Shown: positions 1 through 64,000, counted from the first letter of the stretch. The stretch: 64,000 nt of DNA from Caballeronia glebae (GCF_001545035.1 NZ_FCOJ02000011.1:1-64000); one strand, 5' to 3'. Made by a program: numbers and translations. Notes: generated by a model not told the origin, from the sequence alone.

Positions 1-178
1 AAACCTTCCTCTGATACTTCGTGTGAGACTCTTGATACTTTTGCTATTGCTTCAGCCCCGAAAGACTGAAACCGCACCCGTCATCAAGCGCCCACACTTA
101 TCGGCTGTTAGTTTTTAAAGAGCACATCGCAAGAACCACATCAACTTCCGTCTTGCGTCGCTGCATCAGCAGCAGAGA
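1..178 (-). other. Leader of a 16S rRNA operon (gene lies off the left edge)
   Basis: Read on the minus strand, this stretch matches from memory the transcribed leader that precedes 16S rRNA in Burkholderia: a boxA-like TGCTCTTTAAAA, then a conserved leader ending in a GAAGGTTT-type sequence close to the mature 16S start. It follows a good promoter at 185-213. The 16S gene itself would begin just left of position 1 and is not in the window, so this is recognition of a leader, not of the rRNA. A 94-residue open frame (98-382) crosses the leader and promoter and is not credible as a gene. Confidence 0.75.
113..124 (-). promoter_or_regulatory. boxA antitermination element of the rRNA leader
   Basis: On the minus strand the sequence is TGCTCTTTAAAA, agreeing with the E. 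coli rrn boxA core TGCTCTTTAACA at 11 of 12 bases. In rRNA operons boxA recruits the NusB/NusE antitermination complex. Its position, about 65 bases after the -10 element and inside the leader, fits that role. Confidence 0.7.
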
Positions 179-184
179 AACGAG

Positions 185-213
185 ATTATGAAGAACCGAT
201 GACACGTTCGCAA
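185..213 (-). promoter_or_regulatory. rRNA operon promoter, sigma70 type
   Basis: On the minus strand a -35 TTGCGA (208-213) is separated by exactly 17 bases from a -10 CATAAT (185-190). Directly upstream, 222-236 is A/T-rich (contains AAAATAATTT), as expected of an UP element that binds the alpha C-terminal domain. Transcription would run left into the 16S leader. The promoter lies downstream of the DUF4148 gene on the same strand. Confidence 0.7.
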
Positions 214-336
214 GCCCCTTTCGCAAATTATTTTCGCGTCCGCTGGATGTATCCCGAAAGCCAAATATCGAGACGGCAAGCAGCGGACGCGAAGAGCGCG
301 AACCGATCTCCTCGCGCCTGAGAACCGTCCGGCGAC

Positions 337-711
337 TCAGCTTCCGAAAAATGGGGTGCAGAAACTCGCCGGCCCGACGCAATCCGACGTCGACATCGAA
401 CCATGCTTCATGGACATAGGCGCGCGCATCGAGCCCGAGCCCGAAGCGGCGCCGCCGGCATGCGTGCCGCCGTACGCTTCATTGGCCTCGTTCGTGTTCT
501 GTTGCGCGGCGACCCTCGCTTCCGCTGCCTGGATATCCGAGGGATAGTTGGCTTGCTCGCCCGTGGCCGGCGAATAGCCGGCCTGTTCGAGTTGAACGAG
601 TTCGGCCTTTACTTGTGCGCGCGTCAACGGGGCGTTCTGGCTCTGCGCGAAAACAAACGTGGGTGCTGCGACCACGGCGAGGGACACGACGAATTTGGCG
701 ATGGCGTTCAT
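337..711 (-). CDS. DUF4148 family small secreted protein
   Basis: Protein of 124 residues with an N-terminal signal peptide (hydrophobic core at about residues 5-20, Ala-rich cleavage site ending FAQ). The mature part begins with the pattern LTRAQVKAELVQLEQAGYSP, the hallmark of DUF4148, a family very common in Burkholderia and its relatives and of unknown function. The rest is Gly/Ser/Ala/Met-rich with two cysteines near the C-terminus (DCVGPASFC). The ATG at 711 is preferred over the in-frame GTG at 720 because GGAG lies 10 bases before the ATG but only one base before the GTG. It is probably periplasmic or secreted. The gene stands alone upstream of the rRNA promoter. Confidence 0.85.
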   Translation of the reverse strand: MNAIAKFVVSLAVVAAPTFVFAQSQNAPLTRAQVKAELVQLEQAGYSPATGEQANYPSDIQAAEARVAAQQNTNEANEAYGGTHAGGAASGSGSMRAPMSMKHGSMSTSDCVGPASFCTPFFGS

Positions 712-1071
712 GATGTTCACACTCCGACAGAAAAGGTTGACCGGATCGCACGCGATCCACGAACCTCATCGAACGCACAGGGCCCATGCGCGGCTTCGAC
801 TCACTCGACCTAGGTTTCAAGCGTAGAGGCTTCGATTGGTTAACCCGGGCACGTGGCGATCTATTCCCGCGCCGGAGAAGAACATCAAGGAGAAAGAGAA
901 AGAGAACGACGGGAAGCGCGGAGGACGAACCGGATGAGGAATCCGGCAAGGCGCCAGCCAGCACCCGTCCACCGCGATCGAATTGTGACGCAAGACGACG
1001 TGAAGATCATCGACGCTCGCGTTGAAGATGCCTTGCCGATCCCGCAACAATGACGCCGGCGCGCCCGGTGC
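712..1071. other. Intergenic region, nothing recognised
   Basis: About 360 bases between the starts and ends of two minus-strand genes. It holds a purine-rich run (GAGAAAGAGAAAG near 890-905). The open frames that cross it have unusual composition and no family resemblance, so I call no gene here. The promoter of the DUF4148 gene must lie in its left part, but I see no clear -35/-10 pair. Confidence 0.5.
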
Positions 1072-3495
1072 TCAATGCGCGTCCGGCACGAGATGCACGC
1101 GTTTCTCGGTCGCGGCTTCGACGGCCGCGCGTGAATACAGCAGCGGGAAATACTGCCCGTCGAGCCACATTCGCGCGAGATCGCGATAGTGCGGGCTATC
1201 CGGATCGCCCGATTCGCCAGGCAGATTAACCGCGCGCGAGTTGTCCCAGTTGCCGACATCGACGACCACACGGAACGACGGCCCATTCGTCTCGCGGAAG
1301 TCGCTCGCGCGATACGTCGACTGATTCGGCGTGTAAGCGCTGCCTCCTTTTCCGATTGGCCCGACATTCAGTTTCGCGCGCATGTCCGTATCGACGACAT
1401 CGGCCAACGCATGCGCGTTCAGGTTGGTTTGCAGCTTGCCCCATTGCCACTGGCCTGCATCGCCGCCTTGCAAATGCCGCATTTCCGCATAGGCATCGTG
1501 CAGGCTCGACAGGAGGACGGTATCGCGTTTAGCCGGCGCGTTATCGCCGAAGCGCGTCTCGGGATGTTCGAGTGTATCGAGCATCACCGCGGTATCGGGA
1601 GGGCCGAACGAGGCCGCCGCGTTCTTCGGCAACACCGCTTCCTTGAACGTGCGTCCGAGATGCCGCGAGAGCCACACTTCTTCGAGCGCGGCTTGCGGCG
1701 AATCCGCGCCCATGTGCGCGTCCCAGCCCTTGAGCATCGCGAGCGCCGCGCGCGTGTCGTCATCGTCGCTCGAAAGCGGAGCGAGCAATGCGACGAGCCT
1801 TCGCGCCGGAATCGAAACGATATCGTTTTGCAAACGCTCCGAGTCTTCGATCGACACTTTGGGCAGCGACTTCAACACCTCGTCGATACGCTGATGCCGC
1901 GACCCGTTGGTCCATTCGAAACCGAGCTTGCGTTCCGCATACGGATAACTCGCGGGCAGATTCATTTCATTCGACGTGGTGAAGTAACCTTGCGCCGGGT
2001 TATAAACCGAAGGCATTGCATCGCGTGGCCAGAAACCCGCCCATTCATAGCGGCCATCGCCGGGTACGGGCATGAGGCCGTCCCAGTTCGGGCGTTTCGG
2101 CGCGAGGCCGCTCGGCACCCAGCCGATGTTGCCTTCCTTATCCGCATAGACCTGATTGACGGTCGGCGCGCCCCATGTCGCGAGCGACGCCTTGAATTGC
2201 GCGTAGTTCTTTGCGCGCATATAGCGCATCGAATCGAAATAAGGCGACATGCCAGGTGAGAGCCACGCCGTGCGCACCGCGAAGGCGCGATGCTTGCCCT
2301 CTTCCGTGTAAATCACGGGACCATGCCGTGTGAAAAGCAGATCGGCGGTGACAGGAGCGCCATTACGCACGCCGATCTGCTCACGCACGACGCGCATCGG
2401 CTCCCACTTGCCCTTATAGCGATACTGGCGCGGATTCGCCGGATTCAACTCATACACATAGAGATCTTCCTGATCGATATTGAAGATCGTAAGTCCATAA
2501 GCGATCGAGCCGTTATGCCCGATCGAAATACCCGGCGCTGAAGGTTCGCCCGCACCGATGATGTCGAGCGTCGGCGTGCTGATCTGTTGAATGTAGCGAA
2601 GGCTCGGCGCGGCATAAGCGCGATGCGGATCGTTGGCCATGATCGCGCGGCCCGTCGCCGACTTCGATGGTGCGATCACCCAGTTGTTGCTGCCTTCGGT
2701 CACTTCCTCGGGATTCTCGGCTGCGGCGATCATCGTCGTCGATGCATCCGCGCTCTTCATGGACTCTTTCGTCACGCGCACGCCTTGCGTCGCGAGCGTG
2801 AAGACCCTGAGCACGTCGTCGGGAAGGCAGGGATCGAGGCCCGCGGGCATCTGCGCTTTCCACTGCGGTTGCAGGCCGAAACGCACGGTATCCGCGTCGA
2901 GTGAACTCTTGCACGCCACGCGCGCACGCGCCACTTCGCTCGTCAGATTTCGCGTGAGACCGTGACTGCGAATGCGCACGATATCGTCGGCGTTCCATCT
3001 CGCGGGCCAATAGCCGATCTTGCGAAATTCATAGGGCATGCGGTCCGGATGCGCGGCAAGCCAGTCGATATACGCGTTCACGCCGGCCGCAAAGCTCGTC
3101 GCGGCCGGCTTGGCATCGGCACCGTAGCGCTGCCATTCAGTCGCCATGTCGCCGCGATAGAGAAAGAGCCGCGTGGCCTTGTCCTGTTCCACATAGGCGG
3201 GACCAAAGACTTCCGAAAGTTCGCCCAGCCCGCGTCTGCGCCAGAGATCGATCTGAAACATACGGTCCCGCGCGGCATTGAAGCCTTGCACGAAGAACGC
3301 ATCGCTATCGTTGGCGGCGAAAATATGCGGCACGCCCCAGCGGTCGATGAGAATATCCGACGGTTGCGACAAGCCCGCCACGGCGATCGTTTCGTCGCCA
3401 GGTGTGTCGGCGAAGGCCATTGGCGCGCAAAGCGGTGTGATCAGCGATGCGCCGATCGTCAGTGCAAGCAGGCGTTGTCTTTTCGTTCGATTCAT
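1072..3495 (-). CDS. Penicillin acylase / acyl-homoserine-lactone acylase family Ntn hydrolase
   Basis: Protein of 807 residues, the usual size for this family. It begins with a signal peptide (cleavage after AFA, about residue 29), so it acts in the periplasm. The precursor is expected to cut itself into alpha and beta chains at EGSNNW. Ser269 there would become the N-terminal nucleophile of the beta chain, and the following NNWV pattern is characteristic. Known members hydrolyse the amide of beta-lactams or of N-acyl-homoserine lactones; substrate cannot be read from sequence. The ATG at 3495 is chosen because GGAG lies 8 bases upstream and the signal peptide starts there; the open frame extends about 120 codons further upstream without family similarity. 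It is monocistronic. Confidence 0.88.
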   Translation of the reverse strand: MNRTKRQRLLALTIGASLITPLCAPMAFADTPGDETIAVAGLSQPSDILIDRWGVPHIFAANDSDAFFVQGFNAARDRMFQIDLWRRRGLGELSEVFGPAYVEQDKATRLFLYRGDMATEWQRYGADAKPAATSFAAGVNAYIDWLAAHPDRMPYEFRKIGYWPARWNADDIVRIRSHGLTRNLTSEVARARVACKSSLDADTVRFGLQPQWKAQMPAGLDPCLPDDVLRVFTLATQGVRVTKESMKSADASTTMIAAAENPEEVTEGSNNWVIAPSKSATGRAIMANDPHRAYAAPSLRYIQQISTPTLDIIGAGEPSAPGISIGHNGSIAYGLTIFNIDQEDLYVYELNPANPRQYRYKGKWEPMRVVREQIGVRNGAPVTADLLFTRHGPVIYTEEGKHRAFAVRTAWLSPGMSPYFDSMRYMRAKNYAQFKASLATWGAPTVNQVYADKEGNIGWVPSGLAPKRPNWDGLMPVPGDGRYEWAGFWPRDAMPSVYNPAQGYFTTSNEMNLPASYPYAERKLGFEWTNGSRHQRIDEVLKSLPKVSIEDSERLQNDIVSIPARRLVALLAPLSSDDDDTRAALAMLKGWDAHMGADSPQAALEEVWLSRHLGRTFKEAVLPKNAAASFGPPDTAVMLDTLEHPETRFGDNAPAKRDTVLLSSLHDAYAEMRHLQGGDAGQWQWGKLQTNLNAHALADVVDTDMRAKLNVGPIGKGGSAYTPNQSTYRASDFRETNGPSFRVVVDVGNWDNSRAVNLPGESGDPDSPHYRDLARMWLDGQYFPLLYSRAAVEAATEKRVHLVPDAH

Positions 3496-3722
3496 CTTGG
3501 CGTCTCCGTTATTATCGGTTTCGATTCGAGTCACGCGGATATCGCACTGTAATCGAATGCGGAGCGCGCGCAAAGGCTGGCCGATGATTAGTGATGAATC
3601 TCGGTATGAGAATATTTTGTTCGCATTACGAATCATTAGGCAGCGCGTTCGCGGATAACATCCACTAAGATGGCTTTGTTCCCACCGATCACGACGCGCC
3701 GCTCCGACCGACGAAGGCCCAA

Positions 3723-3893
3723 TCACTCGTCCTGTCGCGGCTGCTCCTGCAAAGCCGTGTCGCGTATCACTTCCGCAAACTTCTCCAACGCCTGCAGCGG
3801 GCCACTCACGCTGTTGTATTCCTGATTGCCGATCCGGCCTTCCAGCACTACCGAAAAGCCGCAATCCTGCGCGATCTTCAAAAGCTTATCCAT
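3723..3893 (-). CDS. Conserved-looking 56-residue microprotein
   Basis: Short frame of 56 codons starting MDKLLKIAQDCGF and ending QEQPRQDE, with ATG at 3893 and GAGG 10 bases upstream. Composition is that of a folded soluble protein: mixed charged and hydrophobic residues, with possible helices at residues 1-10 and 34-49 separated by a strand-like VVLEG segment, rather than the Arg/Ala/Pro-rich look of out-of-frame reads in this genome. No signal peptide or membrane segment. I do not recognise a family. It lies alone between the acylase gene and the PAP2-like remnant. Confidence 0.55.
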   Translation of the reverse strand: MDKLLKIAQDCGFSVVLEGRIGNQEYNSVSGPLQALEKFAEVIRDTALQEQPRQDE

Positions 3894-4017
3894 GTCGTCT
3901 TCGCCTCGTGTCGCTATCGGCGCAGCACACGTAATGCCTGCCCGGCTTTCGTCGCGCTTTCATCTCGCACTGAATTGAATCTGCGAGGCTGCGAACGAAT
4001 AATGCGCGCCTGCGCTC

Positions 4018-4392
4018 GTGCGCTTTTCATCGAATGTTCATAAATGGATGGAGAAGCGTCGCGTGATTGCCGTGGACGCCTCGATCCAGACTTGGCCGGT
4101 GCATATCGCCGCCACGTCCGTCATTTTTACTCATGCGCTCCCTTCAACTGCCGGCTTTTACCTGACGAAAGGGTCGGATGAGACCGGCAGGTTTCTGCGC
4201 ATGTGGAGCGCCCATGCCGCTCTATATAGATGGCGATCGCCTTTGGCAGCCTATCGGAACAATGTGATCGCCGGCTCGGCCATCGGCGCGCTCTCGGCAT
4301 GGTTCCTCACGCGCGCCGCTACACTCCCGCCTGAGCGCCGCCTCCTTTTCACAGGCCCACGCCTCAACGGCATCGTCCTCTCCTATTCTTGA
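4018..4392 (+). pseudogene. Degenerate PAP2-type phosphatase remnant (tentative)
   Basis: A 124-codon frame starting with GTG. Only its C-terminal part looks like a known family: VIAGSAIGALSAWFLTR resembles the last catalytic segment of type-2 phosphatidic-acid phosphatases, where His/Asp-x-x-x-GxxxG patterns are seen. The upstream catalytic motifs (KxxxxxxRP and PSGH) are absent and the middle of the protein looks scrambled. I read it as a remnant shortened by internal deletions. It could instead be a random frame; the similarity rests on one short segment. Confidence 0.4.
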
Positions 4393-4430
4393 CTTGATGC
4401 CCAAGCGCGTGCGACTCACGCACGCTCCGC

Positions 4431-4460
4431 TTGACAGCGCGGATTTATTTCACGTATTGT
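4431..4460 (+). promoter_or_regulatory. Promoter of the efflux operon
   Basis: A perfect -35 TTGACA (4431-4436) is followed after 18 bases by TATTGT (4455-4460), matching the -10 consensus at four of six positions. The start codon of the adaptor gene is 50 bases downstream, leaving a short leader that carries a palindromic operator. Confidence 0.6.
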
Positions 4461-4472
4461 TTGGTACACCAA
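4461..4472. promoter_or_regulatory. Palindromic operator candidate TTGGTACACCAA
   Basis: The arms TTGGT and ACCAA flank a 2-base centre immediately after the -10 element, covering the likely transcription start. This is where a repressor would block initiation. Efflux operons of this adaptor/ATPase/permease type are often controlled by TetR-family repressors (CecR/YbiH in E. coli), but no TetR gene lies in this window, so the regulator is unknown. Confidence 0.45.
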
Positions 4473-4509
4473 CCAAGACACGGAAAAGCCCCTTTTCACG
4501 GAGCGCGCC

Positions 4510-5466
4510 ATGAGCCGCATCATCGCCATCCCGATCTGCTTGTTTTTCGCCACGGCACTCGCGGCATGCTCCCACCACGATCGCGACAGCTATCAGGGTT
4601 ATGTCGAGGGAGAATTCGTGTATCTCGGCTCGTCGCAATCCGGCAAGCTCACGGCGTTGTCCGTCGGGCGCGGGCAAACGGTGAAAGCGGGCACGAGCAC
4701 CTTCGCGCTCGAATCCGTCGATGAAACAGCCGCGCTCGATCAAGCCCAGCGTCAACTCACGGCCGCACAGTCGCAACTCGAAGACATCCTCACGGGCAAA
4801 CGCGCGCCGGAAGTCGCATCGGTGCGCGCGCAGCTTGCGCAGGCGCGAGCGAACGCCCGCAAGGCGGCGTTGCAATTGAGTCGAGATGAGGCGCAGTTCA
4901 GCGTCGGCGGCATTGCCAAAGCGCAGCTCGACGACTCACGCGCGAATGCCGACGCCACCGCCGCACAAGTGCGCGACCTCGCCGAACAGGTCGACATCGC
5001 GCGCTTGCCGGGCCGTCCTCAACAGATCGCGGCCCAACGCGCGCAAGTGGCCGCCGCGCAGGCCTTCGTCGCTCAGGCGCAATGGAAGGTCGACCAGAAG
5101 CGCGTTGCGGCGCCGGCGGACGGGCTCGTGTACGACACGCTCTATCGCGTTGGGGAATGGGTGCAGGCGGGCAGTCCGGTCGTGCAGATGTTGCCGCCGC
5201 AGAACGTGAAGGTGCGCTTCTTCGTGACGGAGAGCGTGCTGGGAAGCATCGCGACGGGGCGCGCGGTATCGATTCGTTGCGACGGCTGCGCGGAAGACGT
5301 GCCCGCGAAAATCACTTACGTGTCCAATCAGGCCGAGTACACGCCGCCGGTCATCTATAGCAACGAAAGCCGCTCGAAGCTCGTGTTCATGGTCGAGGCG
5401 CATCCTCAACCGGCCGATGCGTCGAAGCTTCATCCCGGCCAACCCGTCGCCGTGAGGTTGCAATGA
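4510..5466 (+). CDS. HlyD-family efflux adaptor lipoprotein (YbhG-like)
   Basis: Membrane-fusion protein of 318 residues. It has a lipoprotein signal peptide with lipobox LAAC (Cys20), a split biotinyl-lipoyl-like domain (residues about 30-70 and 205-230), a long helical hairpin rich in Ala, Gln and Arg (about 75-195) that would contact an outer-membrane factor, and a C-terminal beta-barrel. Together with the next three genes it forms a complete tripartite ABC efflux pump. GGAG lies 6 bases before the ATG. The gene overlaps the ATPase gene by 4 bases. Nearest characterised relatives by architecture are E. coli YbhG and YhiI; substrate is unknown. Confidence 0.88.
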   Translation: MSRIIAIPICLFFATALAACSHHDRDSYQGYVEGEFVYLGSSQSGKLTALSVGRGQTVKAGTSTFALESVDETAALDQAQRQLTAAQSQLEDILTGKRAPEVASVRAQLAQARANARKAALQLSRDEAQFSVGGIAKAQLDDSRANADATAAQVRDLAEQVDIARLPGRPQQIAAQRAQVAAAQAFVAQAQWKVDQKRVAAPADGLVYDTLYRVGEWVQAGSPVVQMLPPQNVKVRFFVTESVLGSIATGRAVSIRCDGCAEDVPAKITYVSNQAEYTPPVIYSNESRSKLVFMVEAHPQPADASKLHPGQPVAVRLQ

Positions 5467-6407
5467 GCGCGCAGGACACGCCTTACGTCATCGACGTACA
5501 CAATCTCAACAAGCATTTCGGCGACAAGCATGTCGTCAACGATGTGTCGCTGCAAGTCGCGCGCGGCGAGATCTTCGGTTTTCTCGGTCCGAACGGCAGC
5601 GGCAAGACGACGTCCATCCGCCTGATGTGCGGCCTGCTCACGCCCGATTCCGGCAGCGGCACGTGTCTCGGCTACGACATCGTGCGCGAAAGCGAAGAGA
5701 TCAAGCGCAATGTCGGCTATATGACGCAGCGTTTCTCGTACTGGGAAGACCTGACGATTCGCGAGAATCTCGACTTCGTCGCGCGCATCTATCAAATGGC
5801 GCGTCGCCGTGAAACAGTGGATCGCGCGCTTGAAGCACTCGGCTTGCAGAGCCGCGCGAATCAGCTGACGGGTTCGCTCTCGGGCGGGTGGAAGCAACGC
5901 CTCGCGCTCGCCGCATGCATGCTGCACGAACCGAAGCTGCTCTTGCTCGACGAACCGACTGCGGGCGTCGATCCCACCGCGCGCCGCGACTTCTGGGAAG
6001 AGCTGCATCGGCTTGCTGCGAAAGGCATCTCGGTGCTCGTGAGCACGCACTACATGGACGAAGCCGAGCGTTGCCACAAGCTCGCCTATATCGCGTACGG
6101 CAAGCTGCTGGCGCAGGGCACCGCGAGAGAAGTCATCGCATCGCAAAACCTCGCTACGTGGAGCATTCATGGCGAGCATCTGAGCGCGCTGTCGGAACGC
6201 TTGCGCAAGACGCCCGGCATCGATCAGACGGTCGTGTTCGGCTCTGCGTTACATGTGAGCGGAAGCGATCACGCCGCGCTCGAACAGGCCGTGCGCGATG
6301 CGACGAAAGACGGCGCAACGCGCGCGGAGCCCATCGAAACGAGCCTCGAAGACGTCTTCATCTATCTGATGAGCCGATCCACCGATAACTTCAAGGTGAC
6401 GTCATGA
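5463..6407 (+). CDS. ABC transporter ATP-binding protein (YbhF-like)
   Basis: Protein of 314 residues with one nucleotide-binding domain: Walker A GPNGSGKTT at residues 42-50, signature LSGGWKQR at about 139-146, Walker B LLLLDEP at 159-165, and the H-loop STHYMDEAERC after it. The GGW in the signature and the DrrA-like C-terminal extension (about 230-314) are usual for ABC-2 drug exporters. E. coli YbhF has two such domains in one chain, whereas this protein has one, so it should work as a homodimer. Coupled to its neighbours by ATGA overlaps at both ends. Confidence 0.92.
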   Translation: MSAQDTPYVIDVHNLNKHFGDKHVVNDVSLQVARGEIFGFLGPNGSGKTTSIRLMCGLLTPDSGSGTCLGYDIVRESEEIKRNVGYMTQRFSYWEDLTIRENLDFVARIYQMARRRETVDRALEALGLQSRANQLTGSLSGGWKQRLALAACMLHEPKLLLLDEPTAGVDPTARRDFWEELHRLAAKGISVLVSTHYMDEAERCHKLAYIAYGKLLAQGTAREVIASQNLATWSIHGEHLSALSERLRKTPGIDQTVVFGSALHVSGSDHAALEQAVRDATKDGATRAEPIETSLEDVFIYLMSRSTDNFKVTS

Positions 6408-7564
6408 AGGCACGCGGCCCGTTCGCGATGTTCGCGCGCTTCTCCGTGACGCGCTGGTGGAGCATCGTCATCAAGGAGTTCCTGCAACTGCGGCGCGACC
6501 GCATCACGTTCGGCATGATCGTCGGCTTGCCGATCGTGCAACTGGCGCTCTTCGGCTATGCGATCAACACCGACCCGAAGCATCTGCCGACGGCCGTGAT
6601 CGTCGGCGATCAAAGCCCGTTTTCGCGCAGTTTCATCGCGGCGATGGAGCACTCCGATTATTTCGATATCGTCGGCACACTGCCCGACGACCAAGCCGGC
6701 CGCCGCGCCCTCGCGCAAGGCCGCGTGCTTTTCGTGCTCGACATTCCCGTCGATTTCTCACGCAAGCTGTTGCGCGGCGAGCGGCCCGCGCTGCTAGTCG
6801 AGGCGGATGCCACCGATCCGAATGCGGTGAGCAAGGCGAGCAATTCGCTCGCCGCGCTCGTGCAGTCCGTGGCTGACAAGGACTTGACCGGCCCGCTCGC
6901 ACGTTTGAACGCGACGCCCGCCGCATTCGACGTGCAAGTCCACAACCTCTATAACGCCGAAGGCATCACGCAATACAACGTCGTACCTGGTCTGATGGGC
7001 GTGATCCTCACGATGACGCTCGTCATGATGACCGGCCTCGCGATGACGCGCGAACGCGAGCGCGGCACGATGGAGAATCTGCTCGCAACGCCCGTGCGCC
7101 CCGTCGAAGTGATGACAGGCAAGATCGTGCCATACGTGTTCATCGGTCTCATTCAGGCGTCGATCATTCTCGCGGCCACGCGCTTCGTGTTTCACGTGCC
7201 GTTCGTCGGCAATCCGCTCGCGATCTATCTGGCCGCGCTGCTTTTCATCGCCGCGAATCTGACGGTGGGCATCACGCTGTCGTCGCTCGCGCAGAATCAG
7301 CTTCAGGCGATGCAACTGACCATGTTCTACTTCCTGCCGAACATTCTTCTGTCCGGCTTCATGTTCCCGTTCGCGGGCATGCCGGCATGGGCGCAATTCA
7401 TCGGCAATTTGCTGCCGCTCACGTACTTCAATCGCCTGATACGCGGCATTCTTCTCAAGGGTAACGGCTGGGCGGACCTGTGGCCTTCGGTCTGGCCGAT
7501 GGCGCTCTTCACCGTCATCGTGATGGGTATTGCGTTGCGCTTTTATCGGCGCACGCTCGATTAG
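6404..7564 (+). CDS. ABC-2 type permease of the efflux pump (YbhS/YbhR-like)
   Basis: Protein of 386 residues with ABC-2 architecture: one N-terminal membrane segment (about residues 35-55, reached after a short basic cytoplasmic stretch), a long periplasmic domain (about 60-185), then five hydrophobic segments to the C-terminus. The cytoplasmic motif TRERERGTMENLLATPVRP is the conserved loop of this family that contacts the ATPase. Only one permease gene is present, where E. coli has two (ybhS and ybhR), so a homodimer is expected. The start overlaps the ATPase stop as ATGA. Confidence 0.9.
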   Translation: MKARGPFAMFARFSVTRWWSIVIKEFLQLRRDRITFGMIVGLPIVQLALFGYAINTDPKHLPTAVIVGDQSPFSRSFIAAMEHSDYFDIVGTLPDDQAGRRALAQGRVLFVLDIPVDFSRKLLRGERPALLVEADATDPNAVSKASNSLAALVQSVADKDLTGPLARLNATPAAFDVQVHNLYNAEGITQYNVVPGLMGVILTMTLVMMTGLAMTRERERGTMENLLATPVRPVEVMTGKIVPYVFIGLIQASIILAATRFVFHVPFVGNPLAIYLAALLFIAANLTVGITLSSLAQNQLQAMQLTMFYFLPNILLSGFMFPFAGMPAWAQFIGNLLPLTYFNRLIRGILLKGNGWADLWPSVWPMALFTVIVMGIALRFYRRTLD

Positions 7565-7574
7565 GGAAACGTCG

Positions 7575-9014
7575 ATGAACAAGATTCTTCCCCTCTGCGC
7601 GCTCGTGTTGTGCGGCTGCACTGTCGGCCCCGATTTTCACGCCCCGCCGCCACCGGATACGCAGACTTACGTCAAGACGCCCGTGGCCGCGCAAGGCTTT
7701 CCAGCCGCCGATCACGCGTTGCCGCTCTGGTGGACGCAGTTCGGCTCCGACACGCTGAACCGTCTCGTCGATCGCGCATTGAGCGACAGTCCCACGCTCG
7801 ATCAAGCGCGCGCGAAGCTCGTGCAGGCGCGCGAAGACTATCGTGCGCAAGCGGGCGCGACGTACTTTCCCGCCGTCGATGCCTCGCTCTCCGGCACGCG
7901 TCAAAAGGTGGACCCCGCCGCGTTCGGCGTGCCCATTCCGAGCCCCGGGCCGTTCACGCTTTACGATGCATCCGTGAGTGTGTCTTACACGCTCGACGTT
8001 TTCGGCGGCGAGCGGCGAGCGCTCGAAGCATTGCGCGCGCAAGTGGATTACCAGTCGTTCGAGCTTGATGCGGCGCGGCTTTCGATCGCGGGCAATGTCG
8101 TTTCCACTGCTATCCGGCGCGCTTCGCTGCAGCAGCAGATCACGCTCACCGAGCGTCTCGTCGATGCGCAAGCCCGACAACTGTCGATCATGGAAGGCCG
8201 CCTGAACGCGGGTGGCGTGGCGCCCTTCGATGTGCGCAGCCAGCGCACGCTCGTCGAGCAAACGCGCGCGAGCCTTCCGTCGCTCGTTACGCAACGCGAT
8301 CAGGCCGATCACCGGCTTGCGGTGTTGCTGGGCGTCGAGCCATCCAAGGCCGACTTCGATGCGATCACGCTCGACTCGCTTCATCTGCCCGCCGACGTTG
8401 CGCTCACCTTGCCTTCGACGCTCGCACGCGAACGCCCCGATATCCGCGCATCGGAAGCATTGCTGCATCAGGCGAGCGCGAATGTGGGCGTGGCGACGGC
8501 CGATCTCTATCCGAAGTTTTCGCTCTCGGCGGGCGTGGGAACTCAGCGCACGAACATTCACGACATGCTCAATAGCCTGAACGTGTGGAACGTCGGCCTG
8601 AATTTGACGCAGCCGTTATTTCATGGCGGCGAACTGCGCGCGAAGAAGCGAGCGTCGGAAGCGGCCTACGATGCAGCCCTGCAAGCCTATCGACAGACCG
8701 TGCTGGACGCGTTGCAACAAGTCGCCGACAGCCTGACCGCGCTTCAAAACGACGCCGATGCAATTCGCGCGCGCGAAATCGCAGCGAACGAAGCGCAAGC
8801 CAATCTCGACACGACCACCGCACGTTACACGGCAGGCGGCGTGAGCCGCTTCGATCTGCTCGACACGCAACGTCAGGCGCTGCAGACTCAACTCGATTAC
8901 GCGCTCGCGCGAGCCAGCCGTCTTTCGGATACAGCCGCGCTCTTCCAGTCGCTGGGCGGCGCGGGCGAAGATATGAAAGCCGTAGGCAAACCGGTTGCAT
9001 CTGCAACTAATTAG
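7575..9014 (+). CDS. Outer-membrane efflux lipoprotein, NodT/OprM family
   Basis: Protein of 479 residues starting MNKILPLCALVLCGC, a lipoprotein signal with the lipid-attachment Cys at residue 15, followed by the family hallmark TVGPDF and LPLWWTQFG. Two outer-membrane efflux repeats follow; motifs such as ERPDIRASEALLHQASANVGVA mark the second repeat. It supplies the exit duct for the pump encoded just upstream, 10 bases away. The ATG at 7575 is chosen for the lipoprotein signal and the AGGGA 7 bases before it; the frame opens earlier inside the permease gene. Its stop codon overlaps the stop of the convergent synthetase gene. Confidence 0.92.
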   Translation: MNKILPLCALVLCGCTVGPDFHAPPPPDTQTYVKTPVAAQGFPAADHALPLWWTQFGSDTLNRLVDRALSDSPTLDQARAKLVQAREDYRAQAGATYFPAVDASLSGTRQKVDPAAFGVPIPSPGPFTLYDASVSVSYTLDVFGGERRALEALRAQVDYQSFELDAARLSIAGNVVSTAIRRASLQQQITLTERLVDAQARQLSIMEGRLNAGGVAPFDVRSQRTLVEQTRASLPSLVTQRDQADHRLAVLLGVEPSKADFDAITLDSLHLPADVALTLPSTLARERPDIRASEALLHQASANVGVATADLYPKFSLSAGVGTQRTNIHDMLNSLNVWNVGLNLTQPLFHGGELRAKKRASEAAYDAALQAYRQTVLDALQQVADSLTALQNDADAIRAREIAANEAQANLDTTTARYTAGGVSRFDLLDTQRQALQTQLDYALARASRLSDTAALFQSLGGAGEDMKAVGKPVASATN

Positions 9015-10536
9015 CGAGCCGTCCAAGCCGATGCTTGAGCACCTTGCCGCTCGCGGACACAGGCAATGCGTCGAGTATGCGAATCGAAGAAGGACGCTTG
9101 TAGGGCGCGAGCCGCTCGCCGACCCACTCCGCGAGTTCGCGTTCGTTCGCCGCGCAATCACGCCTCAATTCGACGAACGCGAGCACGTCCTCATTGCCTT
9201 GCACGCTTCGTCCGATCACGGCGGAATGCAACACGGCGGGATGACTGTTGAATGCCTGCTCCACTTCGGCGGGATACACGTTGAAACCCGAGCGGATGAT
9301 GAACTCCTTGCTGCGCCCGACGATATACAGATTGCCGCTCTCGAAGCGCGCGAGATCGCCGGTCTTGAGCCAGCCGTCCTCCGTCACCGTGGCCGCCGTT
9401 TGCGCCGCATCGCGGTAATAACCGAGCATCACGTTCGGGCCGCGCACCCATAGCTCGCCGGGATCGTCGGCGCCGCCTTGATGCGCGAGCGGCACAATGC
9501 GCGCCTCGACGCCGGGAATCAACGGACCGACAGACGAATCGCGCGCGGGCGCATCGAGCAGCGTGTTCGATACGGTCGGGCTGCTTTCGGTCATGCCGTA
9601 ACCGTTATGCAAGGGCACGCCGTAGAACGCCTCGGCAGCGGTCTTGAGCGACATGTCGAGTGGCGAGCCGCCGCAATAGACGAAGCGCAGCGATGGCGCA
9701 TTCAAGCCACCGCGCGGCGTGAAATGGTCGATCAGTTTTGCATGCATCGCGGGAACGCCCTGAAAGATCGTCATGCGTTCATCGCTAAGCACGCGTCCCG
9801 CGCGTCCGGCGTCGAAACGCGCCGCGAGACGCAGCGTCGCGCCCGCATACAGCGAACCGAGACACATGGATGCAAGACCGAACACATGCGAGATCGGCAG
9901 GACAGCATAGACGCGATCGCTGGAAACGACGCGACGCAGCGTGCTCGACACGGCCGCGACAAACAAAAGATTGCGATGCGACAGCATCACGCCCTTCGGC
10001 TCGCCTGTCGTTCCCGTCGTATAGATAAGCGCGGCGCATTGCTCGTCCGATGGCAGACCGTGCGGCTCCTGTTCGGAAGCTGCATCGATCTTGCCTAATG
10101 CAAACGCGCCGATGGGCGTCGCATCGAGCGATTCGACGCGGGCGCCGTCGCGTTGCGCATGATGCGCGGCATCGTCGGAGGTTTCGACGGTATAGAGCGC
10201 GATGCGCGGCCTGGCGTGCGCGCGGATCGCATCGAGTTCGACAGTGGACAATCGCGCGTTCGCGATGAGCGCCCATGCATCGAGACGACTTGCGGCAAAG
10301 AGCGATGCGACGAGCGCGACGCCGTTCTCGCCGATCAGCATGACGCGATCGCCGGGCCGCACACCCGCTACCGCGAGACGCGTGGCGAGCGCATCGACGG
10401 CATCGTCGAGTTGCGCATAGGTCAGCGTATGCGCGTCGTCATGCAATGCGATGTGATCGGGATGCGCCTTCGCGCCGCGCGAGACGATCGCGTCGATGCG
10501 CGCGGGCAGCGACGCGATGAGCTGTTTCGTATCCAT
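9007..10536 (-). CDS. Acyl-CoA synthetase (AMP-forming), class I adenylate-forming enzyme
   Basis: Protein of 509 residues that should activate a carboxylic acid to its acyl-CoA through an acyl-adenylate. Visible motifs are the P-loop TTGTTGEPKG (residues 173-182), the YGMTES adenine-binding motif, the TGD hinge region, and the catalytic lysine in SASGK (Lys498). Length and order are typical. Specificity is unknown. It is the last of ten same-strand genes and starts 50 bases after the SMP-30 gene, so it may belong to that operon and could activate the acid released by the pathway. The ATG at 10536 fits the family's usual N-terminus; the frame extends upstream without similarity. Confidence 0.88.
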   Translation of the reverse strand: MDTKQLIASLPARIDAIVSRGAKAHPDHIALHDDAHTLTYAQLDDAVDALATRLAVAGVRPGDRVMLIGENGVALVASLFAASRLDAWALIANARLSTVELDAIRAHARPRIALYTVETSDDAAHHAQRDGARVESLDATPIGAFALGKIDAASEQEPHGLPSDEQCAALIYTTGTTGEPKGVMLSHRNLLFVAAVSSTLRRVVSSDRVYAVLPISHVFGLASMCLGSLYAGATLRLAARFDAGRAGRVLSDERMTIFQGVPAMHAKLIDHFTPRGGLNAPSLRFVYCGGSPLDMSLKTAAEAFYGVPLHNGYGMTESSPTVSNTLLDAPARDSSVGPLIPGVEARIVPLAHQGGADDPGELWVRGPNVMLGYYRDAAQTAATVTEDGWLKTGDLARFESGNLYIVGRSKEFIIRSGFNVYPAEVEQAFNSHPAVLHSAVIGRSVQGNEDVLAFVELRRDCAANERELAEWVGERLAPYKRPSSIRILDALPVSASGKVLKHRLGRLAN

Positions 10537-10586
10537 GTCGTGCGATATCGTTCGTGACTCCAAGGCCGCATGATAACGCTCAGGCG

Positions 10587-11489
10587 CTATCCCGCGAAAC
10601 GCGGTTCGGGAATGCCGCGCACGCCGACGCCCGTCACCGCGAACAGGCCGCCCTTGTCGCGCTCCTTCTGCGGAATGCCCCACATCGGGCGGCCCATCGT
10701 CGATACATAGAGGATGTCGAGATTCGGCCCGCCGAACATCACGCTCGTCAGATTGCGCACCGGAAACGGCACGATGCGATCGAGCCTGCCGTCGGGTGCG
10801 AAGCGCAGAATGCGCCCGCCGAACACGAGCGCGGACCACACATAGCCTTCCTCGTCGACGGTCGCGCCATCGAACGTGCCCGCCATGTCATGCGCGGATG
10901 CGAACAGGCGCTTGTTCGTCGCCGCACCGGTTTCGATGTCGTAATCGTAGGCGTACATCTCCTTGCTGTACGTGTCGGTGAAGTAGAACGTCTTGTTGTC
11001 GGGGCTCCAGCATGGACCGTTCGAGCAACTGATGCCGCTGTCGAGCCGCGTGACCCTGCCATCCGTATCGAGCCGGTAAAGCCCGCCGCTGCGCGTCGAG
11101 CGCTGACCGCGATCCGCGTCGTAGCGGTCGAAGTCGTAAGCCATGGTGCCGGCGATAAAACGGCCCCGTCGATCCACCTTTCCGTCGTTGAAGCGCGTCT
11201 CGGGATCGTCGCTTTCGGGATCGGCGATGAACTGCACGGTCTGCGCTTCGAAGTCGTAGAAATGCAGGCCGTTCGCGAGCGCGACTACCGCGCCGCCTTG
11301 CTCGCGCAACGCCATCGAGCCGATGTGACGCGGCACGAAATAGCGCTTCACGTCGCCGCCGTCCGCGCGGCAGCTATAGATTTCCGCGGCGGTGCTGTCG
11401 ATCCAGTACAGCCGTTCCTCCTTCACGTCCCAGAGCGGTCCTTCGCCGAGGTGATTGTTCGCATCGACCAGCAAGCGTACTTCGGCCAT
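10587..11489 (-). CDS. SMP-30/gluconolactonase family lactonase
   Basis: Protein of 300 residues with a six-bladed propeller expected. Metal-binding and catalytic positions of the family are recognisable: Glu16 in LGEGPLW, Asn and Asp in RFNDGKVD, Asn in ISCSNGPCW and Asp in FTDTYSKEMYAYDYD. Members hydrolyse aldonolactones or other sugar lactones in the cytoplasm and need a divalent metal. Within the operon it would open the lactone made by a sugar dehydrogenase. It starts 15 bases after the dehydrogenase gene. Confidence 0.9.
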   Translation of the reverse strand: MAEVRLLVDANNHLGEGPLWDVKEERLYWIDSTAAEIYSCRADGGDVKRYFVPRHIGSMALREQGGAVVALANGLHFYDFEAQTVQFIADPESDDPETRFNDGKVDRRGRFIAGTMAYDFDRYDADRGQRSTRSGGLYRLDTDGRVTRLDSGISCSNGPCWSPDNKTFYFTDTYSKEMYAYDYDIETGAATNKRLFASAHDMAGTFDGATVDEEGYVWSALVFGGRILRFAPDGRLDRIVPFPVRNLTSVMFGGPNLDILYVSTMGRPMWGIPQKERDKGGLFAVTGVGVRGIPEPRFAG

Positions 11490-11504
11490 CGTCGTCTCCT
11501 TTGG

Positions 11505-12449
11505 TCAGGCTTCACCGTCTTCGATATCGCGCCGATGCGCGAGCAGCGCCATCAGACGGCGATCGCGCCAGCGGCTGCGTTCTTCGATCTGCTCGCGCGG
11601 CAGCACCGCGCGGCGTTCGGCATCGAGCTTGCCGAGCGTCTCGGCGGACCAGTCGAACGGCAGGCGTCCCGCAGCGATGCTCTTGTACGTGCCGCCGTAG
11701 CGCGCGGCGTAGTCGGCCACGCCGCCTGGCGCGTTCAGGTCGATCGTTTCGAATGGCCCCATGAACGACCAGCGCATCGCGAGTCCATCGCGTATCACGG
11801 TGTCTAGATCGGCGGCGCTCGCATAACCTTGCTCGTACAGACTCAGCGCCTCGTCGAGCAATGCGCCTTGCAGACGATTGAGCAGAAAGCCCGAGATCTC
11901 GCGATTGACGGTCACGGGTTTTTGCCGTGCTTCTTCGTAGACGGCGCGAGCGCGTTCCATCGTGTCCCGCGAAGTCCACGGCGCGCCGCACAACTCGACG
12001 AGCGGCACGAGCGACGGCGGATTCACCGGATGCGCAACGAGGCAGCGCGCGCGGCCGTCGATGCCTTCCGTGAACATCGATGCCGGCAAACCCGATGTCG
12101 AACTCGCAAGAATCGAATCGGGCTTCGTGAGCCGGTCCAGTTCGATGAACAACGCGCGCTTCGCCTCCACCACTTCCGCGATGTTCTCCTGCACGAGATC
12201 GGCCTCGGCGACGGCATCGGCGAGGTGTTCGCGTGCGGTGATGCGAGACACGACCGTATCGACGGATTCATCGATCAGATCGAACGACGCTAGATCCTGC
12301 ACGCTCTCGCGGATCGCGGGAATCGCGCCGTCGAGCATCGCCTTCGATGCATCGTGGATCGTCACGTCGAAGCCGCTCTTCGCGAAGACGATCGCCCACG
12401 CGCGGCCGATGCGGCCCGAACCGATCACCGCAATGTTTTTCGCTTGCAT
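11505..12449 (-). CDS. 3-hydroxyacyl-CoA-dehydrogenase-fold beta-hydroxyacid dehydrogenase (carnitine dehydrogenase / CRYL1-like)
   Basis: Protein of 314 residues with an N-terminal Rossmann fold (GSGRIG, residues 10-15), the conserved SSTSGLP and AHPVNPP segments, and the C-terminal dimerising domain (GFLLNRLQGALLDEA). Single-chain relatives of this length are L-carnitine 3-dehydrogenase and L-gulonate 3-dehydrogenase (CRYL1), which oxidise a free 3-hydroxy acid to the 3-keto acid, rather than the fatty-acid enzymes. The neighbouring BKACE gene, whose family cleaves beta-keto acids, supports that reading. Substrate is not determinable here. It lies 26 bases after the fused permease gene. Confidence 0.85.
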   Translation of the reverse strand: MQAKNIAVIGSGRIGRAWAIVFAKSGFDVTIHDASKAMLDGAIPAIRESVQDLASFDLIDESVDTVVSRITAREHLADAVAEADLVQENIAEVVEAKRALFIELDRLTKPDSILASSTSGLPASMFTEGIDGRARCLVAHPVNPPSLVPLVELCGAPWTSRDTMERARAVYEEARQKPVTVNREISGFLLNRLQGALLDEALSLYEQGYASAADLDTVIRDGLAMRWSFMGPFETIDLNAPGGVADYAARYGGTYKSIAAGRLPFDWSAETLGKLDAERRAVLPREQIEERSRWRDRRLMALLAHRRDIEDGEA

Positions 12450-12475
12450 CTGTATCTGGTCCTCGTTCGAGTTGG

Positions 12476-14575
12476 TTAGCCCTTCTTGTCCCGCAACGTG
12501 ATGACCGCCGCCAGCACGACGAGTCCGTTGATGATGTCGCGCACCGCCGGCGGCACGGTGGTTCCCGCGAGCAAGGTCCCGAGCGCGGTGAGCAACAACG
12601 CGCCGCCGAACACGCCGAGATAGTGCCCGCGTCCGCCTGTGATCAATGCGCCGCCGACGACCACCACGGCAATCGACGGCAGCAGATACGGATCGCCCAT
12701 GCCGAGAAACGCTTGCGAACTAAATCCGGCGAGCAGCAGGCCGACGATCGCCGAGCACAGACCCGAGAGGCAATACACGGCGATCAGCGTCGTGCCGACT
12801 CGCACGCCCGACAGCTTCGCCGCGACCGGCGAATTGCCGAGCGCATACACGCGCCGGCCGAACGGCGTGCGATGCAGCAGCAGCAATGCGATCACGAGAA
12901 ACACCGGCACGCTCCACGCCGCGAGCGACAGCGGTCCGAAGCGCTCATTGGTGAATTCGCTGATCGTCGCTGGCGACCATCCCTGCGGCGAGCCGTTGCA
13001 ATAGATGAGCGTCAGGCCTTGCAGCAAGCCGTTCGCCGCGAGCGTGACGACGATCGGCGGCAAGCCGAGCATCACGACGCCCACGCCGTTGAACACGCCG
13101 ACGAGCAAGCCGACGACGAGCACCAGCGGCACCGCCCACGCGGCCGCGCCGTTCACGCCGTGCGTGAGTCCCGTCAACAGCACGCCGGATAGCGTGATGA
13201 GCCAGGGCATCGACAAGTCGAGTCCCCCCGTCAGGATCACCGCGCCCTGGCCCAGACCAAGAATCGCGAGAAACAAGGTCAACGTGAGCAGGCTGCTATA
13301 GAAGTTCGCGCTGACGAGCACGCCCGGGCCATAAACGAAGCCCGTGATGATCACCACTGCAAAGAACAACACATAAGCCGGCACGACATATTTGACCCAT
13401 TCGCGATTGCGCTCGATCCAGTCGGCAATCGGGCGGCCCTTAAGCTCCGTGTTCTCGACCGGCCGAAAATCGTCGACTTCGAACGCAACGCGCCGGGCAT
13501 TTTTGTCGTCGCGTGCGCGCGTGCCCGTTCGCACCGCCTTGAGCCACTGCGCCGCGTGACGCGCGCATTCGTGCGCCGCGGATTGCTTGCCGATCGACGA
13601 ACCGAGCACCGCGAGAATCAGGATCACCGCTTCGGCAATCGTTGTGAAGAACGCCGATACGTTCAGCACGAGCAGAATGTTCACGGTGATCATCAGCGTC
13701 ATGGCGGCGAACACGGTGCCGACGCAACCGCCTCGTCCGCCGCCGAGCAGCGTGCCGCCGAGCACGACCGCCGTGAACATCGAGAGCAGAAGCGGACGGC
13801 CGACTAGCGGATCGGCCGAACCCGTCTGCGCCGATACATAGAGACCCGCCGCCGCGTAGAACATGCCCGCGAGCGCGTAGGTCGCGATGCGATAGCGCGT
13901 GACCGGCATGCCGTTCGCGTAGGCGCCGTCCGGGTCGCTGCCGAGCGCGTAGAGACCCACGCCGAAACGCGTGCGCTTGATGAACGACCAGATCAGCAAC
14001 GCGAGAATCAGCAAGGCCGCCGACATCGGCATCTTGTCGGGGATGAGATCGGCGGTGAGCACCGCGCCGAACTGGTCGCCGACGCTGCCGCCCGGCTTGT
14101 TCTGAATCAGCAGCGTGAGGCCTTGCACCATGAACATCGTCGCGAGCGTGACGACGATCGATTGCAGGCGAAACCATGCGATCAACGCGCCGTTCACGAG
14201 CCCGATGCCGCCGCCGATCGCGAGAATGAGCGCGGCGCCGCCCCATTGCTCGACGGGCGATCCCTGCACGAAGCGCACGGCGAGCACGTTCGCGAGCGAC
14301 ACGACCGCCGACGCCGACAGATCGAAGCCGCCCGACAACACGACGATGGTCTGCCCGATCGCCGCGAGCGCGAGCGTGGCCGAGCTCGAAATCACCGATC
14401 CGATGTCGTAGAGCCCGACGGGTGTCGCGGACAGCGCGACCCATCCGGCGAGCATCGCGAGCAACGCGCTGATCGCGATGATGAGCCCGCGATGATGATC
14501 GATGCGCGCGCCCAATCCCAGGCGCGCGCCCGGCCGCACGATCTCGCTATCGGGCGACGCAACGGCTATCTTCAT
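12476..14575 (-). CDS. Fused double-permease of a sugar ABC importer (two RbsC-like domains)
   Basis: Protein of 699 residues holding two complete RbsC/BPD_transp_2 domains in one chain. Domain 1 is about residues 20-335 (motifs GGFDLSASAVVSLANV and GGTLLGGGRG); domain 2 is about 400-699 (GGLDLSMPWLITLSG and GGALITGGRGHYLGVFGG). A hydrophilic, charged linker of about 60 residues joins them and should lie in the cytoplasm. The single uninterrupted frame shows no sign of a recent frameshift. RbsC-type importers normally use two permease chains, so this protein alone could form the channel. The ATG at 14575 (GAGAGG 6 bases upstream) is preferred over the in-frame TTG at 14581. Confidence 0.88.
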   Translation of the reverse strand: MKIAVASPDSEIVRPGARLGLGARIDHHRGLIIAISALLAMLAGWVALSATPVGLYDIGSVISSSATLALAAIGQTIVVLSGGFDLSASAVVSLANVLAVRFVQGSPVEQWGGAALILAIGGGIGLVNGALIAWFRLQSIVVTLATMFMVQGLTLLIQNKPGGSVGDQFGAVLTADLIPDKMPMSAALLILALLIWSFIKRTRFGVGLYALGSDPDGAYANGMPVTRYRIATYALAGMFYAAAGLYVSAQTGSADPLVGRPLLLSMFTAVVLGGTLLGGGRGGCVGTVFAAMTLMITVNILLVLNVSAFFTTIAEAVILILAVLGSSIGKQSAAHECARHAAQWLKAVRTGTRARDDKNARRVAFEVDDFRPVENTELKGRPIADWIERNREWVKYVVPAYVLFFAVVIITGFVYGPGVLVSANFYSSLLTLTLFLAILGLGQGAVILTGGLDLSMPWLITLSGVLLTGLTHGVNGAAAWAVPLVLVVGLLVGVFNGVGVVMLGLPPIVVTLAANGLLQGLTLIYCNGSPQGWSPATISEFTNERFGPLSLAAWSVPVFLVIALLLLHRTPFGRRVYALGNSPVAAKLSGVRVGTTLIAVYCLSGLCSAIVGLLLAGFSSQAFLGMGDPYLLPSIAVVVVGGALITGGRGHYLGVFGGALLLTALGTLLAGTTVPPAVRDIINGLVVLAAVITLRDKKG

Positions 14576-14585
14576 GAGCAACCTC

Positions 14586-16097
14586 TCAACTGGAAAGCAT
14601 CTTGCGCATCACGTTTTCTTCGGTCAGCGCGTCGCCGGTCAACTCGCCGGCATTGCGCCCGCGATACATCACCGAGACGCGGTCGCATACGTTGACGAGT
14701 TCGGGCACGTCCGTCGAATAGAAAAGCACGGAGCCGCCCGCCGCCGCGAACGCGCGCATCAACACGAAGATCTGATGCTTGGTGCCGACGTCGATGCCGC
14801 GCGTCGGATCGAACATGAGCCACACGCGACTTTGCGTGAGCAGCCACTTGGCCATCGCGATCTTCTGCTGATTGCCGCCGGAAAACGACAGGCACGGCTT
14901 GTATAGCGCGCGCGGATTCACTTCCATCTGCGCGAGCGCGCGACGGATCGCGGCCTGCTCGCGACGGCGATCGATGAGGCCGAAGCGCGCATAGCGGCCG
15001 ATCACCGGAAGCGATACGTTCTCGCCGCCGGGCAAGCGCAGGAACAGGCCTTCGGTCTTGCGGTCTTCGGGCAGAAAGCTCGTCGATACGCCGGCCTTGA
15101 GCGAATCCGCCGTCGATGTCAGCGTGACCGGCCGGCCGTCGATGCGAATCTCGCCATCGTCGATGTAGGTCGCGCCGAACAGCGCCTCGAAAAGCTCGCG
15201 TTGCCCCATGCCCTGCAGCGCCGCGATGCCGTGCACTTCGCCCGGCTTCACGGCGAGATCGAAATCGGTGACGACGCCATCGACGCGAACGTTGCGCGTC
15301 TCGATCGCCGGCGTCGCATCGCTTTGCACCGACGTGACCTTCGGCGGATACTTCGCCTCCATCGAACGGCCGATGACGAGACGGATCACTTCGTCGTCCG
15401 ATATATCGGTGGCATCGAACGCGCCCACGTCGCGGCCATTGCGATACACCGTGAGGCTGTCGCAGAACTCGCGCACTTCCTGCATGCGGTGCGAGATGAA
15501 CACGAAGGTGACGTCTCTCGCCTTCAATTCGTCGATGCGCCTCGAAAGCCACGCGACATCGCGACCCGACAACGCCGAAGTCGGTTCATCGAGCAGCAGC
15601 ACTTTCGGGCCGCGCACGATCGCCTTCGCAATCTCGATCTTCTGTCGAACGGGCAACGAAAGATCGCGGATATACGCGCCGGGACGCACGTCGGAGAGTT
15701 CGAGCTTGTCGAGCCATTCCGCCGCTTGCCGCTGCGCTTCGCGCTTCTTGATGCGCCCGAGAAAGCCGGTCGGCTCATACGACAGCAACAGGTTCTGCGC
15801 GACCGTGAGATCGCGCACGAGCGTCATCTCCTGAAACGCGGTCTGCACGCCCGCGCGATGCGCGTCCTTCGGGCTCTTCATCGTCACGTCGCTGCCCATC
15901 ACGCGGATACTGCCCGCGTCGGGCTGCATCAATCCCGACAGCAGCTTGACCGTGGTGGACTTACCCGCGCCGTTCTCGCCCAGCAGCGCATGCACCGCGC
16001 CGCGCTTCACCGAGAACGACGCGCCATCGAGCGCGACGGTCGCGCCGAAGCGCTTCGTCACCTTCGACAGATCGATCGCCAATGATGCATCGTTCAT
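14586..16097 (-). CDS. Sugar ABC transporter ATP-binding protein (RbsA/XylG-like)
   Basis: Protein of 503 residues with two nucleotide-binding domains, the usual arrangement for carbohydrate importers of the RbsA class. The first has Walker A GENGAGKST (about residues 40-48), LLLDEPTSAL and SHRMQEV. The second has a degenerate Walker A region (ALQGMGQREL), signature FSGGNQQK and Walker B LMFDPTRGIDVG, with Asp-Pro in place of the common Asp-Glu-Pro; such asymmetry is common in this class. The ATG at 16097 has GGAGG 7 bases upstream; the GTG at 16103 would sit almost on the ribosome-binding site. It precedes the permease by 10 bases. Confidence 0.9.
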   Translation of the reverse strand: MNDASLAIDLSKVTKRFGATVALDGASFSVKRGAVHALLGENGAGKSTTVKLLSGLMQPDAGSIRVMGSDVTMKSPKDAHRAGVQTAFQEMTLVRDLTVAQNLLLSYEPTGFLGRIKKREAQRQAAEWLDKLELSDVRPGAYIRDLSLPVRQKIEIAKAIVRGPKVLLLDEPTSALSGRDVAWLSRRIDELKARDVTFVFISHRMQEVREFCDSLTVYRNGRDVGAFDATDISDDEVIRLVIGRSMEAKYPPKVTSVQSDATPAIETRNVRVDGVVTDFDLAVKPGEVHGIAALQGMGQRELFEALFGATYIDDGEIRIDGRPVTLTSTADSLKAGVSTSFLPEDRKTEGLFLRLPGGENVSLPVIGRYARFGLIDRRREQAAIRRALAQMEVNPRALYKPCLSFSGGNQQKIAMAKWLLTQSRVWLMFDPTRGIDVGTKHQIFVLMRAFAAAGGSVLFYSTDVPELVNVCDRVSVMYRGRNAGELTGDALTEENVMRKMLSS

Positions 16098-16118
16098 CGT
16101 CACGCCTCCGCCCCGATC

Positions 16119-17246
16119 TCAGTCCTGATTGCCCGTGAGCGCCGCGTTGAAGCCCACTTCCTTCGTGTCTTCAGAGTAGATGTCGGCGAACCAGCCCGGC
16201 GGCACCTTGTCCGGCGGGAACGCGGTGCAGCCCGCCTTCAGTTCGTCGATGCTGCCGGTCTTGCAAAGCTTCGATTCCGAGGTCAGCACGAGCGGCAGCT
16301 TGAGCGTCACGCGCGCCGGAAAGTCGCCACCGTCGAGCTTCTTCACGGCCATCTTGAGCGCCATTGCGCCGGAGTACGGAGGCGCGCCGTAAGAGATCGA
16401 GCGATAGCCGATCGAGCGATAGCCGCCCTGTCCCTTCACTTCGCCCGGCGGCAGCATCTGCACGCGATGCCCGTTCGACGATTCGCCCGCGCACGGCTTG
16501 ATCTTGTCGTCGGCGATGCCCGCTTCGAGCTGCATCGACGCCGCCGTGAAGCAGCCCACCTGCATCCACAGGCCGTCGATCTTGTCCCAGCTATTCGTCG
16601 CGAGAATCTTCGAAAGCTCGGTCTTCGCGGTCGCCTGACTCCACATGCCGGTTCCTTCCGCGACGATCTTGATCCCCGGATACTTCGCGAACACGGCCTT
16701 GGCCGCTTCGGTGCGCGCGCGGTCGACCGACGTGCCCGGCACACCCGTGATCATCACGACATTGCCCTTGCCGTTGATGGTCTTCGCGAGCCATTCGGCG
16801 GTGACGGTGCCGGCCTGATGCTGATCGATCGTCACGTTGTGCGCGCACGGCTCGGTCACTTCGCCGTCATACGCCGCGACGACGACGCCCTTCGAGCACG
16901 CGTTCTTGATCGCGCGATTGAGCGCCGTCGGCGAGATCGGATAGATGACGATGGCCTTCGCGCCCGCCTGCACCATCGAGTTGATCTGCTGGATCTGCTT
17001 CTGCGCATCGGTGCCCGCGACCTGCACTTCGAGATCGACCTTGTCCTTCAGGCCCGGCGTATTGGCCATTGCCTTGACCATGTTCGCGGCTTCCGTCTGC
17101 CAGTCGTTGCCGACATAGCTCATCGACAAGAAGATCTTGTATTTGCCGGCCGCGTGCGCCGTGCCCGAGACGGCGAGCGCCGCTGCGAATGCGAGGCCGA
17201 GCGCGGCCCGTCCCGCATGACGAATCGACTGCGTCAATGCTTTCAT
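16119..17246 (-). CDS. Periplasmic sugar-binding protein of the ABC importer (RbsB/peripla_BP_4-like)
   Basis: Protein of 375 residues with a signal peptide (cleaved after AHA, about residue 32) and a type I periplasmic binding fold: FLSMSYVGNDWQ near the start, NSMVQAGAKAIVIYPISPTALN, and the hinge GVPGTSVDRARTEAAK. Several cysteines may form disulfides in the periplasm. GGAGGA lies 4 bases before the ATG. Residues GYRSI occur twice in a row, from a perfect 15-base tandem repeat (16395-16424). The ligand is unknown, but neighbouring enzymes suggest a sugar or sugar acid. Confidence 0.9.
   Translation of the reverse strand: MKALTQSIRHAGRAALGLAFAAALAVSGTAHAAGKYKIFLSMSYVGNDWQTEAANMVKAMANTPGLKDKVDLEVQVAGTDAQKQIQQINSMVQAGAKAIVIYPISPTALNRAIKNACSKGVVVAAYDGEVTEPCAHNVTIDQHQAGTVTAEWLAKTINGKGNVVMITGVPGTSVDRARTEAAKAVFAKYPGIKIVAEGTGMWSQATAKTELSKILATNSWDKIDGLWMQVGCFTAASMQLEAGIADDKIKPCAGESSNGHRVQMLPPGEVKGQGGYRSIGYRSISYGAPPYSGAMALKMAVKKLDGGDFPARVTLKLPLVLTSESKLCKTGSIDELKAGCTAFPPDKVPPGWFADIYSEDTKEVGFNAALTGNQD
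16395..16424. repeat. Perfect 15-base tandem duplication inside the binding-protein gene
   Basis: Two adjacent copies of GATCGAGCGATAGCC. The repeat is in frame and duplicates GYRSI in the protein close to a GAPPYSGA segment. Confidence 0.9.
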
Positions 17247-17286
17247 GTCTTCCTCCGGTCTTCGTATGGTTATGAAGCGAGCGCTT

Positions 17287-18060
17287 CTAACTTCGGATGT
17301 GCGGCAGACGAGCGCTCGCGGGCAGAGCGATGCCCGCGCTGCCGGGCACGACATTCGGGTCGTGTCCGGGTATGACGAAATCGGCGATCTGGCGAATGCG
17401 CGAAAGCGAGCCGATCTCCGCGAGCGTTTCATACACGATGCCCACGGGCACGAGATCGACGACGTTCTCCATGCAGTTCGCGCAATCGCCCGCGATCAGC
17501 ACGACACCTTCTTCCGTATCGACCGCGACGGACTGATGCCCCGGCGTATGACCCGGCGTCGGCACGACGCGCACGCCGGGCACGATATCGGTCACGCCGT
17601 TCACGAACTGCCAGCGGAAATACGCGAGCGGCTCGCGGCCGATCAGAAACTCCTGGTAGTACGTGGCCTGCGTGGGCAGTGGATGCCCCGCGTATTCCCA
17701 CTCGGCCGCCTGCACGATAAAGCGCGCGTTCTTGAAGAGCGTGTTGCCGCCGGAATGGTCGTAATGCAGATGCGTGTTGATGACGATATCGACGTCATCC
17801 GCGCTCCAGCCGACGTACTCCTTCAACGCGCGTTCGAGCTTCTCCTCGGGCGCCTGATCGCACGGGCACACGAAGTTCGACACCCAGCCCGGATCGTGTA
17901 TGCCCGTATCGACGACAATCTTCTTTTGCGCGCCGACGATCGCCGTGGACCATACCGGCACCTTGATCTGCTGGCCGAAATAGCGGCCGTACACTTGCGA
18001 CGAGCGATCGACGGTGAGCCAGCCCGTCGGCATCGCGACTACTTTCAGCTTGGCGCTCAC
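17287..18060 (-). CDS. Metallo-beta-lactamase fold lactonase (AHL-lactonase AttM/AiiB-like)
   Basis: Protein of 257 residues with the di-zinc motif HLHYDH (His97, His99, Asp101, His102) followed by later ligands in PGHTPGH, AGDCANC and PGHDP. No signal peptide, so cytoplasmic. Length and motif spacing agree with the N-acyl-homoserine-lactonase group, whose members open homoserine lactones or gamma-butyrolactone-type rings. In this operon, between the BKACE and importer genes, a role on a pathway lactone is at least as likely as quorum quenching. Start spacing to the upstream BKACE gene is 14 bases. Confidence 0.82.
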   Translation of the reverse strand: MSAKLKVVAMPTGWLTVDRSSQVYGRYFGQQIKVPVWSTAIVGAQKKIVVDTGIHDPGWVSNFVCPCDQAPEEKLERALKEYVGWSADDVDIVINTHLHYDHSGGNTLFKNARFIVQAAEWEYAGHPLPTQATYYQEFLIGREPLAYFRWQFVNGVTDIVPGVRVVPTPGHTPGHQSVAVDTEEGVVLIAGDCANCMENVVDLVPVGIVYETLAEIGSLSRIRQIADFVIPGHDPNVVPGSAGIALPASARLPHIRS

Positions 18061-18074
18061 GATGCCCTCCGTTA

Positions 18075-19007
18075 TCAGAAGTTGGTGTCGCTCGCGCCCT
18101 TGAGCTTGAGCATCTCGCGTGCTTCGGCGGGCGTCGCGATATCGAGCGAGAGTCCTTCGATCACCTGGCGGATCTTGCGCACCTGCGCCGCGCTCGATTC
18201 AGCGAGCTTGCCCGGCTCGATCCACAGCGAGTCTTCGAGGCCGACACGCACGTTCGATCCCTGCGCGACGCCCATGGAGCCGAGCGGAATCTGGTTGCGC
18301 CCCGCGCCGAGAATCGACCACACATAATCGCCGCCGAAGAGACGATCCGCCGTGCGTTTCATATGCGCGAGATCCTCGGGATGCGGCCCGATGCCGCCGA
18401 GCAGACCGAACACGCTCTGCACGAAGAACGGCGGCTTCGCGAGCCCGCGATCCACGAAATGCGCGAGGTTGTAGAGATGCGAGATGTCGTAGCACTCGTA
18501 CTCGAAGCGCGTGCCGTTCGCGCTGCACGACGTGAGGATGTATTCGATATCCGCGAAGGTGTTCTTGAACACGAGATCGCGGCTGTTCTCCAGATGCTTG
18601 CGCTCCCACTCGTACTTGAATTCCTTGAAGCGCTCCAGCATCGGATACAAACCGAAATTCATCGAGCCCATGTTGAGCGATGCAACTTCGGGCTTGAAAT
18701 GATGCGCGGGCTTCAATCGCTCCGCCACCGTCATGTGCGGACTGCCGCCCGTCGTAATGTTGATCACGGCGTCGGTCTCGGCCTTGATGCGCGGCAAAAA
18801 CTCCTGAAACACGGCGGGGTCCTGCGTCGGATGACCATCGTTGGCATCGCGTGCGTGCAGATGCAGGATCGCGGCGCCTTCCTTCGCGGCCGCGAGCGCC
18901 GCATCGCCGATCTGTTGCGGCGTGAGCGGAAGATAAGGCGACATCGAAGGCGTATGGATCGCACCCGTCGGCGCGCACGTGATGATGACCTTGCGTTTCG
19001 TTGCCAT
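18075..19007 (-). CDS. Beta-keto acid cleavage enzyme (BKACE, DUF849)
   Basis: Protein of 310 residues of the 3-keto-5-aminohexanoate cleavage enzyme (Kce) family. The zinc-binding HLHARD motif is at residues 49-54, and the barrel continues through ITTGGSPHMTV and the late GSNVRVGLEDSLW segment, all typical. Known members react a beta-keto acid with acetyl-CoA to give acetoacetate and a new CoA ester. One characterised BKACE cleaves 3-dehydrocarnitine and is paired with carnitine dehydrogenase. The dehydrogenase-like gene at 11505-12449 in this operon recalls that pairing. The exact substrate cannot be read. Confidence 0.88.
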   Translation of the reverse strand: MATKRKVIITCAPTGAIHTPSMSPYLPLTPQQIGDAALAAAKEGAAILHLHARDANDGHPTQDPAVFQEFLPRIKAETDAVINITTGGSPHMTVAERLKPAHHFKPEVASLNMGSMNFGLYPMLERFKEFKYEWERKHLENSRDLVFKNTFADIEYILTSCSANGTRFEYECYDISHLYNLAHFVDRGLAKPPFFVQSVFGLLGGIGPHPEDLAHMKRTADRLFGGDYVWSILGAGRNQIPLGSMGVAQGSNVRVGLEDSLWIEPGKLAESSAAQVRKIRQVIEGLSLDIATPAEAREMLKLKGASDTNF

Positions 19008-19022
19008 GTGAGCCTCGTTGTT

Positions 19023-19829
19023 TTAAAGGACTTCCACGTTGCCGCAGACCGAGATCGCCTGACCCGAGATGCCGCTGCCCGCGGGCGAGCACAGAAAGAG
19101 CGCCGTAGCGGCGACTTCCTCGGGCGTCGTCATGCGGCGCAGCGAAATCTTCGCGAGATATTGCTTCTCCATCTCTTCATACGAGAGGTTCAGTTGCTGT
19201 GCGCGCGCCGCGATCACGCGTTCGATGCGCGGCCCTTTCACGATGCCCGGCTGTATCGCATTGACGCGAATGTTCGACGGCCCCAGCTCGATCGCGAGAC
19301 TCTTGGTCATGCCGACGACGGCCCACTTCGTCGCGGCATAGGGCGTGCGAAACGCATAGCCGAGCCGCCCCGCCACCGACGACAGCGCGATGATCGTCCC
19401 GCCGTCGTGCGCGTCGCGCAAGAGCGGCACCGCGCGGCGCGCGAAGTAGAACTGCGCGTTCAGATTCACGTCGACGGTCTGTTCCCACTCGTTCGCGTCG
19501 AGCTCGTCGATACCGCCCGTCGGCCCCGCGATGCCCGCGTTGTTCACGAGCACGTCGAGTCCGCCGAGTTCGCGCTCCACGTCGACGAACACGCGCTCGA
19601 CGGCTTCCTTGTCCGAGACATCGGCAAGTGTCGACGTGATCGCATTGCACTCCGCGCTCGCTTCGGCTTTCGTCAATTCATCGATCGCTTCGGGACTCGC
19701 ATCGCAGACATGCACCCGCGCGCCCGCATCGATGAACGCGCGCGCGATCACGAGCCCGATGCCCGATGCGCCGCCCGTGATGAGCACGCGCAACCCCGCG
19801 TGCGGTTTCAGCATCTGAAGGACCGTCAT
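19023..19829 (-). CDS. Short-chain dehydrogenase/reductase
   Basis: Classical SDR of 268 residues: cofactor motif TGGASGIG (residues 18-25), NNAG (96-99), catalytic Ser150/151, Tyr164 and Lys168 (YAATK). Asp43 after the second strand (VCDAS) favours NAD over NADP. The sequence between the catalytic residues and the C-terminus is typical of sugar or hydroxy-acid SDRs. As the first enzyme gene after the regulator, it could oxidise a sugar to the lactone that the SMP-30 protein hydrolyses. GGAG is 6 bases before the ATG. Confidence 0.9.
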   Translation of the reverse strand: MTVLQMLKPHAGLRVLITGGASGIGLVIARAFIDAGARVHVCDASPEAIDELTKAEASAECNAITSTLADVSDKEAVERVFVDVERELGGLDVLVNNAGIAGPTGGIDELDANEWEQTVDVNLNAQFYFARRAVPLLRDAHDGGTIIALSSVAGRLGYAFRTPYAATKWAVVGMTKSLAIELGPSNIRVNAIQPGIVKGPRIERVIAARAQQLNLSYEEMEKQYLAKISLRRMTTPEEVAATALFLCSPAGSGISGQAISVCGNVEVL

Positions 19830-19855
19830 GCATGTCTCCGTTTTTGTTGTAAGGC

Positions 19856-20566
19856 TCAGGCGCTCGCTTCACTGCTCAGTTCGCCGCTTTGCAAACGCTC
19901 CTGCAGATCGGCGGCCGCATCGCCGATGTCTTCCTCGATACCGGCGCGCGCACCTTCACCATCGCCACGCCAGAGCGCTTCGACGATATGACGATGCGCC
20001 GCCATCGAACGGCGCATATGCGGGATGTCGGGTGCGACGAGATTCAGAAACGGGCCGATGCGCATCCAGAGGTTCTGGATCGTCGCGAGCGTGAGATCGC
20101 TCGCGCCGTGCGTATAAATAGCGATGTGGAATTCGAAGTTGCTGCGCAGATAAGCGGGCACGTCGCCGGCTTCGACATGCGCGTCCATCGTGTCGAAAAT
20201 CGCCTGCAGCGCGTCGAGATGCGCGCGCGTCATGCGCGATGCCGCGCGTTTCGCGACCGCGCCTTCCAGTGCGATGCGCACGTCGCGCAGTTCGTCGAGC
20301 AGGTCGAGGGTCATCGGCGGGACCATCAGCGCGCGGCCGGGACCGTCGATCAATGCGCCTTCCGCCTGTAAGCGCGTGAGCGCCGCGCGCACGGGCATGG
20401 TCGATGAGCCGACCGCTTCCGCGACGCTGCGCAAGCTGAGCAACTGTCCGGGCGCGAAGCGGCCCGTCATGATCGCTTGCCTCAACTGCGCATAGACGCG
20501 GCCAGCCATAGTTTCGCGTGCAACTAATTCGAGCGCGGGTAAGTCCGTCGTCGAGCGTGTCGCCAA
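19856..20566 (-). CDS. GntR-family (FadR/FCD) transcriptional regulator
   Basis: Regulator of 236 residues with a winged helix-turn-helix at about residues 15-80 (SLRSVAEAVGSSTMPVRAALTRLQAEGAL) and a C-terminal all-helical FCD effector domain. The metal-binding pattern appears as NFEFHIAIY, with Asn in place of the common Asp, then AHRHIVEAL. I start it at TTG 20566, because GGAGG lies exactly 6 bases upstream; the frame opens further left without a ribosome-binding site. As first gene of the operon it most likely represses the nine genes behind it and itself until a pathway compound binds. Confidence 0.85.
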   Translation of the reverse strand: MATRSTTDLPALELVARETMAGRVYAQLRQAIMTGRFAPGQLLSLRSVAEAVGSSTMPVRAALTRLQAEGALIDGPGRALMVPPMTLDLLDELRDVRIALEGAVAKRAASRMTRAHLDALQAIFDTMDAHVEAGDVPAYLRSNFEFHIAIYTHGASDLTLATIQNLWMRIGPFLNLVAPDIPHMRRSMAAHRHIVEALWRGDGEGARAGIEEDIGDAAADLQERLQSGELSSEASA

Positions 20567-20611
20567 CTTATGCCTCCGTTCTTTCGTTCGGCTGCTGCGA
20601 TACTTCCGATT

Positions 20612-20632
20612 GGTGTGACCTGTGATCACACC
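20612..20632. promoter_or_regulatory. Inverted-repeat operator upstream of the GntR gene
   Basis: Arms GGTGTGA (20612-20618) and TCACACC (20626-20632) flank 7 bases; the right half also contains the perfect palindrome TGTGATCACA. It lies about 45 bases before the start of the regulator gene, where an autoregulatory FadR-type site is expected. The TGTGA/TCACA arms also resemble a CRP site, but with 7 bases between them instead of 6. Confidence 0.5.
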
Positions 20633-20705
20633 TGCATGACTAAAGTGTCGGACGCGCGAGTGCGTGAGTCAACCTTGAATTGCTAGGTGAAAACGCGGAG
20701 GCGGA

Positions 20706-22625
20706 TCATTCGAGGCGGCCCGAAAGCGCTCTTTGAATTTCCGCGAACGCCACCGGCTTCACGAGATGATGATCGAAGCCCGCTTCCTTCGAGCGCTGAC
20801 GATCGTGCGCCTGACCGTATCCCGTCACCGCGATCAGCAATGCATCGGCGGTTGCGGGGCGCGTGCGCATCTCGGCCGCGAGACGATAACCGTCCATGCC
20901 CGGCAAACCGATATCGAGCAGCACGATCTGCGGCAAGAAGGTTTCGGCGAGCGCGAGCGCTTCGATCGCGTCGTGCGCGGTGCGCACGTCGAAGCCGTCC
21001 GCTTCGAGCAGGAGCGCCATCGCGGTGGCCGCGTCCACGCTGTCATCGACGAGCAGCACGCGCCTGCCCGCGCTCACGCTCGCGGGTTCCGGCGGGACGC
21101 CCTGCGCCGCCACTTGCGCATCTTTCGCGAGCGGCAGCCACACGATGAACTCGCTGCCCGTTTGCGGCCCGCCGGAGAACGCTTCGATGCGTCCGCCCTG
21201 CAACTCGACGAGCGTCTTCGCCAGCGGCAAGCCGATGCCGAGCCCGCCTTCCGATCGTTCGAGCGATGTCTCGGACTGCACGAAGAGATCGAAGATATGC
21301 GGCAGCATGTCGGGCGCGATGCCAATGCCCTTGTCGCGCACGACGATGCGCACTTCGTCGCCGAACTGTTGCGTGTCGATTTCGATCTCGCCTTCATCGA
21401 CGCTGTACTTCGACGCATTCGACAGCAGATTGCCGAACACCTGCGCGAGCCGCACGTTGTCGCCGACGATATAAAGCGGCGCATCCGGCAGCTTCACCGT
21501 CAACGCATGACGCTTTCGTTCGAGCGCGGGTTGCACGGTTTCAATGGCCGCCGCGATCGCCACCGCGAGATCGACCGTTTCCTGACGCAGCGTGATCTTG
21601 CCCTGCGTGATGCGCGCGACATCCAGCAGATCGTCGACGAGACGGCTCAGATGCCGCACCTGTCTGTCGATGATCGCGCGCACCGTCGCGAAGTGCTGCA
21701 CGGACGGCTCGCGATCGGGATCGAGCAGATCGACCGCATTGCGGATCGGCGCGAGCGGATTGCGCAGCTCATGCGCGAGCATCGCGAGAAATTCGTCCTT
21801 GCGGCGGTCCGCTTCGCGCAACAGCAGCTCGGCGGCCTTGCGCTCGGAGATGTCGTTGACAATGCCCGCGATGCGATCCGGCCGCGCCGGATGACCCGCC
21901 GCCCCGCGCACCGGAAACGCGCGCTCCGCCACCCAGCGCGCCCCGCCGTGCGCGCGCACGATGCGGTATTCGACCTCGTATGGCGTACCGTTCGCGAGCA
22001 GTTGCCGATACGCCTCGGCAACATGATCGCGATCGAGCGGAAGAAGGTCGCCCGACCAGTGATCGGGTCCGGGCACGGGCGCGGGCGCGCCGCCGCCGGT
22101 ATCGAAGAGATGCGCGTAGGCGGGGCTCACATAGAGCAATTCATTGGATGCGGGATCGAGCATCCAGAACACGTCGTCGATATTTTCGGCGAGCTGGCGA
22201 AAGCGCTCCTCGCTCTCGCGCAGCGCATTCTCCGCGAGCCGCGCGCGCAACAACGCACGCACATGCGCGATCAGTTCCGCGGGTTCCACAGGCTCGGTCA
22301 GATAGCTGTCCGCGCCGCCTTCGAGACCGCGAATGCGATCGAGGCTATGCACGGCCGCCGCCGATGTCTGCAGCACGAGCGTGCCCGACGTCTCCGGCGA
22401 CGCCTTGATCTGCCTGCACACTTCGAGCCCGTTGATGTCGGGCAGCTTCACGTCGAGCAGCACGAGATCGGGCGCTTCGGCGCGCACGCGTTCCAGCGCG
22501 GTCGTGCCCGTCGGCGCTTCGATCACGTTGAAGCCCGCGCGCGACAGGATGCGCGTTTTCGCATAGCGCGCGCCGTCGTTGTCGTCGACGTTGAGGATCA
22601 GGACCTCGTTCCAGTCGCTTCTCAT
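20706..22625 (-). CDS. Hybrid sensor kinase: receiver-PAS-HisKA-HATPase-receiver
   Basis: Protein of 639 residues without membrane segments. Receiver 1 (about 8-125) keeps the phospho-accepting Asp in LVLLDVKLP but has YLTEPVEP where the invariant Lys is normally found. A PAS domain follows (about 135-265), then HisKA with HELRNP, HATPase (N-box NLLSNASKY, G-boxes DKGIGIA and GGLGIGLPLAK), and receiver 2 (about 520-636) with all canonical residues (VDD, LLDIGLP, Lys in VKPV). It overlaps the preceding kinase gene as ATGA and ends the stressosome operon, so it is a plausible output stage. Confidence 0.9.
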   Translation of the reverse strand: MRSDWNEVLILNVDDNDGARYAKTRILSRAGFNVIEAPTGTTALERVRAEAPDLVLLDVKLPDINGLEVCRQIKASPETSGTLVLQTSAAAVHSLDRIRGLEGGADSYLTEPVEPAELIAHVRALLRARLAENALRESEERFRQLAENIDDVFWMLDPASNELLYVSPAYAHLFDTGGGAPAPVPGPDHWSGDLLPLDRDHVAEAYRQLLANGTPYEVEYRIVRAHGGARWVAERAFPVRGAAGHPARPDRIAGIVNDISERKAAELLLREADRRKDEFLAMLAHELRNPLAPIRNAVDLLDPDREPSVQHFATVRAIIDRQVRHLSRLVDDLLDVARITQGKITLRQETVDLAVAIAAAIETVQPALERKRHALTVKLPDAPLYIVGDNVRLAQVFGNLLSNASKYSVDEGEIEIDTQQFGDEVRIVVRDKGIGIAPDMLPHIFDLFVQSETSLERSEGGLGIGLPLAKTLVELQGGRIEAFSGGPQTGSEFIVWLPLAKDAQVAAQGVPPEPASVSAGRRVLLVDDSVDAATAMALLLEADGFDVRTAHDAIEALALAETFLPQIVLLDIGLPGMDGYRLAAEMRTRPATADALLIAVTGYGQAHDRQRSKEAGFDHHLVKPVAFAEIQRALSGRLE

Positions 22626-24361
22626 GATGGTCGTCCCTCGCCCTCGCGCGCGCCCGTCACCGCATCCAGCACGCCTGGCAGTTTGCCGCCGCCCGCCGGC
22701 TTTTCGATGAACGCGGTCGCGCCCAGCGCATGTGCTTCATGGCGATCCTCGTCCTCGCCGAGCACGAGGATCGGAATGCTGCGTGTCGCGGCCTGCGCGC
22801 GCAGTGCGGCGAGCCAGATCCATGCTTCCGACGGCGCGGGCCGCACCGCGAGCAGCAACGCCGCGGGCTGCGTGCGCGCGAGCAGACGTCCGGCCTCGTC
22901 GAGCGTCGCGGCGCTCATCGCGCGATACGGCGAATCGCGCAGCGCGGCCTCGCAGTCGAGCCGCTCGATCGGATTGCTCGCGACGATCAGCACGGCGGGC
23001 CGCGTATCGCTCGCGGCGTGATGCGCGGCGTCGAAGTCCGCGCCGTAATGCGCGGGGATCGTCGCGCTGAAGGTCGAGCCGCGCCCGGCTTCGCTCGTGA
23101 GCGACACGTCGCCGCCGAGCAGCTTGCAGAGCTTGCGGCACAGCGGCAAACCGAGGCCCGTGCCCTTCACGTATTGCTGCAGCCGATTTTCGACTTGCCC
23201 GAACTCCTCGAACACGACCTGCTGATGCTCCGGTGCAATGCCTATGCCCGTATCGCTCACGGAAAACGTGATGAGCCGGCGCGCGTCGTCATAACTCGCC
23301 GCGACGCGCACTTCGCCGCGTTCGGTGAACTTGAGCGCGTTCGACACGAAGTTGCGCAGCACCTGCGCGACCTTCGCTTCATCGGTGCGGATGGGCGGCA
23401 GGCCTTCGCACGATTCGAACAGAAGCTCCACCGCGCCGCCCGGCGACAGCGGCCGCAACATGCCGCGCAGCGCGGAAAACAAGGTATCGACTTCGAACTC
23501 GGCGGGACGCACCTCGATCTTGCCCGCTTCGATCTTCGCGAGATCGAGCAGGTCATCGACCGTTTCCGACAGATCTTCCGCGGCCTTGCGGATGAAGCGC
23601 ACCTGCTTTTCCTGCTCTTCCGTCAGATCGCCGTCGATGCGTTCGAGCAGAAGCTTCGAGAGCGCACGGATCGACGAAAGCGGCGTGCGGAACTCGTGGC
23701 TCATGTTCGACAGAAAGCGCGATTTCGATTCATCCGCGCGCCGCAGATGATCCGCACGCGCATCCAGCTCTGCATAGAGCGCGACGACGCCGCGATTGGT
23801 GTCCTCCAGTTCGCGCGTGAGACGCGTGAGTTCTTCCTGACGCTCGCGAAGATCGGCAAGCGCGGCGATCAATTCGCGGTTCTGGCGTTGCAGCTCCGCC
23901 GCCGTGTCTTGGCTCGGCTGACGCGAGAGCACGGCCTTCACCGCCTGAACGTCGCACGGCACGCCATCGGGCAAGGCCTTCGCGAGCGAGATCGACGTGA
24001 CGCCGTCGGCTTCCTCGGCGATCGCGCATTGGTCCATCAGACGCTGCGCCGCGAGCAGGCCGAGCGCCGCTTGCGAGTCGTCATGGCGCATCGCGCGCAG
24101 ACGCTCGCCCGCGCCGGCGCCCGCCAGAAAACGCACGACGAAGCGCGGCGGGCGCGCGTCGTTATCGACGAGAAATTCGGCGCGCGCCGCCCGCCCCGCG
24201 ATCAGCACGGTGCGCGCGGCTTCGAGCACGGACGTGGAAATGCGCGTCTGGTCCTGCGGCGAGAAGCCGAACGCCGCGCTCGCATCGCGCGCCTTCACGC
24301 GGACCGCGACGATATCGCTTTCGTGATCGATACGCATCGCGTAGAGCGGCTGCGTCATCAT
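22622..24361 (-). CDS. Hybrid histidine kinase with RsbW/RsbT-like N-terminus and degenerate receiver
   Basis: Protein of 579 residues. The N-terminal 130 residues look like a weak GHKL anti-sigma-factor-type domain (SVLEAARTVLIAG at the N-box position). A coiled coil (about 165-220, RQNRELIAALADLRERQEELTRL) leads into HisKA (HEFRTPLSS) and HATPase (NFVSNALKF, DTGIGIA, GTGLGLPL). The C-terminal receiver-like domain lacks both the acidic pair (LIVASNP) and the phospho-acceptor (LLLAVRP, Ala for Asp), so it cannot take phosphate in the normal way. Start: the first of two adjacent ATG codons, overlapping the previous stop as ATGA. Confidence 0.88.
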   Translation of the reverse strand: MMTQPLYAMRIDHESDIVAVRVKARDASAAFGFSPQDQTRISTSVLEAARTVLIAGRAARAEFLVDNDARPPRFVVRFLAGAGAGERLRAMRHDDSQAALGLLAAQRLMDQCAIAEEADGVTSISLAKALPDGVPCDVQAVKAVLSRQPSQDTAAELQRQNRELIAALADLRERQEELTRLTRELEDTNRGVVALYAELDARADHLRRADESKSRFLSNMSHEFRTPLSSIRALSKLLLERIDGDLTEEQEKQVRFIRKAAEDLSETVDDLLDLAKIEAGKIEVRPAEFEVDTLFSALRGMLRPLSPGGAVELLFESCEGLPPIRTDEAKVAQVLRNFVSNALKFTERGEVRVAASYDDARRLITFSVSDTGIGIAPEHQQVVFEEFGQVENRLQQYVKGTGLGLPLCRKLCKLLGGDVSLTSEAGRGSTFSATIPAHYGADFDAAHHAASDTRPAVLIVASNPIERLDCEAALRDSPYRAMSAATLDEAGRLLARTQPAALLLAVRPAPSEAWIWLAALRAQAATRSIPILVLGEDEDRHEAHALGATAFIEKPAGGGKLPGVLDAVTGAREGEGRPS

Positions 24362-25422
24362 GCGCTCCCGGCCGCGCGGGCGACGAACACGGTGATGTCG
24401 TCGCGGCCGCGCGAAAAGTCGCGATACAGCACTGCCGCGACGAGCGCCGGATGCCGCATGGCGAGGCCCGGATAGCGCGCGAGATCCCAGCGCGACGTGA
24501 GCCCGTCCGAATGCAACACGACGAGCGCGTGCGGCGGATACGGCACGTCGAAGATCTGCGCGCGCCGCGCCGCATGCCCGACGATGCCGCTGTGCGACAC
24601 CAGATGCTTGTGCGTGTCTTCGGTCCACACGCTCGCCGCGATATTGCCGATGCCCGCGAAGCTCACCGCCTTGCCCGGCGCCGACGCGAACGCCGGCATG
24701 CGCGCGATGCCGACCGCCGCGCCGCGCGTCGGGCGCAGCGCCTGGTTGGCGGCCTCCATGATGCGATCGAGCGCCTGATCGCCGTTCGCGGCGAGCAACT
24801 TTGCCGCCTCGATCGCCGCGACATTGGCGAGCGGGCCGTGACCGAGGCCATCGGCGACGAGCACGGTGAATTCGCCGTCATGCGCATGCACGGCCCACGC
24901 ATCGCCAGACACGATTTCGGTTTGCAGCGGCAGGTTCACGACGCCATAAATCAGTCGCGGCGCAGGCGCGCTCGCCGCGCCCGGCGCATTCCAGGACACG
25001 ACGCGCAGCACCGTGCCACGTTCCGGCGCGCTCCAGATGTCGAGTTCGTCGGAAAGACGCTCGATCGCGCCCATGCCGTTGCCGGGGCTGCCCGCCGTCG
25101 TGTAGCCATCCTCGAAACAGCGATGCAGATCGTGAATGCCCGGCCCGTTGTCGATAGAGAGCACTTCGATGCCGAAACGCAAAGACGCGCCCGCGCTGGC
25201 ATCGGCGAGCGGACGCACGAGCAATTCGCCGTGCCCTGCATGTTTCAGAAGATTCGTGCCGCATTCGGTGACGACGATCGCAAGCTCGCCCACGGCCGTC
25301 TCGTTGAAACCGAGCCCGCGCGCGAGTTCGCAGATCGAGCGCCGCGCATAGGCAATCTGACTCGCCTCGGCGATCTCGTGGCGCTGCTGCGCGGCCATCG
25401 ATTCCTTCAAAACGGTTTCCAT
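24358..25422 (-). CDS. rsbX: RsbT-like ATPase domain fused to PP2C phosphatase (RsbX/SpoIIE-like)
   Basis: About 354 residues. The N-terminal half is a GHKL kinase domain (VTECGTNLLKHAG N-box, DNGPGI, GNGMGAIERLSDELDI); the C-terminal half is a PP2C phosphatase with metal-binding aspartates in LVADGLGHG, LHSDGL and GRDDITVFVA. In stressosomes RsbX removes phosphate from RsbS and RsbR and resets the complex; the fused ATPase domain could bind RsbS or a downstream partner. I give the start at ATG 25422, inside the end of the rsbT gene; an ATG at 25398 with AAGGAA nearby is an equally possible start, making 346 residues. Confidence 0.85.
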   Translation of the reverse strand: METVLKESMAAQQRHEIAEASQIAYARRSICELARGLGFNETAVGELAIVVTECGTNLLKHAGHGELLVRPLADASAGASLRFGIEVLSIDNGPGIHDLHRCFEDGYTTAGSPGNGMGAIERLSDELDIWSAPERGTVLRVVSWNAPGAASAPAPRLIYGVVNLPLQTEIVSGDAWAVHAHDGEFTVLVADGLGHGPLANVAAIEAAKLLAANGDQALDRIMEAANQALRPTRGAAVGIARMPAFASAPGKAVSFAGIGNIAASVWTEDTHKHLVSHSGIVGHAARRAQIFDVPYPPHALVVLHSDGLTSRWDLARYPGLAMRHPALVAAVLYRDFSRGRDDITVFVARAAGSA

Positions 25423-25847
25423 TTCGTGATTGAAACGTGCGTGCCCTCGCCTGGCGCCGAGCGGATGTCGAATTCGTCGCACAAGCGTTTCGCGCCGCCG
25501 AGACCGAGCCCGAGACCGCTGCCCGACGTGAAGCCATCGGAGAGCGCGCGCGGGATATCGGCAATGCCCGGACCGTTGTCGACGAATTCCAGTTTGAGGC
25601 CGCGGCGGCCATTTCGCTCGACGAGATAACAATGCACGTCGCCGCCGCCACCATAGATGAGCGTGTTACGTGCCAGCTCGCTCGCCGCCGTCACGAATTT
25701 CGTCTGATCGATGAGAGACAGGCCCTGCGCGACCGCCTTCTCGCGCACGAACTGGCGCAGCCGCACGATCTGCTCGTCGGAGCGGATCGGCAGCGTGTCG
25801 GGCGGCGACGAGGACGCCGGCGCGGCTGTGAAGTTGAAGGTCGTCAT
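25407..25847 (-). CDS. rsbT: RsbT-like serine/threonine switch kinase
   Basis: Protein of 146 residues with a single GHKL ATPase domain: N-box ELARNTLIYGGGG, DNGPGIADI, and SGSGLGLGLGGAKRLCDEFDI. These match RsbT, which phosphorylates the STAS proteins RsbS and RsbR and is freed from the stressosome on stress. It lies directly after rsbS, in the order of the Bacillus operon. The ATG at 25847 is chosen; an in-frame GTG at 25868, abutting the rsbS stop, is the alternative. Neither has a clear ribosome-binding site, which suggests translational coupling. Confidence 0.88.
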   Translation of the reverse strand: MTTFNFTAAPASSSPPDTLPIRSDEQIVRLRQFVREKAVAQGLSLIDQTKFVTAASELARNTLIYGGGGDVHCYLVERNGRRGLKLEFVDNGPGIADIPRALSDGFTSGSGLGLGLGGAKRLCDEFDIRSAPGEGTHVSITKWKPF

Positions 25848-25868
25848 GGAGTCGTTGGCATACGGCAC

Positions 25869-26228
25869 TCAGGCCGTGCCGCCCCTCGAAAGGAGCGCCA
25901 TGCCCTTCTCCACGTTGAGCGCGGTGCGCACGCCCGAGAGCGTGAGGCCGAGTTCAACGAGCGTGATCGCGACCGAAGGCTGCATGCCGACGACGACCGT
26001 CTCGGCATCGAGCACGCGCGCCATCGCGGCCGTGTTGCCGATCATTCGTCCGATGAACGAATCGACCACGTCGAGCGAGGAAATGTCGATGAGCACGCCG
26101 CGCGCACCGTCCTTCACGATGCGGCCCGTCAAGTCGTCCTGCAGCGCGAGCGCGAGCCGGTCGTGCATGTCGACCTGAATGGTGACGAGCAAGAGCTTGC
26201 CCATCGTGAGAATCGGAATGCGTTCCAT
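25869..26228 (-). CDS. rsbS: RsbS-like STAS-domain stressosome core protein
   Basis: Protein of 119 residues consisting of one STAS domain. The segment ISSLDVVDSFIGRM aligns with Bacillus RsbS around its phosphorylated Ser59, here Ser57. RsbS forms the scaffold of the 1.8-MDa stressosome with RsbR and holds RsbT until phosphorylated. It sits between rsbR (62 bases upstream) and rsbT. Confidence 0.92.
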   Translation of the reverse strand: MERIPILTMGKLLLVTIQVDMHDRLALALQDDLTGRIVKDGARGVLIDISSLDVVDSFIGRMIGNTAAMARVLDAETVVVGMQPSVAITLVELGLTLSGVRTALNVEKGMALLSRGGTA

Positions 26229-26290
26229 CGCTTGAAACCCCGTTCAGTCGCGTTGCGTTCTGTGCGTTCTTTGAATGTCGGGACGCGGCG

Positions 26291-27208
26291 TCATTCCGGT
26301 TGCTGCGAATCGAAGCCGTCGCTCGCGCGGCTGCCACGCGATGCGTCGTGCCCGAGCCCCGTCGCCACCGACTTACCGGTGCGCTGCAGCGCGACGACGA
26401 AAGCCGACGCGAGCGTCGCCTTGGTCGTGACGTTCGAGAGATTCACGCCGAGATGCACGATAGTCTGCGCGATCTGCGGACGAATGCCGCTGATGATGCA
26501 ATCCGCGCCCATGAGACGCGCCGCGGCGACAGTCTTCAGCAAGTGCTGCGCGACGAGCGTATCGACGGTCGGCACGCCGGTGATGTCGATGATCGAAATG
26601 GCCGCGCCCGTTTCGACGATCTTCTGCAGCAGGTTTTCCATTACGACCTGCGTGCGCGCGGAATCGAGCGTGCCGATGAGCGGCAGCGCGAGAATGCCGT
26701 CCCACAACTGCACGACGGGCGTCGAGAGTTCGAGCAGTTCCTGCTGCTGGCGCACGATGACCTGCTCGCGGCTCGCCTGGAAGACTTCCATCGTGAAGAG
26801 GCCGAGCCCGTCGAAGAGCGTGCTGATCGTCCACGTGAGATCGGCGATCGTGGCCGCGTCGTCGCCGAGCGACTCGCGCAGGCGCGTGAAGAGCGGCTGC
26901 TTGAGCGAGAACACGAACATCGCGGTCTCGACCGGCGTAAAGCCCTGACGCGCGCGCTGCGTGGACATTTCTGCGAGAAACGCCCGCACTTCCTGCCATT
27001 CGGGCGACTTGACATCGACCCGCTCGGAGCTGCGAAGCGCCGTCGCCGTAAGCGAGACGAACTGCGTGAACTGATTGCGCAATTCCGCCTCGCCAACGAG
27101 CCCGCGCCGCGACGCGACGGCGTGCTGCTGCGCGAACCACTCCGCGAGCAATTGCTCCTGATTGCTGGTGAACAACTGGGCAAGCCGCGTTCCGCCGACC
27201 ATTTCCAT
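26291..27208 (-). CDS. rsbR: RsbR-like stressosome sensor (N-terminal sensory domain + STAS)
   Basis: Protein of 305 residues. Residues 1-150 are an all-helical N-terminal domain of the RsbR type, which projects from the complex as the sensory turret. Residues about 160-280 are the STAS domain. Both threonines phosphorylated by RsbT in Bacillus RsbRA (Thr171 and Thr205) have counterparts: Thr217 in GVPTVDTLVA and Thr249 in QIAQTIVHLG. No haem ligand can be assigned from sequence alone. First gene of the stressosome operon, divergent from the purine permease. Confidence 0.92.
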   Translation of the reverse strand: MEMVGGTRLAQLFTSNQEQLLAEWFAQQHAVASRRGLVGEAELRNQFTQFVSLTATALRSSERVDVKSPEWQEVRAFLAEMSTQRARQGFTPVETAMFVFSLKQPLFTRLRESLGDDAATIADLTWTISTLFDGLGLFTMEVFQASREQVIVRQQQELLELSTPVVQLWDGILALPLIGTLDSARTQVVMENLLQKIVETGAAISIIDITGVPTVDTLVAQHLLKTVAAARLMGADCIISGIRPQIAQTIVHLGVNLSNVTTKATLASAFVVALQRTGKSVATGLGHDASRGSRASDGFDSQQPE

Positions 27209-27582
27209 GCCGAGATTCCTGTGCGAATGATGTTATTGGGCGCCGCGGCCCGGAAGCTGGTTTGTTGCATTGCCGCGAGAGCTATCGAAATAAAGCGAAC
27301 GCGAAGCGCTCGGAATGTAGCACGTCATCCCAAAAATCGACAGTACGGCGAGCCTTATAGCGCAAGGGATTCGAAATTATTCGATCTCGCGTCCATCGCG
27401 CGTTCGGTGAATCGGAAATTGCTGCCGGACGTTCGTTTTATCCTCGACAAAAACCGGTCAATTATCCTTATCAACGTCACCCGTGTCCGATCCCATGTAT
27501 AGCGTTTCGATTATTTTTCGGCCATCGCCCGATGCAATACTCGGGCGACCGACTCAACGTCCTTCGACCTGCCGGAGCGCAC
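27209..27582. other. Divergent promoter region between rsbR and the purine permease
   Basis: 374 bases with no credible gene. It is A/T-richer than its surroundings between 27285 and 27535 and must hold the promoters of both divergent operons. A small inverted repeat CGAA-ATTA-TTCG lies at about 27370-27381. I see no recognisable riboswitch before the permease gene and no confident -35/-10 pair. Confidence 0.5.
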
Positions 27583-28953
27583 ATGGCCCAAACGATTCAT
27601 CCCGTCGACGAAGTGTTGCCCATCGGTCAGATGCTCGCGGTCGGCATCCAGCACGTGCTCGTGATGTACGCGGGCGCGATTGCCGTGCCGCTCATCATCG
27701 GCGCGGCGCTGAAGCTGCCGAAGGAACAGGTTGCGTTTCTGATCAGCTCGGACCTCTTCGCGTGCGGGCTCGTCACGCTGGTGCAGTGCATCGGCGTCTG
27801 GAAGTTCGGCATCCGCCTGCCGGTGATCATGGGCGTGAGCTTCGCCCCAGTCGGCCCGATGGTCGCGATGGCGTCGTCCGGCGCGGGCCTGACGGCGATC
27901 TTCGGCGCGACGATCGCGGCGGGCCTGTTCGCGATTCTGATCGCGCCGTTCTTCGGGCGGCTGATGCGCTTCTTTCCGCCGATCGTCACGGGCACGATCA
28001 TTCTGACGATCGGGATGACGCTCTTTCCGGTCGCGATCAACTGGGCGGGCGGCGGACGCGGCGCCGCGAATTTCGGCGAGCCGCGCAACCTGATGATCGC
28101 GGCCATCGTGCTGCTCGCGATTCTGCTCATCAACAAGTATCTGAAGGGTTTCCTTGCGAACATTTCGGTGTTGCTCGGCATGGCGGCCGGTTTCGCGATC
28201 GCGTTGCCGCTCGGCTTCGTCGATTTCGCGGGCGTGGGCCAGGCCGCGTGGTTCGCGCCGGTGCGCCCGTTCGCGTTCGGCATGCCGACCTTCGATATCG
28301 CGGCGATCGCATCTCTGTGCCTCGTGATGGTCGTCATCATGGTGGAATCGCTCGGCATGTTTCTCGCGCTCGGCGACCTCGCGATGCGTCCCGTTTCGCG
28401 TATCGATGCGACGCGCGGGTTGCGCACCGATGGCCTCGGCACCGTGATCGGCGGCATCTTCAATACGTTTCCGCATTCGTCGTTCTCGCAGAATATCGGG
28501 CTCGTGGGCATTACGGGCGTGAAAAGCCGCTGGGTGGTCGCGGTGTCGGGCGTGATCCTGATTCTGCTCGGGCTCTTGCCGAAGCTTTCGAATCTGATTG
28601 CTTCAATACCGGTGGTCGTGCTCGGCGGCGCGGGCATCGCGATGTTCGGGATGGTCGCGGCGACCGGCGTGAAGATCCTGAGCAAGGTCGATTTCGACAG
28701 CAAGAACAACTTGCTCATCATCGCGATCAGTCTTGGCGTAGGCGTGATTCCGCTTGCCGCGCCGACGTTCTTCGCGCATATGCCGCCGTGGGCGGGACCG
28801 CTGACGCACAGCGGGATCACGCTGGCCGCGGTCTTTGCGATTCTGCTCAACGCGCTTTTCAATCGCGGGCGGGATTCGGCGGAGGTGGAAAAGGAAATCG
28901 CCGCGGAGATGCCTTTGAGCTTGCGACAGGGAGATGTGGATGTGCGGGAGTGA
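27583..28953 (+). CDS. NCS2-family xanthine/uric acid permease
   Basis: Protein of 456 residues, with about 12-14 membrane segments expected, of the nucleobase-ascorbate transporter family. The NAT signature is present as QNIGLVGITG (Q-N-x-G-x4-T-G), and the conserved Glu of the eighth segment is in MVVIMVESLG. A glutamine at the first signature position is found in bacterial xanthine and urate permeases; uracil permeases usually have glutamate there. It should be a proton symporter in the inner membrane. ATG 27583 has GGAG 7 bases before it. The hydrolase gene follows after 53 bases and may be co-transcribed. Confidence 0.88.
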   Translation: MAQTIHPVDEVLPIGQMLAVGIQHVLVMYAGAIAVPLIIGAALKLPKEQVAFLISSDLFACGLVTLVQCIGVWKFGIRLPVIMGVSFAPVGPMVAMASSGAGLTAIFGATIAAGLFAILIAPFFGRLMRFFPPIVTGTIILTIGMTLFPVAINWAGGGRGAANFGEPRNLMIAAIVLLAILLINKYLKGFLANISVLLGMAAGFAIALPLGFVDFAGVGQAAWFAPVRPFAFGMPTFDIAAIASLCLVMVVIMVESLGMFLALGDLAMRPVSRIDATRGLRTDGLGTVIGGIFNTFPHSSFSQNIGLVGITGVKSRWVVAVSGVILILLGLLPKLSNLIASIPVVVLGGAGIAMFGMVAATGVKILSKVDFDSKNNLLIIAISLGVGVIPLAAPTFFAHMPPWAGPLTHSGITLAAVFAILLNALFNRGRDSAEVEKEIAAEMPLSLRQGDVDVRE

Positions 28954-29006
28954 GGACAGCGCAAACCCACTAACATACGAGGAACGTCAAACCGCCGACA
29001 TCTCCG

Positions 29007-29831
29007 ATGCGCGAAGTCCTCTGGACCGCCCTCTTTGCCATAGCGCTGATCTACTCCATCGCACTAGCGGGCCTGTACTGGCTGCAAGGCCGGCTCGTCT
29101 ATCCGCTCGAACAGATCGAGGCCTTCAAGAACGCCGAACTGGAAGCACGCACCGAAGCGGTCAGCATAAGAACCGCGGACGGCCTCGACCTGACCATGCG
29201 CTATAAAGCGCCGCCCGATGAAACCGCGCCGACGGTCATCCTCTTTCACGGCAATGGCGAAGACCTCGCCCAACGCGGCCATATCGCGCTGGAGATGATC
29301 GAAGCGGGCTACGGCGTGTTGCTCGCCGAATATCGCGGCTACGGCGGCAATCCCGGCAGACCGCACGAAGCCGGCCTCCATGCCGATGCGCGCGCCGCCT
29401 ACAACTACGCCGCGGCACGCTCGCGCAACATCGTGCTACACGGCTATTCGCTCGGCTCCGGCGTCGCCGTGCAGCTTGCAAGCGTCGCGAAAGTCCGTGC
29501 GCTGATGCTCGAAGCGCCGTTCACGAGCATCGTCGATGTCGCCGCGAAACGCTTCTGGTTTTTCCCCGTGCGGCTTCTCGCACGCGACCGCTACGAAAGC
29601 CTCGCGAAAATTGCATCGATCGATGCGCCGTTGCTGATCTACGGCGGCACGAACGACGGCGTGATCCCGCCCGCGCACTTCCAGCGCCTCTTCGATGCCG
29701 CTCGCGGCGACAAGCGCCTCGCGCTAATCGAAGACGCCGATCATCTCGACGTATGGACGATGGGCGGCCGCGAACACGTTATGCAATTTCTCGCTTCACT
29801 GCAACCGACCCGCGACACGCTGCAAGCCTAG
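29007..29831 (+). CDS. Membrane-anchored alpha/beta hydrolase
   Basis: Protein of 274 residues: an N-terminal membrane anchor (about residues 6-26), then an alpha/beta-hydrolase domain with oxyanion region FHGNGED (80-86), nucleophile elbow GYSLGSG (Ser148), Asp in GGTNDGVIPP and His in EDADHLD. Resembles the ABHD13/17 and YfhR-type hydrolases; substrate unknown. The stop codon lies in the tetranucleotide CTAG that also ends the convergent exonuclease gene. Confidence 0.88.
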   Translation: MREVLWTALFAIALIYSIALAGLYWLQGRLVYPLEQIEAFKNAELEARTEAVSIRTADGLDLTMRYKAPPDETAPTVILFHGNGEDLAQRGHIALEMIEAGYGVLLAEYRGYGGNPGRPHEAGLHADARAAYNYAAARSRNIVLHGYSLGSGVAVQLASVAKVRALMLEAPFTSIVDVAAKRFWFFPVRLLARDRYESLAKIASIDAPLLIYGGTNDGVIPPAHFQRLFDAARGDKRLALIEDADHLDVWTMGGREHVMQFLASLQPTRDTLQA

Positions 29832-30631
29832 GCATCCGCCGCTTTCTTGCGAGTGCGGCCGAGCTTGAGCGTGACCCACGTCGGCGCATGATCGCTCGCA
29901 TGCGGCTCGCCCCGCACCCATTTGTCGACGCCCGCCGTGTCCAGCTTCTTCGCGAGATCCTTGCTGAGCAAAATGTGGTCGATGCGCAGGCCCGAATTCG
30001 TCTGCCAGTGATTGCGAAAGTAATCCCAGAACGTGTAGATGCGTTCATCGGGATACGTCTTGCGCAGCGCATCCGTCCAGCCCTGCGCGAGCAAGTCCGC
30101 ATAGGCGGCGCGGGTCTCGGGCTGCAGCAGGGCATCCTTGAGCCACGAGCGCGTGTTGTAGATATCTTCGTCGGTGGGCACGACGTTGTAATCGCCCGCG
30201 AGCACGACCGGATGACCGCTCGCGAACAACGCCTTCGCGTGCGCATTGAAACGCGCGAACCAGTCGAGCTTGTAAGCGAACTTCGGTCCGGGCTGCGGAT
30301 TGCCGTTCGGAAGATAGAGACAACCGATCAGCACGCCGCCCACGGCCGCTTCGATGTATCGGCTATGCGTATCGTCCTCGAAACCGGGCAGCCCGCGCCG
30401 GCTCAGCACCGGCTCGGCATCCTTGGCGAGAATCGCCACGCCGTTCCACGATTGCTGGCCGTGCCATAGCGCGCCATAGCCCGCGTTCGCGATCGCGTCG
30501 GCGGGAAACTGCGCATCCGTCGCCTTCAATTCCTGCAGGCAGACGATATCGGGCGATTCGCGTTCGAGCCATTTCAGCAACGCATCGAGCCGCGGACGGA
30601 TGCCGTTGATGTTGAAGGTCGCGATTTTCAC
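29828..30631 (-). CDS. xthA: Exodeoxyribonuclease III (AP endonuclease)
   Basis: Protein of 267 residues of the ExoIII/APE1 family, cutting DNA at abasic sites and degrading 3' ends in base-excision repair. Motifs in order: ATFNINGIR, LQELKA (catalytic Glu), LPNGNPQPG, GDYNVVPTD, and the C-terminal SDHAP. Metal dependent. The GTG at 30631 is chosen since GGAGAG lies 7 bases upstream and the protein then begins with the family-typical MKIATFN. Shares four bases (CTAG) with the convergent hydrolase gene. Confidence 0.93.
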   Translation of the reverse strand: MKIATFNINGIRPRLDALLKWLERESPDIVCLQELKATDAQFPADAIANAGYGALWHGQQSWNGVAILAKDAEPVLSRRGLPGFEDDTHSRYIEAAVGGVLIGCLYLPNGNPQPGPKFAYKLDWFARFNAHAKALFASGHPVVLAGDYNVVPTDEDIYNTRSWLKDALLQPETRAAYADLLAQGWTDALRKTYPDERIYTFWDYFRNHWQTNSGLRIDHILLSKDLAKKLDTAGVDKWVRGEPHASDHAPTWVTLKLGRTRKKAADA

Positions 30632-30687
30632 TCGGCGTCTCTCCATCGGTGGATCGGAATCGATGCTACACGCGTCGCAGTTTGCGT

Positions 30688-30881
30688 GCCGCATCGTCGG
30701 CGCAATACATCGGGCAGGTGACGGGACCGCTCGCGGGCGGCTTCATCGCGGCGCATTCGGACATGCCGGCCGTCGTCGCGATGACGAGCATGCTGATGTT
30801 CGCGGCGCCGCGTTCAATGCGTGGGTGTTCTCAGCACAGGAACCGCACACGCGAGATCGGCGCCTGACGCTTAACGCCTGA
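30688..30881 (+). pseudogene. 3' fragment of an MFS transporter gene, frameshifted
   Basis: Residues SAQYIGQVTGPLAGGFIAAH and then MPAVVAMTSMLMFA read like the last two membrane segments of an MFS transporter. After about 30805 the similarity jumps to the next frame (AAFNAWVFSAQEPH). Restoring one G in GCGGCGCC gives a continuous FAGAAFNAWVF. Nothing upstream matches the rest of an MFS protein; the fragment begins right after the 5' end of the divergent xthA gene. I infer a deletion that removed most of the gene, followed by decay. Confidence 0.65.
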
Positions 30882-30884
30882 CGC

Positions 30885-31889
30885 CTAGCGCTTCTCGCTG
30901 TCGAGGTGCGCCATCTGCACGGCCTCGTAGCGATCGCCCGCCGCCGCGCCTTTCGGCACCGCCGCTTCGATCGCGGCGAGTTCCTCCTTCGTGAGCGTCA
31001 CGTCCAGTGCGCCGAGCGATTCCGTGAGCCGGTCGCGACGCCGCGCGCCGATCACGGGAACGATGTCGTCGCCCTGCGCGAGCACCCACGCAATCGCGAT
31101 CTGCGCGACGCTCACGGCTTTCGCATCGGCGATCTTGCGCAATGCATCGACGAGCGCGAGATTGCGTTCGACATTGCCTTGCTGAAAACGCGGGCTGTTC
31201 GCGCGCCAGTCGCCCGACTGCGCGGCGTCCTTGTTCCAGTGTCCGCTGATGAGCCCGCGCGACAGCACGCCATACGCCGTGATGCCGATGCCGAGTTCCC
31301 TGCACGCCGGAAGAATCGATTCCTCCATGCCGCGCGAGATCAGCGAATACTCGATCTGCAGATCGCACACCGGATGCACGGCGGCGGCCTTGCGGATCGT
31401 GTCCGCGCCCACTTCCGACAAGCCGACGTGACGAACATAGCCCGCGTCGATCATCTCGCCGATGGCGCCGACGGTGTCTTCCACCGGCACGCCGGCATCG
31501 AGCCGCGCGGGCCGATAGATGTCGATATGCTCGACGCCCAGGCGCTGCAACGTGTACGCGAGCGAATTCTTCACGGCGACAGGACGGCCATCGAACGCGA
31601 TGAAGTTGCCTGCCGGATCGCGCATGCCGCCGAACTTCACGCTGAGAATCGCCGAATCGCGGCGCGAAGGCGGCGCGCTTCTCAACGCCTCGCCGATCAG
31701 CATCTCGTTGTGGCCCATGCCATAGAAGTCGCCTGTGTCGAGCAGCGTCACGCCCGCTTCGAGCGCCGCGTGAATCGTCGCGATGCTCTCCGCGCGATCC
31801 GACGGCCCGTACATGCCCGACATGCCCATGCATCCGACGCCGATCGCCGACGATCGCGGGCCGGTCTTTCCGAGTCTGCGCTGTTCCAT
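30885..31889 (-). CDS. Aldo/keto reductase
   Basis: Protein of 334 residues with an (alpha/beta)8 barrel. The catalytic Asp and Tyr are in LLDTGDFYGMG and the Lys in SVKFGG; the usual active-site His segment reads IDIYRPARLD, as in a subgroup that lacks that histidine. NADPH-binding end: GARRRDRLTESL. Cytoplasmic, NADPH dependent; carbonyl substrate unknown. It is transcribed divergently from the LysR gene 109 bases away, which may regulate it. Confidence 0.9.
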   Translation of the reverse strand: MEQRRLGKTGPRSSAIGVGCMGMSGMYGPSDRAESIATIHAALEAGVTLLDTGDFYGMGHNEMLIGEALRSAPPSRRDSAILSVKFGGMRDPAGNFIAFDGRPVAVKNSLAYTLQRLGVEHIDIYRPARLDAGVPVEDTVGAIGEMIDAGYVRHVGLSEVGADTIRKAAAVHPVCDLQIEYSLISRGMEESILPACRELGIGITAYGVLSRGLISGHWNKDAAQSGDWRANSPRFQQGNVERNLALVDALRKIADAKAVSVAQIAIAWVLAQGDDIVPVIGARRRDRLTESLGALDVTLTKEELAAIEAAVPKGAAAGDRYEAVQMAHLDSEKR

Positions 31890-31998
31890 GTTCGTTCTCT
31901 CCTGAAGGGATGGAGACGATTATGGGAGCAAACCACGCGTGCGATAATCCGCCTCAATCCGAATGGGCTGTGCGCCCAGGCGAACAATGGGGCGAATC

Positions 31999-32892
31999 AT
32001 GAGCGAACCGGATCTGTCGGATCTTCACGCGTTTCTGGCCGTCGCGCGTTCGCGCGGCTTCAGGCAGGCGGCGCTGTTGCGCGGCGTGTCGGCATCTTCA
32101 CTGAGCGAGGCGATACGCAGGCTCGAAACGCGTCTGGGCGTGCGCCTGTTGAATCGCACGACGCGCAGCGTCACGCCGACCGAAGCGGGCGAGCGGCTGA
32201 TCGAACGGCTCGCGCCCGCGTTCACGGAAATCGCGGGCGCGCTCGATGCCGTCAACGGCTTTCGCGACAGCCCGACCGGCACGCTGCGCCTGAACGTGCC
32301 GAGAATCGTCTCGCGAGAAATATTGCCGCCGATCGTCGCGCGTTTTCTGACGGCGCATCCGGGCATCAAGCTGGAGATCAGCGCGACCGATACCTTCATC
32401 GACGTGCTCGCCGCCGGTTTCGACGCGGGCATCCGCTACGACGAACGCATTGAGCGCGACATGATCGCCGTGCCAATCGGGCCGCGCACGCAGCGCTTCG
32501 TCGCGGTTGCGGCGCCTTCGTATCTCGCGGCGCACGGCGAGCCGAAGCATCCGCGCGAACTCGTGAATCATGCGTGCATCGGGCATCGCTTCGACAGCGG
32601 CGTGCTGGCCGTGTGGGAATTCATGCGGGGCAAGGAAACGATACGCATCGCGCCGCAAGGGCCGCTCGTCACGTCGTCGATCGAAATCAGCCGAAGCGCG
32701 GCCATCGCTGGCTTGGGTCTCGTCTATACGTTCGACGAGTTCGTGCGCGGCGCCATCGACGACGGCGCGCTCGTGCCGGTGCTCAAGCCGTGGTGGCAGA
32801 GCTTCACCGGGCCGCGTCTTTATTATCCGAGCCGCGCGCACATGCCGGGGCCGTTGCGCGCGTTCATCGACTTCATTCGCGCGGCGAATTGA
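31999..32892 (+). CDS. LysR-family transcriptional regulator
   Basis: Regulator of about 297 residues. The N-terminal winged helix-turn-helix (LHAFLAVARSRGFRQAALLRGVSASSLSEAIRRLETRLGVRLLNRTTRSVTP-type) is followed by a type 2 periplasmic-binding-like effector domain. The pattern around GFRQAA and SLSEAIRRLE is typical of the CrgA/DsdC-like group seen beside oxidoreductase genes. The likely target is the divergent aldo/keto reductase. Start at ATG 31999; ATG 31987 is also in frame. Confidence 0.88.
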   Translation: MSEPDLSDLHAFLAVARSRGFRQAALLRGVSASSLSEAIRRLETRLGVRLLNRTTRSVTPTEAGERLIERLAPAFTEIAGALDAVNGFRDSPTGTLRLNVPRIVSREILPPIVARFLTAHPGIKLEISATDTFIDVLAAGFDAGIRYDERIERDMIAVPIGPRTQRFVAVAAPSYLAAHGEPKHPRELVNHACIGHRFDSGVLAVWEFMRGKETIRIAPQGPLVTSSIEISRSAAIAGLGLVYTFDEFVRGAIDDGALVPVLKPWWQSFTGPRLYYPSRAHMPGPLRAFIDFIRAAN

Positions 32893-32908
32893 GCGCCGCT
32901 TATAGCGC

Positions 32909-33787
32909 TTACTGCTGCACGCCCCAGCGCCGCACGGTCACGCGCTCGATGGTATCGAACACGAGATGCTCGACCGCGAGCCCGATCACGATCACCGCAG
33001 CCAGCCCCGCAAACACGCGGTCCGTATAAAGCTCGTTGCGGTTCTGGAAGATGTACCAGCCGAGCCCGCCTTTGCCCGAGCTCGCACCGAACACGAGTTC
33101 CGCCGCGATCAGCGTGCGCCACGCGAAGGCCCAGCCCACGCGCAAGCCGGCGAGAATCGAAGGCAGCGCGGCGGGCACGAGAATCAGCATCACATGACGC
33201 ATGCCGTTGAGCCCGTAGTTGCGGCCCGTCATGCGCAAGGTCGAAGGCACGGCCTGAAAGCCCGCATACGTGTTGAGCGCGAGCGGCCACAACACCGAAT
33301 GCACGAGCACGAACAGCAGGCTTCCCGTGCCGAGTCCGAACCATAGCAACGCGAGCGGCAACAGCGCGATGGACGGCAGCGGATTGAACATCGCGGTGAG
33401 CATCGTCAGGATGTCGCGGCCGATGCGCGTCGACACCGCGAGCGATGTCAGCGCGAACGCGAGCGCCGCGCCGAGCGCATAGCCGCGCAGCAATACCGAC
33501 ATCGAAATGCCGATCTTCTCGATGAGTTCGCCCGACGCGATGCCTTGCACGAACGCAACGAAGGTCGCGCTGAACGTCGGCAGCAGGAGATCGTTATCGA
33601 CAGCGCGCGCGGCGATTTCCCACATCGCGATCAACACGAGCGCGATGATCGACTTGCGCAGCCACGTGCGATCCGCGAGCCGCTTCGAAAGCGGCAGCGG
33701 CGCAACATGTTCGACGGCGACATTCGCGGCGGGCGCGACTTCGTATTCGGGCCGCACGGGCGGCACCATCAAATGCGGCGTGCTCAA
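32909..33787 (-). CDS. ABC transporter permease, taurine/aliphatic sulfonate type (SsuC/TauC-like)
   Basis: Protein of 292 residues with about six membrane segments after a 45-residue cytoplasmic N-terminus. The EAA loop reads GRNYGLNGMRHVMLILVPAALPSILAGLRVGWAFAWRTLI-like, with the G and hydrophobic pattern that contacts the ATPase. I place the start at TTG 33787: GAGGAGG lies 7 bases upstream and the TTG overlaps the ATPase stop as TTGA. An ATG 7 codons later is the alternative. Works with the ATPase and binding protein encoded upstream. Confidence 0.87.
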   Translation of the reverse strand: MSTPHLMVPPVRPEYEVAPAANVAVEHVAPLPLSKRLADRTWLRKSIIALVLIAMWEIAARAVDNDLLLPTFSATFVAFVQGIASGELIEKIGISMSVLLRGYALGAALAFALTSLAVSTRIGRDILTMLTAMFNPLPSIALLPLALLWFGLGTGSLLFVLVHSVLWPLALNTYAGFQAVPSTLRMTGRNYGLNGMRHVMLILVPAALPSILAGLRVGWAFAWRTLIAAELVFGASSGKGGLGWYIFQNRNELYTDRVFAGLAAVIVIGLAVEHLVFDTIERVTVRRWGVQQ

Positions 33788-34608
33788 AGCGCAGCCTCCT
33801 CTTCGAACAACAGACGATGAATGCGCGCGACGCTCTGCTGAAACTCGCCGCGACCCAGGCTTTCCTGCGTGTATTGATGACTGTTCAACTCGGCGCGCAC
33901 GCGTCCCGGATGCGGCGTCAGCAACAGAATGCGATTGCCGACGATAAGCGCTTCCTCGATCGAATGCGTGACGAACAACAACGTGAAGCGCTCGTCGCTC
34001 CACAGGCGCAAAAGCTCTTCCTGCATGCGGCGTCGCGTGAGCGCATCGAGTGCGGCGAAGGGCTCGTCCATCAGCAGCACGCGCGGCTGCATGGCGAGCG
34101 CGCGCGCGATGGCCACGCGCTGCTTCATGCCGCCCGACAGCGTGTGCGGATAAGCATCGGCGAATTTAGCGAGACCGACCTTGTCGAGATAATGCAGCGC
34201 ACGCTCGCGGGCTTCGGCGCGGCCGAGCTTGCGCGCGGCGCGCAGCGGAAAGGCCACGTTCTGCACGACGGTCTTCCACGGCGGCAGTTGATCGAATTCC
34301 TGAAACACGACGATGCGATCCGCGCCCGGTCCGCGCACGCGCTCGCCGCCGATTTCGATGCTGCCCGCGACCGGTTCGATGAAGCCCGCCACGGCCTTGA
34401 GCAAGGTCGATTTTCCGCAGCCCGAAGGCCCGAGCAACACGAAGCGATCGGCGCCGTAGACATCGAAGCTGACATCGTGCGTCGCGCGCACTAGACGCTC
34501 GGGCGTGCGGTATTCGAGCGTGACGTTCTTCGCGCTGAGAAGCTTGCCGCTCGTGGAAGCCTCACGATTTACGTCGTGAGAATAAAGCGCTCGGGGATTG
34601 GCGGCCAT
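33784..34608 (-). CDS. ABC transporter ATP-binding protein, sulfonate/taurine type (SsuB/TauB-like)
   Basis: Protein of about 274 residues with one nucleotide-binding domain: Walker A GPSGCGKST, Q-loop VFQEFDQLPPWKT, signature LSGGMKQR, Walker B VLLMDEPFAALDA, and H-loop VTHSIEEA. The LPPWKTVVQNVAF segment after the Q-loop is typical for nitrate/sulfonate/taurine importers. Start ATG 34608 has no strong ribosome-binding site and the first 25 residues are unlike the family, so a later start is possible. Confidence 0.88.
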   Translation of the reverse strand: MAANPRALYSHDVNREASTSGKLLSAKNVTLEYRTPERLVRATHDVSFDVYGADRFVLLGPSGCGKSTLLKAVAGFIEPVAGSIEIGGERVRGPGADRIVVFQEFDQLPPWKTVVQNVAFPLRAARKLGRAEARERALHYLDKVGLAKFADAYPHTLSGGMKQRVAIARALAMQPRVLLMDEPFAALDALTRRRMQEELLRLWSDERFTLLFVTHSIEEALIVGNRILLLTPHPGRVRAELNSHQYTQESLGRGEFQQSVARIHRLLFEEEAAL

Positions 34609-34716
34609 GTTCCATGTGCTCGATTGCAAACGATAACGATACCGGCGGGCAACGTCCGCGCTAACCAATCAATGCGCATATCGATTTCGCGCTCGCCGAT
34701 AAGCACGCACTTACAT

Positions 34717-35739
34717 TCAGCTTCCGTCCTTCGTTGCGGGATCGCTGAAAAAGTAGTCCTGCCATGACTTCGGCTCGTTCTTGATAACACCGACGCGATG
34801 CATGAACTGCGCGAGCGCGAACGTGTTTTGCGGCGCGACCTTGAATTGCACGGACGGATCCTTGATCACCTTGATGAGCAGATCGCGGTCGATCTTCGCG
34901 TTGTTCACGCGCAGATAGATATCGGCCGCCTGCTCGGGATGCTGCGTGACGTAGCGCGCGGCATCGGCGAGACCGGCGACGAACGCGCGATACGTCTTCG
35001 GATTCTCGTTGCGGAATTTCTCGGTCGCGTAGAGCACGGTCGCGGAACTGGGGCCGCCGAGCACATCGTATGAATTGAGCACGATATGCGCCTTCGGATT
35101 GCCCGCGAGTTCCTGCTGCTGGAACGGCGGATTGCCGAAGTGCGCGTTGATCTCCGTGCCGCCCGCGATGAGCGCCGCCGCCGCATCGGGATGCGGCACG
35201 GCTTGCGTGTACTTGTCGAGACGGTCGTATTGCTTGTCGCCCCATTGCTTGGCCGCCGCGTATTGCAGAATGCGCGACTGCACCGAGACGCCGACCGCCG
35301 GCACCGCGATGCGGTCCTTGTCCGTGAAATCGGCAATGCTCTTCACGCGCGGATCATTCGATACGAGGTAATACGGAAAATTGCCGAGCGACGCGACGCC
35401 CTTCACGTTCTGCCGTCCGTGCGTGCGATCCCAGATCGTCAGCAGTGGGCCGACGCCCGCCGCCGCGATATCGACCGAGCCGGACAGCAGCGCGTCGTTG
35501 ACGCTCGATCCGCCCGACAGCTTGGCCCAATCGACCTTGATATCCAGGCCTTCCTTCTTGCCTTCCTGCTCGATGAACTTCTGATCGCGCGCGACATTGA
35601 GCAGCAGATACACGACGCCGAATTGCTCGGCGATGCGCAACGTGCCCTCGGCATACGCGCTCGCCGACGTAAGGCCGATCGAGACCGCGAGCGCGGCGAC
35701 GAGTGCGCGTGCGGCGCCCTTCCCTGTTCGAGAATGCAT
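34717..35739 (-). CDS. Periplasmic substrate-binding protein, NitT/TauT family
   Basis: Protein of 340 residues with a signal peptide (cleavage after YA, about residue 30) and the NMT1/THI5-like binding fold common to sulfonate, taurine and nitrate importers: GVVYLLLNVARDQKFIEQEGKKEGL, then LLSGSVDIAAAGVGPLLTIWD. It captures the ligand for the permease and ATPase encoded downstream. The TauD-like gene 27 bases upstream favours a sulfonate ligand. 108 bases separate it from the ATPase gene, still compatible with one transcript. Confidence 0.88.
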   Translation of the reverse strand: MHSRTGKGAARALVAALAVSIGLTSASAYAEGTLRIAEQFGVVYLLLNVARDQKFIEQEGKKEGLDIKVDWAKLSGGSSVNDALLSGSVDIAAAGVGPLLTIWDRTHGRQNVKGVASLGNFPYYLVSNDPRVKSIADFTDKDRIAVPAVGVSVQSRILQYAAAKQWGDKQYDRLDKYTQAVPHPDAAAALIAGGTEINAHFGNPPFQQQELAGNPKAHIVLNSYDVLGGPSSATVLYATEKFRNENPKTYRAFVAGLADAARYVTQHPEQAADIYLRVNNAKIDRDLLIKVIKDPSVQFKVAPQNTFALAQFMHRVGVIKNEPKSWQDYFFSDPATKDGS

Positions 35740-35766
35740 CGATGAAACCCCGTGGAAATTGTGCTT

Positions 35767-36684
35767 TTAGAAAGGCGCGTCGCCTTCGATGGTCGTGCGA
35801 TACAGCTTGCGGCGCTGATCGTCGGGCGTGCCGGCCGCGAGATGCATGACCGAGCGGTTGTCCCAGAAGACCATGTCGTGCGCCGCCCATCGATGCCGAT
35901 AGATGAACTCCGGCTTCGTGCTATGCGCGAACAGTTCCGCGAGCAAGGCGCGGCTTTCGTCCTCCGGCAGGCCGATCACGCGCGTCGTGAAATGTTCGCT
36001 CACGAAGAGCGCGCGACGCTGCGTTTCCGGATGCGTGCGCACGATCGGATGCGTCACCGGTTTGACCTGCGCGATCTGCTCCGCCGACAGATTGGGACGC
36101 CACGGACTGCGCTTTTGCAGCTCGCCGTATTTGGCGAGATAGGTGTGTTCGGCGACGCGGCCTTCGATTGCAGTACGCAAATGCGAGGGCAGTGTGTCCC
36201 ACGCGAGATGCTGATTTGCAAAGAGCGTGTCGCCGCCGGTCGCCGGCAACTCCTGCGCGTGCAGCAGCGAGCCGAGACTCGGCTTGTCCTTGTACGAGAG
36301 ATCGGAATGCCAGAAATGGCCCGCATCGCCGAGACCGATCGGCTTGCCGTTTTCGAGGATGTTCGACACGATCAGCACTTCCGGATGCCCCGCGAGCCCG
36401 AACTGATTCAACACGTGAATCTGCAGCGGGCCGAAGCGCTTGCTGAACGCAACCTGCTCGTCCGGCGTGATGCGCTGATCGCGAAACACGAGCACGTGAT
36501 GGTCCAGATGCGCGCGGTGGATGCGTGCGAAATCGGCTTTCGATAACGGCTTCGACAAATCGAGCCCGATCACTTCGGCGCCGAGCGGCGCATCGAAGCT
36601 ACGAATCTCGATGAGTTGATCGGCGGCTTCGTCGGATGATTCGAGTGAAGCGAGGGCGGGATTGGGGGCAGTCTGAATCGTCAC
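35767..36684 (-). CDS. TauD/TfdA-family Fe(II)/2-oxoglutarate dioxygenase
   Basis: Protein of about 305 residues. The facial triad is visible: HSD in AGHFWHSDLSYKD and the distal His in RSVMHLAAG, followed by the 2-oxoglutarate-binding Arg in KLYRTTIEGD. In the cytoplasm such enzymes hydroxylate the carbon next to a sulfonate (taurine, alkanesulfonates) or sulfate ester, releasing sulfite or sulfate. First gene of the import operon. Start at GTG 36684 is uncertain; a TTG at 36714 is in frame and neither has a good ribosome-binding site. Confidence 0.86.
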   Translation of the reverse strand: MTIQTAPNPALASLESSDEAADQLIEIRSFDAPLGAEVIGLDLSKPLSKADFARIHRAHLDHHVLVFRDQRITPDEQVAFSKRFGPLQIHVLNQFGLAGHPEVLIVSNILENGKPIGLGDAGHFWHSDLSYKDKPSLGSLLHAQELPATGGDTLFANQHLAWDTLPSHLRTAIEGRVAEHTYLAKYGELQKRSPWRPNLSAEQIAQVKPVTHPIVRTHPETQRRALFVSEHFTTRVIGLPEDESRALLAELFAHSTKPEFIYRHRWAAHDMVFWDNRSVMHLAAGTPDDQRRKLYRTTIEGDAPF

Positions 36685-36812
36685 GGGGTCGAGCTGATAG
36701 CAATCGGATAACAATCGATGACTTCGGGGAAGCGATCAATCTAACGCGCGGCGATCCGGGCGGCAACGAAGCATCTGAGATTTCTTTATGCGCCAACGAA
36801 ATAAGGCGCGCC

Positions 36813-37991
36813 TCACTCGCCGGCGATATCGAACGGCAATTCGACCTGCACGGGCTCGACAAAACCGCTTTCATCGCGCCCGGCGAGCGCGCTCACACGC
36901 ACGCCGAGCAGCCTGATCCGGCGATCGAGCACGATGCGCTTCAGGCATTCCGTCGCGGCGCGGCGAATCTCGACGGGATCTGCGGTCGCGACGGGCACGG
37001 TCAGATCGCGCGTCACGGTGCGAAAGTCGTCGAAACGCAGCTTGATACCCACCGTGCGTCCGACATAGCCCTTGCGCCGCAAGTCCTCGGCAACGCGCGT
37101 GCACAGCCCCGTGAACTCGGCGGACAGCGTCGCGCGATCCTGCTTCGGGTGAAAGTCGCGCTCGAAGGTCGTCTCGCGGCTCATCGACTTCGGCGTCGAT
37201 TCCACGACGACGGGCCGCTCGTCCTGCCCCTGCGCGACGCGCGCGAGCCACGCGGCATAGGTGTGGCCGAAATGCGTCTGCAGGAAACCGGGATCGGCGG
37301 CGGCGATGTCGCCCACGGTTACGATGCCGAGCGCCGCGAGCCTCTCGTTCGCCTTCGGCCCGATGCCGTTGACCTTGCGCGCGGCGAGCGGCCAGATGCG
37401 CGTTTGCAGGTCGTCCATCGTGAGGATCGTGAGGCCGTCGGGCTTGTCCAGCTCCGAGCCGATCTTCGCGAGCAGCTTGTTCGGCGCGATGCAGATCGAG
37501 CACGTGAGCCCGGTCGCGTCGCGCACGGCGTCCTTCATCCGCTGGCCGATCTCGGCGGGTTCGCCGGGCAGTTCGCTCACGTCGATATAAATCTCGTCGA
37601 TGCCGCGATTTTCTATCTGCGCGGTAAACGTCGCGACGGCCGCCTTGAAGACGCGCGAATAATGCCGATACGACTCGAAATCGGTTGGCAGAAGAATCGC
37701 GTCGGGCGCGAGTTGGGCGGCTTTCATCATGCCCATCGCGGAAAAGACGCCGAACTTGCGCGCCTCGTAGGTGGACGTGGTCACGACGCCGCGTCCCGCG
37801 TAATCGCGCAGGCGCCTGAAGCGGCGCGTGCCGTCGGGAAGCGTTTCAGGCGTGGCGCTGCGGCCGCCGCCGACCACGACCGGCATGCCGCGCAATTCCG
37901 GATAACGCAGGAGTTCGACCGACGCGAAGAACGCATCCATGTCGAGATGCGCGATGCGGCGCGGCGCGGGTGCGCAAGACGGCGCGTCCAT
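36813..37991 (-). CDS. dinB: DNA polymerase IV (Y-family, DinB)
   Basis: Protein of 392 residues. Catalytic acidic residues lie in HLDMDAFFASVE (Asp17) and GIDEIYIDVSELPGEP; helix-hairpin-helix KVNGIGPKANERLAALGI; and the little-finger domain follows. The insert around GGRSATPETLPDGTRRFRRLRDYAGRGV is usual in Burkholderia. Ends VELPFDIAGE, resembling the beta-clamp-binding tail (QxxLPF-like). Start at ATG 37991 gives the family N-terminus; the open frame goes 33 codons further up. A LexA box stands about 110 bases upstream. Confidence 0.92.
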   Translation of the reverse strand: MDAPSCAPAPRRIAHLDMDAFFASVELLRYPELRGMPVVVGGGRSATPETLPDGTRRFRRLRDYAGRGVVTTSTYEARKFGVFSAMGMMKAAQLAPDAILLPTDFESYRHYSRVFKAAVATFTAQIENRGIDEIYIDVSELPGEPAEIGQRMKDAVRDATGLTCSICIAPNKLLAKIGSELDKPDGLTILTMDDLQTRIWPLAARKVNGIGPKANERLAALGIVTVGDIAAADPGFLQTHFGHTYAAWLARVAQGQDERPVVVESTPKSMSRETTFERDFHPKQDRATLSAEFTGLCTRVAEDLRRKGYVGRTVGIKLRFDDFRTVTRDLTVPVATADPVEIRRAATECLKRIVLDRRIRLLGVRVSALAGRDESGFVEPVQVELPFDIAGE

Positions 37992-38100
37992 CGCGGCGGT
38001 CAGAACGCCGCCGAGCGGACAGACGCGCTCAAAGCGAAATCGACAGGAACGAACGCACTGAACATGCTTCAGGCAATGCCGCCAGGGCAAGAAAATGGCT

Positions 38101-38120
38101 TACTGTACATCCATACAGTA
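38101..38120. promoter_or_regulatory. LexA (SOS) box upstream of dinB
   Basis: TACTGTACATCCATACAGTA contains the LexA consensus CTGT-N8-ACAG (38103-38106 and 38115-38118) with symmetric flanking TA. The N8 is A/T-rich, as in strong sites. It lies between the upstream hypothetical gene and dinB, so dinB is predicted to be part of the SOS response. Confidence 0.88.
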
Positions 38121-38158
38121 ATTCGCGCTAGAGGCCGCCCACGCGCGCAATGAAGGAT

Positions 38159-38524
38159 TCATTCAGGCGTGCGCTTTTCCGCGAGCGCGCGGCGGCAGTC
38201 GTCGAAAACCTGCCGCACGACATCCGATTGATAGTTGAGGTCTTCGCTGTCGAGAATTTCCTCGACGGCGTCGCGCGCCCAGTCCGCTTCGAGCAGCGCG
38301 CAATGTTGCGTGGCGATTTCGCGGGCGATGGCCGCGAGCTTCGCGACCGTGAGCCAGTCCGCGAGCCGCTGATGCCGGTCGAGCCACTTGTGCGCGGCCT
38401 GCACGTGAAACGAGGCCGCCGGCCAGTCGCCATTCAGGTAGTACGCGCCGAGACTGCCGCACGTGAGCCAGCACAGCAACTCGACGCGGTCGCGGGCACT
38501 GAGGATACGAGACACATCGTTCAT
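38159..38524 (-). CDS. Conserved hypothetical protein of about 121 residues
   Basis: Soluble, helix-rich acidic protein with no recognisable domain. Several aromatic and hydrophobic positions (LLCWLTCGSLGAYYLNGDW) alternate with charged helices (AREIATQHCALLEADWARDAVEEILD). Start at ATG 38524 with GAAGG 5 bases upstream; the open frame extends upstream in an Arg-rich, unlikely read. It precedes dinB on the same strand, but the SOS box between them suggests separate control. Function unknown. Confidence 0.7.
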   Translation of the reverse strand: MNDVSRILSARDRVELLCWLTCGSLGAYYLNGDWPAASFHVQAAHKWLDRHQRLADWLTVAKLAAIAREIATQHCALLEADWARDAVEEILDSEDLNYQSDVVRQVFDDCRRALAEKRTPE

Positions 38525-38801
38525 GGCGGCCTTCACGAGAGACGATCGACGAATGCGAACAGCGCACGGCGTTCCGTATGAAACCCTGTCAAAGACGATA
38601 TCACGGGATGGTGCGGCGCGGCACTGCCTTCCTGCGGCGCGACCCAAAACACGGTGCGCTGGCGAACGCTTCGTCATGCGAAGAGCAGCATCGCGCATGC
38701 CGCGACGCGCGCCTTCCGGCTCTCATTCGCTGCTAATTCGCGGGGCATAACCTGCTTTCGTCGGCCACTCATCGGCCTTCGACCAACGACGGGAGCACAT
38801 C

Positions 38802-38996
38802 ATGTTTGAACGTCTCACTCACTCCATCGAGCATCTCTTTTCGATCCGCACGGCGCAGGAAGCGCGCGACACCTATCTCGCGTCGTCGAGCGATCTCGCC
38901 GATCTCGAACGGCGCATGCGTCAGGTCGAAACGCAGGATCACGACTACAGCATGTACTTTTGCGGCGCGCTCGGCCGCCGCTACGACGAGCATTGA
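38802..38996 (+). CDS. DUF3563 family small protein
   Basis: Protein of 64 residues: two short helices around RTAQEARDTYLASSSDLADLERRM followed by an aromatic tail with YDEH at the end. This arrangement (R-x-x-E-A-x-x-x-YL-x-x-x-x-DL-x-x-LE-x-R-x-R) is the DUF3563 pattern, common in Burkholderiaceae; function unknown. GGGAG lies 7 bases before the ATG. No signal peptide. Confidence 0.85.
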   Translation: MFERLTHSIEHLFSIRTAQEARDTYLASSSDLADLERRMRQVETQDHDYSMYFCGALGRRYDEH

Positions 38997-39019
38997 ACGC
39001 GCCGCCGATGCCCCGCGCG

Positions 39020-39703
39020 CTACTTCGTTTCCTCGCGGCCCGCCTGGCCGAGCATCACGGTCCAGCCGAGTCCGCGCACGTTGCGGATCACGGCCGCGCC
39101 GAATTTCTTGCGCACCGAATGGATGAGCACGTCGACCGCGTTGCTCTCCACTTCCTTGCCCCAGCCGTAGAGGCGGTCTTCGAGCTGATCGCGCGAAAAG
39201 ATCGTGCCGGGACGTTCGAGCAGCGCGTGCATCAGCGCGAATTCACGCGCGGACAGCACGCCCGAAGTCTCGCCGCACGTGAGCGTGCGCTGATCGAGAT
39301 TGAGGCAGATCGAATCGTCGCCGAGTCGCGAGACCGCGTAGCCCGCCTTGCGGCGCAGCACCGCGCGGATGCGGGCGAGCAGCTCGGGCATGTCGAAGGG
39401 CTTGAGCAGATAGTCGTCGGCGCCGAGATCGAGGCCCTGCACGCGTGTATCGAGATCGTCGCGCGCGGTGAGAATCAGCACCGGCGTCGCGTTGCCGGCG
39501 CTGCGCGCCTGTCGCAGAAGCTCGATGCCCGTCATGCCCGGCAAGCCGAGATCGAGCAGCACGACCGTGTATTCGGCGGCGTTGATTGCCTCGCGGCCGG
39601 CGTTGCCGTCGCGCACCCAGTCGACGGCGTAGTCGGCGTCCTTGAGCGCACGCATGAGGCTCGTGCCGATCTGCACGTCGTCTTCGATCAGAAGAATTCG
39701 CAT
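39020..39703 (-). CDS. OmpR-family response regulator (QseB/PmrA-like)
   Basis: Regulator of 227 residues. Receiver: acidic pair in IEDDV, phospho-acceptor Asp51 (LLDLGLPG), Thr79 and Lys101 (LLKPFD). C-terminal winged helix DNA-binding domain with LSAREFALMHALLERPGTIFSRDQLEDRLYGW and NAVDVLIHSVRKKFG, matching the QseB/PmrA/TctD group. It partners the sensor kinase encoded 166 bases upstream on the same strand. The ATG at 39703 fits the family start MRILLIEDD. Confidence 0.92.
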   Translation of the reverse strand: MRILLIEDDVQIGTSLMRALKDADYAVDWVRDGNAGREAINAAEYTVVLLDLGLPGMTGIELLRQARSAGNATPVLILTARDDLDTRVQGLDLGADDYLLKPFDMPELLARIRAVLRRKAGYAVSRLGDDSICLNLDQRTLTCGETSGVLSAREFALMHALLERPGTIFSRDQLEDRLYGWGKEVESNAVDVLIHSVRKKFGAAVIRNVRGLGWTVMLGQAGREETK

Positions 39704-39869
39704 GTTCCACCCCGCGCATCGCGAGAATGGCGCGCGCCACGCGCCCGGAATGCGGCCCGAAGGATTCAAAACGCACGACCGGTCTTTTTCGATTTCTCCT
39801 GACCGGCGACGATCGCTTCGCGCCACGCAGCGAATGCATTGTAATCGGCGTAAAACCGCGCGCAAATCT

Positions 39870-41219
39870 CTATAGATTCATTGCGGGCGCGGCGGCGTTT
39901 TCGCGCACTTCCTCGACGGGAAAGCCGATCGAAGCGACGATGCCCGAGCGGCCGTCGCCGCGGTTTTTCAGCGTCACGTCGCCGCCGTAGCGCGCGGCGA
40001 TCGCCTTCACGATGGACAAACCCAGCCCGCTTCCCTCCACGTCCGGATTCGCGCGAAAAAAGCGGTCGAACACGCGCGGCAGCAATGCCTCGTCGATACC
40101 CGGTCCGTTGTCGATCACATCGATCCAGACCAGTTCGCCGTCGCGCCGCATGTGCAGATCGATGGTGCCGCCGTCGGGCGTATAGCGCACCGCGTTCGAC
40201 ACGAGATTCTTCACCGCCATGCCGATATCGGTTTCCACGGCGCGCACGTGCGCGTTCACCATTTCCTCCGCGCCGATGTCCATGCCGCGCGCGAGCGCTA
40301 TCGGCAGCACGTCGGCGACGGCGCTCGTCACTACCTCCGAGAGATCCACGCGCGCGAGCGGCGCGCCGTTCGCCGGCGCATCGGCGCGCGCGAGCCGCAA
40401 CAGTTGCGCGATGAGCTTGCCGCTGCGCGCAATGCCCTTGCGCAACTCCTGAAAGCGCTCCTGATTGCCGGGATAGATATGCGGCGCGAGATTGTCGGCC
40501 TGAAGCTGCAGCGCCGTGAGCGGCGTGCGCAGTTCGTGCGCGGCGTCGGCGATGAACTTGCGCTCCTTCTCGATCGATGTCGCGAGGCGCTCGATCATCG
40601 TGTTGATCGAATGGATGAAGGGCGCGATCTCCGTGGGCACGCCGACCGTCGGCAGCGGCTGAAGATTCCCCATGTCGATGTCGCGGACTTCCGCGCCGAG
40701 CTGATTCAACTGACGCAGCGAGCGCCGCACGACGAGCGCCACCGCGATCCACACGAGCGGCAGCAGCACGGCGATCGGCCAGAGCGTTTGCGTCGCGGCT
40801 TCCTGCGTCAGTTCGCGCCGTATGGACGAGCGTTGCGCGACCTGAATCGTCATGGTCGGCTCCTGACGTGTGAAGATGCGCCAGTGCTCGTCGTTGACGT
40901 CGACGCCGGAGAATCCCGGGTGCGCGTCGCGCGGAAAATGCAGCGACGGGTCGGTCGTGCGAAACGGCAGATCCTGGCCGGGCTTCCACACGACGGCGAC
41001 CACGTCGCGTTCGTCTTGCGTTCCGCGCGAGGGATTTTTCGGCAGACTTTCGGCGAGTCCGTCGCGCAGACGTGCCGCCACCTGTTCGAGGCGCATGTCG
41101 AGCAGCGCGTTCATGCCGGTCTGGGTCAGCTGATACGAACTCACGCCCTGCACGACGCCGATCACGCTGACGAGCAGCCCAAGTGCGAGCACCAGCTGAT
41201 TCTTCAGTGATTTGATCAT
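39870..41219 (-). CDS. Membrane sensor histidine kinase (QseC/TctE-like)
   Basis: Protein of 449 residues with membrane segments at about 7-29 and 160-182 enclosing a periplasmic sensor of about 130 residues, then HAMP, HisKA (HELRTPLTALQLQ) and HATPase (NLVSNAVRYTP, DNGPGID, GSGLGLSIVKAIA). Pairs with the OmpR-type regulator downstream. The signal is unknown; relatives sense quinones, polymyxin-type stress or tricarboxylates. ATG 41219 is chosen since the first membrane segment starts at once; the frame extends about 110 codons upstream across a terminator and is not credible there. Confidence 0.88.
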   Translation of the reverse strand: MIKSLKNQLVLALGLLVSVIGVVQGVSSYQLTQTGMNALLDMRLEQVAARLRDGLAESLPKNPSRGTQDERDVVAVVWKPGQDLPFRTTDPSLHFPRDAHPGFSGVDVNDEHWRIFTRQEPTMTIQVAQRSSIRRELTQEAATQTLWPIAVLLPLVWIAVALVVRRSLRQLNQLGAEVRDIDMGNLQPLPTVGVPTEIAPFIHSINTMIERLATSIEKERKFIADAAHELRTPLTALQLQADNLAPHIYPGNQERFQELRKGIARSGKLIAQLLRLARADAPANGAPLARVDLSEVVTSAVADVLPIALARGMDIGAEEMVNAHVRAVETDIGMAVKNLVSNAVRYTPDGGTIDLHMRRDGELVWIDVIDNGPGIDEALLPRVFDRFFRANPDVEGSGLGLSIVKAIAARYGGDVTLKNRGDGRSGIVASIGFPVEEVRENAAAPAMNL

Positions 41220-41664
41220 TCGGGTCCGCCGCTTCGGAAGGGAACGGGGCAACGCTGCCGGCCGTTCGATTTTAGGCGACATTCCCGGAGATTTCGGTCT
41301 GAAAGACGACATGTGCGTGGCAGATGCGCGTGGGCGCTTTAGAGAAAAAAAAAGCGCCGGTCCATTCGCGGCCGGCGCCAAGGGCTGAGGAGATGTGTGA
41401 AACGGACCGCGTATTGCTCGGGGAAGCGCGCCGCCCGTCCACGTGAATAAGCGTAGGCGCGAAGAATTAGCGCCGAATGAGCGCGCGACGATGCAGCCAG
41501 CGCCGTTTCGCGCGGCGGGATAACATTGCATCCGGCGCTTTTTCATCGGCGACATTGCTTCGGCTGCAAGCTATTCGCAAGCCGGGGTGTCACCGCCGCA
41601 TCTCCAATCTTTCGAGCATGGCCCGCCTGGCGCGCATCGTCTTCCGGTTCGCGCGGCGGGCGCT
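41220..41664. other. Intergenic region with an orphan terminator
   Basis: 445 bases between the divergent kinase and MFS genes. It contains a rho-independent terminator reading on the minus strand (41345-41378) with no annotated gene behind it. The stretch upstream of that terminator (about 41380-41560, minus strand) could encode a small RNA or an attenuated leader of the kinase operon. No convincing protein-coding frame is present. Confidence 0.6.
41345..41378 (-). terminator. Rho-independent terminator (minus strand)
   Basis: On the minus strand: stem GCGCCGG / CCGGCGC with an 11-base loop, directly followed by nine T residues (A-run at 41345-41353 on the plus strand). The plus-strand reading has no T-run, so it terminates leftward transcription only. 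Confidence 0.8.
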
Positions 41665-43197
41665 ATGCCTTCTTACCGCATGTCACAGAACAGCAAAACC
41701 AACCGTCCTCTCGTCATTGCAGCGGTGATGGCCTCGATGGCCATGGTCGCGATCGAAGCCACCATTGTCTCTACCGCGATGCCGCAAATCGCGACGCAAC
41801 TCGGCGGCCTCAATCTTTATAGCTGGGTGTTCTCGTCGTTCCTGCTCACGCAGACGGCGCTCACGGTCGTGTTCGGCAAGCTCGCCGACCTCTACGGCCG
41901 CAAGCCTGCGATCCTCGTGGGCATCGCGATCTTCCTGATCGGCTCGGTGCTCGCGGGCTTCGCGTGGTCGATGCCCGCGATGATCGTCTTCCGGCTGATT
42001 CAGGGCGTGGGCGCAGGCGCGATCCTGCCGGTCGCGCTGACGGTGGTCGGCGACCTCTATCCGGCGCGCGAGCGCGGCAAGGTGCAGGGCTATCTCGCGA
42101 GCGTGTGGGCCGTGTCCGCCGTGCTCGGGCCGATGGTCGGCGGCCTTTTGATCCGCCAGTTCTCGTGGGCGTGGATCTTCTGGATCAACGTGCCGATCGG
42201 CATTCTGGCCGCGCTGCTCTTCACGCTCTATCTGCACGAGGAAAAGCGCCACGACCGTCCGGCGATCGATCTCGCGGGCGCGCTCTTTTTCACCGCCGCC
42301 GTCGCCTCGCTGATGATGGCGCTGACCGATGCCGGCCACGCGAGCAATGCGCGCGTCGGCGCGGAGATCGGCGTGCTGGTGCTCGCCATCGTCGGCTTCG
42401 TGGTGCAGGAGCGCCGCGCCGCCGATCCGATGATCTCGTTCAAGCTGTGGTCGCATCGGCCGATCGCCGCGAGCAATGTCGCGACGCTGCTCGCCGGCAT
42501 GGCGATGATGGGCCTCACCACTTTCCTGCCGATGTACGTGCAGGGCGTGATGCACCGCACGCCGGTGCAAGCGGGTCTCGCGCTCACGATGATGATGATC
42601 GGCTGGCCGAGCGGCGCGACCTTCACGTCGCGCACGTTCAGCCGCATCGGCCTGAGGCGTCTTCTGATGATCGGCCCGGTGTTCATTCCGCTGGGCGCGT
42701 TGCCGTTCGTGCTGCTCGGGCCGGAGTCGAGTCCCGTCTGGGCGGGCGTCGGCTCGGCGGTGCTCGGCTTCGGCATGGGCATCACGAGCGTCTCGTGCCT
42801 CATCCTGATCCAGGAAATCGTGCAGCCGCTCGAACGCGGCAGCGCAACGGCGTCGAACCTGTTTTCGCGCAATCTCGGCAACACGCTCGGCGCGGCCGTG
42901 TTCGGCGCGGTGCAAAACTACGGCCTCACGCACGCGGACGGCCTGCCGCCCGTGCACGCGGATCAGTTGAAGCAACTGCTTACGGCCGTGCCCGGTGACT
43001 TCGCGATGAACAACGAGATTCGCCTCGTGCTGCATCACTCGCTGCATCTGACCTTTACGGCGATGTTCGTGATCGCGCTCGGCACCGTGATTTCGATGCT
43101 GTTCATGCCGAAGATCGAGATCGGGCACGCGCGGGGAACGGTCGAGACAGTCGGCGCGACCGATGCGAAAAACGCCGCGAATCAGGCGTTTCACTAA
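41665..43197 (+). CDS. MFS exporter, DHA2 (EmrB/MDR) type
   Basis: Protein of 510 residues with about 14 hydrophobic segments. Motif A GKLADLYGRKPA in the loop after the second segment, motif C region VLGPMVGGLLIRQFSWAWIFWINVPIG in segments 5-6, both typical of proton-driven multidrug exporters of the DHA2 family. No adaptor gene adjoins, so it would act alone in the inner membrane. Start ATG 41665 or 41680 (both in frame). Substrates unknown. Confidence 0.88.
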   Translation: MPSYRMSQNSKTNRPLVIAAVMASMAMVAIEATIVSTAMPQIATQLGGLNLYSWVFSSFLLTQTALTVVFGKLADLYGRKPAILVGIAIFLIGSVLAGFAWSMPAMIVFRLIQGVGAGAILPVALTVVGDLYPARERGKVQGYLASVWAVSAVLGPMVGGLLIRQFSWAWIFWINVPIGILAALLFTLYLHEEKRHDRPAIDLAGALFFTAAVASLMMALTDAGHASNARVGAEIGVLVLAIVGFVVQERRAADPMISFKLWSHRPIAASNVATLLAGMAMMGLTTFLPMYVQGVMHRTPVQAGLALTMMMIGWPSGATFTSRTFSRIGLRRLLMIGPVFIPLGALPFVLLGPESSPVWAGVGSAVLGFGMGITSVSCLILIQEIVQPLERGSATASNLFSRNLGNTLGAAVFGAVQNYGLTHADGLPPVHADQLKQLLTAVPGDFAMNNEIRLVLHHSLHLTFTAMFVIALGTVISMLFMPKIEIGHARGTVETVGATDAKNAANQAFH

Positions 43198-43251
43198 AAC
43201 TAAGCGCCGACCCGAACGCATGGTGCCCGACGGCGAGCGCCGGGCGTGTCT

Positions 43252-43473
43252 TCAGTCCTGCGACTGGAGCAGCGGACTTTCGTGCTTCACGGTCGCCACG
43301 CTCGCGCTCGCGGGCTCGCTGTCGCTCGCGAGCGTCGCCGAATCGGCAAGGTAGCGCGACAGCAGCGCGTTGTCGTCCATGTAGTACGTCATGGGACCGT
43401 GGCTGCGCGCGAGCGCGTAGCTTCCGACGACCAGCGCCGCAATCAGAACGATGCCGATGAGTCTTCCTGTCAT
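43252..43473 (-). CDS. Small single-pass membrane or secreted protein, 73 residues
   Basis: Starts MTGRLIGIVLIAALVVGSYALA: one hydrophobic segment at residues 5-21, either a membrane anchor or an uncleaved signal. The rest (about 50 residues) is polar with YYMDDNALLSRYLADSATL and a Ser/Ala-rich tail. ATG 43473 has AGGAG 7 bases upstream, which makes the gene credible. No family recognised. Convergent with the MFS gene. Confidence 0.7.
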   Translation of the reverse strand: MTGRLIGIVLIAALVVGSYALARSHGPMTYYMDDNALLSRYLADSATLASDSEPASASVATVKHESPLLQSQD

Positions 43474-43846
43474 GGTAGTGCTCCTGAGGGTGTCCAAGGG
43501 TCACTTCATGGGCCTCGACGCACTGCCTGCCACAGGCTCGACCTTCCGAAATGTGCACGCAGTGTACGTGCGCGCCCGTTGCTTGAAATCCCTCCAGAAG
43601 CACGGCTGAAAACGGGTGGATCGTCACAGAAAATGCGGGAATTTGGCAGACGTTTGCGTGGCGGCACGCCGATAGCTACGTCTGATACAAAGGCGTGGCA
43701 GCGATGCCGGGGCTGCGGGTAGACTGTGGCGTCAGCGGCATCTTGTCCAGGAATCGTCCACCGCCGCGCCGACCACCCGAACCATGACCCGATCCAAAGC
43801 CGCCACGACACTCGACCTCGCTCGCCACACGCCATCGGAGCCCGTC
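43474..43846. other. Intergenic region upstream of the PAS kinase
   Basis: 373 bases between the divergent small-protein gene and the kinase start. The last 63 bases are an in-frame extension of the kinase (ATG 43784) without a ribosome-binding site. An element like a sigma54 promoter (TTGGCAGACGTTTGCG, 43643-43658) has 9 instead of 10 bases between its GG and GC and is not called. No gene seen. Confidence 0.5.
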
Positions 43847-45730
43847 ATGGGCGAGCAGCAGTATCACGCGCTCGTCGATGCGATCGAAGACTGCGCGATC
43901 TTCATGCTCGACCTGAACGGCTGCATCACGAGCTGGAACAAGGGCGCGCGCAAGATCAAGGGCTACGAGGCGCACGAGATCGTCGGACAGCATCTGTCGC
44001 GCTTTTACACGGCGGAATCGGTAGCGCGCGGCTGGCCCGAATACGAGCTGAAGCAGGCCTACGCGACCGGGCGCTTCGAAGACGAAGGCTGGCGCGTGCG
44101 CAAGGACGGCACGCTGTTCTGGGCGAACGTGGTCATCACGGCGGCGCGCAATACGAAGGGCGAGATCATCGGCTACGCGAAATACACGCGCGATCTCACC
44201 GCGAAACGCGCCGAGGAAGAAAAGCTGCGTCTGTCCGAAGAGCGCTTTCGTCTGCTCGTGGAAAACGTGAGCGACTATGCGATTTTCATGCTCGACCCCA
44301 GCGGCCATATCGCGAGCTGGAACACGGGCGCGATGCGCATCAAGGGTTATCAGCCGGCGGAGATTCTCGGCAAGCACTTCTCGACCTTCTATTGCCCCGA
44401 GGATCTCGAAGCGAATGTTCCCGAGATCGAGTTGCAGACCGCGATCCGCGCGGGCCGCGTGGAGAACGAAGGCTGGCGCGTGCGCAAGGACGGCTCGCTG
44501 TTCTGGGCGAACGTGGTGATCACCGCGGTGTACGACGAGCATCGCGTGCTGCGCGGCTTCGCGAAGGTCACGCGCGACATGAGCGAGAGAAAGCGCCTGG
44601 AACAGCTCGAAGTATCGTCGCGGCGCATCAGCGAATTTCTCGCGACGCTCGCGCACGAGTTGCGCAATCCGCTCGCGCCCGTGCGCAATGCGGTCGGCGT
44701 GATGCAGATGGAAACGGACATGCCGCAACGCCTCGCCGCGTGCCGCGACATCATCGACAGACAGACTTCGCATCTCGGCCGGCTCGTCGACGATCTGCTC
44801 GACATGGGCCGCATCACCACGGGCAAGATCGATCTGCGCATGGCGCGCGTGGACGTGAGCGACATCATCGCGCGCAGCATCGAACTCGTGCATCCGTTCA
44901 CCGACGAGCGCACCCAGAGCGTCGTGGCGAAGCTGCCGCAAGAGCGCGTTTATGTCATGGGCGACAGCACGCGGCTTGTGCAAGTGGTGCAGAACCTCTT
45001 GAACAACGCGTCGAAGTTCTCGGCGCGCGCGAGCACGATCTGCGTCGAAGTCGAGCCCGAGGCGACGGGGCTGCTGCTGAAAGTGATCGACACGGGCCGC
45101 GGCATTTCACAAAAGGGCCTGACGTCCATCTTCGATCTGTTCGTGCAGGAGGATCACTATCTCAATCCCGGCGAATCTGGCCTCGGCATCGGGCTCACGC
45201 TCTGCCGGTCGATCGTCGAGATGCATGGCGGCTCGATCAGCGCGGCGAGCGGCGGTCTGAATCAGGGCAGCACGTTCACCGTGCGCCTGCCTTATGCGTC
45301 CGACGACGACGCGCCACGGCCGCATCGCGTACTCGCGCAGAGCGCGATACAAAGCGTGGGCGACGGTCTGCGCATCGTCGTGATCGACGACAACCGTGAT
45401 TCCGCCGACAGCCTCGCAATGCTGCTGCAAATGAAGGGGCACGACGTGCGCATCGCGTATCACGGCAAGGAAGGGCTCGACGTGATCCGCCATTTTCCGC
45501 CGGAACTGATTCTGCTCGATCTCGCATTGCCCGATATGGATGGTCACGCGGTGCTGCGGACGTTGCGCTCGCAGCGGCTCATCGGGCGCGCGACGGTGGT
45601 CGCGATGACGGGATTCGGGCAGGAGAGCGACAAGGAACGCTCCGCGCAGGCGGGCTTCGATGCGCATCTGGTGAAGCCGGTGGATTTCGACATGCTGGAC
45701 CGCTTGCTGGAGAAAGTGGCGCAACGGTGA
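43847..45730 (+). CDS. Soluble PAS-PAS hybrid histidine kinase with C-terminal receiver
   Basis: Protein of 627 residues, no membrane segments. Two PAS domains in tandem (about 5-120 and 130-260) are strikingly alike, each with AIFMLD, SWN-GA-KIKGY and EGWRVRKDG-LFWANVVIT. Then HisKA (HELRNPLAPVRNAVG), HATPase (NLLNNASKF, DTGRGIS, SGLGIGLTLCRSI), and receiver (VIDDNRDSADS, LLDLALPDMDG, Lys in VKPVDF). PAS sequences of this kind occur in oxygen, redox or light sensors; no cofactor is evident. Start at ATG 43847 with GGAG 6 bases upstream. Confidence 0.9.
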   Translation: MGEQQYHALVDAIEDCAIFMLDLNGCITSWNKGARKIKGYEAHEIVGQHLSRFYTAESVARGWPEYELKQAYATGRFEDEGWRVRKDGTLFWANVVITAARNTKGEIIGYAKYTRDLTAKRAEEEKLRLSEERFRLLVENVSDYAIFMLDPSGHIASWNTGAMRIKGYQPAEILGKHFSTFYCPEDLEANVPEIELQTAIRAGRVENEGWRVRKDGSLFWANVVITAVYDEHRVLRGFAKVTRDMSERKRLEQLEVSSRRISEFLATLAHELRNPLAPVRNAVGVMQMETDMPQRLAACRDIIDRQTSHLGRLVDDLLDMGRITTGKIDLRMARVDVSDIIARSIELVHPFTDERTQSVVAKLPQERVYVMGDSTRLVQVVQNLLNNASKFSARASTICVEVEPEATGLLLKVIDTGRGISQKGLTSIFDLFVQEDHYLNPGESGLGIGLTLCRSIVEMHGGSISAASGGLNQGSTFTVRLPYASDDDAPRPHRVLAQSAIQSVGDGLRIVVIDDNRDSADSLAMLLQMKGHDVRIAYHGKEGLDVIRHFPPELILLDLALPDMDGHAVLRTLRSQRLIGRATVVAMTGFGQESDKERSAQAGFDAHLVKPVDFDMLDRLLEKVAQR

Positions 45731-45736
45731 GCGGCC

Positions 45737-46867
45737 TCACGCCCTCACCACCCGCAGCGGAAACACCACGCGCGACGCAACCAGCCCCAGCGCCCCGCCC
45801 AGCAGCGTCTCCCACGCCCGCGCCGTCAGCAGTTCGACCGAATGCACGCCGCTGGCGGCGAGCGTCACGATAAGCACGAACGCGAACGCCCCGCACGCGA
45901 TGTCATACCGCTCCGGCAGCGCCATCGCATAAGCGATCATCGCGAACGCGGACAGCATCCAGACGACGAGCGGCCAGTGCTCGGCGAGCGGCAGACACAC
46001 GATGCCGATCGGCACGCCGACGAGCGTTCCGTAGATGCGCCGCCGCACGCGCTCCGCCGTCCCGACCGCCGAAGTCGCGACGACATACACGCAAGCCGTG
46101 ATCGCCCACGCCGATTCCGCAAGCCCGAACGCGCGATTCAACGCCACGACGACGAGCGCGCCGCACGCCGCCTGCAGGCCCATCGCGAACGCGGGCGAAA
46201 TTCCGTAGCGACCGAAAGCAGGTTCGGACGCCAGCGCCGGCAGCACGACTGGATGCTCCGCCGGCCCGCTCAGCACGCGCGGCACGATGGCCGCGAGCAT
46301 GCCGATCAGCAACGCGAGCAGGATCGCCGAGGAGTCGCCGGGCCTGAGATCCATTCCGTAGGCGAGAAGCTGCCCGATATAAAGCTGCGAGCCGACGCCC
46401 GCGCCGGTCATCCCGAAGCGCTTCAGATAGCCCGCGAGAAACGCGCCTGTCACGAGAATCAGCTCGGCGCCGCCGCGGCCGAATTCGCGAAGCATCGGCG
46501 CGAAAAGCGTGAAAGTGAACGCGCCGAACGCGGCCGCGACGCACAGGACGAGGAGATCGCGGCTCGACTCGAAACGCGTCGTGCGCGCCTCGGACACGCT
46601 CGCCCACAGCGCGAAGCCGCCCGCGAGCGCGCCCACCGACACGCTGGCTGGCACGCTCTGCGTCACGTCCTGCAACGCGCCGAGCGCCGCCGCGAGTCCA
46701 TACGCGGTCACGAGCCGCAAACCCTTGATGCGCCGATGCGTGCCCGGGTCCACGCGGTCGAGCCATGCGAGCGCCGCCTGCACACGATGCACGAGCGTTC
46801 GCGCGATCGTCAGCGACGAATCCGCGAGACGCGTTTTCGCGTCGCCGATGTGCTGCTCGTCGTCCAT
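45737..46867 (-). CDS. FUSC-family inner-membrane transporter
   Basis: Protein of 376 residues with a cytoplasmic helical N-terminus and two blocks of about five hydrophobic segments each (about 55-190 and 230-370), separated by a short polar loop. This fits FUSC/aromatic-acid exporter (YccS/AaeB/ArAE-like) proteins, though shorter than AaeB and without its long cytoplasmic middle domain. Start ATG 46867 has only a weak ribosome-binding site. It lies 35 bases after the LysR gene on the same strand. Confidence 0.8.
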   Translation of the reverse strand: MDDEQHIGDAKTRLADSSLTIARTLVHRVQAALAWLDRVDPGTHRRIKGLRLVTAYGLAAALGALQDVTQSVPASVSVGALAGGFALWASVSEARTTRFESSRDLLVLCVAAAFGAFTFTLFAPMLREFGRGGAELILVTGAFLAGYLKRFGMTGAGVGSQLYIGQLLAYGMDLRPGDSSAILLALLIGMLAAIVPRVLSGPAEHPVVLPALASEPAFGRYGISPAFAMGLQAACGALVVVALNRAFGLAESAWAITACVYVVATSAVGTAERVRRRIYGTLVGVPIGIVCLPLAEHWPLVVWMLSAFAMIAYAMALPERYDIACGAFAFVLIVTLAASGVHSVELLTARAWETLLGGALGLVASRVVFPLRVVRA

Positions 46868-46902
46868 TGGCGTCACCGAAGGAAGCGGGCCTGCAAGGCA
46901 TT

Positions 46903-47841
46903 CTAGGCGATGCCGCGCGGCGCGTTTCGTCTTCGTGCACGTTCCACGGGCACTCGCGTTCCGCCCCGCCGCGCCGCTTCGACGATGCAGCCCGCAAGCC
47001 GCGCCGCCGCATCCGGCTCGTTCGCGCCCGCGCGCCGCGCGCGCTCCACGAGCCCGATCTCGCGATGAAACGTGTCGTCGCCGAGATCGAGCGCGACCGC
47101 GCCACGCGGCCACGGACCGATGCCATCCGACACCGGCACGAGCGCCACGCCCAGTCCGCGCGCGACCAATTGCGCGATGCCCGGCAGCTCATCGACCTCG
47201 ATCGAATCGCGCACGGCGATGCGGCGCTTCGTCAGAAACGTGTCCACTTGGCGGCCGCCGAACGAGCGCCGGTCGTAGCGGATGAACGGTTCGGACTCGA
47301 TCAGCGTGCGCCAGTCGGCGCCCTTCTTCGCGGCGGGCGCGAGCAGCACGAACGGCTCCGCGACGAGCGTGCGCCATTGCAGCTCCGCGGGCAGCGAAAA
47401 CGGCGGACGAATCATGACGGCCATGTCCATCTCGCCCGCGTCGACGCTCGCGAGCAGATTGAGCGACACGCCCGGCACGAGCCGGATACGCCACGCGGGC
47501 AACATGCGCCGGAATGCGTCGATGGCATCGGGCAAAAGCGCCGCATGCGCCGACGCGATCGCACCCACCGAGAGCGAGCCGCCGCGCCCGTCCTCGCCCT
47601 CCGGCTCGGCGAGGCGCGCGTACAGCGCGATCAGTTCATCGGCGAGTTCGAGCGTGCGCTTGCCGGCCTTGTTGAGCGTTGCGGAGCGGCCGGTCCGGTC
47701 GAACAGCTTCACACCGAGATGCGCTTCGAGGCGCTGCATCTGCGCGCTCACCGCCGATTGCGTGAGGCCGATTTGCGCGCCCGCGCCCGCGAAGGTCCCG
47801 TGGCGCGCCACCGCGATGAAAGTCTGGAGTTCGCGCAACAT
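46903..47841 (-). CDS. LysR-family transcriptional regulator
   Basis: Regulator of 312 residues: N-terminal helix-turn-helix (LQTFIAVARHGTFAGAGAQIGLTQSAVSAQMQRLEAHLG-type) and an effector domain with VGAIASAHAALLPDAIDAF and LVARGLGVALVPV. It is divergent from a VOC-fold gene 117 bases away, with a candidate binding site between them, and is followed by the FUSC gene, so it may control both. Confidence 0.9.
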   Translation of the reverse strand: MLRELQTFIAVARHGTFAGAGAQIGLTQSAVSAQMQRLEAHLGVKLFDRTGRSATLNKAGKRTLELADELIALYARLAEPEGEDGRGGSLSVGAIASAHAALLPDAIDAFRRMLPAWRIRLVPGVSLNLLASVDAGEMDMAVMIRPPFSLPAELQWRTLVAEPFVLLAPAAKKGADWRTLIESEPFIRYDRRSFGGRQVDTFLTKRRIAVRDSIEVDELPGIAQLVARGLGVALVPVSDGIGPWPRGAVALDLGDDTFHREIGLVERARRAGANEPDAAARLAGCIVEAARRGGTRVPVERARRRNAPRGIA

Positions 47842-47856
47842 GTCGATTCATCGAAA

Positions 47857-47881
47857 ATATTTGGACTGACTCCAGAAATAT
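47857..47881. promoter_or_regulatory. Candidate LysR-type binding site
   Basis: Inverted repeat ATATTT (47857-47862), 13 bases, AAATAT (47876-47881), containing T-N11-A-type symmetry, located 15 bases before the lysR start codon and in the divergent promoter. The whole 47850-47920 stretch is unusually A/T-rich for this genome. Confidence 0.45.
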
Positions 47882-47958
47882 ATCGTTTTTCAGCACAAAT
47901 ATTTATTAATAGACTGTGACTTCCGTTCCCACTCACGTCGATTGAAGGATTCACCGCC

Positions 47959-48393
47959 ATGAGCACGACCCAACACGCCATGCCGCCGTTCCACCTCGCA
48001 TTCCCCGTTCACAGCCTCGCCGCCGCGCGCGAGTTCTACGGCGACCTGCTCGGCTGCCCGGAAGGCCGCAGCTCCGACGCCTGGGTGGATTTCGATTTCT
48101 ACGGGCATCAGATCGTCGCGCATCTCGCGCCGGAGGAAGCCGGGCATCGCACGACGAGCGCGGTCGATGGCGACGCCGTGCCCGTGCGTCACTTCGGCGT
48201 GGTGCTGTCGATACCGCAATGGGAAGAACTCGCCGACAAGCTGCGCGCCGCCGGCACGCGCTTCATCATCGAGCCGCATGTGCGCTTCAAGGGCGAAGTC
48301 GGCGAACAGGCGACCATGTTCTTCCTCGATCCGTCGGGCAATGCCGTCGAGATCAAGGCGTTCGCCGACATGACGTCGCTCTTCGCAAAATAA
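47959..48393 (+). CDS. VOC-superfamily (glyoxalase/dioxygenase fold) protein
   Basis: Protein of 144 residues with paired beta-alpha-beta-beta-beta modules. The metal triad is readable: His12 (FHLAFPV), His78 (VRHFGVVLS) and Glu131 (GNAVEIKAF). Such proteins are lyases, dioxygenases or resistance proteins; no specific function can be given. AAGGA lies 9 bases before the ATG. Followed by a strong terminator and divergent from a LysR regulator. Confidence 0.85.
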
Positions 48394-48407
48394 GAGCCGC
48401 AAGAAAA

Positions 48408-48433
48408 AACGGGACGCCACGCGGCGTCCCGTT
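48408..48433. terminator. Bidirectional rho-independent terminator
   Basis: Perfect 11-base stem AACGGGACGCC / GGCGTCCCGTT with a 4-base loop, preceded by an A-run and followed by a T-containing stretch. It separates the convergent VOC gene and the secreted-protein gene and can end transcripts from both sides. Confidence 0.88.
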
Positions 48434-48450
48434 CGTCATTTCAGCGCGTA

Positions 48451-48735
48451 TTACTGACCCGAGCCGCTCGCGCTGACCGGTGCGCCCGGGCCGCTCGGTG
48501 TCGCGGTGCCGCCGGGTTGCGTGGACGGACCCGCGTTCATCGAGCTCGTGTGCGTCTTTTTCGTATGCGTCGATTTGTTCGCGTGCGAATTCGGCTGCGC
48601 GTGCTGCGTCGTGGTTTGCGCGTTGTCGCCGGCCTGCATGCCCGTGTTCGAGCTCGGCGGATTGTCCTGCGCAAAAGCGGACGCGCAGACGAGAGCGAAA
48701 GCGCCGGCAGCGGTGGAAAGGGCGAAACGTTTCAT
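48451..48735 (-). CDS. Small secreted low-complexity protein
   Basis: Protein of 94 residues with a clean signal peptide (MKRFALSTAAGAFALVCASAFA, cleavage at residue 22). The mature part is Ser/Thr/Gln/His/Pro-rich, with a Lys/His/Thr stretch in the middle and a Gly/Pro/Ser tail; probably unstructured and periplasmic. ATG 48735 has AGGAG 8 bases before it. Similar short proteins with this layout are common in Burkholderia; no function known. Confidence 0.78.
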   Translation of the reverse strand: MKRFALSTAAGAFALVCASAFAQDNPPSSNTGMQAGDNAQTTTQHAQPNSHANKSTHTKKTHTSSMNAGPSTQPGGTATPSGPGAPVSASGSGQ

Positions 48736-48913
48736 GTCGAAGACTCCTGTTGGCGGATGGCGAAATGCGATGCTTGCGGCTTGATCTGCCTGCTGGCCGC
48801 CGCGGTTCACGCAGCGGCCGGTCGCACGATACGAGTCAGCACGCGACATGCCACGGTCTGACGATTCGCCAACGCCTTCGTGTCTTCGACAAGAACGCGG
48901 CTATTCCGAAGGT

Positions 48914-50452
48914 TCAGGTTCTGAACACGGCGACAGCGCGTTTCAACTCTTCCGCCTGCACCGCGAGCGCGCTGGCGGCGGCCGTCGCCTGCTCGACGAG
49001 CGCGGCATTCTGCTGCGTGACGGCGTCCATCTGCGTGATCGCGACGCCGACTTGCTCGATGCCCTGCGTCTGCTGCGACGAAGCCGACGAGATCTCGTTC
49101 ATGATGTCCGTCACGCGCGAGACAGACGTGAGAATCTGCTTCATCGTGTCGCCGGATTGCTGCGCGAGATCTTGCCCCGCCGTCACGTTCGTCACCGATT
49201 CGTCGATAAGCGTCTTCACGTCCTTCGCCGCCGCCGCGCAACGCTGCGCGAGCGCCCGCACTTCCGAGGCGACCACCGCGAAGCCGCGTCCATGCTCGCC
49301 CGCGCGCGCCGCCTCGACGGCCGCGTTCAACGCGAGAATGTTGGTCTGGAACGCGATGCCTTCGATCACGCCGATGATGTCGACGATCTTCTCCGAGCTG
49401 CCCGCGATCTTGTCCATCGTCGTGACGACGCCGAGCACGACGCCGCTGCCGCTTTCAACCGTCGACGATGCGCTCGCCGCGAGCTGGCACGCCTCGCCCG
49501 CGTTGTCCGAATTGAGGCGCACGGTCGACGTCAGCTCTTCCATGCTCGATGCCGTTTGCGCGAGCGAAGCGGCCTGCTCTTCCGTGCGCGACGAAAGATC
49601 GTGATGACCGTCCGCGATTTCGCGCGACGCCGCCGTGATGCCGTCCGCGACGAGCTTGATCTGCGCGATCGTCTGCGTGAGACGCGATTGCATTGCATGC
49701 ATCGAATGCATGAGGCTCGAATCGTCGCCGCGCTGCACGTGCACGGCCTGCGCGAGATCGCCGGCCGCGATGCGCTGGCAGACGATCGCCGCATCGCGCG
49801 GATCGCCGCCGATGCTCTTCAGCACGCCGCGAATGATGAGCGTCATCGCGAACGTCAACGCCGCGCCGATCACGCCGATGAGCAGCAGCGACTTGAGCAC
49901 GATCGCGTGAAAGGCCGCGTCGATATCGTCGATATACGCGCCCGTGTAGACATGCCAGTCCCACTCGCGCACGTAATCGCCATAGGTGAGCTTCTGCAGC
50001 GGCTCGGTCTCGCCGGGCTTCGGATAGAGATAGGTCGTGATGTGCGAGCCGTCGAGCCCGTGCTTCACGATTTCGCCGGTGAAATGCTTGCCGGTGCTAT
50101 CGACGAAATCGTTGATCTTGTTCTCCGTATCGGGGCGCACGGGGTTCAGGATCTGGAACAGCTTCGAATCGAGAATGCCGACATAACCGCTCGCGCCGTA
50201 GCGGATCGCGCGCACGCTCGCGATGGCGAGCTTCTTCGCTTCTTCCTCGGGCAGCGCGCCGCTTTGCGCCTGCTTCACGTAAAACCTCACGATGCTCGTC
50301 GCCGATTGAACCTGCTCGGCGAGCGCGCCTTCGCGGTTTCTCATCAGCGAATGTTGGGTGGAGATCGCGTTGAGCGCGCACAGAAGAATCAGACTGAGCC
50401 ATACGAAGCCCACGGTGCTCATGAGCTTGGTCTTGAAAGATAGTTTATTCAC
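48914..50452 (-). CDS. Methyl-accepting chemotaxis protein with single-Cache sensor
   Basis: Chemoreceptor of 512 residues: membrane segments at about 10-31 and 187-210, a periplasmic sCache-type sensor between them ([29 protein letters not shown]), HAMP, then a long cytoplasmic coiled coil. The hairpin tip [32 protein letters not shown] is the conserved signalling region that contacts CheA/CheW. No CheR-binding pentapeptide at the C-terminus. It senses a small molecule, identity unknown. Confidence 0.93.
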
Positions 50453-50629
50453 GATCTGGTTGAAGGAGCCGATGGATGCGCCGGGACAGGCGCTTGCTTT
50501 GCGGCTTTCGAGCGCGGACGGTTTTACGTTTGCCTGCGCGCGTGCGACGTCGCGTCGTTATCGAAAGCTGCGTGCAATTTAACGGCAAGACGCGTTGAAT
50601 CTTGAGCCAGGACGTGTGCCGCGCAAAGC

Positions 50630-50663
50630 AAAACGCCCCGCGCGGCCGAAGCCACGCGGGGCG
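50630..50663 (-). terminator. Rho-independent terminator of the aromatic-acid MFS gene
   Basis: Stem CGCCCCGCG (50634-50642) / CGCGGGGCG (50655-50663) with a 12-base loop; on the minus strand it is followed by TTTTGCTTTG. It lies 23 bases after the stop of the MFS gene at 50686. Confidence 0.82.
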
Positions 50664-50685
50664 CTACTCACCGTATTTCTGCCGA

Positions 50686-52050
50686 TCAGTGCCCGACCGG
50701 TTCCGTCGCCTTGAGATCGCTGGCCATCGCCGTTTGCGGATGCGCGGCCTGCTTCACCAGCAGCGCGAGCGCCGAAATGATGCCCGCCACCGCGATCGTC
50801 GCGAAGATGCCGCCGAAGGTGAAGTGCAGTCGCGTCAGTTCAGCGACGAGGAACGATCCCGCGATGCCGCCGAAGCGCCCGATGCCCAGCATCCACGCGA
50901 CGCCCGTGCCGCGCCCTTGCGTCGGATAGAACGCGGCGGCAAGCGCTGGCATCGACGATTGCGCGGTGTTCATCAGCACGCCCGCGAGGAACACGACGAG
51001 CACGAGCATGCCCACGTTGCCCACGGCCTGGCCGATCAGATACACGCTCACGGCGGTCAGCGCATAGCACGCGGCGATGATTCGGTTCGCGTTGAACTTG
51101 TCCATCAGCACGCCGCACAGCACCGCGCCCACGCCGCCGAGCGGAAACAGCGCGGAGATCAGCGTCGCCTTTTGCGGCGTCAGGCCGGCCTCCTTGAGCA
51201 GGATCGGCATCCAGTTGATCGACGCGTAGAAGATCACGAGGCCCATGAAGTATGTGAGCCACAGCATGATCGAGCCGACGATGTACGAGCGCGACAGCAC
51301 CACGCTAATGCCGCTTTGCCCCGTCGCGGCGGGCGCGGCTTCGGTCATGAAGAACGAGCCTGCGTTCATCGCGTCGGACGAGATGCGCGCGAGCGTCGCG
51401 CGAATCTTCTCGACCGGCTTCGACTTCGCCACCATGTAGCGCACCGACTCGGGCAACGTGGCAATGAGCAGCACCGACAGCACGAGCGGCGCAATGCCGC
51501 CCAGCATTAGCACGCTGCGCCAGCCGAATTGCGGAATCATCCACGCCGCGAGAAAGCCGCCGAACGCCGCGCCGAGCGGAAAGCCGCAGAACATCAGATT
51601 GATGAGCGTGGCCCGGCGATTGTCGGGGCAGAACTCGCTCATCAGCGTGACGGCGTTCGGCATCGCGGCGCCGAGACCCAGGCCCGTGACGAAGCGCAGC
51701 GTCGTCAGTTGCGTGAGGTCCGCCGAGAACGACGACGCGAGACACGCGACGCCGAAAATCAGCACCGACGAGAGCAGCAACACGCGGCGGCCGAGCTTGT
51801 CCGAGAGCGGCCCGGACAAGAGCGCGCCCGCGGCGAGCCCGAAGAGCGCGGCGCTCAGCACGGGCGCGAGCGCCGGACGGCTGATATGCCATTCGGCGAC
51901 GAGCGAAGGCGCGATGAAGCCGATCGCGGCGGTATCGAAACCGTCCAGCAGCACGATGACGAAGCACATCACGAAGATGAGCCACTGAAACGGCGAGAAC
52001 GGATGCTCGTTGATGAACGTCTGTACGTTCACGGCAGGACTTCTACTCAC
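50686..52050 (-). CDS. Aromatic acid:H+ symporter, MFS (AAHS family, PcaK/BenK-like)
   Basis: Protein of 454 residues, 12 membrane segments expected. Family signatures: DGFDTAAIGFIAPSL in the first segment (the two aspartates essential in PcaK), GPLSDKLGRR in the loop after segment 2, and PESVRYMVAKSK in the central loop. Imports a protonated aromatic acid such as 4-hydroxybenzoate, protocatechuate or benzoate; specificity unknown. GTG at 52050 is the start, with GAGGGA 5 bases upstream. Monocistronic, with its own terminator. Confidence 0.9.
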   Translation of the reverse strand: MSRSPAVNVQTFINEHPFSPFQWLIFVMCFVIVLLDGFDTAAIGFIAPSLVAEWHISRPALAPVLSAALFGLAAGALLSGPLSDKLGRRVLLLSSVLIFGVACLASSFSADLTQLTTLRFVTGLGLGAAMPNAVTLMSEFCPDNRRATLINLMFCGFPLGAAFGGFLAAWMIPQFGWRSVLMLGGIAPLVLSVLLIATLPESVRYMVAKSKPVEKIRATLARISSDAMNAGSFFMTEAAPAATGQSGISVVLSRSYIVGSIMLWLTYFMGLVIFYASINWMPILLKEAGLTPQKATLISALFPLGGVGAVLCGVLMDKFNANRIIAACYALTAVSVYLIGQAVGNVGMLVLVVFLAGVLMNTAQSSMPALAAAFYPTQGRGTGVAWMLGIGRFGGIAGSFLVAELTRLHFTFGGIFATIAVAGIISALALLVKQAAHPQTAMASDLKATEPVGH

Positions 52051-52298
52051 TTCATTCCCTCTTTGATGATTGGGCGCGCGCCTCGCAAGGGCGCATCCCG
52101 GAACTGAAACCGCTTCCCGCCGGCGTTTTTGTTGTTTTCGTGCGAGCGCGGAGCTCGGTCGAACGCATGGAAATCGGCGAAAAGTTCGTCAGACGAACAC
52201 CGATTCACATAGCGAACACGCGTGAGAGGGTACTGAAGAAGCTTGCGCTTCGTCAACGCGGGCTTACCCGCGTATGACGCAGCGCTGACGCGTGGCTG

Positions 52299-52324
52299 TC
52301 AGGACACGCGCTCAGGACACGCGC
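52299..52324. repeat. 13-base perfect tandem repeat at the phnM stop codon
   Basis: TCAGGACACGCGC occurs twice in succession (52299-52311 and 52312-52324). The second copy contains the phnM stop codon; the first lies just beyond it. Confidence 0.9.
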
Positions 52325-53445
52325 CGTCCCGCGCGATACGTCTCGCGCGGGATCGGCAGGCCGTCCATCGAAGCGACGCGCACGAAGTCCGCGCGCAGGC
52401 CCGTGGCGATCGCGCCGCGATCCGCGAGGCCGGCCGCGTGTGCGGGTGCCCACGAGACGGTCGCGACCGCGCGCGGCAACGACCATCCCGCCTTCGCGAC
52501 GAGATCGAACACCGCGATCAGCAAACTCGACGGCACGTAATCCGACGACAGGATGTCGAGCAGCCCTTCGCGCGCCAGTTCGAGCGCGGACACGTTGCCC
52601 GAATGCGAGCCGCCGCGCACCACGTTCGGCGCGCCCATGATCGTCGCGATGCCGTGCTCGCGCGCGGCGCGCGCCGCTTCGAGCCTCGTCGGAAACTCGG
52701 CGAGCGCGATGCCGTCGCGCGCCGCTTCCTCGACGTGCTCGACGAGCGTGTCGTCATGGCTTGCGAGCGAGATGTTCAAGCCCTTGCACCGCTCGACGAT
52801 TTCCGCGCGATGCTTCGCCGCATAACGCCGCTGATGTTCCGCGAGTTCGGCGAGGATCTTGTTCGCGTGCTCGTCGCTCCACTTGCCATGACGCTCCTGA
52901 TACTTGCGCCACTTCTCGTGGTCCTGCCATTGACGCTGGCCCGGCGTGTGATCCATCACCGAGGCGAGCCTGAACAGCGGATCGGACGAGAGTGAATCGA
53001 ACACTTCTACGACATCCGTCGTGCCCACTTCGCAGCGCAGATGCAGGAAGTGATCCGCGCGCAGCAGATCGCGCTCGACGAACTTGCCGATCGACTTCGC
53101 GCATTGCACTTGAAGCTCGCGGCCGCGCACGCCGTCTTCGGGACGCGAACCGACGCCGAGTGCATCGAACACGGTCGTGATGCCCGCCGACGCCACTTGC
53201 GCGTCATGCACGATGATCGCCGCTTCGTGATTCCACAGCACGCCCGGACGCGGCGCGAGATGCTTCTCGATGTTGTCCGTATGCAACTCGACGAAACCGG
53301 GCAGCAGATAATCGCCGTCCCAGTCGTGCGCATCGCGCGCGGCGGTATTGCCCGGCGCGATCTCCGCGATGCGTCCATCCTCGACACGCACGATGCCCAC
53401 GAACTCTTCGTCGCGCGTCACGATGCGCGCATTCTTGATCAGCAT
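52312..53445 (-). CDS. phnM: PhnM, alpha-D-ribose 1-methylphosphonate 5-triphosphate diphosphatase
   Basis: Amidohydrolase-fold protein of 377 residues that removes pyrophosphate from the PhnGHIL product before C-P bond cleavage. The metal-binding motif appears as ELHTDNIEKH (His-x-Asp form typical of PhnM). Other ligands lie in SHDDTLVEH and LSSDYVPSSLL. Last gene of phnGHIJKLM; its start overlaps the end of phnL by seven bases. A 13-base tandem repeat spans its stop codon. Confidence 0.94.
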   Translation of the reverse strand: MLIKNARIVTRDEEFVGIVRVEDGRIAEIAPGNTAARDAHDWDGDYLLPGFVELHTDNIEKHLAPRPGVLWNHEAAIIVHDAQVASAGITTVFDALGVGSRPEDGVRGRELQVQCAKSIGKFVERDLLRADHFLHLRCEVGTTDVVEVFDSLSSDPLFRLASVMDHTPGQRQWQDHEKWRKYQERHGKWSDEHANKILAELAEHQRRYAAKHRAEIVERCKGLNISLASHDDTLVEHVEEAARDGIALAEFPTRLEAARAAREHGIATIMGAPNVVRGGSHSGNVSALELAREGLLDILSSDYVPSSLLIAVFDLVAKAGWSLPRAVATVSWAPAHAAGLADRGAIATGLRADFVRVASMDGLPIPRETYRAGRRVS

Positions 53446-54212
53446 GTCTGCAACACTCCGGAATCGGTTTGATGAGTGGCGACGGCGGCGGCGGCCGACG
53501 CGAGCCGCACGATGCGGGTCGCGACACGTTCGCGCGTGTCTTCGTCGTGGAAGATGCCGACGATCGCCGCGCCCTTCTCGCCCGCCTCGACGATCAGGTC
53601 GGCGACCACGTCGCGATTTTCGGCATCGAGCGACGCGGTGGGTTCGTCGAGCAGCAACAACGGATGCGCCGCGATCAACCCGCGCGCGATATTCACGCGT
53701 TGCTGCTCGCCGCCCGAGAACGTCGCGGGCGCGAGCGTCCAGAGACGCCGCGGCACGTTGAGGCGTTCGAGCAAAGCGCTCGCGCGTGCGTGCGCTTCGT
53801 TTTCATCGACGCCGCGCGACACGAGCGGCTCCGCCACGAGATCGAGCGACGACACGCGCGGAATCGCGCGCAGGAACTGGCTCACGTAGCCCATCGTCGT
53901 GTTGCGCAGGCGGATGATCTCGTGCGGCGCGGCGTCGGTCAGCATCGTATGACGCGACGGCTTGCTGTCGTCGCGAATCGCGATGCTGCCGCGCGTCGCG
54001 AGATAGTTGCCGTACATGCAGCGCAGAAACGTGCTCTTGCCCGCGCCCGACGCGCCCGCGAGCACAACGCATTCGCCGCGCTCGACATCGAGCGATACGC
54101 CCGAAAGCGCGGCGATACGCGCGCCGCCCTGCTGATGCAGCGTGAAAGTTTTCTCGATGCCGCGCGCGCGCAACATCAGCTTGTCGTTCGTGACAAAGCA
54201 ATCGTGGGTCAT
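53439..54212 (-). CDS. phnL: PhnL, C-P lyase complex ABC-type ATPase
   Basis: Protein of about 257 residues with Walker A GASGAGKST, signature FSGGEQQRVNIA, Walker B LLLLDEPTASLD and the H-loop FHDED. PhnL works with PhnGHI in transferring methylphosphonate to ATP; it is a soluble ABC protein, not a transporter part. ATG 54212 has GAGG 8 bases upstream, overlapping the phnK stop region. Confidence 0.93.
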   Translation of the reverse strand: MTHDCFVTNDKLMLRARGIEKTFTLHQQGGARIAALSGVSLDVERGECVVLAGASGAGKSTFLRCMYGNYLATRGSIAIRDDSKPSRHTMLTDAAPHEIIRLRNTTMGYVSQFLRAIPRVSSLDLVAEPLVSRGVDENEAHARASALLERLNVPRRLWTLAPATFSGGEQQRVNIARGLIAAHPLLLLDEPTASLDAENRDVVADLIVEAGEKGAAIVGIFHDEDTRERVATRIVRLASAAAAVATHQTDSGVLQTC

Positions 54213-54222
54213 CAGTCGCACC

Positions 54223-54993
54223 TCAAACGGGCAGCACGGACGCGACGAGCGTCTGCGTATAAGGATGTTGCGGATCGTCGAGCACCTGATCCGTCAGGCC
54301 GCTTTCGACCACGCGCCCGTCCTTCATCACCATCAGCCGATGTGCGAGCAGCCGCGCGACGCCAATGTCGTGCGTGACGATCACCGCCGCGAGATGCAGC
54401 TTGCTCGTGAGCGTGCGCAGCAGGTCGAGCAGACGCGCCTGCACGGAGACATCGAGGCCGGCGGTGGGTTCGTCCATGAACACGAGGCGCGGCCCCGTCA
54501 CCAGATTACGCGCGATCTGCAGACGCTGTTGCATGCCGCCCGAAAACGCGGCGGGCAATTCGTCGATGCGCGCGGCATCCAGTTCGACGCGGCTCATCCA
54601 GTCGGCGGCCGTTTCGCGCAGACGGCCATAGTGACGCGCGCCGATCGCCATGAGCGGTTCGCCGATGTTCGCGCCCGCCGATACGTTGCGGCGCAGGCCA
54701 TCGCGCGCGTTCTGATGCACGAAGCCCCATTCGGTGCGCGACAGTAGACGTTTGCGCGGCTCGGCGAGCGTCAGAAGATCGAGCGCTTCGCCTTCGCGCG
54801 TCGTGTACGTGAGCGCGCCGCCGTCCACTTCGCCGCGCAACGCGAGCGCGTTCAGCAACGTGGACTTGCCCGATCCCGATTCCCCGACGATGCACAGCAC
54901 TTCGCCAGGATGAACATCGAGATCGACATCGACGCAACCGCCGCGTCCGTCATAGCGCTTCGTGAGGCGCGTCGCTTTCAGCAGTGCGTTCAT
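54223..54993 (-). CDS. phnK: PhnK, C-P lyase complex ABC-type ATPase
   Basis: Protein of 256 residues: Walker A GESGSGKST, signature FSGGMQQRLQIA, Walker B LVFMDEPTAGLDV, and VTHDIGVAR. In the C-P lyase core, PhnK binds PhnJ and uses ATP to open the complex. RLLSRTEWGFVHQNARDGLR is a segment typical of PhnK. Overlaps phnJ as ATGA. Confidence 0.94.
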   Translation of the reverse strand: MNALLKATRLTKRYDGRGGCVDVDLDVHPGEVLCIVGESGSGKSTLLNALALRGEVDGGALTYTTREGEALDLLTLAEPRKRLLSRTEWGFVHQNARDGLRRNVSAGANIGEPLMAIGARHYGRLRETAADWMSRVELDAARIDELPAAFSGGMQQRLQIARNLVTGPRLVFMDEPTAGLDVSVQARLLDLLRTLTSKLHLAAVIVTHDIGVARLLAHRLMVMKDGRVVESGLTDQVLDDPQHPYTQTLVASVLPV

Positions 54994-55844
54994 TGCGCCA
55001 CCTCTTCGTCGTCGCGACGGCTATGGCAGTAATCGCTGTCGGAGCAGACGAACATGCGCGTGCCTTCATCGTCGACGATCATCTCGTCGAGAAAGCTTTC
55101 GCGCGATTCGCACAGCGCGCATGCATGCTCCCACTTCTGCACGCTGAACGGATGATCCTCGAAATCGAGGCTCTTCACTTTCGTATAAGGCGGAATGGCG
55201 TAGATGCGCCGTTCGCGACCCGCGCCGAAGAGCTGCAATGCGGGATTCATGTGCATCTTCGGATTGTCGAACTTCGGGATCGGCGAGGGCGACGTGAGGT
55301 AGCGATCGTTCACGAGCACCGGATAATCGTAGGTCGTCGCGATGCTGCCGTGCTGCACGATATCCTCATAATATTTCACGTTGATGAGGCCGTAGTCCGC
55401 GAGCGCGTGGAGCTTCCTGCACTCCGTGACGCGCGGTTCGAGGCGAAACAGCGGCTCGGGCATCGGCACCTGATAGACGATGATCTGCCTGTCCGTGAGC
55501 GGCGTCTCGGGAATGCGGTGACGCGTCTGCACGATGCTCGCATCGGCGGTGCGCGTGGTGGTCGCGACGCCCGCCGTGCGCGCGAAGAAGCGGCGGATGT
55601 TCACCGCGTTCGTGGTCTCGTCGGAACCTTGATCGATGACCTTCAGCGTATCGCTCTTCCCGATGATCGCCGATGTCACCTGCAAGCCGCCCGTGCCCCA
55701 TCCATACGGCAACGGCATTTCGCGCGACGCGAACGGCACCTGATAACCCGGCACCGCGACCGCCTTGAGCAACGCGCGGCGAATCATGCGCTTGGTCTGC
55801 TCGTCGAGATACGCGAAGTTATAGCCTTCGGTGAGTGCGCTCAT
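54990..55844 (-). CDS. phnJ: PhnJ, radical-SAM carbon-phosphorus lyase
   Basis: The C-P bond-cleaving subunit, 284 residues. All four functional cysteines are present: Cys242 and Cys245 (CALC) and Cys267 (FVC) hold the 4Fe-4S cluster, and Cys273 (SDSDYC) is the thiyl-radical residue, one position later than in E. coli. It converts ribose 1-methylphosphonate 5-phosphate to methane (or the alkane) and the 1,2-cyclic phosphate. Expected to be oxygen-sensitive. Confidence 0.97.
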   Translation of the reverse strand: MSALTEGYNFAYLDEQTKRMIRRALLKAVAVPGYQVPFASREMPLPYGWGTGGLQVTSAIIGKSDTLKVIDQGSDETTNAVNIRRFFARTAGVATTTRTADASIVQTRHRIPETPLTDRQIIVYQVPMPEPLFRLEPRVTECRKLHALADYGLINVKYYEDIVQHGSIATTYDYPVLVNDRYLTSPSPIPKFDNPKMHMNPALQLFGAGRERRIYAIPPYTKVKSLDFEDHPFSVQKWEHACALCESRESFLDEMIVDDEGTRMFVCSDSDYCHSRRDDEEVAQ

Positions 55845-56941
55845 GTCGCATTCTCCTTGTTGCCGTCCGAGCCATGCGCGGCGCGCAAACGACGCAGCAA
55901 TTCAAGCTCGGATTGAAAATCGACGTAGTGCGGCAGCTTCAGGTGCTGCACGAAACCGGACGCTTCCACGTTATCGCTGTGATACAGCACGAACTCGGGG
56001 TCTTGCGTTGGCGAGCCGACGGATTCGCCGAGTTCTTGCGCGCGCAATGCGCGATCCACCAGCGCCATGGCCATCGCCTTGCGCTCGGAATGGCCGAATG
56101 CGAGGCCATAGCCTTGCGTGAACGTTGGCGGCACGTCGCCACTACCCGCGAACTGGTTGATCATCTGACACTCGGTAATGTCGATAGTCCCGATCTCGAC
56201 GGCGAAGCCCAATTCATCGACGACCATTTCCACCGCCACTTCGCCGTGACGGATCTCGCCCGCGAACGGATGGCTGTGCGCATAGCCACGCTGCGTCGCA
56301 TAGCCGACGGCGAGCAGAAAGCCTTCGTCGCCGCGCGCGAGGTTTTGCAGGCGCGTCGAGCGATCCACGGGAAACGAGAGCGGCTCGCGCGACAGATCGC
56401 CCGGTTCCGGCGCGTTCTCTCGCGCGCGTTCCTGCTCGATCAGGCCTTCCCTGTCGAGCATGGACAACACGCGCGGCATGGCGCTCTCTTCCGCCGCCTT
56501 CGCCTCGATAGTTGCATCGCTAACTGGTTGGCCTTCGGCGAGCAAGGTGAAGTCGAGCAGGCGTTGCGTGTAGTCGTAGGTGCCGCCCAGCATCTGTCCG
56601 CCGGGAATATCCTTGAAGGCCGCCGAGATGCGGCGTTCGACGCACATCGCTTCCGTATCGATCGGCAGCGTGTAGCCAAAGCGCGGCAATGTCGTTCGAT
56701 ACGCGCGCAACAGGAAAATGGCTTCGACGAGATCGCCCGCCGCCTGCTTGATCGCGAGCGCGGCGAGGTCTTCGTCGTAGACGGAGCCTTCGGTCATCAC
56801 GCGCGCGACGGCAAGGCGCATCTGCTCGCGAATCTGCGCAACGGACAACTCGGGCACGCGGACATCGCCGCGACGCTTTTTCGCGAGCACGTCCCATGAA
56901 CGTTCGATGGCGCGTTCGCCACCTTTGACCGCGACGTACAT
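55841..56941 (-). CDS. phnI: PhnI, C-P lyase core nucleosidase subunit
   Basis: Protein of 366 residues, starting MYVAVKGGERAIE, the family's usual N-terminus. PhnI with PhnG, PhnH and PhnL displaces adenine from ATP by the phosphonate. HSHPFAGEIRHGEVAVE and SGFVQHLKLPHYVDFQSELELLRRLR are characteristic. ATG 56941 overlaps the phnH stop (TGATG), with GAGG upstream. Confidence 0.95.
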   Translation of the reverse strand: MYVAVKGGERAIERSWDVLAKKRRGDVRVPELSVAQIREQMRLAVARVMTEGSVYDEDLAALAIKQAAGDLVEAIFLLRAYRTTLPRFGYTLPIDTEAMCVERRISAAFKDIPGGQMLGGTYDYTQRLLDFTLLAEGQPVSDATIEAKAAEESAMPRVLSMLDREGLIEQERARENAPEPGDLSREPLSFPVDRSTRLQNLARGDEGFLLAVGYATQRGYAHSHPFAGEIRHGEVAVEMVVDELGFAVEIGTIDITECQMINQFAGSGDVPPTFTQGYGLAFGHSERKAMAMALVDRALRAQELGESVGSPTQDPEFVLYHSDNVEASGFVQHLKLPHYVDFQSELELLRRLRAAHGSDGNKENAT

Positions 56942-57564
56942 CAGCTCACCTCCACATGCGTCGTGCGCGGCAGGCCGACGAGCGCGCCGCCCGCGACGAA
57001 GTAGCAATCGATGCCGCAAGGAAAGAGCGCGGTGAGCGCCGCGCGCTGCCGCCAGAACTCGCGCGACAGCCCCGCGATGGCGACGCTGCGCGATTGCGCG
57101 ATGCCGGGACCGCGCCATTCGAGCGGCTCGCCTTCGGTCAGCGACGGCACGCGGATGAAGAGCGTCGCGGCATGCTCAGGCGACTCGGGCTCGCCGTGCG
57201 AGAACGCATCGAGCGAAGGCATGTCGCGCGTATCGTCGATATAAGCGAACGCGGCCTCGCGGCGATCGCGCGTAACAGGCGCGCTCGCGTGAAAGCGCAG
57301 CGCGTCGCCGAGCACGTTGTCTTCGCGCTCGATGAAGACCGGCGTCGAATAATCAGTAAGCGCGAGCAGCGACGCGAACGCCGCGAGCGGCACGCGCCCG
57401 GCGAGGCCGTCGCGCATCGCGTGGTTGTCCGGCAGCGCGGCGTCGATCGCGACGATGCTGCCCGGGCGCGACAGCGCATCGAGCAACGCGCGGAACACGC
57501 GCTGCGCGTCGTGCACCGTGTCGTTGAAGCCGGGCACGAGCTTGGTCATGTCGATTCGCATCAT
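56941..57564 (-). CDS. phnH: PhnH, C-P lyase core subunit
   Basis: Protein of 207 residues with the conserved start LVPGFNDTVHDAQRVFRALLDALSRPG. PhnH is a structural subunit of the PhnGHIJ core with no catalytic residues of its own known. Three in-frame ATGs lie near the start (57564, 57561, 57549); the first overlaps the phnG stop. Confidence 0.93.
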   Translation of the reverse strand: MMRIDMTKLVPGFNDTVHDAQRVFRALLDALSRPGSIVAIDAALPDNHAMRDGLAGRVPLAAFASLLALTDYSTPVFIEREDNVLGDALRFHASAPVTRDRREAAFAYIDDTRDMPSLDAFSHGEPESPEHAATLFIRVPSLTEGEPLEWRGPGIAQSRSVAIAGLSREFWRQRAALTALFPCGIDCYFVAGGALVGLPRTTHVEVS

Positions 57565-58049
57565 TCGCCTCTCACCATCGTGAAGAATTCGACCTTCGTC
57601 GCCGCCGCTTCGGCCTCTTTGCGACGCGTTTCATCGGCGATGCGCGCGGCCAGCGGCTCGATGAGCTGTGTCTGCAACGTGTCGGCGAAACGCGGCGTCT
57701 GCAAGAGCGCGTCCGCAAGCGCGGCGAGCGTCGCACGCTCCTTGTCGCGGCCCATGTGCACCGCGACGCCGACGGCCGCGCTGCCGTCACCATCGCCAGT
57801 GCGCAATCGCAGCGTGGCGCGCGTGACGGTCGTTTCGCCGAGATTGAACGCATCGCCCGTGCCGCCGATACGTCCGCGCACCATCGCAAGCCCGATGTCC
57901 GGCGCGCGCAGCCACTCGTAGTCGGGCACCTTCGCGCCTTCGAGCGCCGTGTCCAGTGCGTGTTGCAGCGCGTCGCGCGGCGTGCGGGCGAGCACCGCCA
58001 TCCATTCGCGGCGGCCTCGCGCTGGCCGCGGCTCCGTTGAAGTACTCAT
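57561..58049 (-). CDS. phnG: PhnG, C-P lyase core subunit
   Basis: Protein of about 162 residues. The ARRGRREWMAVLARTPRDAL-type N-terminal segment and the central DIGLAMVRGRIGGTGDAFNLGE are diagnostic for PhnG. It is the first gene of the phnGHIJKLM operon and so defines the promoter to its right. ATG 58049 with GGGA upstream is preferred over ATG 58073. Confidence 0.93.
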   Translation of the reverse strand: MSTSTEPRPARGRREWMAVLARTPRDALQHALDTALEGAKVPDYEWLRAPDIGLAMVRGRIGGTGDAFNLGETTVTRATLRLRTGDGDGSAAVGVAVHMGRDKERATLAALADALLQTPRFADTLQTQLIEPLAARIADETRRKEAEAAATKVEFFTMVRGE

Positions 58050-58109
58050 CGCTTTTCCCAAGTCTTGAAGCATCCGGTCGTCGTCATGCTACTCGTTGTT
58101 TGATCTAGT

Positions 58110-58119
58110 CGTCTAGACG
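58110..58119. promoter_or_regulatory. PhnF operator candidate (phnG/phnF divergent promoter)
   Basis: Perfect palindrome CGTCTAGACG, midway between the divergent phnG and phnF starts. A near-identical element stands upstream of phnC (63017-63026). GntR/HutC-family regulators such as PhnF bind sites centred on TCTAGA or TATAGA-like cores. Confidence 0.65.
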
Positions 58120-58137
58120 TTTGGTCATGTAGTGAGG

Positions 58138-58155
58138 CTTTCACATTTTCATCAC
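58138..58155 (+). promoter_or_regulatory. Possible Pho box upstream of phnF
   Basis: CTTTCAC-ATTT-TCATCAC shows two 7-base units with an 11-base period, the geometry of PhoB sites (consensus CTGTCAT-N4-CTGTCAT). The match of the second unit is weak. Confidence 0.3.
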
Positions 58156-58212
58156 GCTCGGCGAACTACAATCCCGAAGAACGATATTCAAACCGACAGG
58201 AATGACAGCGCA

Positions 58213-58971
58213 ATGACATCCAACGAAAATGCGGCGCCTGGCGTGATCGTCGAGCGCGGCGCGGGGGTCGCGATCTGGCGGCAGATCGAGCAGATTCTCG
58301 CCGCCGAGATCGCCGCGAAGAGCTTCGGCGACGAAGGCCGTCTGCCGAGCGAAGCGGAACTCGCCAGGCGCTTCGACGTAAATCGTCATACGGTACGCCG
58401 CGCGATGCTGCGGCTCGCCGCGACCGGCCTCGTCAGCGTCGAGCAGGGGCGCGGCACGTTCGTGCAGCCCGGCGCAATCGACTATCAGATCGGGCGGCGC
58501 ACGCGCTTCACCGAAAACCTGCGGCGCCAGAAGCATGCATCGGCGGGCGTCGTGCTGAGCTCGGAGCGCGTGAAGGCCGATCCGGCCGTGTCGAAGGCGC
58601 TCGGCGTGCGCGCGGGCACGCTCGTCTATCAGATCGAAACGCGCCATGACTCCGACGGCATTCCGATGACCTATGCGCGCAACTGGTTTCCGGCCGCGCG
58701 CTTTAGCGATCTGCCCGCGGCCATCGAGGCGGCGGGCGGCGTGAGCGCCGCGCTGGAGAAGTTCGGCGTAAAGGATTACACGCGCAAATGGAGCCGGATC
58801 GGCAGCGTGCTGCCTTCGTCGGACGTGGCGCGGCGCTTGCAGATCAATCGTCAACAGCCGGTGCTGTGGGTCGAGAACGTCGACGTCGACGAGAAAGGCG
58901 TGCCGATCAAGTACGGCATCACGCATTTCGCGGCGGACCGCGTGCAATTGATGGTCGAGCACGATCTATGA
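58213..58971 (+). CDS. phnF: PhnF, GntR/HutC-family regulator of phosphonate genes
   Basis: Protein of 252 residues: winged helix (LPSEAELARRFDVNRHTVRRAMLRLAATGLVSVEQGRGTFV region, about 45-100) and a UTRA effector domain (about 105-250, ending YGITHFAADRVQLMVEHDL). Probable repressor of the divergent phnG operon, of its own operon and of phnCDE, through the shared CGTCTAGAYG sites. The ligand is unknown. Overlaps the next gene as ATGA. Confidence 0.93.
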   Translation: MTSNENAAPGVIVERGAGVAIWRQIEQILAAEIAAKSFGDEGRLPSEAELARRFDVNRHTVRRAMLRLAATGLVSVEQGRGTFVQPGAIDYQIGRRTRFTENLRRQKHASAGVVLSSERVKADPAVSKALGVRAGTLVYQIETRHDSDGIPMTYARNWFPAARFSDLPAAIEAAGGVSAALEKFGVKDYTRKWSRIGSVLPSSDVARRLQINRQQPVLWVENVDVDEKGVPIKYGITHFAADRVQLMVEHDL

Positions 58972-59660
58972 GCGCCGCCGTCCATCCGCGCGTGGCGCTC
59001 TACTATGCGCCGCCCGCGTCTTCCGCGTGGTGGCGCGAAGGTTGCGAATGGCTCGGCCGCGATCCCGAAAGCGGACTGGAAATTGCCACGCCCGCGCATG
59101 CCGTGACGCACGCGCCGCGCCGATACGGCTGGCATGCGACGCTCGTCGCGCCGTTCCATATGACCCCGGGCGTCGAACTGGCGGACGTGTTCGCCTGCGC
59201 GCGCGCCTGGGCAAGCTCGGTGTCTCGCTTCGAGACGACCGTCTGCCCCGCGCAAATGGGCCGTTTCGTCGCGCTGCGCCCCGCGACGCAAACCGGCGAC
59301 GCGAATCTTCGCGCACTGGCGGCAAGCGCACTGACGGCGCTCTCGGCGCTGCGCAGAATGCCGTCTCGGGAAAGCATCGAGCGGCGCGTCGTCGACGGCA
59401 TGAGCGCACGTCAAATCGAATTGCTGCGCGAATGGGGCTATCCGTATGTCCTCGACGAATATCGCTTCCATATGACGCTCTCCGATTCGCTCGACGACGC
59501 GAACGCGCGTGCGGCGATCGTGTCGGACTGGAAGGCGCGCATCGACACGCTCGGCCCGTTGCCGGTGCACGGCGCCGCGCTTTTCATCGAACCGCTGCCG
59601 GGCGCGCCGTTCACGCTATGGCGGCGCCTGCCGTTCAACAACGCACAGGATGGGGCATGA
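58968..59660 (+). CDS. DUF1045 two-histidine phosphoesterase of phn operons
   Basis: Protein of 230 residues of the phn-associated DUF1045 family. Two HxT-type motifs are visible, YGWHATLVAPF and YRFHMTLSD, defining the 2H phosphoesterase superfamily, whose members open cyclic or 2',5' phosphodiesters. Starts MSAAVHPRVALYYAPP. Sandwiched between phnF and phnN with 4-base overlaps on both sides. A reasonable inference, given that no phnP gene is present, is that it opens the 1,2-cyclic ribose phosphate formed by C-P lyase. Confidence 0.88.
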   Translation: MSAAVHPRVALYYAPPASSAWWREGCEWLGRDPESGLEIATPAHAVTHAPRRYGWHATLVAPFHMTPGVELADVFACARAWASSVSRFETTVCPAQMGRFVALRPATQTGDANLRALAASALTALSALRRMPSRESIERRVVDGMSARQIELLREWGYPYVLDEYRFHMTLSDSLDDANARAAIVSDWKARIDTLGPLPVHGAALFIEPLPGAPFTLWRRLPFNNAQDGA

Positions 59661-60217
59661 CGGAAGTGGACAGCACGAAACTGATCTACGTGATGGGACC
59701 GTCGGGCGCGGGCAAGGACTCGCTGCTCGGCTTCGCGCGCGAACGCGTTGGCGCACAGGTGATGTTCGCGCATCGCTACATCACGCGCGCGGTCGGTGAC
59801 GGCGAGAATCACATCGCCCTTTCGCATGACGAATTCGCCACGAGGATTTCGTACGGCCTCTTCGCGATGCACTGGGAAAGTCTGGGGCTGCGCTACGGCA
59901 TCGGCATCGAGCTGGATGCATGGCTCGCGCGCGGCATGCCGGTCGTCGTGAACGGCTCGCGTCAACATGCGCAACGCGCGCTCGAACGTTATCCCGACGC
60001 GCGCTTCGTGCATATCGATGCGACGCCTTCGGTGCTGGCCGCCCGCCTCGCGCGTCGTGGACGCGAAGACGCCCGGCAGATCGAAGCACGTCTCGCGCGC
60101 CGTCCAGCGTTCGAATTGCCGTCGCATGCGCACGTCGTGACGATCGACAATTCGGGCATGCTCGCCGACGCCGGCGCGCAACTGCTCAACGCGCTCACGC
60201 TCGCGGAGCGCGCCTGA
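59657..60217 (+). CDS. phnN: PhnN, ribose 1,5-bisphosphate phosphokinase
   Basis: Guanylate-kinase-fold protein of 186 residues: P-loop GPSGAGKDS (residues 14-22), RYITRAVGDGENHIAL, and lid REDARQIEARLAR. It phosphorylates ribose 1,5-bisphosphate to PRPP, the last step of the C-P lyase route. Overlaps the DUF1045 stop as ATGA and is followed by a hairpin. Confidence 0.94.
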   Translation: MTEVDSTKLIYVMGPSGAGKDSLLGFARERVGAQVMFAHRYITRAVGDGENHIALSHDEFATRISYGLFAMHWESLGLRYGIGIELDAWLARGMPVVVNGSRQHAQRALERYPDARFVHIDATPSVLAARLARRGREDARQIEARLARRPAFELPSHAHVVTIDNSGMLADAGAQLLNALTLAERA

Positions 60218-60224
60218 AAACGGC

Positions 60225-60249
60225 GCGGGCGCCCGAATGAGGCGCCCGC
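60225..60249. terminator. Terminator hairpin between phnN and phnE
   Basis: Stem GCGGGCGCC / GGCGCCCGC with a 7-base loop, between convergent phnN and phnE. Flanking A/T runs are short (AAAA on both sides), so strength is uncertain. Confidence 0.65.
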
Positions 60250-60279
60250 CAGCAAAACTTCACGACGTCACGATACAGC

Positions 60280-61098
60280 TCAGATCACGCGCTCGCGCAC
60301 CCAGGCCGACGCGAGATCGATCAGCGAGACGATCGCGATGACAATCAACATCACCGCCGACGTCTGCGCATAATCGAACGAGCGAATCGCTTCGTACAGC
60401 ACGACGCCGATCCCGCCCGCGCCGACCATGCCGACGACCATCGCGGAACGCACGTTCGATTCGAAGCGATACAGCGCGAACGAAATCCATAGCGGCAGCA
60501 CTTGCGGCAGCACGCCGTAGACGATTTCATCCAGACTGCTCGCGCCGGTCGCGCGCACGCCTTCTGCCGGTCTCGCATCGACGGCTTCGACCGCTTCGGC
60601 GAAGAGCTTCGCGAGCACGCCCGTCGTGTGTACCCACAACGCGAGCACGCCGGCGAAAGGCCCGAGGCCGACCGCGACGATGAACAACATCGCGAAGACC
60701 ATCTCGTTGATTGCGCGGCACGCGTCCATCAAACGGCGCACGGGTTGCGATATCCACGCGGGTGCGATGTTCTGCGCCGACAAGAGTCCGCAAGGCACCG
60801 CGCAGATCAGCGCGAGCGCCGTGCCCCACACCGCGACCGCGAGCGTCACGATCATTTCATGCGCATACGTGCGCCATTCCGTGAAGTCGGGCGGAAAGAA
60901 GTCGCGCGCGAACTGGCTCATGTTGCCCGATGCGCCGAACAGATCGAGCGGGCGCATGTCCGCGCTCGTCCATGACAAACCGAGCACCGCGATCAGGACG
61001 ATCCAGCCGAGCATCGACGTCCAGCTGCGTTTTGGCGCGCTCGTTTGCACGGGCCGGACGATGCCGGCCTCGAACGTGGTTACGTCGAGCGGCCTCAT
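60280..61098 (-). CDS. phnE: PhnE, phosphonate ABC transporter permease
   Basis: Protein of 272 residues with about six membrane segments. The EAA-type loop contains [45 protein letters not shown]-like sequence, typical of PhnE. Imports organophosphonates with PhnC and PhnD. Its ATG directly abuts the phnD stop (TAAATG). Confidence 0.94.
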
Positions 61099-62070
61099 TT
61101 ACTTCGCAGCCAGCGTGTCGAGCGCGGCGATCTTCTGATCGAGCGCCGCGATCCGAGCCTTCTTGTCGGCGGCGTCGAGATGCGCGTCGTTCTGCACTTG
61201 CTCCTTCTTCTGGAAGAGCGACATCTGACGAATCGGCACGAGTTGCGCGTCCGATGAATCCGCGAAGCCCGAATAGCCCGAGATCGCGGTCATCACGGCC
61301 TGTTCGCGCGGGTCTTTTTCCGCGTAATGGTCGAAGAAGTTGCGCAGTTTGTCCTTCGTCGCTTGCGGCAGATCGCGACGCCACACGAGCGGGTCCGATG
61401 CAATCAACGGCGATTTCCACAGCACGCGCACCTTCGGATACAGCTCCGGATGTTGCGTCCTGATCGTGTCGAGCATGTCGGTGTTGTTGGTCGCGACATC
61501 GATCTTGTCGTTCACGACGGCGAGCATGTTCGCTTCATGGCTCGACGGCAGCACGCTCTTGAACGCGGACTTCGCGTTGATGCCGTTCTTCGCGAACAGA
61601 TAGTAAGAAGGCACGAGCGTGCCCGAAGTCGAGTTCGGATCGCCGAAGCCGAGGTTGACGTCCTTCGTGTTCTTCAGCACCTGATCGAGCGACTTCCACT
61701 TGCTGTTCGCGTTCGTGATGAGCAGCGAGTAGTAGCCCGCTTCGCCGTTCTTGTACTTCACCTTCGCGAAGACTTCGCCATTCGAGCGATCGACCGCTTC
61801 GATCGCCGATGCATTGCCGAAGAAGCCGAGCTGCACCTTGTTGAAGCGCATCGCTTCGATGATGCCCGCGTAGTCGGTCGCGAAATACGCCTTGACGTCG
61901 AGGCCGGTTTGCTTGTTCAGATCGTCGATGAGCGGTTGCCAGCGTTGCTTGAGCGCGGCGGACGAATCCGTCGAGATGATGCCGAAGTTGATCGTCTCGG
62001 CAAGGACGGACTGCGTCAGAAGGCAAGACGCGAGCGCGGCGCCAGCCAGGAAGAAACGGGCTGTTTTCAT
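61099..62070 (-). CDS. phnD: PhnD, periplasmic phosphonate-binding protein
   Basis: Protein of 323 residues with a signal peptide (cleavage after LA, residue 24-25) and a type 2 binding fold: FGIISTDSSAALKQRWQPLI, GFFGNASAIEAVDRS, and FGDPNSTSGTLVPSYYLF, the conserved Ser/Thr cluster that binds the phosphonate group. Lies between phnC (33 bases) and phnE. Confidence 0.95.
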   Translation of the reverse strand: MKTARFFLAGAALASCLLTQSVLAETINFGIISTDSSAALKQRWQPLIDDLNKQTGLDVKAYFATDYAGIIEAMRFNKVQLGFFGNASAIEAVDRSNGEVFAKVKYKNGEAGYYSLLITNANSKWKSLDQVLKNTKDVNLGFGDPNSTSGTLVPSYYLFAKNGINAKSAFKSVLPSSHEANMLAVVNDKIDVATNNTDMLDTIRTQHPELYPKVRVLWKSPLIASDPLVWRRDLPQATKDKLRNFFDHYAEKDPREQAVMTAISGYSGFADSSDAQLVPIRQMSLFQKKEQVQNDAHLDAADKKARIAALDQKIAALDTLAAK

Positions 62071-62103
62071 GTTGTGATCCAGGGGTTGATGTTGGGTCGA
62101 GAT

Positions 62104-62925
62104 TCAGGAAGCGGCGAACGCGGGTTCCTCGTCGTGCGCCTGCGCCCCGTGATGAGTGAGTAGTTCGTCCGCGGACGCGCCGTACAACTTCTGCAGCGCC
62201 GCGGGCGTGAGACGCTCGCTGGCGCCATCGAAAACGACACGGCCATCGCGCAACGCGATCGTGCGCGGGCAGTACTTCATCGCGACATCGATCTGATGCA
62301 GCGACACCACGACAGTCAGCTTGTGCTCGCGATTGAGCGTCTGCATCAGCTCCATCACGCGACGCGCCGATTCGGGATCGAGCGATGCGATCGGCTCATC
62401 GGCGAGCACGATGCGCGCACGCTGCACGAGCGCGCGGGCCAATGCCGCGCGTTGCTGCTGACCGCCCGACAGATCGCTCGCGCGTTCGAAAGCATGTTCG
62501 CCGATGCCCATCGCCGTGAGCGACTCCATCGCGAACGAGCGTTCGCCGCGCGGAAAACGTCCCGTGAGACGACGCCACAGCGACACGCGCGACAACGCGC
62601 CGATGAGCACGTTGGTCAGCACGGAGAGACGCCCGACGAGATTGAACTGCTGAAACACGAACGCGACGTCGCGGCGAATCGAGCGCACTTCGCGCACGAT
62701 CCTGCCGTTCTGCTGAATCGGCCGGCCGAGCAGCGTGACGTGCGACGGCGCGGGGTCGGATGCCGTAAAGCCGGCGATATGCCGCAAGAGCGTCGACTTG
62801 CCCGATCCCGACGCGCCGATGAGCGCGACCATCTCGCCCTCCTCCACGCGCAGGTCGATCGAGTCGAGCGCCTTGCGGCCATTCCTGAACGTCTTGGTGA
62901 GACGCTCGATGCGAATTGCGTCCAT
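62104..62925 (-). CDS. phnC: PhnC, phosphonate ABC transporter ATPase
   Basis: Protein of 273 residues: Walker [11 protein letters not shown]-loop [23 protein letters not shown] (characteristic of PhnC), signature [12 protein letters not shown], Walker [15 protein letters not shown]-loop [15 protein letters not shown] 62925 with GAGGGA 4 bases upstream. First gene of phnCDE, behind a PhnF-like site and a possible Pho box. Confidence 0.95.
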
Positions 62926-62990
62926 AGCTTCCCTCGATGAGCGCGCTTGAACGGCGCGCTGAAACGTTCGGGAGATTCTAGGAAGCCAAC

Positions 62991-63008
62991 ATGACGAGAG
63001 AGTGACGC
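62991..63008 (-). promoter_or_regulatory. Possible Pho box upstream of phnC
   Basis: On the minus strand GCGTCAC-TCTC-TCGTCAT: two units with an 11-base period, both containing GTCA as in the PhoB consensus CTGTCAT. Partial match only. Confidence 0.35.
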
Positions 63009-63016
63009 GGATGAGA

Positions 63017-63026
63017 CGTCTAGATG
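63017..63026. promoter_or_regulatory. PhnF operator candidate upstream of phnC
   Basis: CGTCTAGATG differs from the palindrome at 58110-58119 at one base. It lies about 90 bases before the phnC start and 128 bases before the divergent dehydrogenase gene. Confidence 0.6.
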
Positions 63027-63153
63027 AATACATGACTTGGACGCGCCGCCGTTTGAGACGATCGAGCAGAAAACCGATCCGAACGAGCATTCACGTTTTC
63101 AGCGCCGCGCTTCATGATGATCCGCAAATGCAACAACCATTCGGGACTTCATC

Positions 63154-64000
63154 ATGAACACGATCCATACGGATGTCGCCATCATCGGCGCGGGCAGCGC
63201 GGGACTCTCCGCGTATCGCGCGGCGAAGGCGGCGGGCGCTTCGGCGATTCTCATCGAAGGCGGCGCGCACGGCACGACCTGTGCGCGCGTCGGTTGTATG
63301 CCGTCGAAGCTTCTCATCGCGGCGGCCGAGGCCGCGCATCACGCGACGCATGCGGCGGCATTCGGCGTGCATATCGACGGCGCGGTGCGCGTGGACGGGC
63401 GCGAGGTGATGGCGCGCGTGAAGCGCGAACGCGATCGCTTCGTGGGCTTCGTCGTCGCGGATGTCGATGCGATGCCCGAGGCGGCCAAGCTCACGGGCTA
63501 CGCGCGCTTCATCGACGATAACCTGCTGCAAGTGGGCGACGATACGCACGTGCGGGCGAAGAGCGTCGTCATCGCGACGGGATCGAGCCCCGTGATGCCG
63601 GCGATGTATCGCGCGCTCGGCGAACGCGCCATCATCAACGACGATGTGTTCGCGTGGGACGATTTGCCGAAGCGTGTCGCGGTGATCGGCGCGGGTGTCA
63701 TCGGACTGGAACTCGGTCAGGCGTTGGCGCGGCTCGGTGTGCGCGTGTCGGTGCTGGGTGCGCGCGGGCGCGTCGGGCCTTTGAGCGATCCGCAAGTGCG
63801 CGACTATGCCGGGCGCGTGTTCGCCGAAGCGTTCCGCTTCGAGCCGCACGCGCAGGTGCAGGCGGCCGTGCGCGAGGGCGACGAAGTGCGCTTGCGTTAC
63901 GTGTCCGGTGCGGGCGAGACGATCGAAGACACGTTCGATTACGTGCTGGTGGCCGCTGGACGCAAGCCTAATGTCGGCGGGCTGGCTTTGCACAACACAT
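63154..64000 (+). CDS. Dihydrolipoyl dehydrogenase family flavoprotein (3' end outside window)
   Basis: First 282 residues of a class I pyridine-nucleotide-disulfide oxidoreductase. FAD-binding GAGSAG near residue 12; the redox-active disulfide is in TTCARVGCMPSK; ATGSSP and the NAD-binding GAGVIGLELGQAL follow; the frame is open at the edge. The CxxxxC motif differs slightly from E2-bound lipoamide dehydrogenases (CLNVGCIPSK), and no pyruvate-dehydrogenase-type gene is near, so it may act on another disulfide or as a dehydrogenase of unknown partner. Confidence 0.85.
   Translation, partial: MNTIHTDVAIIGAGSAGLSAYRAAKAAGASAILIEGGAHGTTCARVGCMPSKLLIAAAEAAHHATHAAAFGVHIDGAVRVDGREVMARVKRERDRFVGFVVADVDAMPEAAKLTGYARFIDDNLLQVGDDTHVRAKSVVIATGSSPVMPAMYRALGERAIINDDVFAWDDLPKRVAVIGAGVIGLELGQALARLGVRVSVLGARGRVGPLSDPQVRDYAGRVFAEAFRFEPHAQVQAAVREGDEVRLRYVSGAGETIEDTFDYVLVAAGRKPNVGGLALHNT

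Follow-up and report, generated by a model that had tools for sequence, protein, structure and literature searches.

What does Caballeronia glebae consume with an operon that joins a beta-keto acid cleavage enzyme (BKACE) to a sugar-type importer and two lactonase-like proteins? In the window, the 64,000-nt stretch that was analyzed, ten open reading frames run along the minus strand from 20629 to 9007 with zero internal stops. They encode a GntR regulator, a short-chain dehydrogenase (SDR), BKACE, a metallo-beta-lactamase (MBL)-fold hydrolase, a substrate-binding protein (SBP), an ATPase, a permease, a 3-hydroxy(acyl) dehydrogenase (HCDH), an SMP-30 protein, and an acyl-CoA synthetase. The gaps are 4 to 50 bases; from gntR to the synthetase gene they are 26, 15, 14, 40, 15, 4, 26, 15, and 50 bases, taking the longest reading frames of the ATPase and permease genes. 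The original prediction of ten consecutive genes on one strand was borne out, and Pfam agreed with all the families it had named. We suggest that the operon handles the lactone of a 3-hydroxy acid of the 2-deoxyaldonate kind. At about an even chance, the substrate is a 2-deoxypentono-lactone or the open acid, such as 2-deoxyribonolactone or a stereoisomer.

All features below are on the minus strand. The regulator gene (19856..20566) encodes Pfam GntR and FCD domains. Its longest reading frame extends to a GTG at 20629, which falls within a conserved 17-base site, TGTGATCACAGGTCACA (20614..20630), at the head of the operon. Therefore, to judge by the aligned upstream regions, translation more likely starts at the TTG at 20566. 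The exact site stands directly 5' of gntR in 39 of the 40 loci that have gntR, SDR, BKACE, and SBP genes, and the 40th (L049) has one copy somewhere in the locus. With up to two mismatches allowed, the site occurs at only two places in the whole 7.84-Mb genome, and a reversed control at none. A second cluster in the genome, gntR-sdr-bkace-MFS, carries the same kind of site; its MFS protein has its best score, 290 bits, against the D-galactonate transporter subfamily, whose cut-off is 395. At the same tolerance, the site was not found in the 12 other-lineage loci checked (L087, L103, L105, L166, L167, L194, L195, L200, and L206 to L209). Upstream of the site, TTGACT (20667..20672) is a candidate −35 box. 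Among 14 aligned upstream regions, read by eye, all have TTGA and 13 have TTGAC; TTGACT is absent from the list produced by the automatic promoter scan. We infer that GntR binds the 17-base candidate operator, and it would probably repress the operon through this one operator, common to the gntR-sdr-bkace-MFS cluster. Pattern scans gave one promoter-like site, on the opposite strand (2.0 expected), and five terminator-like sites (8.7 ± 3.6 expected), four of them on the operon strand, each within a gene. Because these counts are below chance, they neither split the unit nor prove it.

The neighborhood comparison that had been proposed as a check covered 79 related loci, taken from the best 80 of 252 confirmed matches by BKACE identity, a sample in which distant relatives are underrepresented. 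The order gntR-sdr-bkace-mbl-sbp-ABC-permease-hcdh-smp30 is kept on one strand in 37 of these 79 loci, which puts the arrangement beyond chance. L059 keeps it at 71 to 90% protein identity. The SMP-30 gene is present in 38 of the 39 importer-bearing loci among the 79, and the exception, L049, is cut off by the locus edge; in the genus g116, 15 of the 18 importer loci examined have SMP-30 and 3 show none. Other bacteria from plants and soil also have relatives of the operon. The acyl-CoA synthetase gene is present in 9 of the 37 full operons and is outside the conserved unit. Thus, nine of the ten genes proposed as a unit held together, and the synthetase did not.

This optional AMP-forming synthetase (9007..10536, start revised to the ATG at 10536) matched Pfam AMP-binding in a version with three extra upstream codons, and no NCBIfam model among its best 25 was over its cut-off. 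It could activate the hydroxy acid, with HCDH acting on the CoA ester. Such a CoA-dependent route is proposed for Klebsiella michiganensis in the part of PMC6365646 drawn on here, and the synthetase and HCDH genes stay together in L011 and L012, both of which have neither importer nor lactonases. The K. michiganensis cluster resembles the operon in its CoA synthetase, lactonase, and dehydrogenase functions, and it shares a glycerate kinase with the rhizobial relatives of the operon. However, as described there, it has no BKACE and uses CoA esters and a thiolase instead (PMC6365646). The C. glebae operon has no thiolase, the synthetase is missing from 28 of the 37 full operons, and it has no match at 1e-20 in the genus g116 and rhizobial loci examined. 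Furthermore, BKACEs act on free keto acids. We consider this route improbable.

The BKACE (18075..19007) scores 356 bits against Pfam PF05853 (cut-off, 24.8) and has the HLH and GLEDS motifs, which we take to be the zinc and catalytic residues; profile and residues together assign it to the family. Equivalents of E171 and R254 of BKACE15 are kept. BKACE15 of Paracoccus denitrificans (PDB 8RIO/8RIP/9HNF) and PDB 3E49 belong to the same family (8RIO, 449 bits; 3E49, 571 bits), and the genome context of BKACE15 is said to suggest aromatic degradation in the part of PMC11961710 consulted. BKACEs are described as promiscuous (parts of PMC4922564 and PMC11961710). The operon enzyme also passes NF053538, 3,5-dioxohexanoate:acetyl-CoA acetone transferase (558 bits; cut-off, 430). 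Taken at its name, this match would favor a hexanoate oxygenated at C3 and C5, or the corresponding lactone (triacetic acid lactone or the lactone of 3,5-dihydroxyhexanoate), which BKACE would split into acetoacetyl-CoA and acetoacetate, and a different BKACE performs such a cleavage in phloroglucinol breakdown, according to the portion of PMC10470551 seen. However, NF053538 also accepts the BKACEs of L090, a deoxyribonate-type cluster in the same genome (510 bits), and of the Agrobacterium locus L206 (534 bits), so the name holds no substrate information here. A dioxohexanoate would also leave the glycerate kinase of relatives without a role and fits poorly with a sugar-type importer and an SMP-30 lactonase, and we give it little credence. 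Automatic names such as this one, or 3-keto-5-aminohexanoate cleavage protein, tell little about the BKACE substrate.

The family trees that had been called for were built. The operon BKACE is 60% identical to that of L090. In the tree it groups with the Rhizobium locus L207 in a clade of 27 rows (99% support); L086 is the first branch of this clade, and the remaining 26 rows have 82% support. The BKACEs of L090, L149, and L150 form a separate 95% clade of 11 rows, and the operon enzyme is not within this deoxyribonate-type clade. In L107, a BKACE of the 27-row clade lies beside acyl-CoA dehydrogenases. The SDR (19023..19829; Pfam adh_short_C2; YAATK motif) shares 60% identity with the L090 SDR, although it sits in a separate 98% clade of seven rows beside a deoxyribonate-type 98% clade of seven rows, each including one duplicated row. 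Published counterparts of the deoxyribonate-type SDR oxidize deoxyribonate (PMC6365646, in part). The original prediction had the SDR forming the lactone, a step that found no support; the nearest functional relative seen is the deoxyribonate-type SDR. From sequence, it is better read as a C3-dehydrogenase, a proposed 3-hydroxy-acid (2-deoxyaldonate) 3-dehydrogenase, than as a lactone-forming sugar dehydrogenase. Since the BKACE and SDR clades are separate and C. glebae has its own deoxyribonate-type cluster, the substrate may well be other than deoxyribonate.

The HCDH (11505..12449; Pfam 3HCDH) is proposed to be a second C3-dehydrogenase. It matches PRK06129 at 444 bits (cut-off, 347), its nearest solved relative is lambda-crystallin (201 bits), and in the tree it lies among mostly BKACE-linked HCDHs, apart from carnitine dehydrogenase. 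BKACE next to a carnitine-dehydrogenase-like fold could indicate carnitine or another betaine as substrate, and the carnitine catabolic operon of C. glebae itself (L091) likewise has a BKACE adjoining an HCDH-fold dehydrogenase. However, neither carnitine model comes close to accepting the operon HCDH (165 bits against a cut-off of 592 and 153 bits against 414), whereas the L091 HCDH passes PRK07066 (621 bits; cut-off, 414) and is encoded next to a binding protein of the choline type (436 bits; cut-off, 379). The two BKACEs are 30% identical, and the operon under study has lactonases and a sugar-type importer instead. A betaine substrate is therefore almost certainly wrong, and the earlier claim that this is not a carnitine system stood up to both the models and the tree.

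The importer consists of a CUT2-type SBP (16119..17246; Peripla_BP_4), a double ATPase (14586..16103; ABC_tran in two stretches), and a fused double permease of 701 aa (12476..14581; BPD_transp_2 in two stretches), domains that identify a predicted CUT2 sugar ABC importer. The SBP start was revised to 17246, so the MBL and SBP genes do not overlap. The SBP is 62% identical to its Rhizobium counterpart, and the ATPase is AraG/RbsA-like, under the NCBIfam cut-offs. The permease is a single gene (675 to 717 aa) in the examined importer loci that reach it, except in L089, a broken second copy within the C. glebae genome. Two loci, L197 and L219, combine the same importer family with other enzymes, and BKACE is absent from them.

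Two proteins may open a lactone ring. The SMP-30/gluconolactonase-family protein (10587..11489) scores 272 bits against SGL (cut-off, 26.3), has no NCBIfam match at 1e-5, and has regucalcin structures as its nearest solved relatives. Its GEGP, SNG, and FDG motifs are presumably the metal ligands, as in regucalcin, and the profile and motifs place it in this family. The MBL-fold hydrolase (17287..18060; Lactamase_B) has HLHYDH at residue 97. Its sequence relatives are N-acyl homoserine lactone (AHL) lactonases and 4-pyridoxolactonase, and its best PDB matches are AiiA structures. An AiiA-like enzyme might quench quorum sensing by degrading AHLs, with the operon using the acyl part. However, the best NCBIfam match, AiiA, reached 131 bits, below its cut-off of 375, the importer is of the CUT2 sugar type, and the core lacks MBL in other lineages; we regard quorum quenching as very unlikely. 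Alternatively, the MBL protein could be an acyl-CoA hydrolase that frees the acid after BKACE, leaving SMP-30 as the sole lactonase. The mbl gene directly follows bkace, and other BKACE clusters have a thioesterase (L235, L236, L237) or an ECH_2 hydrolase (L206, L207). In g116, the 13 GntR-type loci have SMP-30, with no MBL seen. Also, a glyceryl-CoA hydrolase is listed as unknown in the part of PMC9007349 seen. The relationship of the MBL protein to AHL lactonases and 4-pyridoxolactonase argues against this role, which is compatible with our main explanation but unlikely.

Genes of product-processing families in relatives bear on the choice of substrate. On Rhizobiaceae plasmids, L206 and L207, close relatives of each other, carry importer-SDR-HCDH-BKACE-SMP30. 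Both add a chemoreceptor, a glycerate kinase, and ECH_2, and L207 also has nickel racemase genes, CoA-transferase A/B, and a thiolase; one opposite-strand regulator gene separates its ECH_2 from the CoA-transferase. The two ECH_2 proteins score 426 and 445 bits, over the cut-off of 274, as members of the 3-hydroxyisobutyryl-CoA hydrolase subfamily; ECH_2 also occurs in L220/L221 and beside L089. The kinases have DUF4147 and MOFRL domains and are below both NCBIfam glycerate 2-kinase cut-offs (257 to 258 versus 550 bits and 165 to 166 versus 670 bits). L086, an alphaproteobacterial MAG contig, carries genes for BKACE, SDR, and glycerate kinase in that order, spaced by 6 and −4 bases; its kinase is named from 48% identity to the Rhizobium kinase. 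A MOFRL-type kinase was found in only L086, L206, and L207 among 228 loci, many of them short. The C. glebae operon itself lacks genes for a glycerate kinase, an ECH_2 hydrolase, and a CoA-transferase. Its genome has one PF02595 GarK-type glycerate kinase (C113; 398 bits), unlinked to the operon, and no MOFRL-type kinase was found there. The linkage in relatives points to glyceryl-CoA and acetoacetate, and hence to 2-deoxypentonate or its lactone as the likely substrate. We put glyceryl-CoA as the BKACE product at slightly below an even chance.

A six-carbon 2-deoxy- or 2,6-dideoxy-hexonolactone, from the deoxysugars of glycosides, would instead make BKACE release a four-carbon hydroxyacyl-CoA. 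BKACE15, the nearest enzyme found with published substrates, accepts acids of six carbons, for example 5-hydroxy-3-ketohexanoate (PMC11961710, in part), and the separate L090 cluster, the MBL protein, and the second dehydrogenase suggest something other than plain deoxyribonate. Against this, L206, L207, and L086 have genes of the glycerate-kinase type next to the operon or to its core. We consider a hexonolactone unlikely, and less probable than a 2-deoxypentonolactone.

The 2-deoxypentonolactone reading follows, by analogy, the logic of the oxidative deoxyribonate pathway, with a different importer, a different regulator, and a different set of lactonases. In the part of Price et al. 2019 (PMC6365646) used here, an SDR oxidizes deoxyribonate at C3 and a BKACE cleaves the product to acetoacetate and glyceryl-CoA, the latter proposed, with no direct evidence in that part. 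An important role in growth is reported for glycerate kinase in four bacteria and for acetoacetate activation and thiolase in P. bryophila; in B. phytofirmans, the thiolase was harmful during growth on deoxyribonate. These downstream steps resemble those proposed here. The same source describes a putative Pseudomonas simiae operon in which a lactonase accompanies SDR and BKACE, and we liken this lactonase to the SMP-30 protein by its description; the original view that lactonases are foreign to known BKACE routes was thus too strong. In contrast, the P. bryophila cluster, whose gene order recurs in L148, L149, and L238, has an AraC regulator, and the transporters of that pathway are MFS proteins (PMC6365646, in part). 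The C. glebae operon has GntR, a CUT2 importer, and the additional MBL hydrolase and PRK06129-type HCDH, and its enzymes are in separate clades.

We propose that the CUT2 importer would take up the ring form, which SMP-30 and/or the MBL protein would open to a 2-deoxyaldonate. The SDR would oxidize C3 to the 3-keto acid, with HCDH acting in parallel, perhaps on the other C3 epimer, and BKACE with acetyl-CoA would split the product into acetoacetate and glyceryl-CoA. A hydrolase would free glycerate for phosphorylation by glycerate kinase, and acetoacetate would yield acetyl-CoA; C. glebae would use genes elsewhere for these steps, and the rhizobial relatives genes in the same cluster. The order lactone, 3-hydroxy acid, 3-keto acid, BKACE is likely. 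What the sequences show directly is which genes are present, their order and conservation, the 17-base site, and the linkage to product-processing families; each reaction, like the substrate, is a proposal. The predicted import, lactone opening, 3-keto oxidation, and BKACE cleavage fit the families, and the SDR as a lactone-forming step was not supported.

More tentatively, Burkholderiaceae, rhizobia, and probably Pseudomonas may share a catabolic system that accepts 2-deoxypentonolactones differing in stereochemistry. It would combine a lactone ABC importer, two C3-dehydrogenases of different families for two C3 epimers, and a BKACE forming glyceryl-CoA. A 3-hydroxyisobutyryl-CoA-hydrolase-family enzyme (MBL in Burkholderiaceae) would be the missing glyceryl-CoA hydrolase, and nickel racemase would serve L-glycerate in Rhizobium. 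PMC6365646, in the part seen, proposes deoxyribonate as what the oxidative pathways act on in nature, and DNA oxidation as a source of this acid or of its lactone; the term ABC transporter is absent from that paper. The clusters described here offer concrete candidates for the importer, the regulator site, and the glyceryl-CoA hydrolase.

The ten consecutive genes of the original prediction are all present at 20629-9007 on the minus strand. They are tightly packed and without internal stops, and profiles back each family. The order is gntR, sdr, bkace, mbl, the binding protein (SBP), ATPase and permease genes of a CUT2-type importer, hcdh, smp30, and an AMP-forming acyl-CoA synthetase gene. 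The SBP start was corrected to 17246 and the synthetase start to 10536, and the permease pair is a single fused gene of 701 aa. The GntR start is probably at 20566 rather than at the GTG at 20629, because that GTG falls within a conserved 17-base site. An efflux set (HlyD, ABC ATPase, ABC-2 permease, and OEP) at 4510-9014 on the plus strand is convergent with the operon; by its coordinates, the last operon gene overlaps the end of the outer-membrane efflux gene by 8 bases. Immediately upstream, at 20706-27208 on the minus strand, is a stressosome-like signalling set, comprising an RsbRD_N+STAS protein, a STAS protein, two HATPase proteins (one with SpoIIE), a histidine kinase, and a kinase with receiver domains. 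Genes upstream of the operon vary in length and strand among other operon-bearing loci.

The operon is real and conserved. Among 79 loci collected by similarity to the beta-keto acid cleavage enzyme BKACE (the best 80 of 252 matches), 37 share a set of nine genes with one order and strand, and nine of these 37 also have the synthetase. Two further loci have the importer with an incomplete gene set; L049 is cut by the locus edge, and L057 shows no hcdh. The others have sdr-bkace-MFS (17/79, with gntR also in the locus in 16 of the 17), sdr, hcdh, and bkace without the importer (8/79, two with the synthetase), hcdh and bkace (3/79), sdr and bkace (3/79), or bkace alone (9/79). At E <= 1e-100, BKACE was matched in 46 of 58 genomes of the same genus, a count that includes matches to a 60% identical deoxyribonate-type paralogue that this threshold also lets in. 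Loci L011 and L012 keep sdr-bkace-hcdh-acs without the importer and lactonases, in a neighborhood that resembles that of the operon by gene lengths. This suggests that uptake and ring opening make up a module separable from the rest. SDR and HCDH belong to different families. Counting the 37 full operons and the 8 importer-less loci, the two occur with BKACE in 45 of the 79, or in 47 if L049 and L078 are included. This pairing suggests that the substrate may occur in two stereochemical forms.

The 17-base site, TGTGATCACAGGTCACA (20614..20630), has an exact copy directly upstream of gntR in 39 of the 40 loci having gntR, SDR, BKACE, and SBP, a sample that includes one species twice (L025 and L101). 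The 40th locus, L049, has one copy within the locus. All 18 gntR-sdr-bkace-MFS loci have the core of the site, TGTGATCACA, upstream of gntR, but only four of them have the 17-mer at <=1 mismatch. Among 12 loci checked from other lineages, none had the site at <=2 mismatches, so it belongs to the Burkholderiaceae version of the operon. A scan of the whole genome at <=2 mismatches found only two sites, one at the operon head and one, with 2 mismatches, upstream of a paralogous gntR-sdr-bkace-MFS cluster in the same genome (L088, C127, 8580-12485); the reversed-sequence control gave 0 sites. Because these are the only two, the operon and the paralogous cluster probably form one small regulon. GntR would bind the 17-base site and act as a repressor.

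The original prediction noted that a sugar importer and two lactonases are not part of the known carnitine system. We rejected a carnitine reading because of the HCDH scores, the HCDH tree, and a separate carnitine locus in the same genome (L091). The operon HCDH fails the carnitine model, and the L091 dehydrogenase passes it at 621 bits. In a tree of 40 rows (SH-aLRT support, short search), the operon HCDH lies within a 29-row group with 82% support, in which, by our labels, BKACE is in the locus for all rows except L222, L203, and the genome's own short rows. Carnitine dehydrogenase is placed elsewhere, and the deepest forks of the tree are open. The role first proposed for SDR, a lactone-forming sugar 1-dehydrogenase, found no support. 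The SDR groups with mostly BKACE-linked SDRs, and among its best 25 models it passes the cut-off of only one, for a broad FabG subfamily. Among binding proteins of solved structure, the best match to the SBP (94 bits) was a putative transporter protein, and the comparison gave no substrate lead. BKACE substrates were reportedly surveyed by Bastard et al. in 2014.

The same genome also carries a deoxyribonate-type cluster, AraC|BKACE-MFS-SDR (L090). Identity to the L090 counterparts is 60% for both the operon SDR and the operon BKACE, yet the operon and L090 enzymes fall in different clades. The NCBIfam name 3,5-dioxohexanoate transferase fits both BKACEs and therefore cannot decide the substrate; we gave the 3,5-dioxohexanoate reading low weight because the model also accepts the BKACE of the deoxyribonate-type cluster. 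Three loci (L148, L149, and L238) have the L090-type cluster plus a 246-aa SDR-type gene between MFS and SDR. Compared by order and identity, without the P. bryophila sequence, they equal gene for gene the order of the P. bryophila cluster of the published oxidative deoxyribonate pathway (PMC6365646). A hybrid cluster in L180, L181, and L182 combines an AraC regulator (40-41%) and SDR (58%) resembling the deoxyribonate type with a CUT2 importer and BKACE; its HCDH, which for L181 came up in one of two comparisons, is nearest to the carnitine one (42-44%), and L181 has a cupin.

The informative relatives came from the SBP as query, not from BKACE. The SBP is rare in an even phylum sample (5/398 genomes at E <= 1e-60, its own included) and is found in 51 of 146 genomes of g116, a genus taken to be Pseudomonas (E <= 1e-80). 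Of 18 importer loci hand-picked from those 51 genomes, 13 read GntR|SBP-ABC-PERM-SDR-HCDH-BKACE-SMP (a second SMP gene is present in two of these), three belong to an AraC type whose genes are ordered differently and show no SMP match, and two have different enzyme sets. In L197 (3842-16918), this importer and SMP30 occur alongside an NADH:flavin oxidoreductase, a zinc alcohol dehydrogenase, and the E1 and E2 parts of a 2-oxoacid dehydrogenase; BKACE was not found in this locus. Could this enzyme set be another use of the imported compound? In L198 (1-10014), the importer genes are divided between the strands; SMP30, BKACE, an SDR, and a protein carrying the DRL catalytic domain are also there.

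Among 72,556 plasmid records, 13 matched the SBP at E <= 1e-50: four from Caballeronia, three at 63-66%, and six weaker (<60% identity). Three of the six were examined (L203, L204, and L205), and BKACE annotation is absent from their stretches. Mesorhizobium ciceri L203 (8899-14969) has a binding protein at 40%, a gene annotated as histidinol dehydrogenase, an N-acyl homoserine lactonase family protein, and an HCDH that groups with that of the operon. The Rhizobium SBP matches 7 of 296 genomes of f48, taken to be Rhizobiaceae (E <= 1e-110). Other rhizobial plasmids (L235, L236, and L237) combine BKACE-SDR with a thioesterase, a branched-chain-type ABC importer, and genes for hydantoinase/oxoprolinase; in L235 and L237 the BKACE is placed near the carnitine BKACE.

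In plasmids of Agrobacterium and Rhizobium the order is GntR|SBP-ABC-fused permease-SDR-HCDH-BKACE-SMP30-chemoreceptor, followed by a glycerate-kinase-annotated gene and ECH_2. The kinase has DUF4147 and MOFRL domains and scores under the NCBIfam glycerate 2-kinase cut-offs, and ECH_2 belongs to the 3-hydroxyisobutyryl-CoA hydrolase subfamily. In the Rhizobium record, nickel racemase genes also precede the kinase, and a CoA-transferase and thiolase follow it. Here LarA and the maturation genes LarB and LarC, with an adenine nucleotide alpha hydrolase between, lie amid operon and kinase (L207, 10601-14638); LarA is under the NCBIfam cut-offs listed, and the nickel-pincer enzyme is perhaps a glycerate racemase. 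The operon of Phyllobacterium has SMP30 twice and lacks the kinase/ECH_2 tail. In an alphaproteobacterial MAG contig (L086), BKACE-SDR-glycerate kinase form one tight unit. ECH_2 lies within the cluster in L220 and L221, and it adjoins a broken second operon copy in the Caballeronia genome itself (L089, C164, 9288-19245). This copy has a shortened SDR and a split permease, and it lies between a fragment of an acyl-CoA synthetase on the upstream side and ECH_2 on the downstream side; gntR and hcdh were not found in it.

In the route that we propose, the importer would take up a ring form and SMP-30 would act as a lactonase, with MBL as a second lactonase or an acyl-CoA hydrolase. SDR would be the main C3-dehydrogenase and HCDH a second one, perhaps for the other epimer. 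BKACE would then cleave 3-keto-2-deoxypentonate to acetoacetate and glyceryl-CoA. Glyceryl-CoA would proceed through glycerate to phosphoglycerate, and acetoacetate to acetyl-CoA; the synthetase may optionally activate an acid. The kinase, ECH_2, CoA-transferase, and thiolase genes of the relatives fit this single route. Because PMC9007349 gives the glyceryl-CoA hydrolase as unknown, ECH_2 is a candidate for it. However, the MOFRL-type kinase is in only 3 of 228 loci and was not found in the Caballeronia genome, whose sole glycerate kinase is GarK-type and located elsewhere. Among the papers listed in searches of PMC full texts, we found none on this operon. The evidence points fairly well to a substrate class, though not to one exact compound, and the operon is a variant of an already known kind of pathway.
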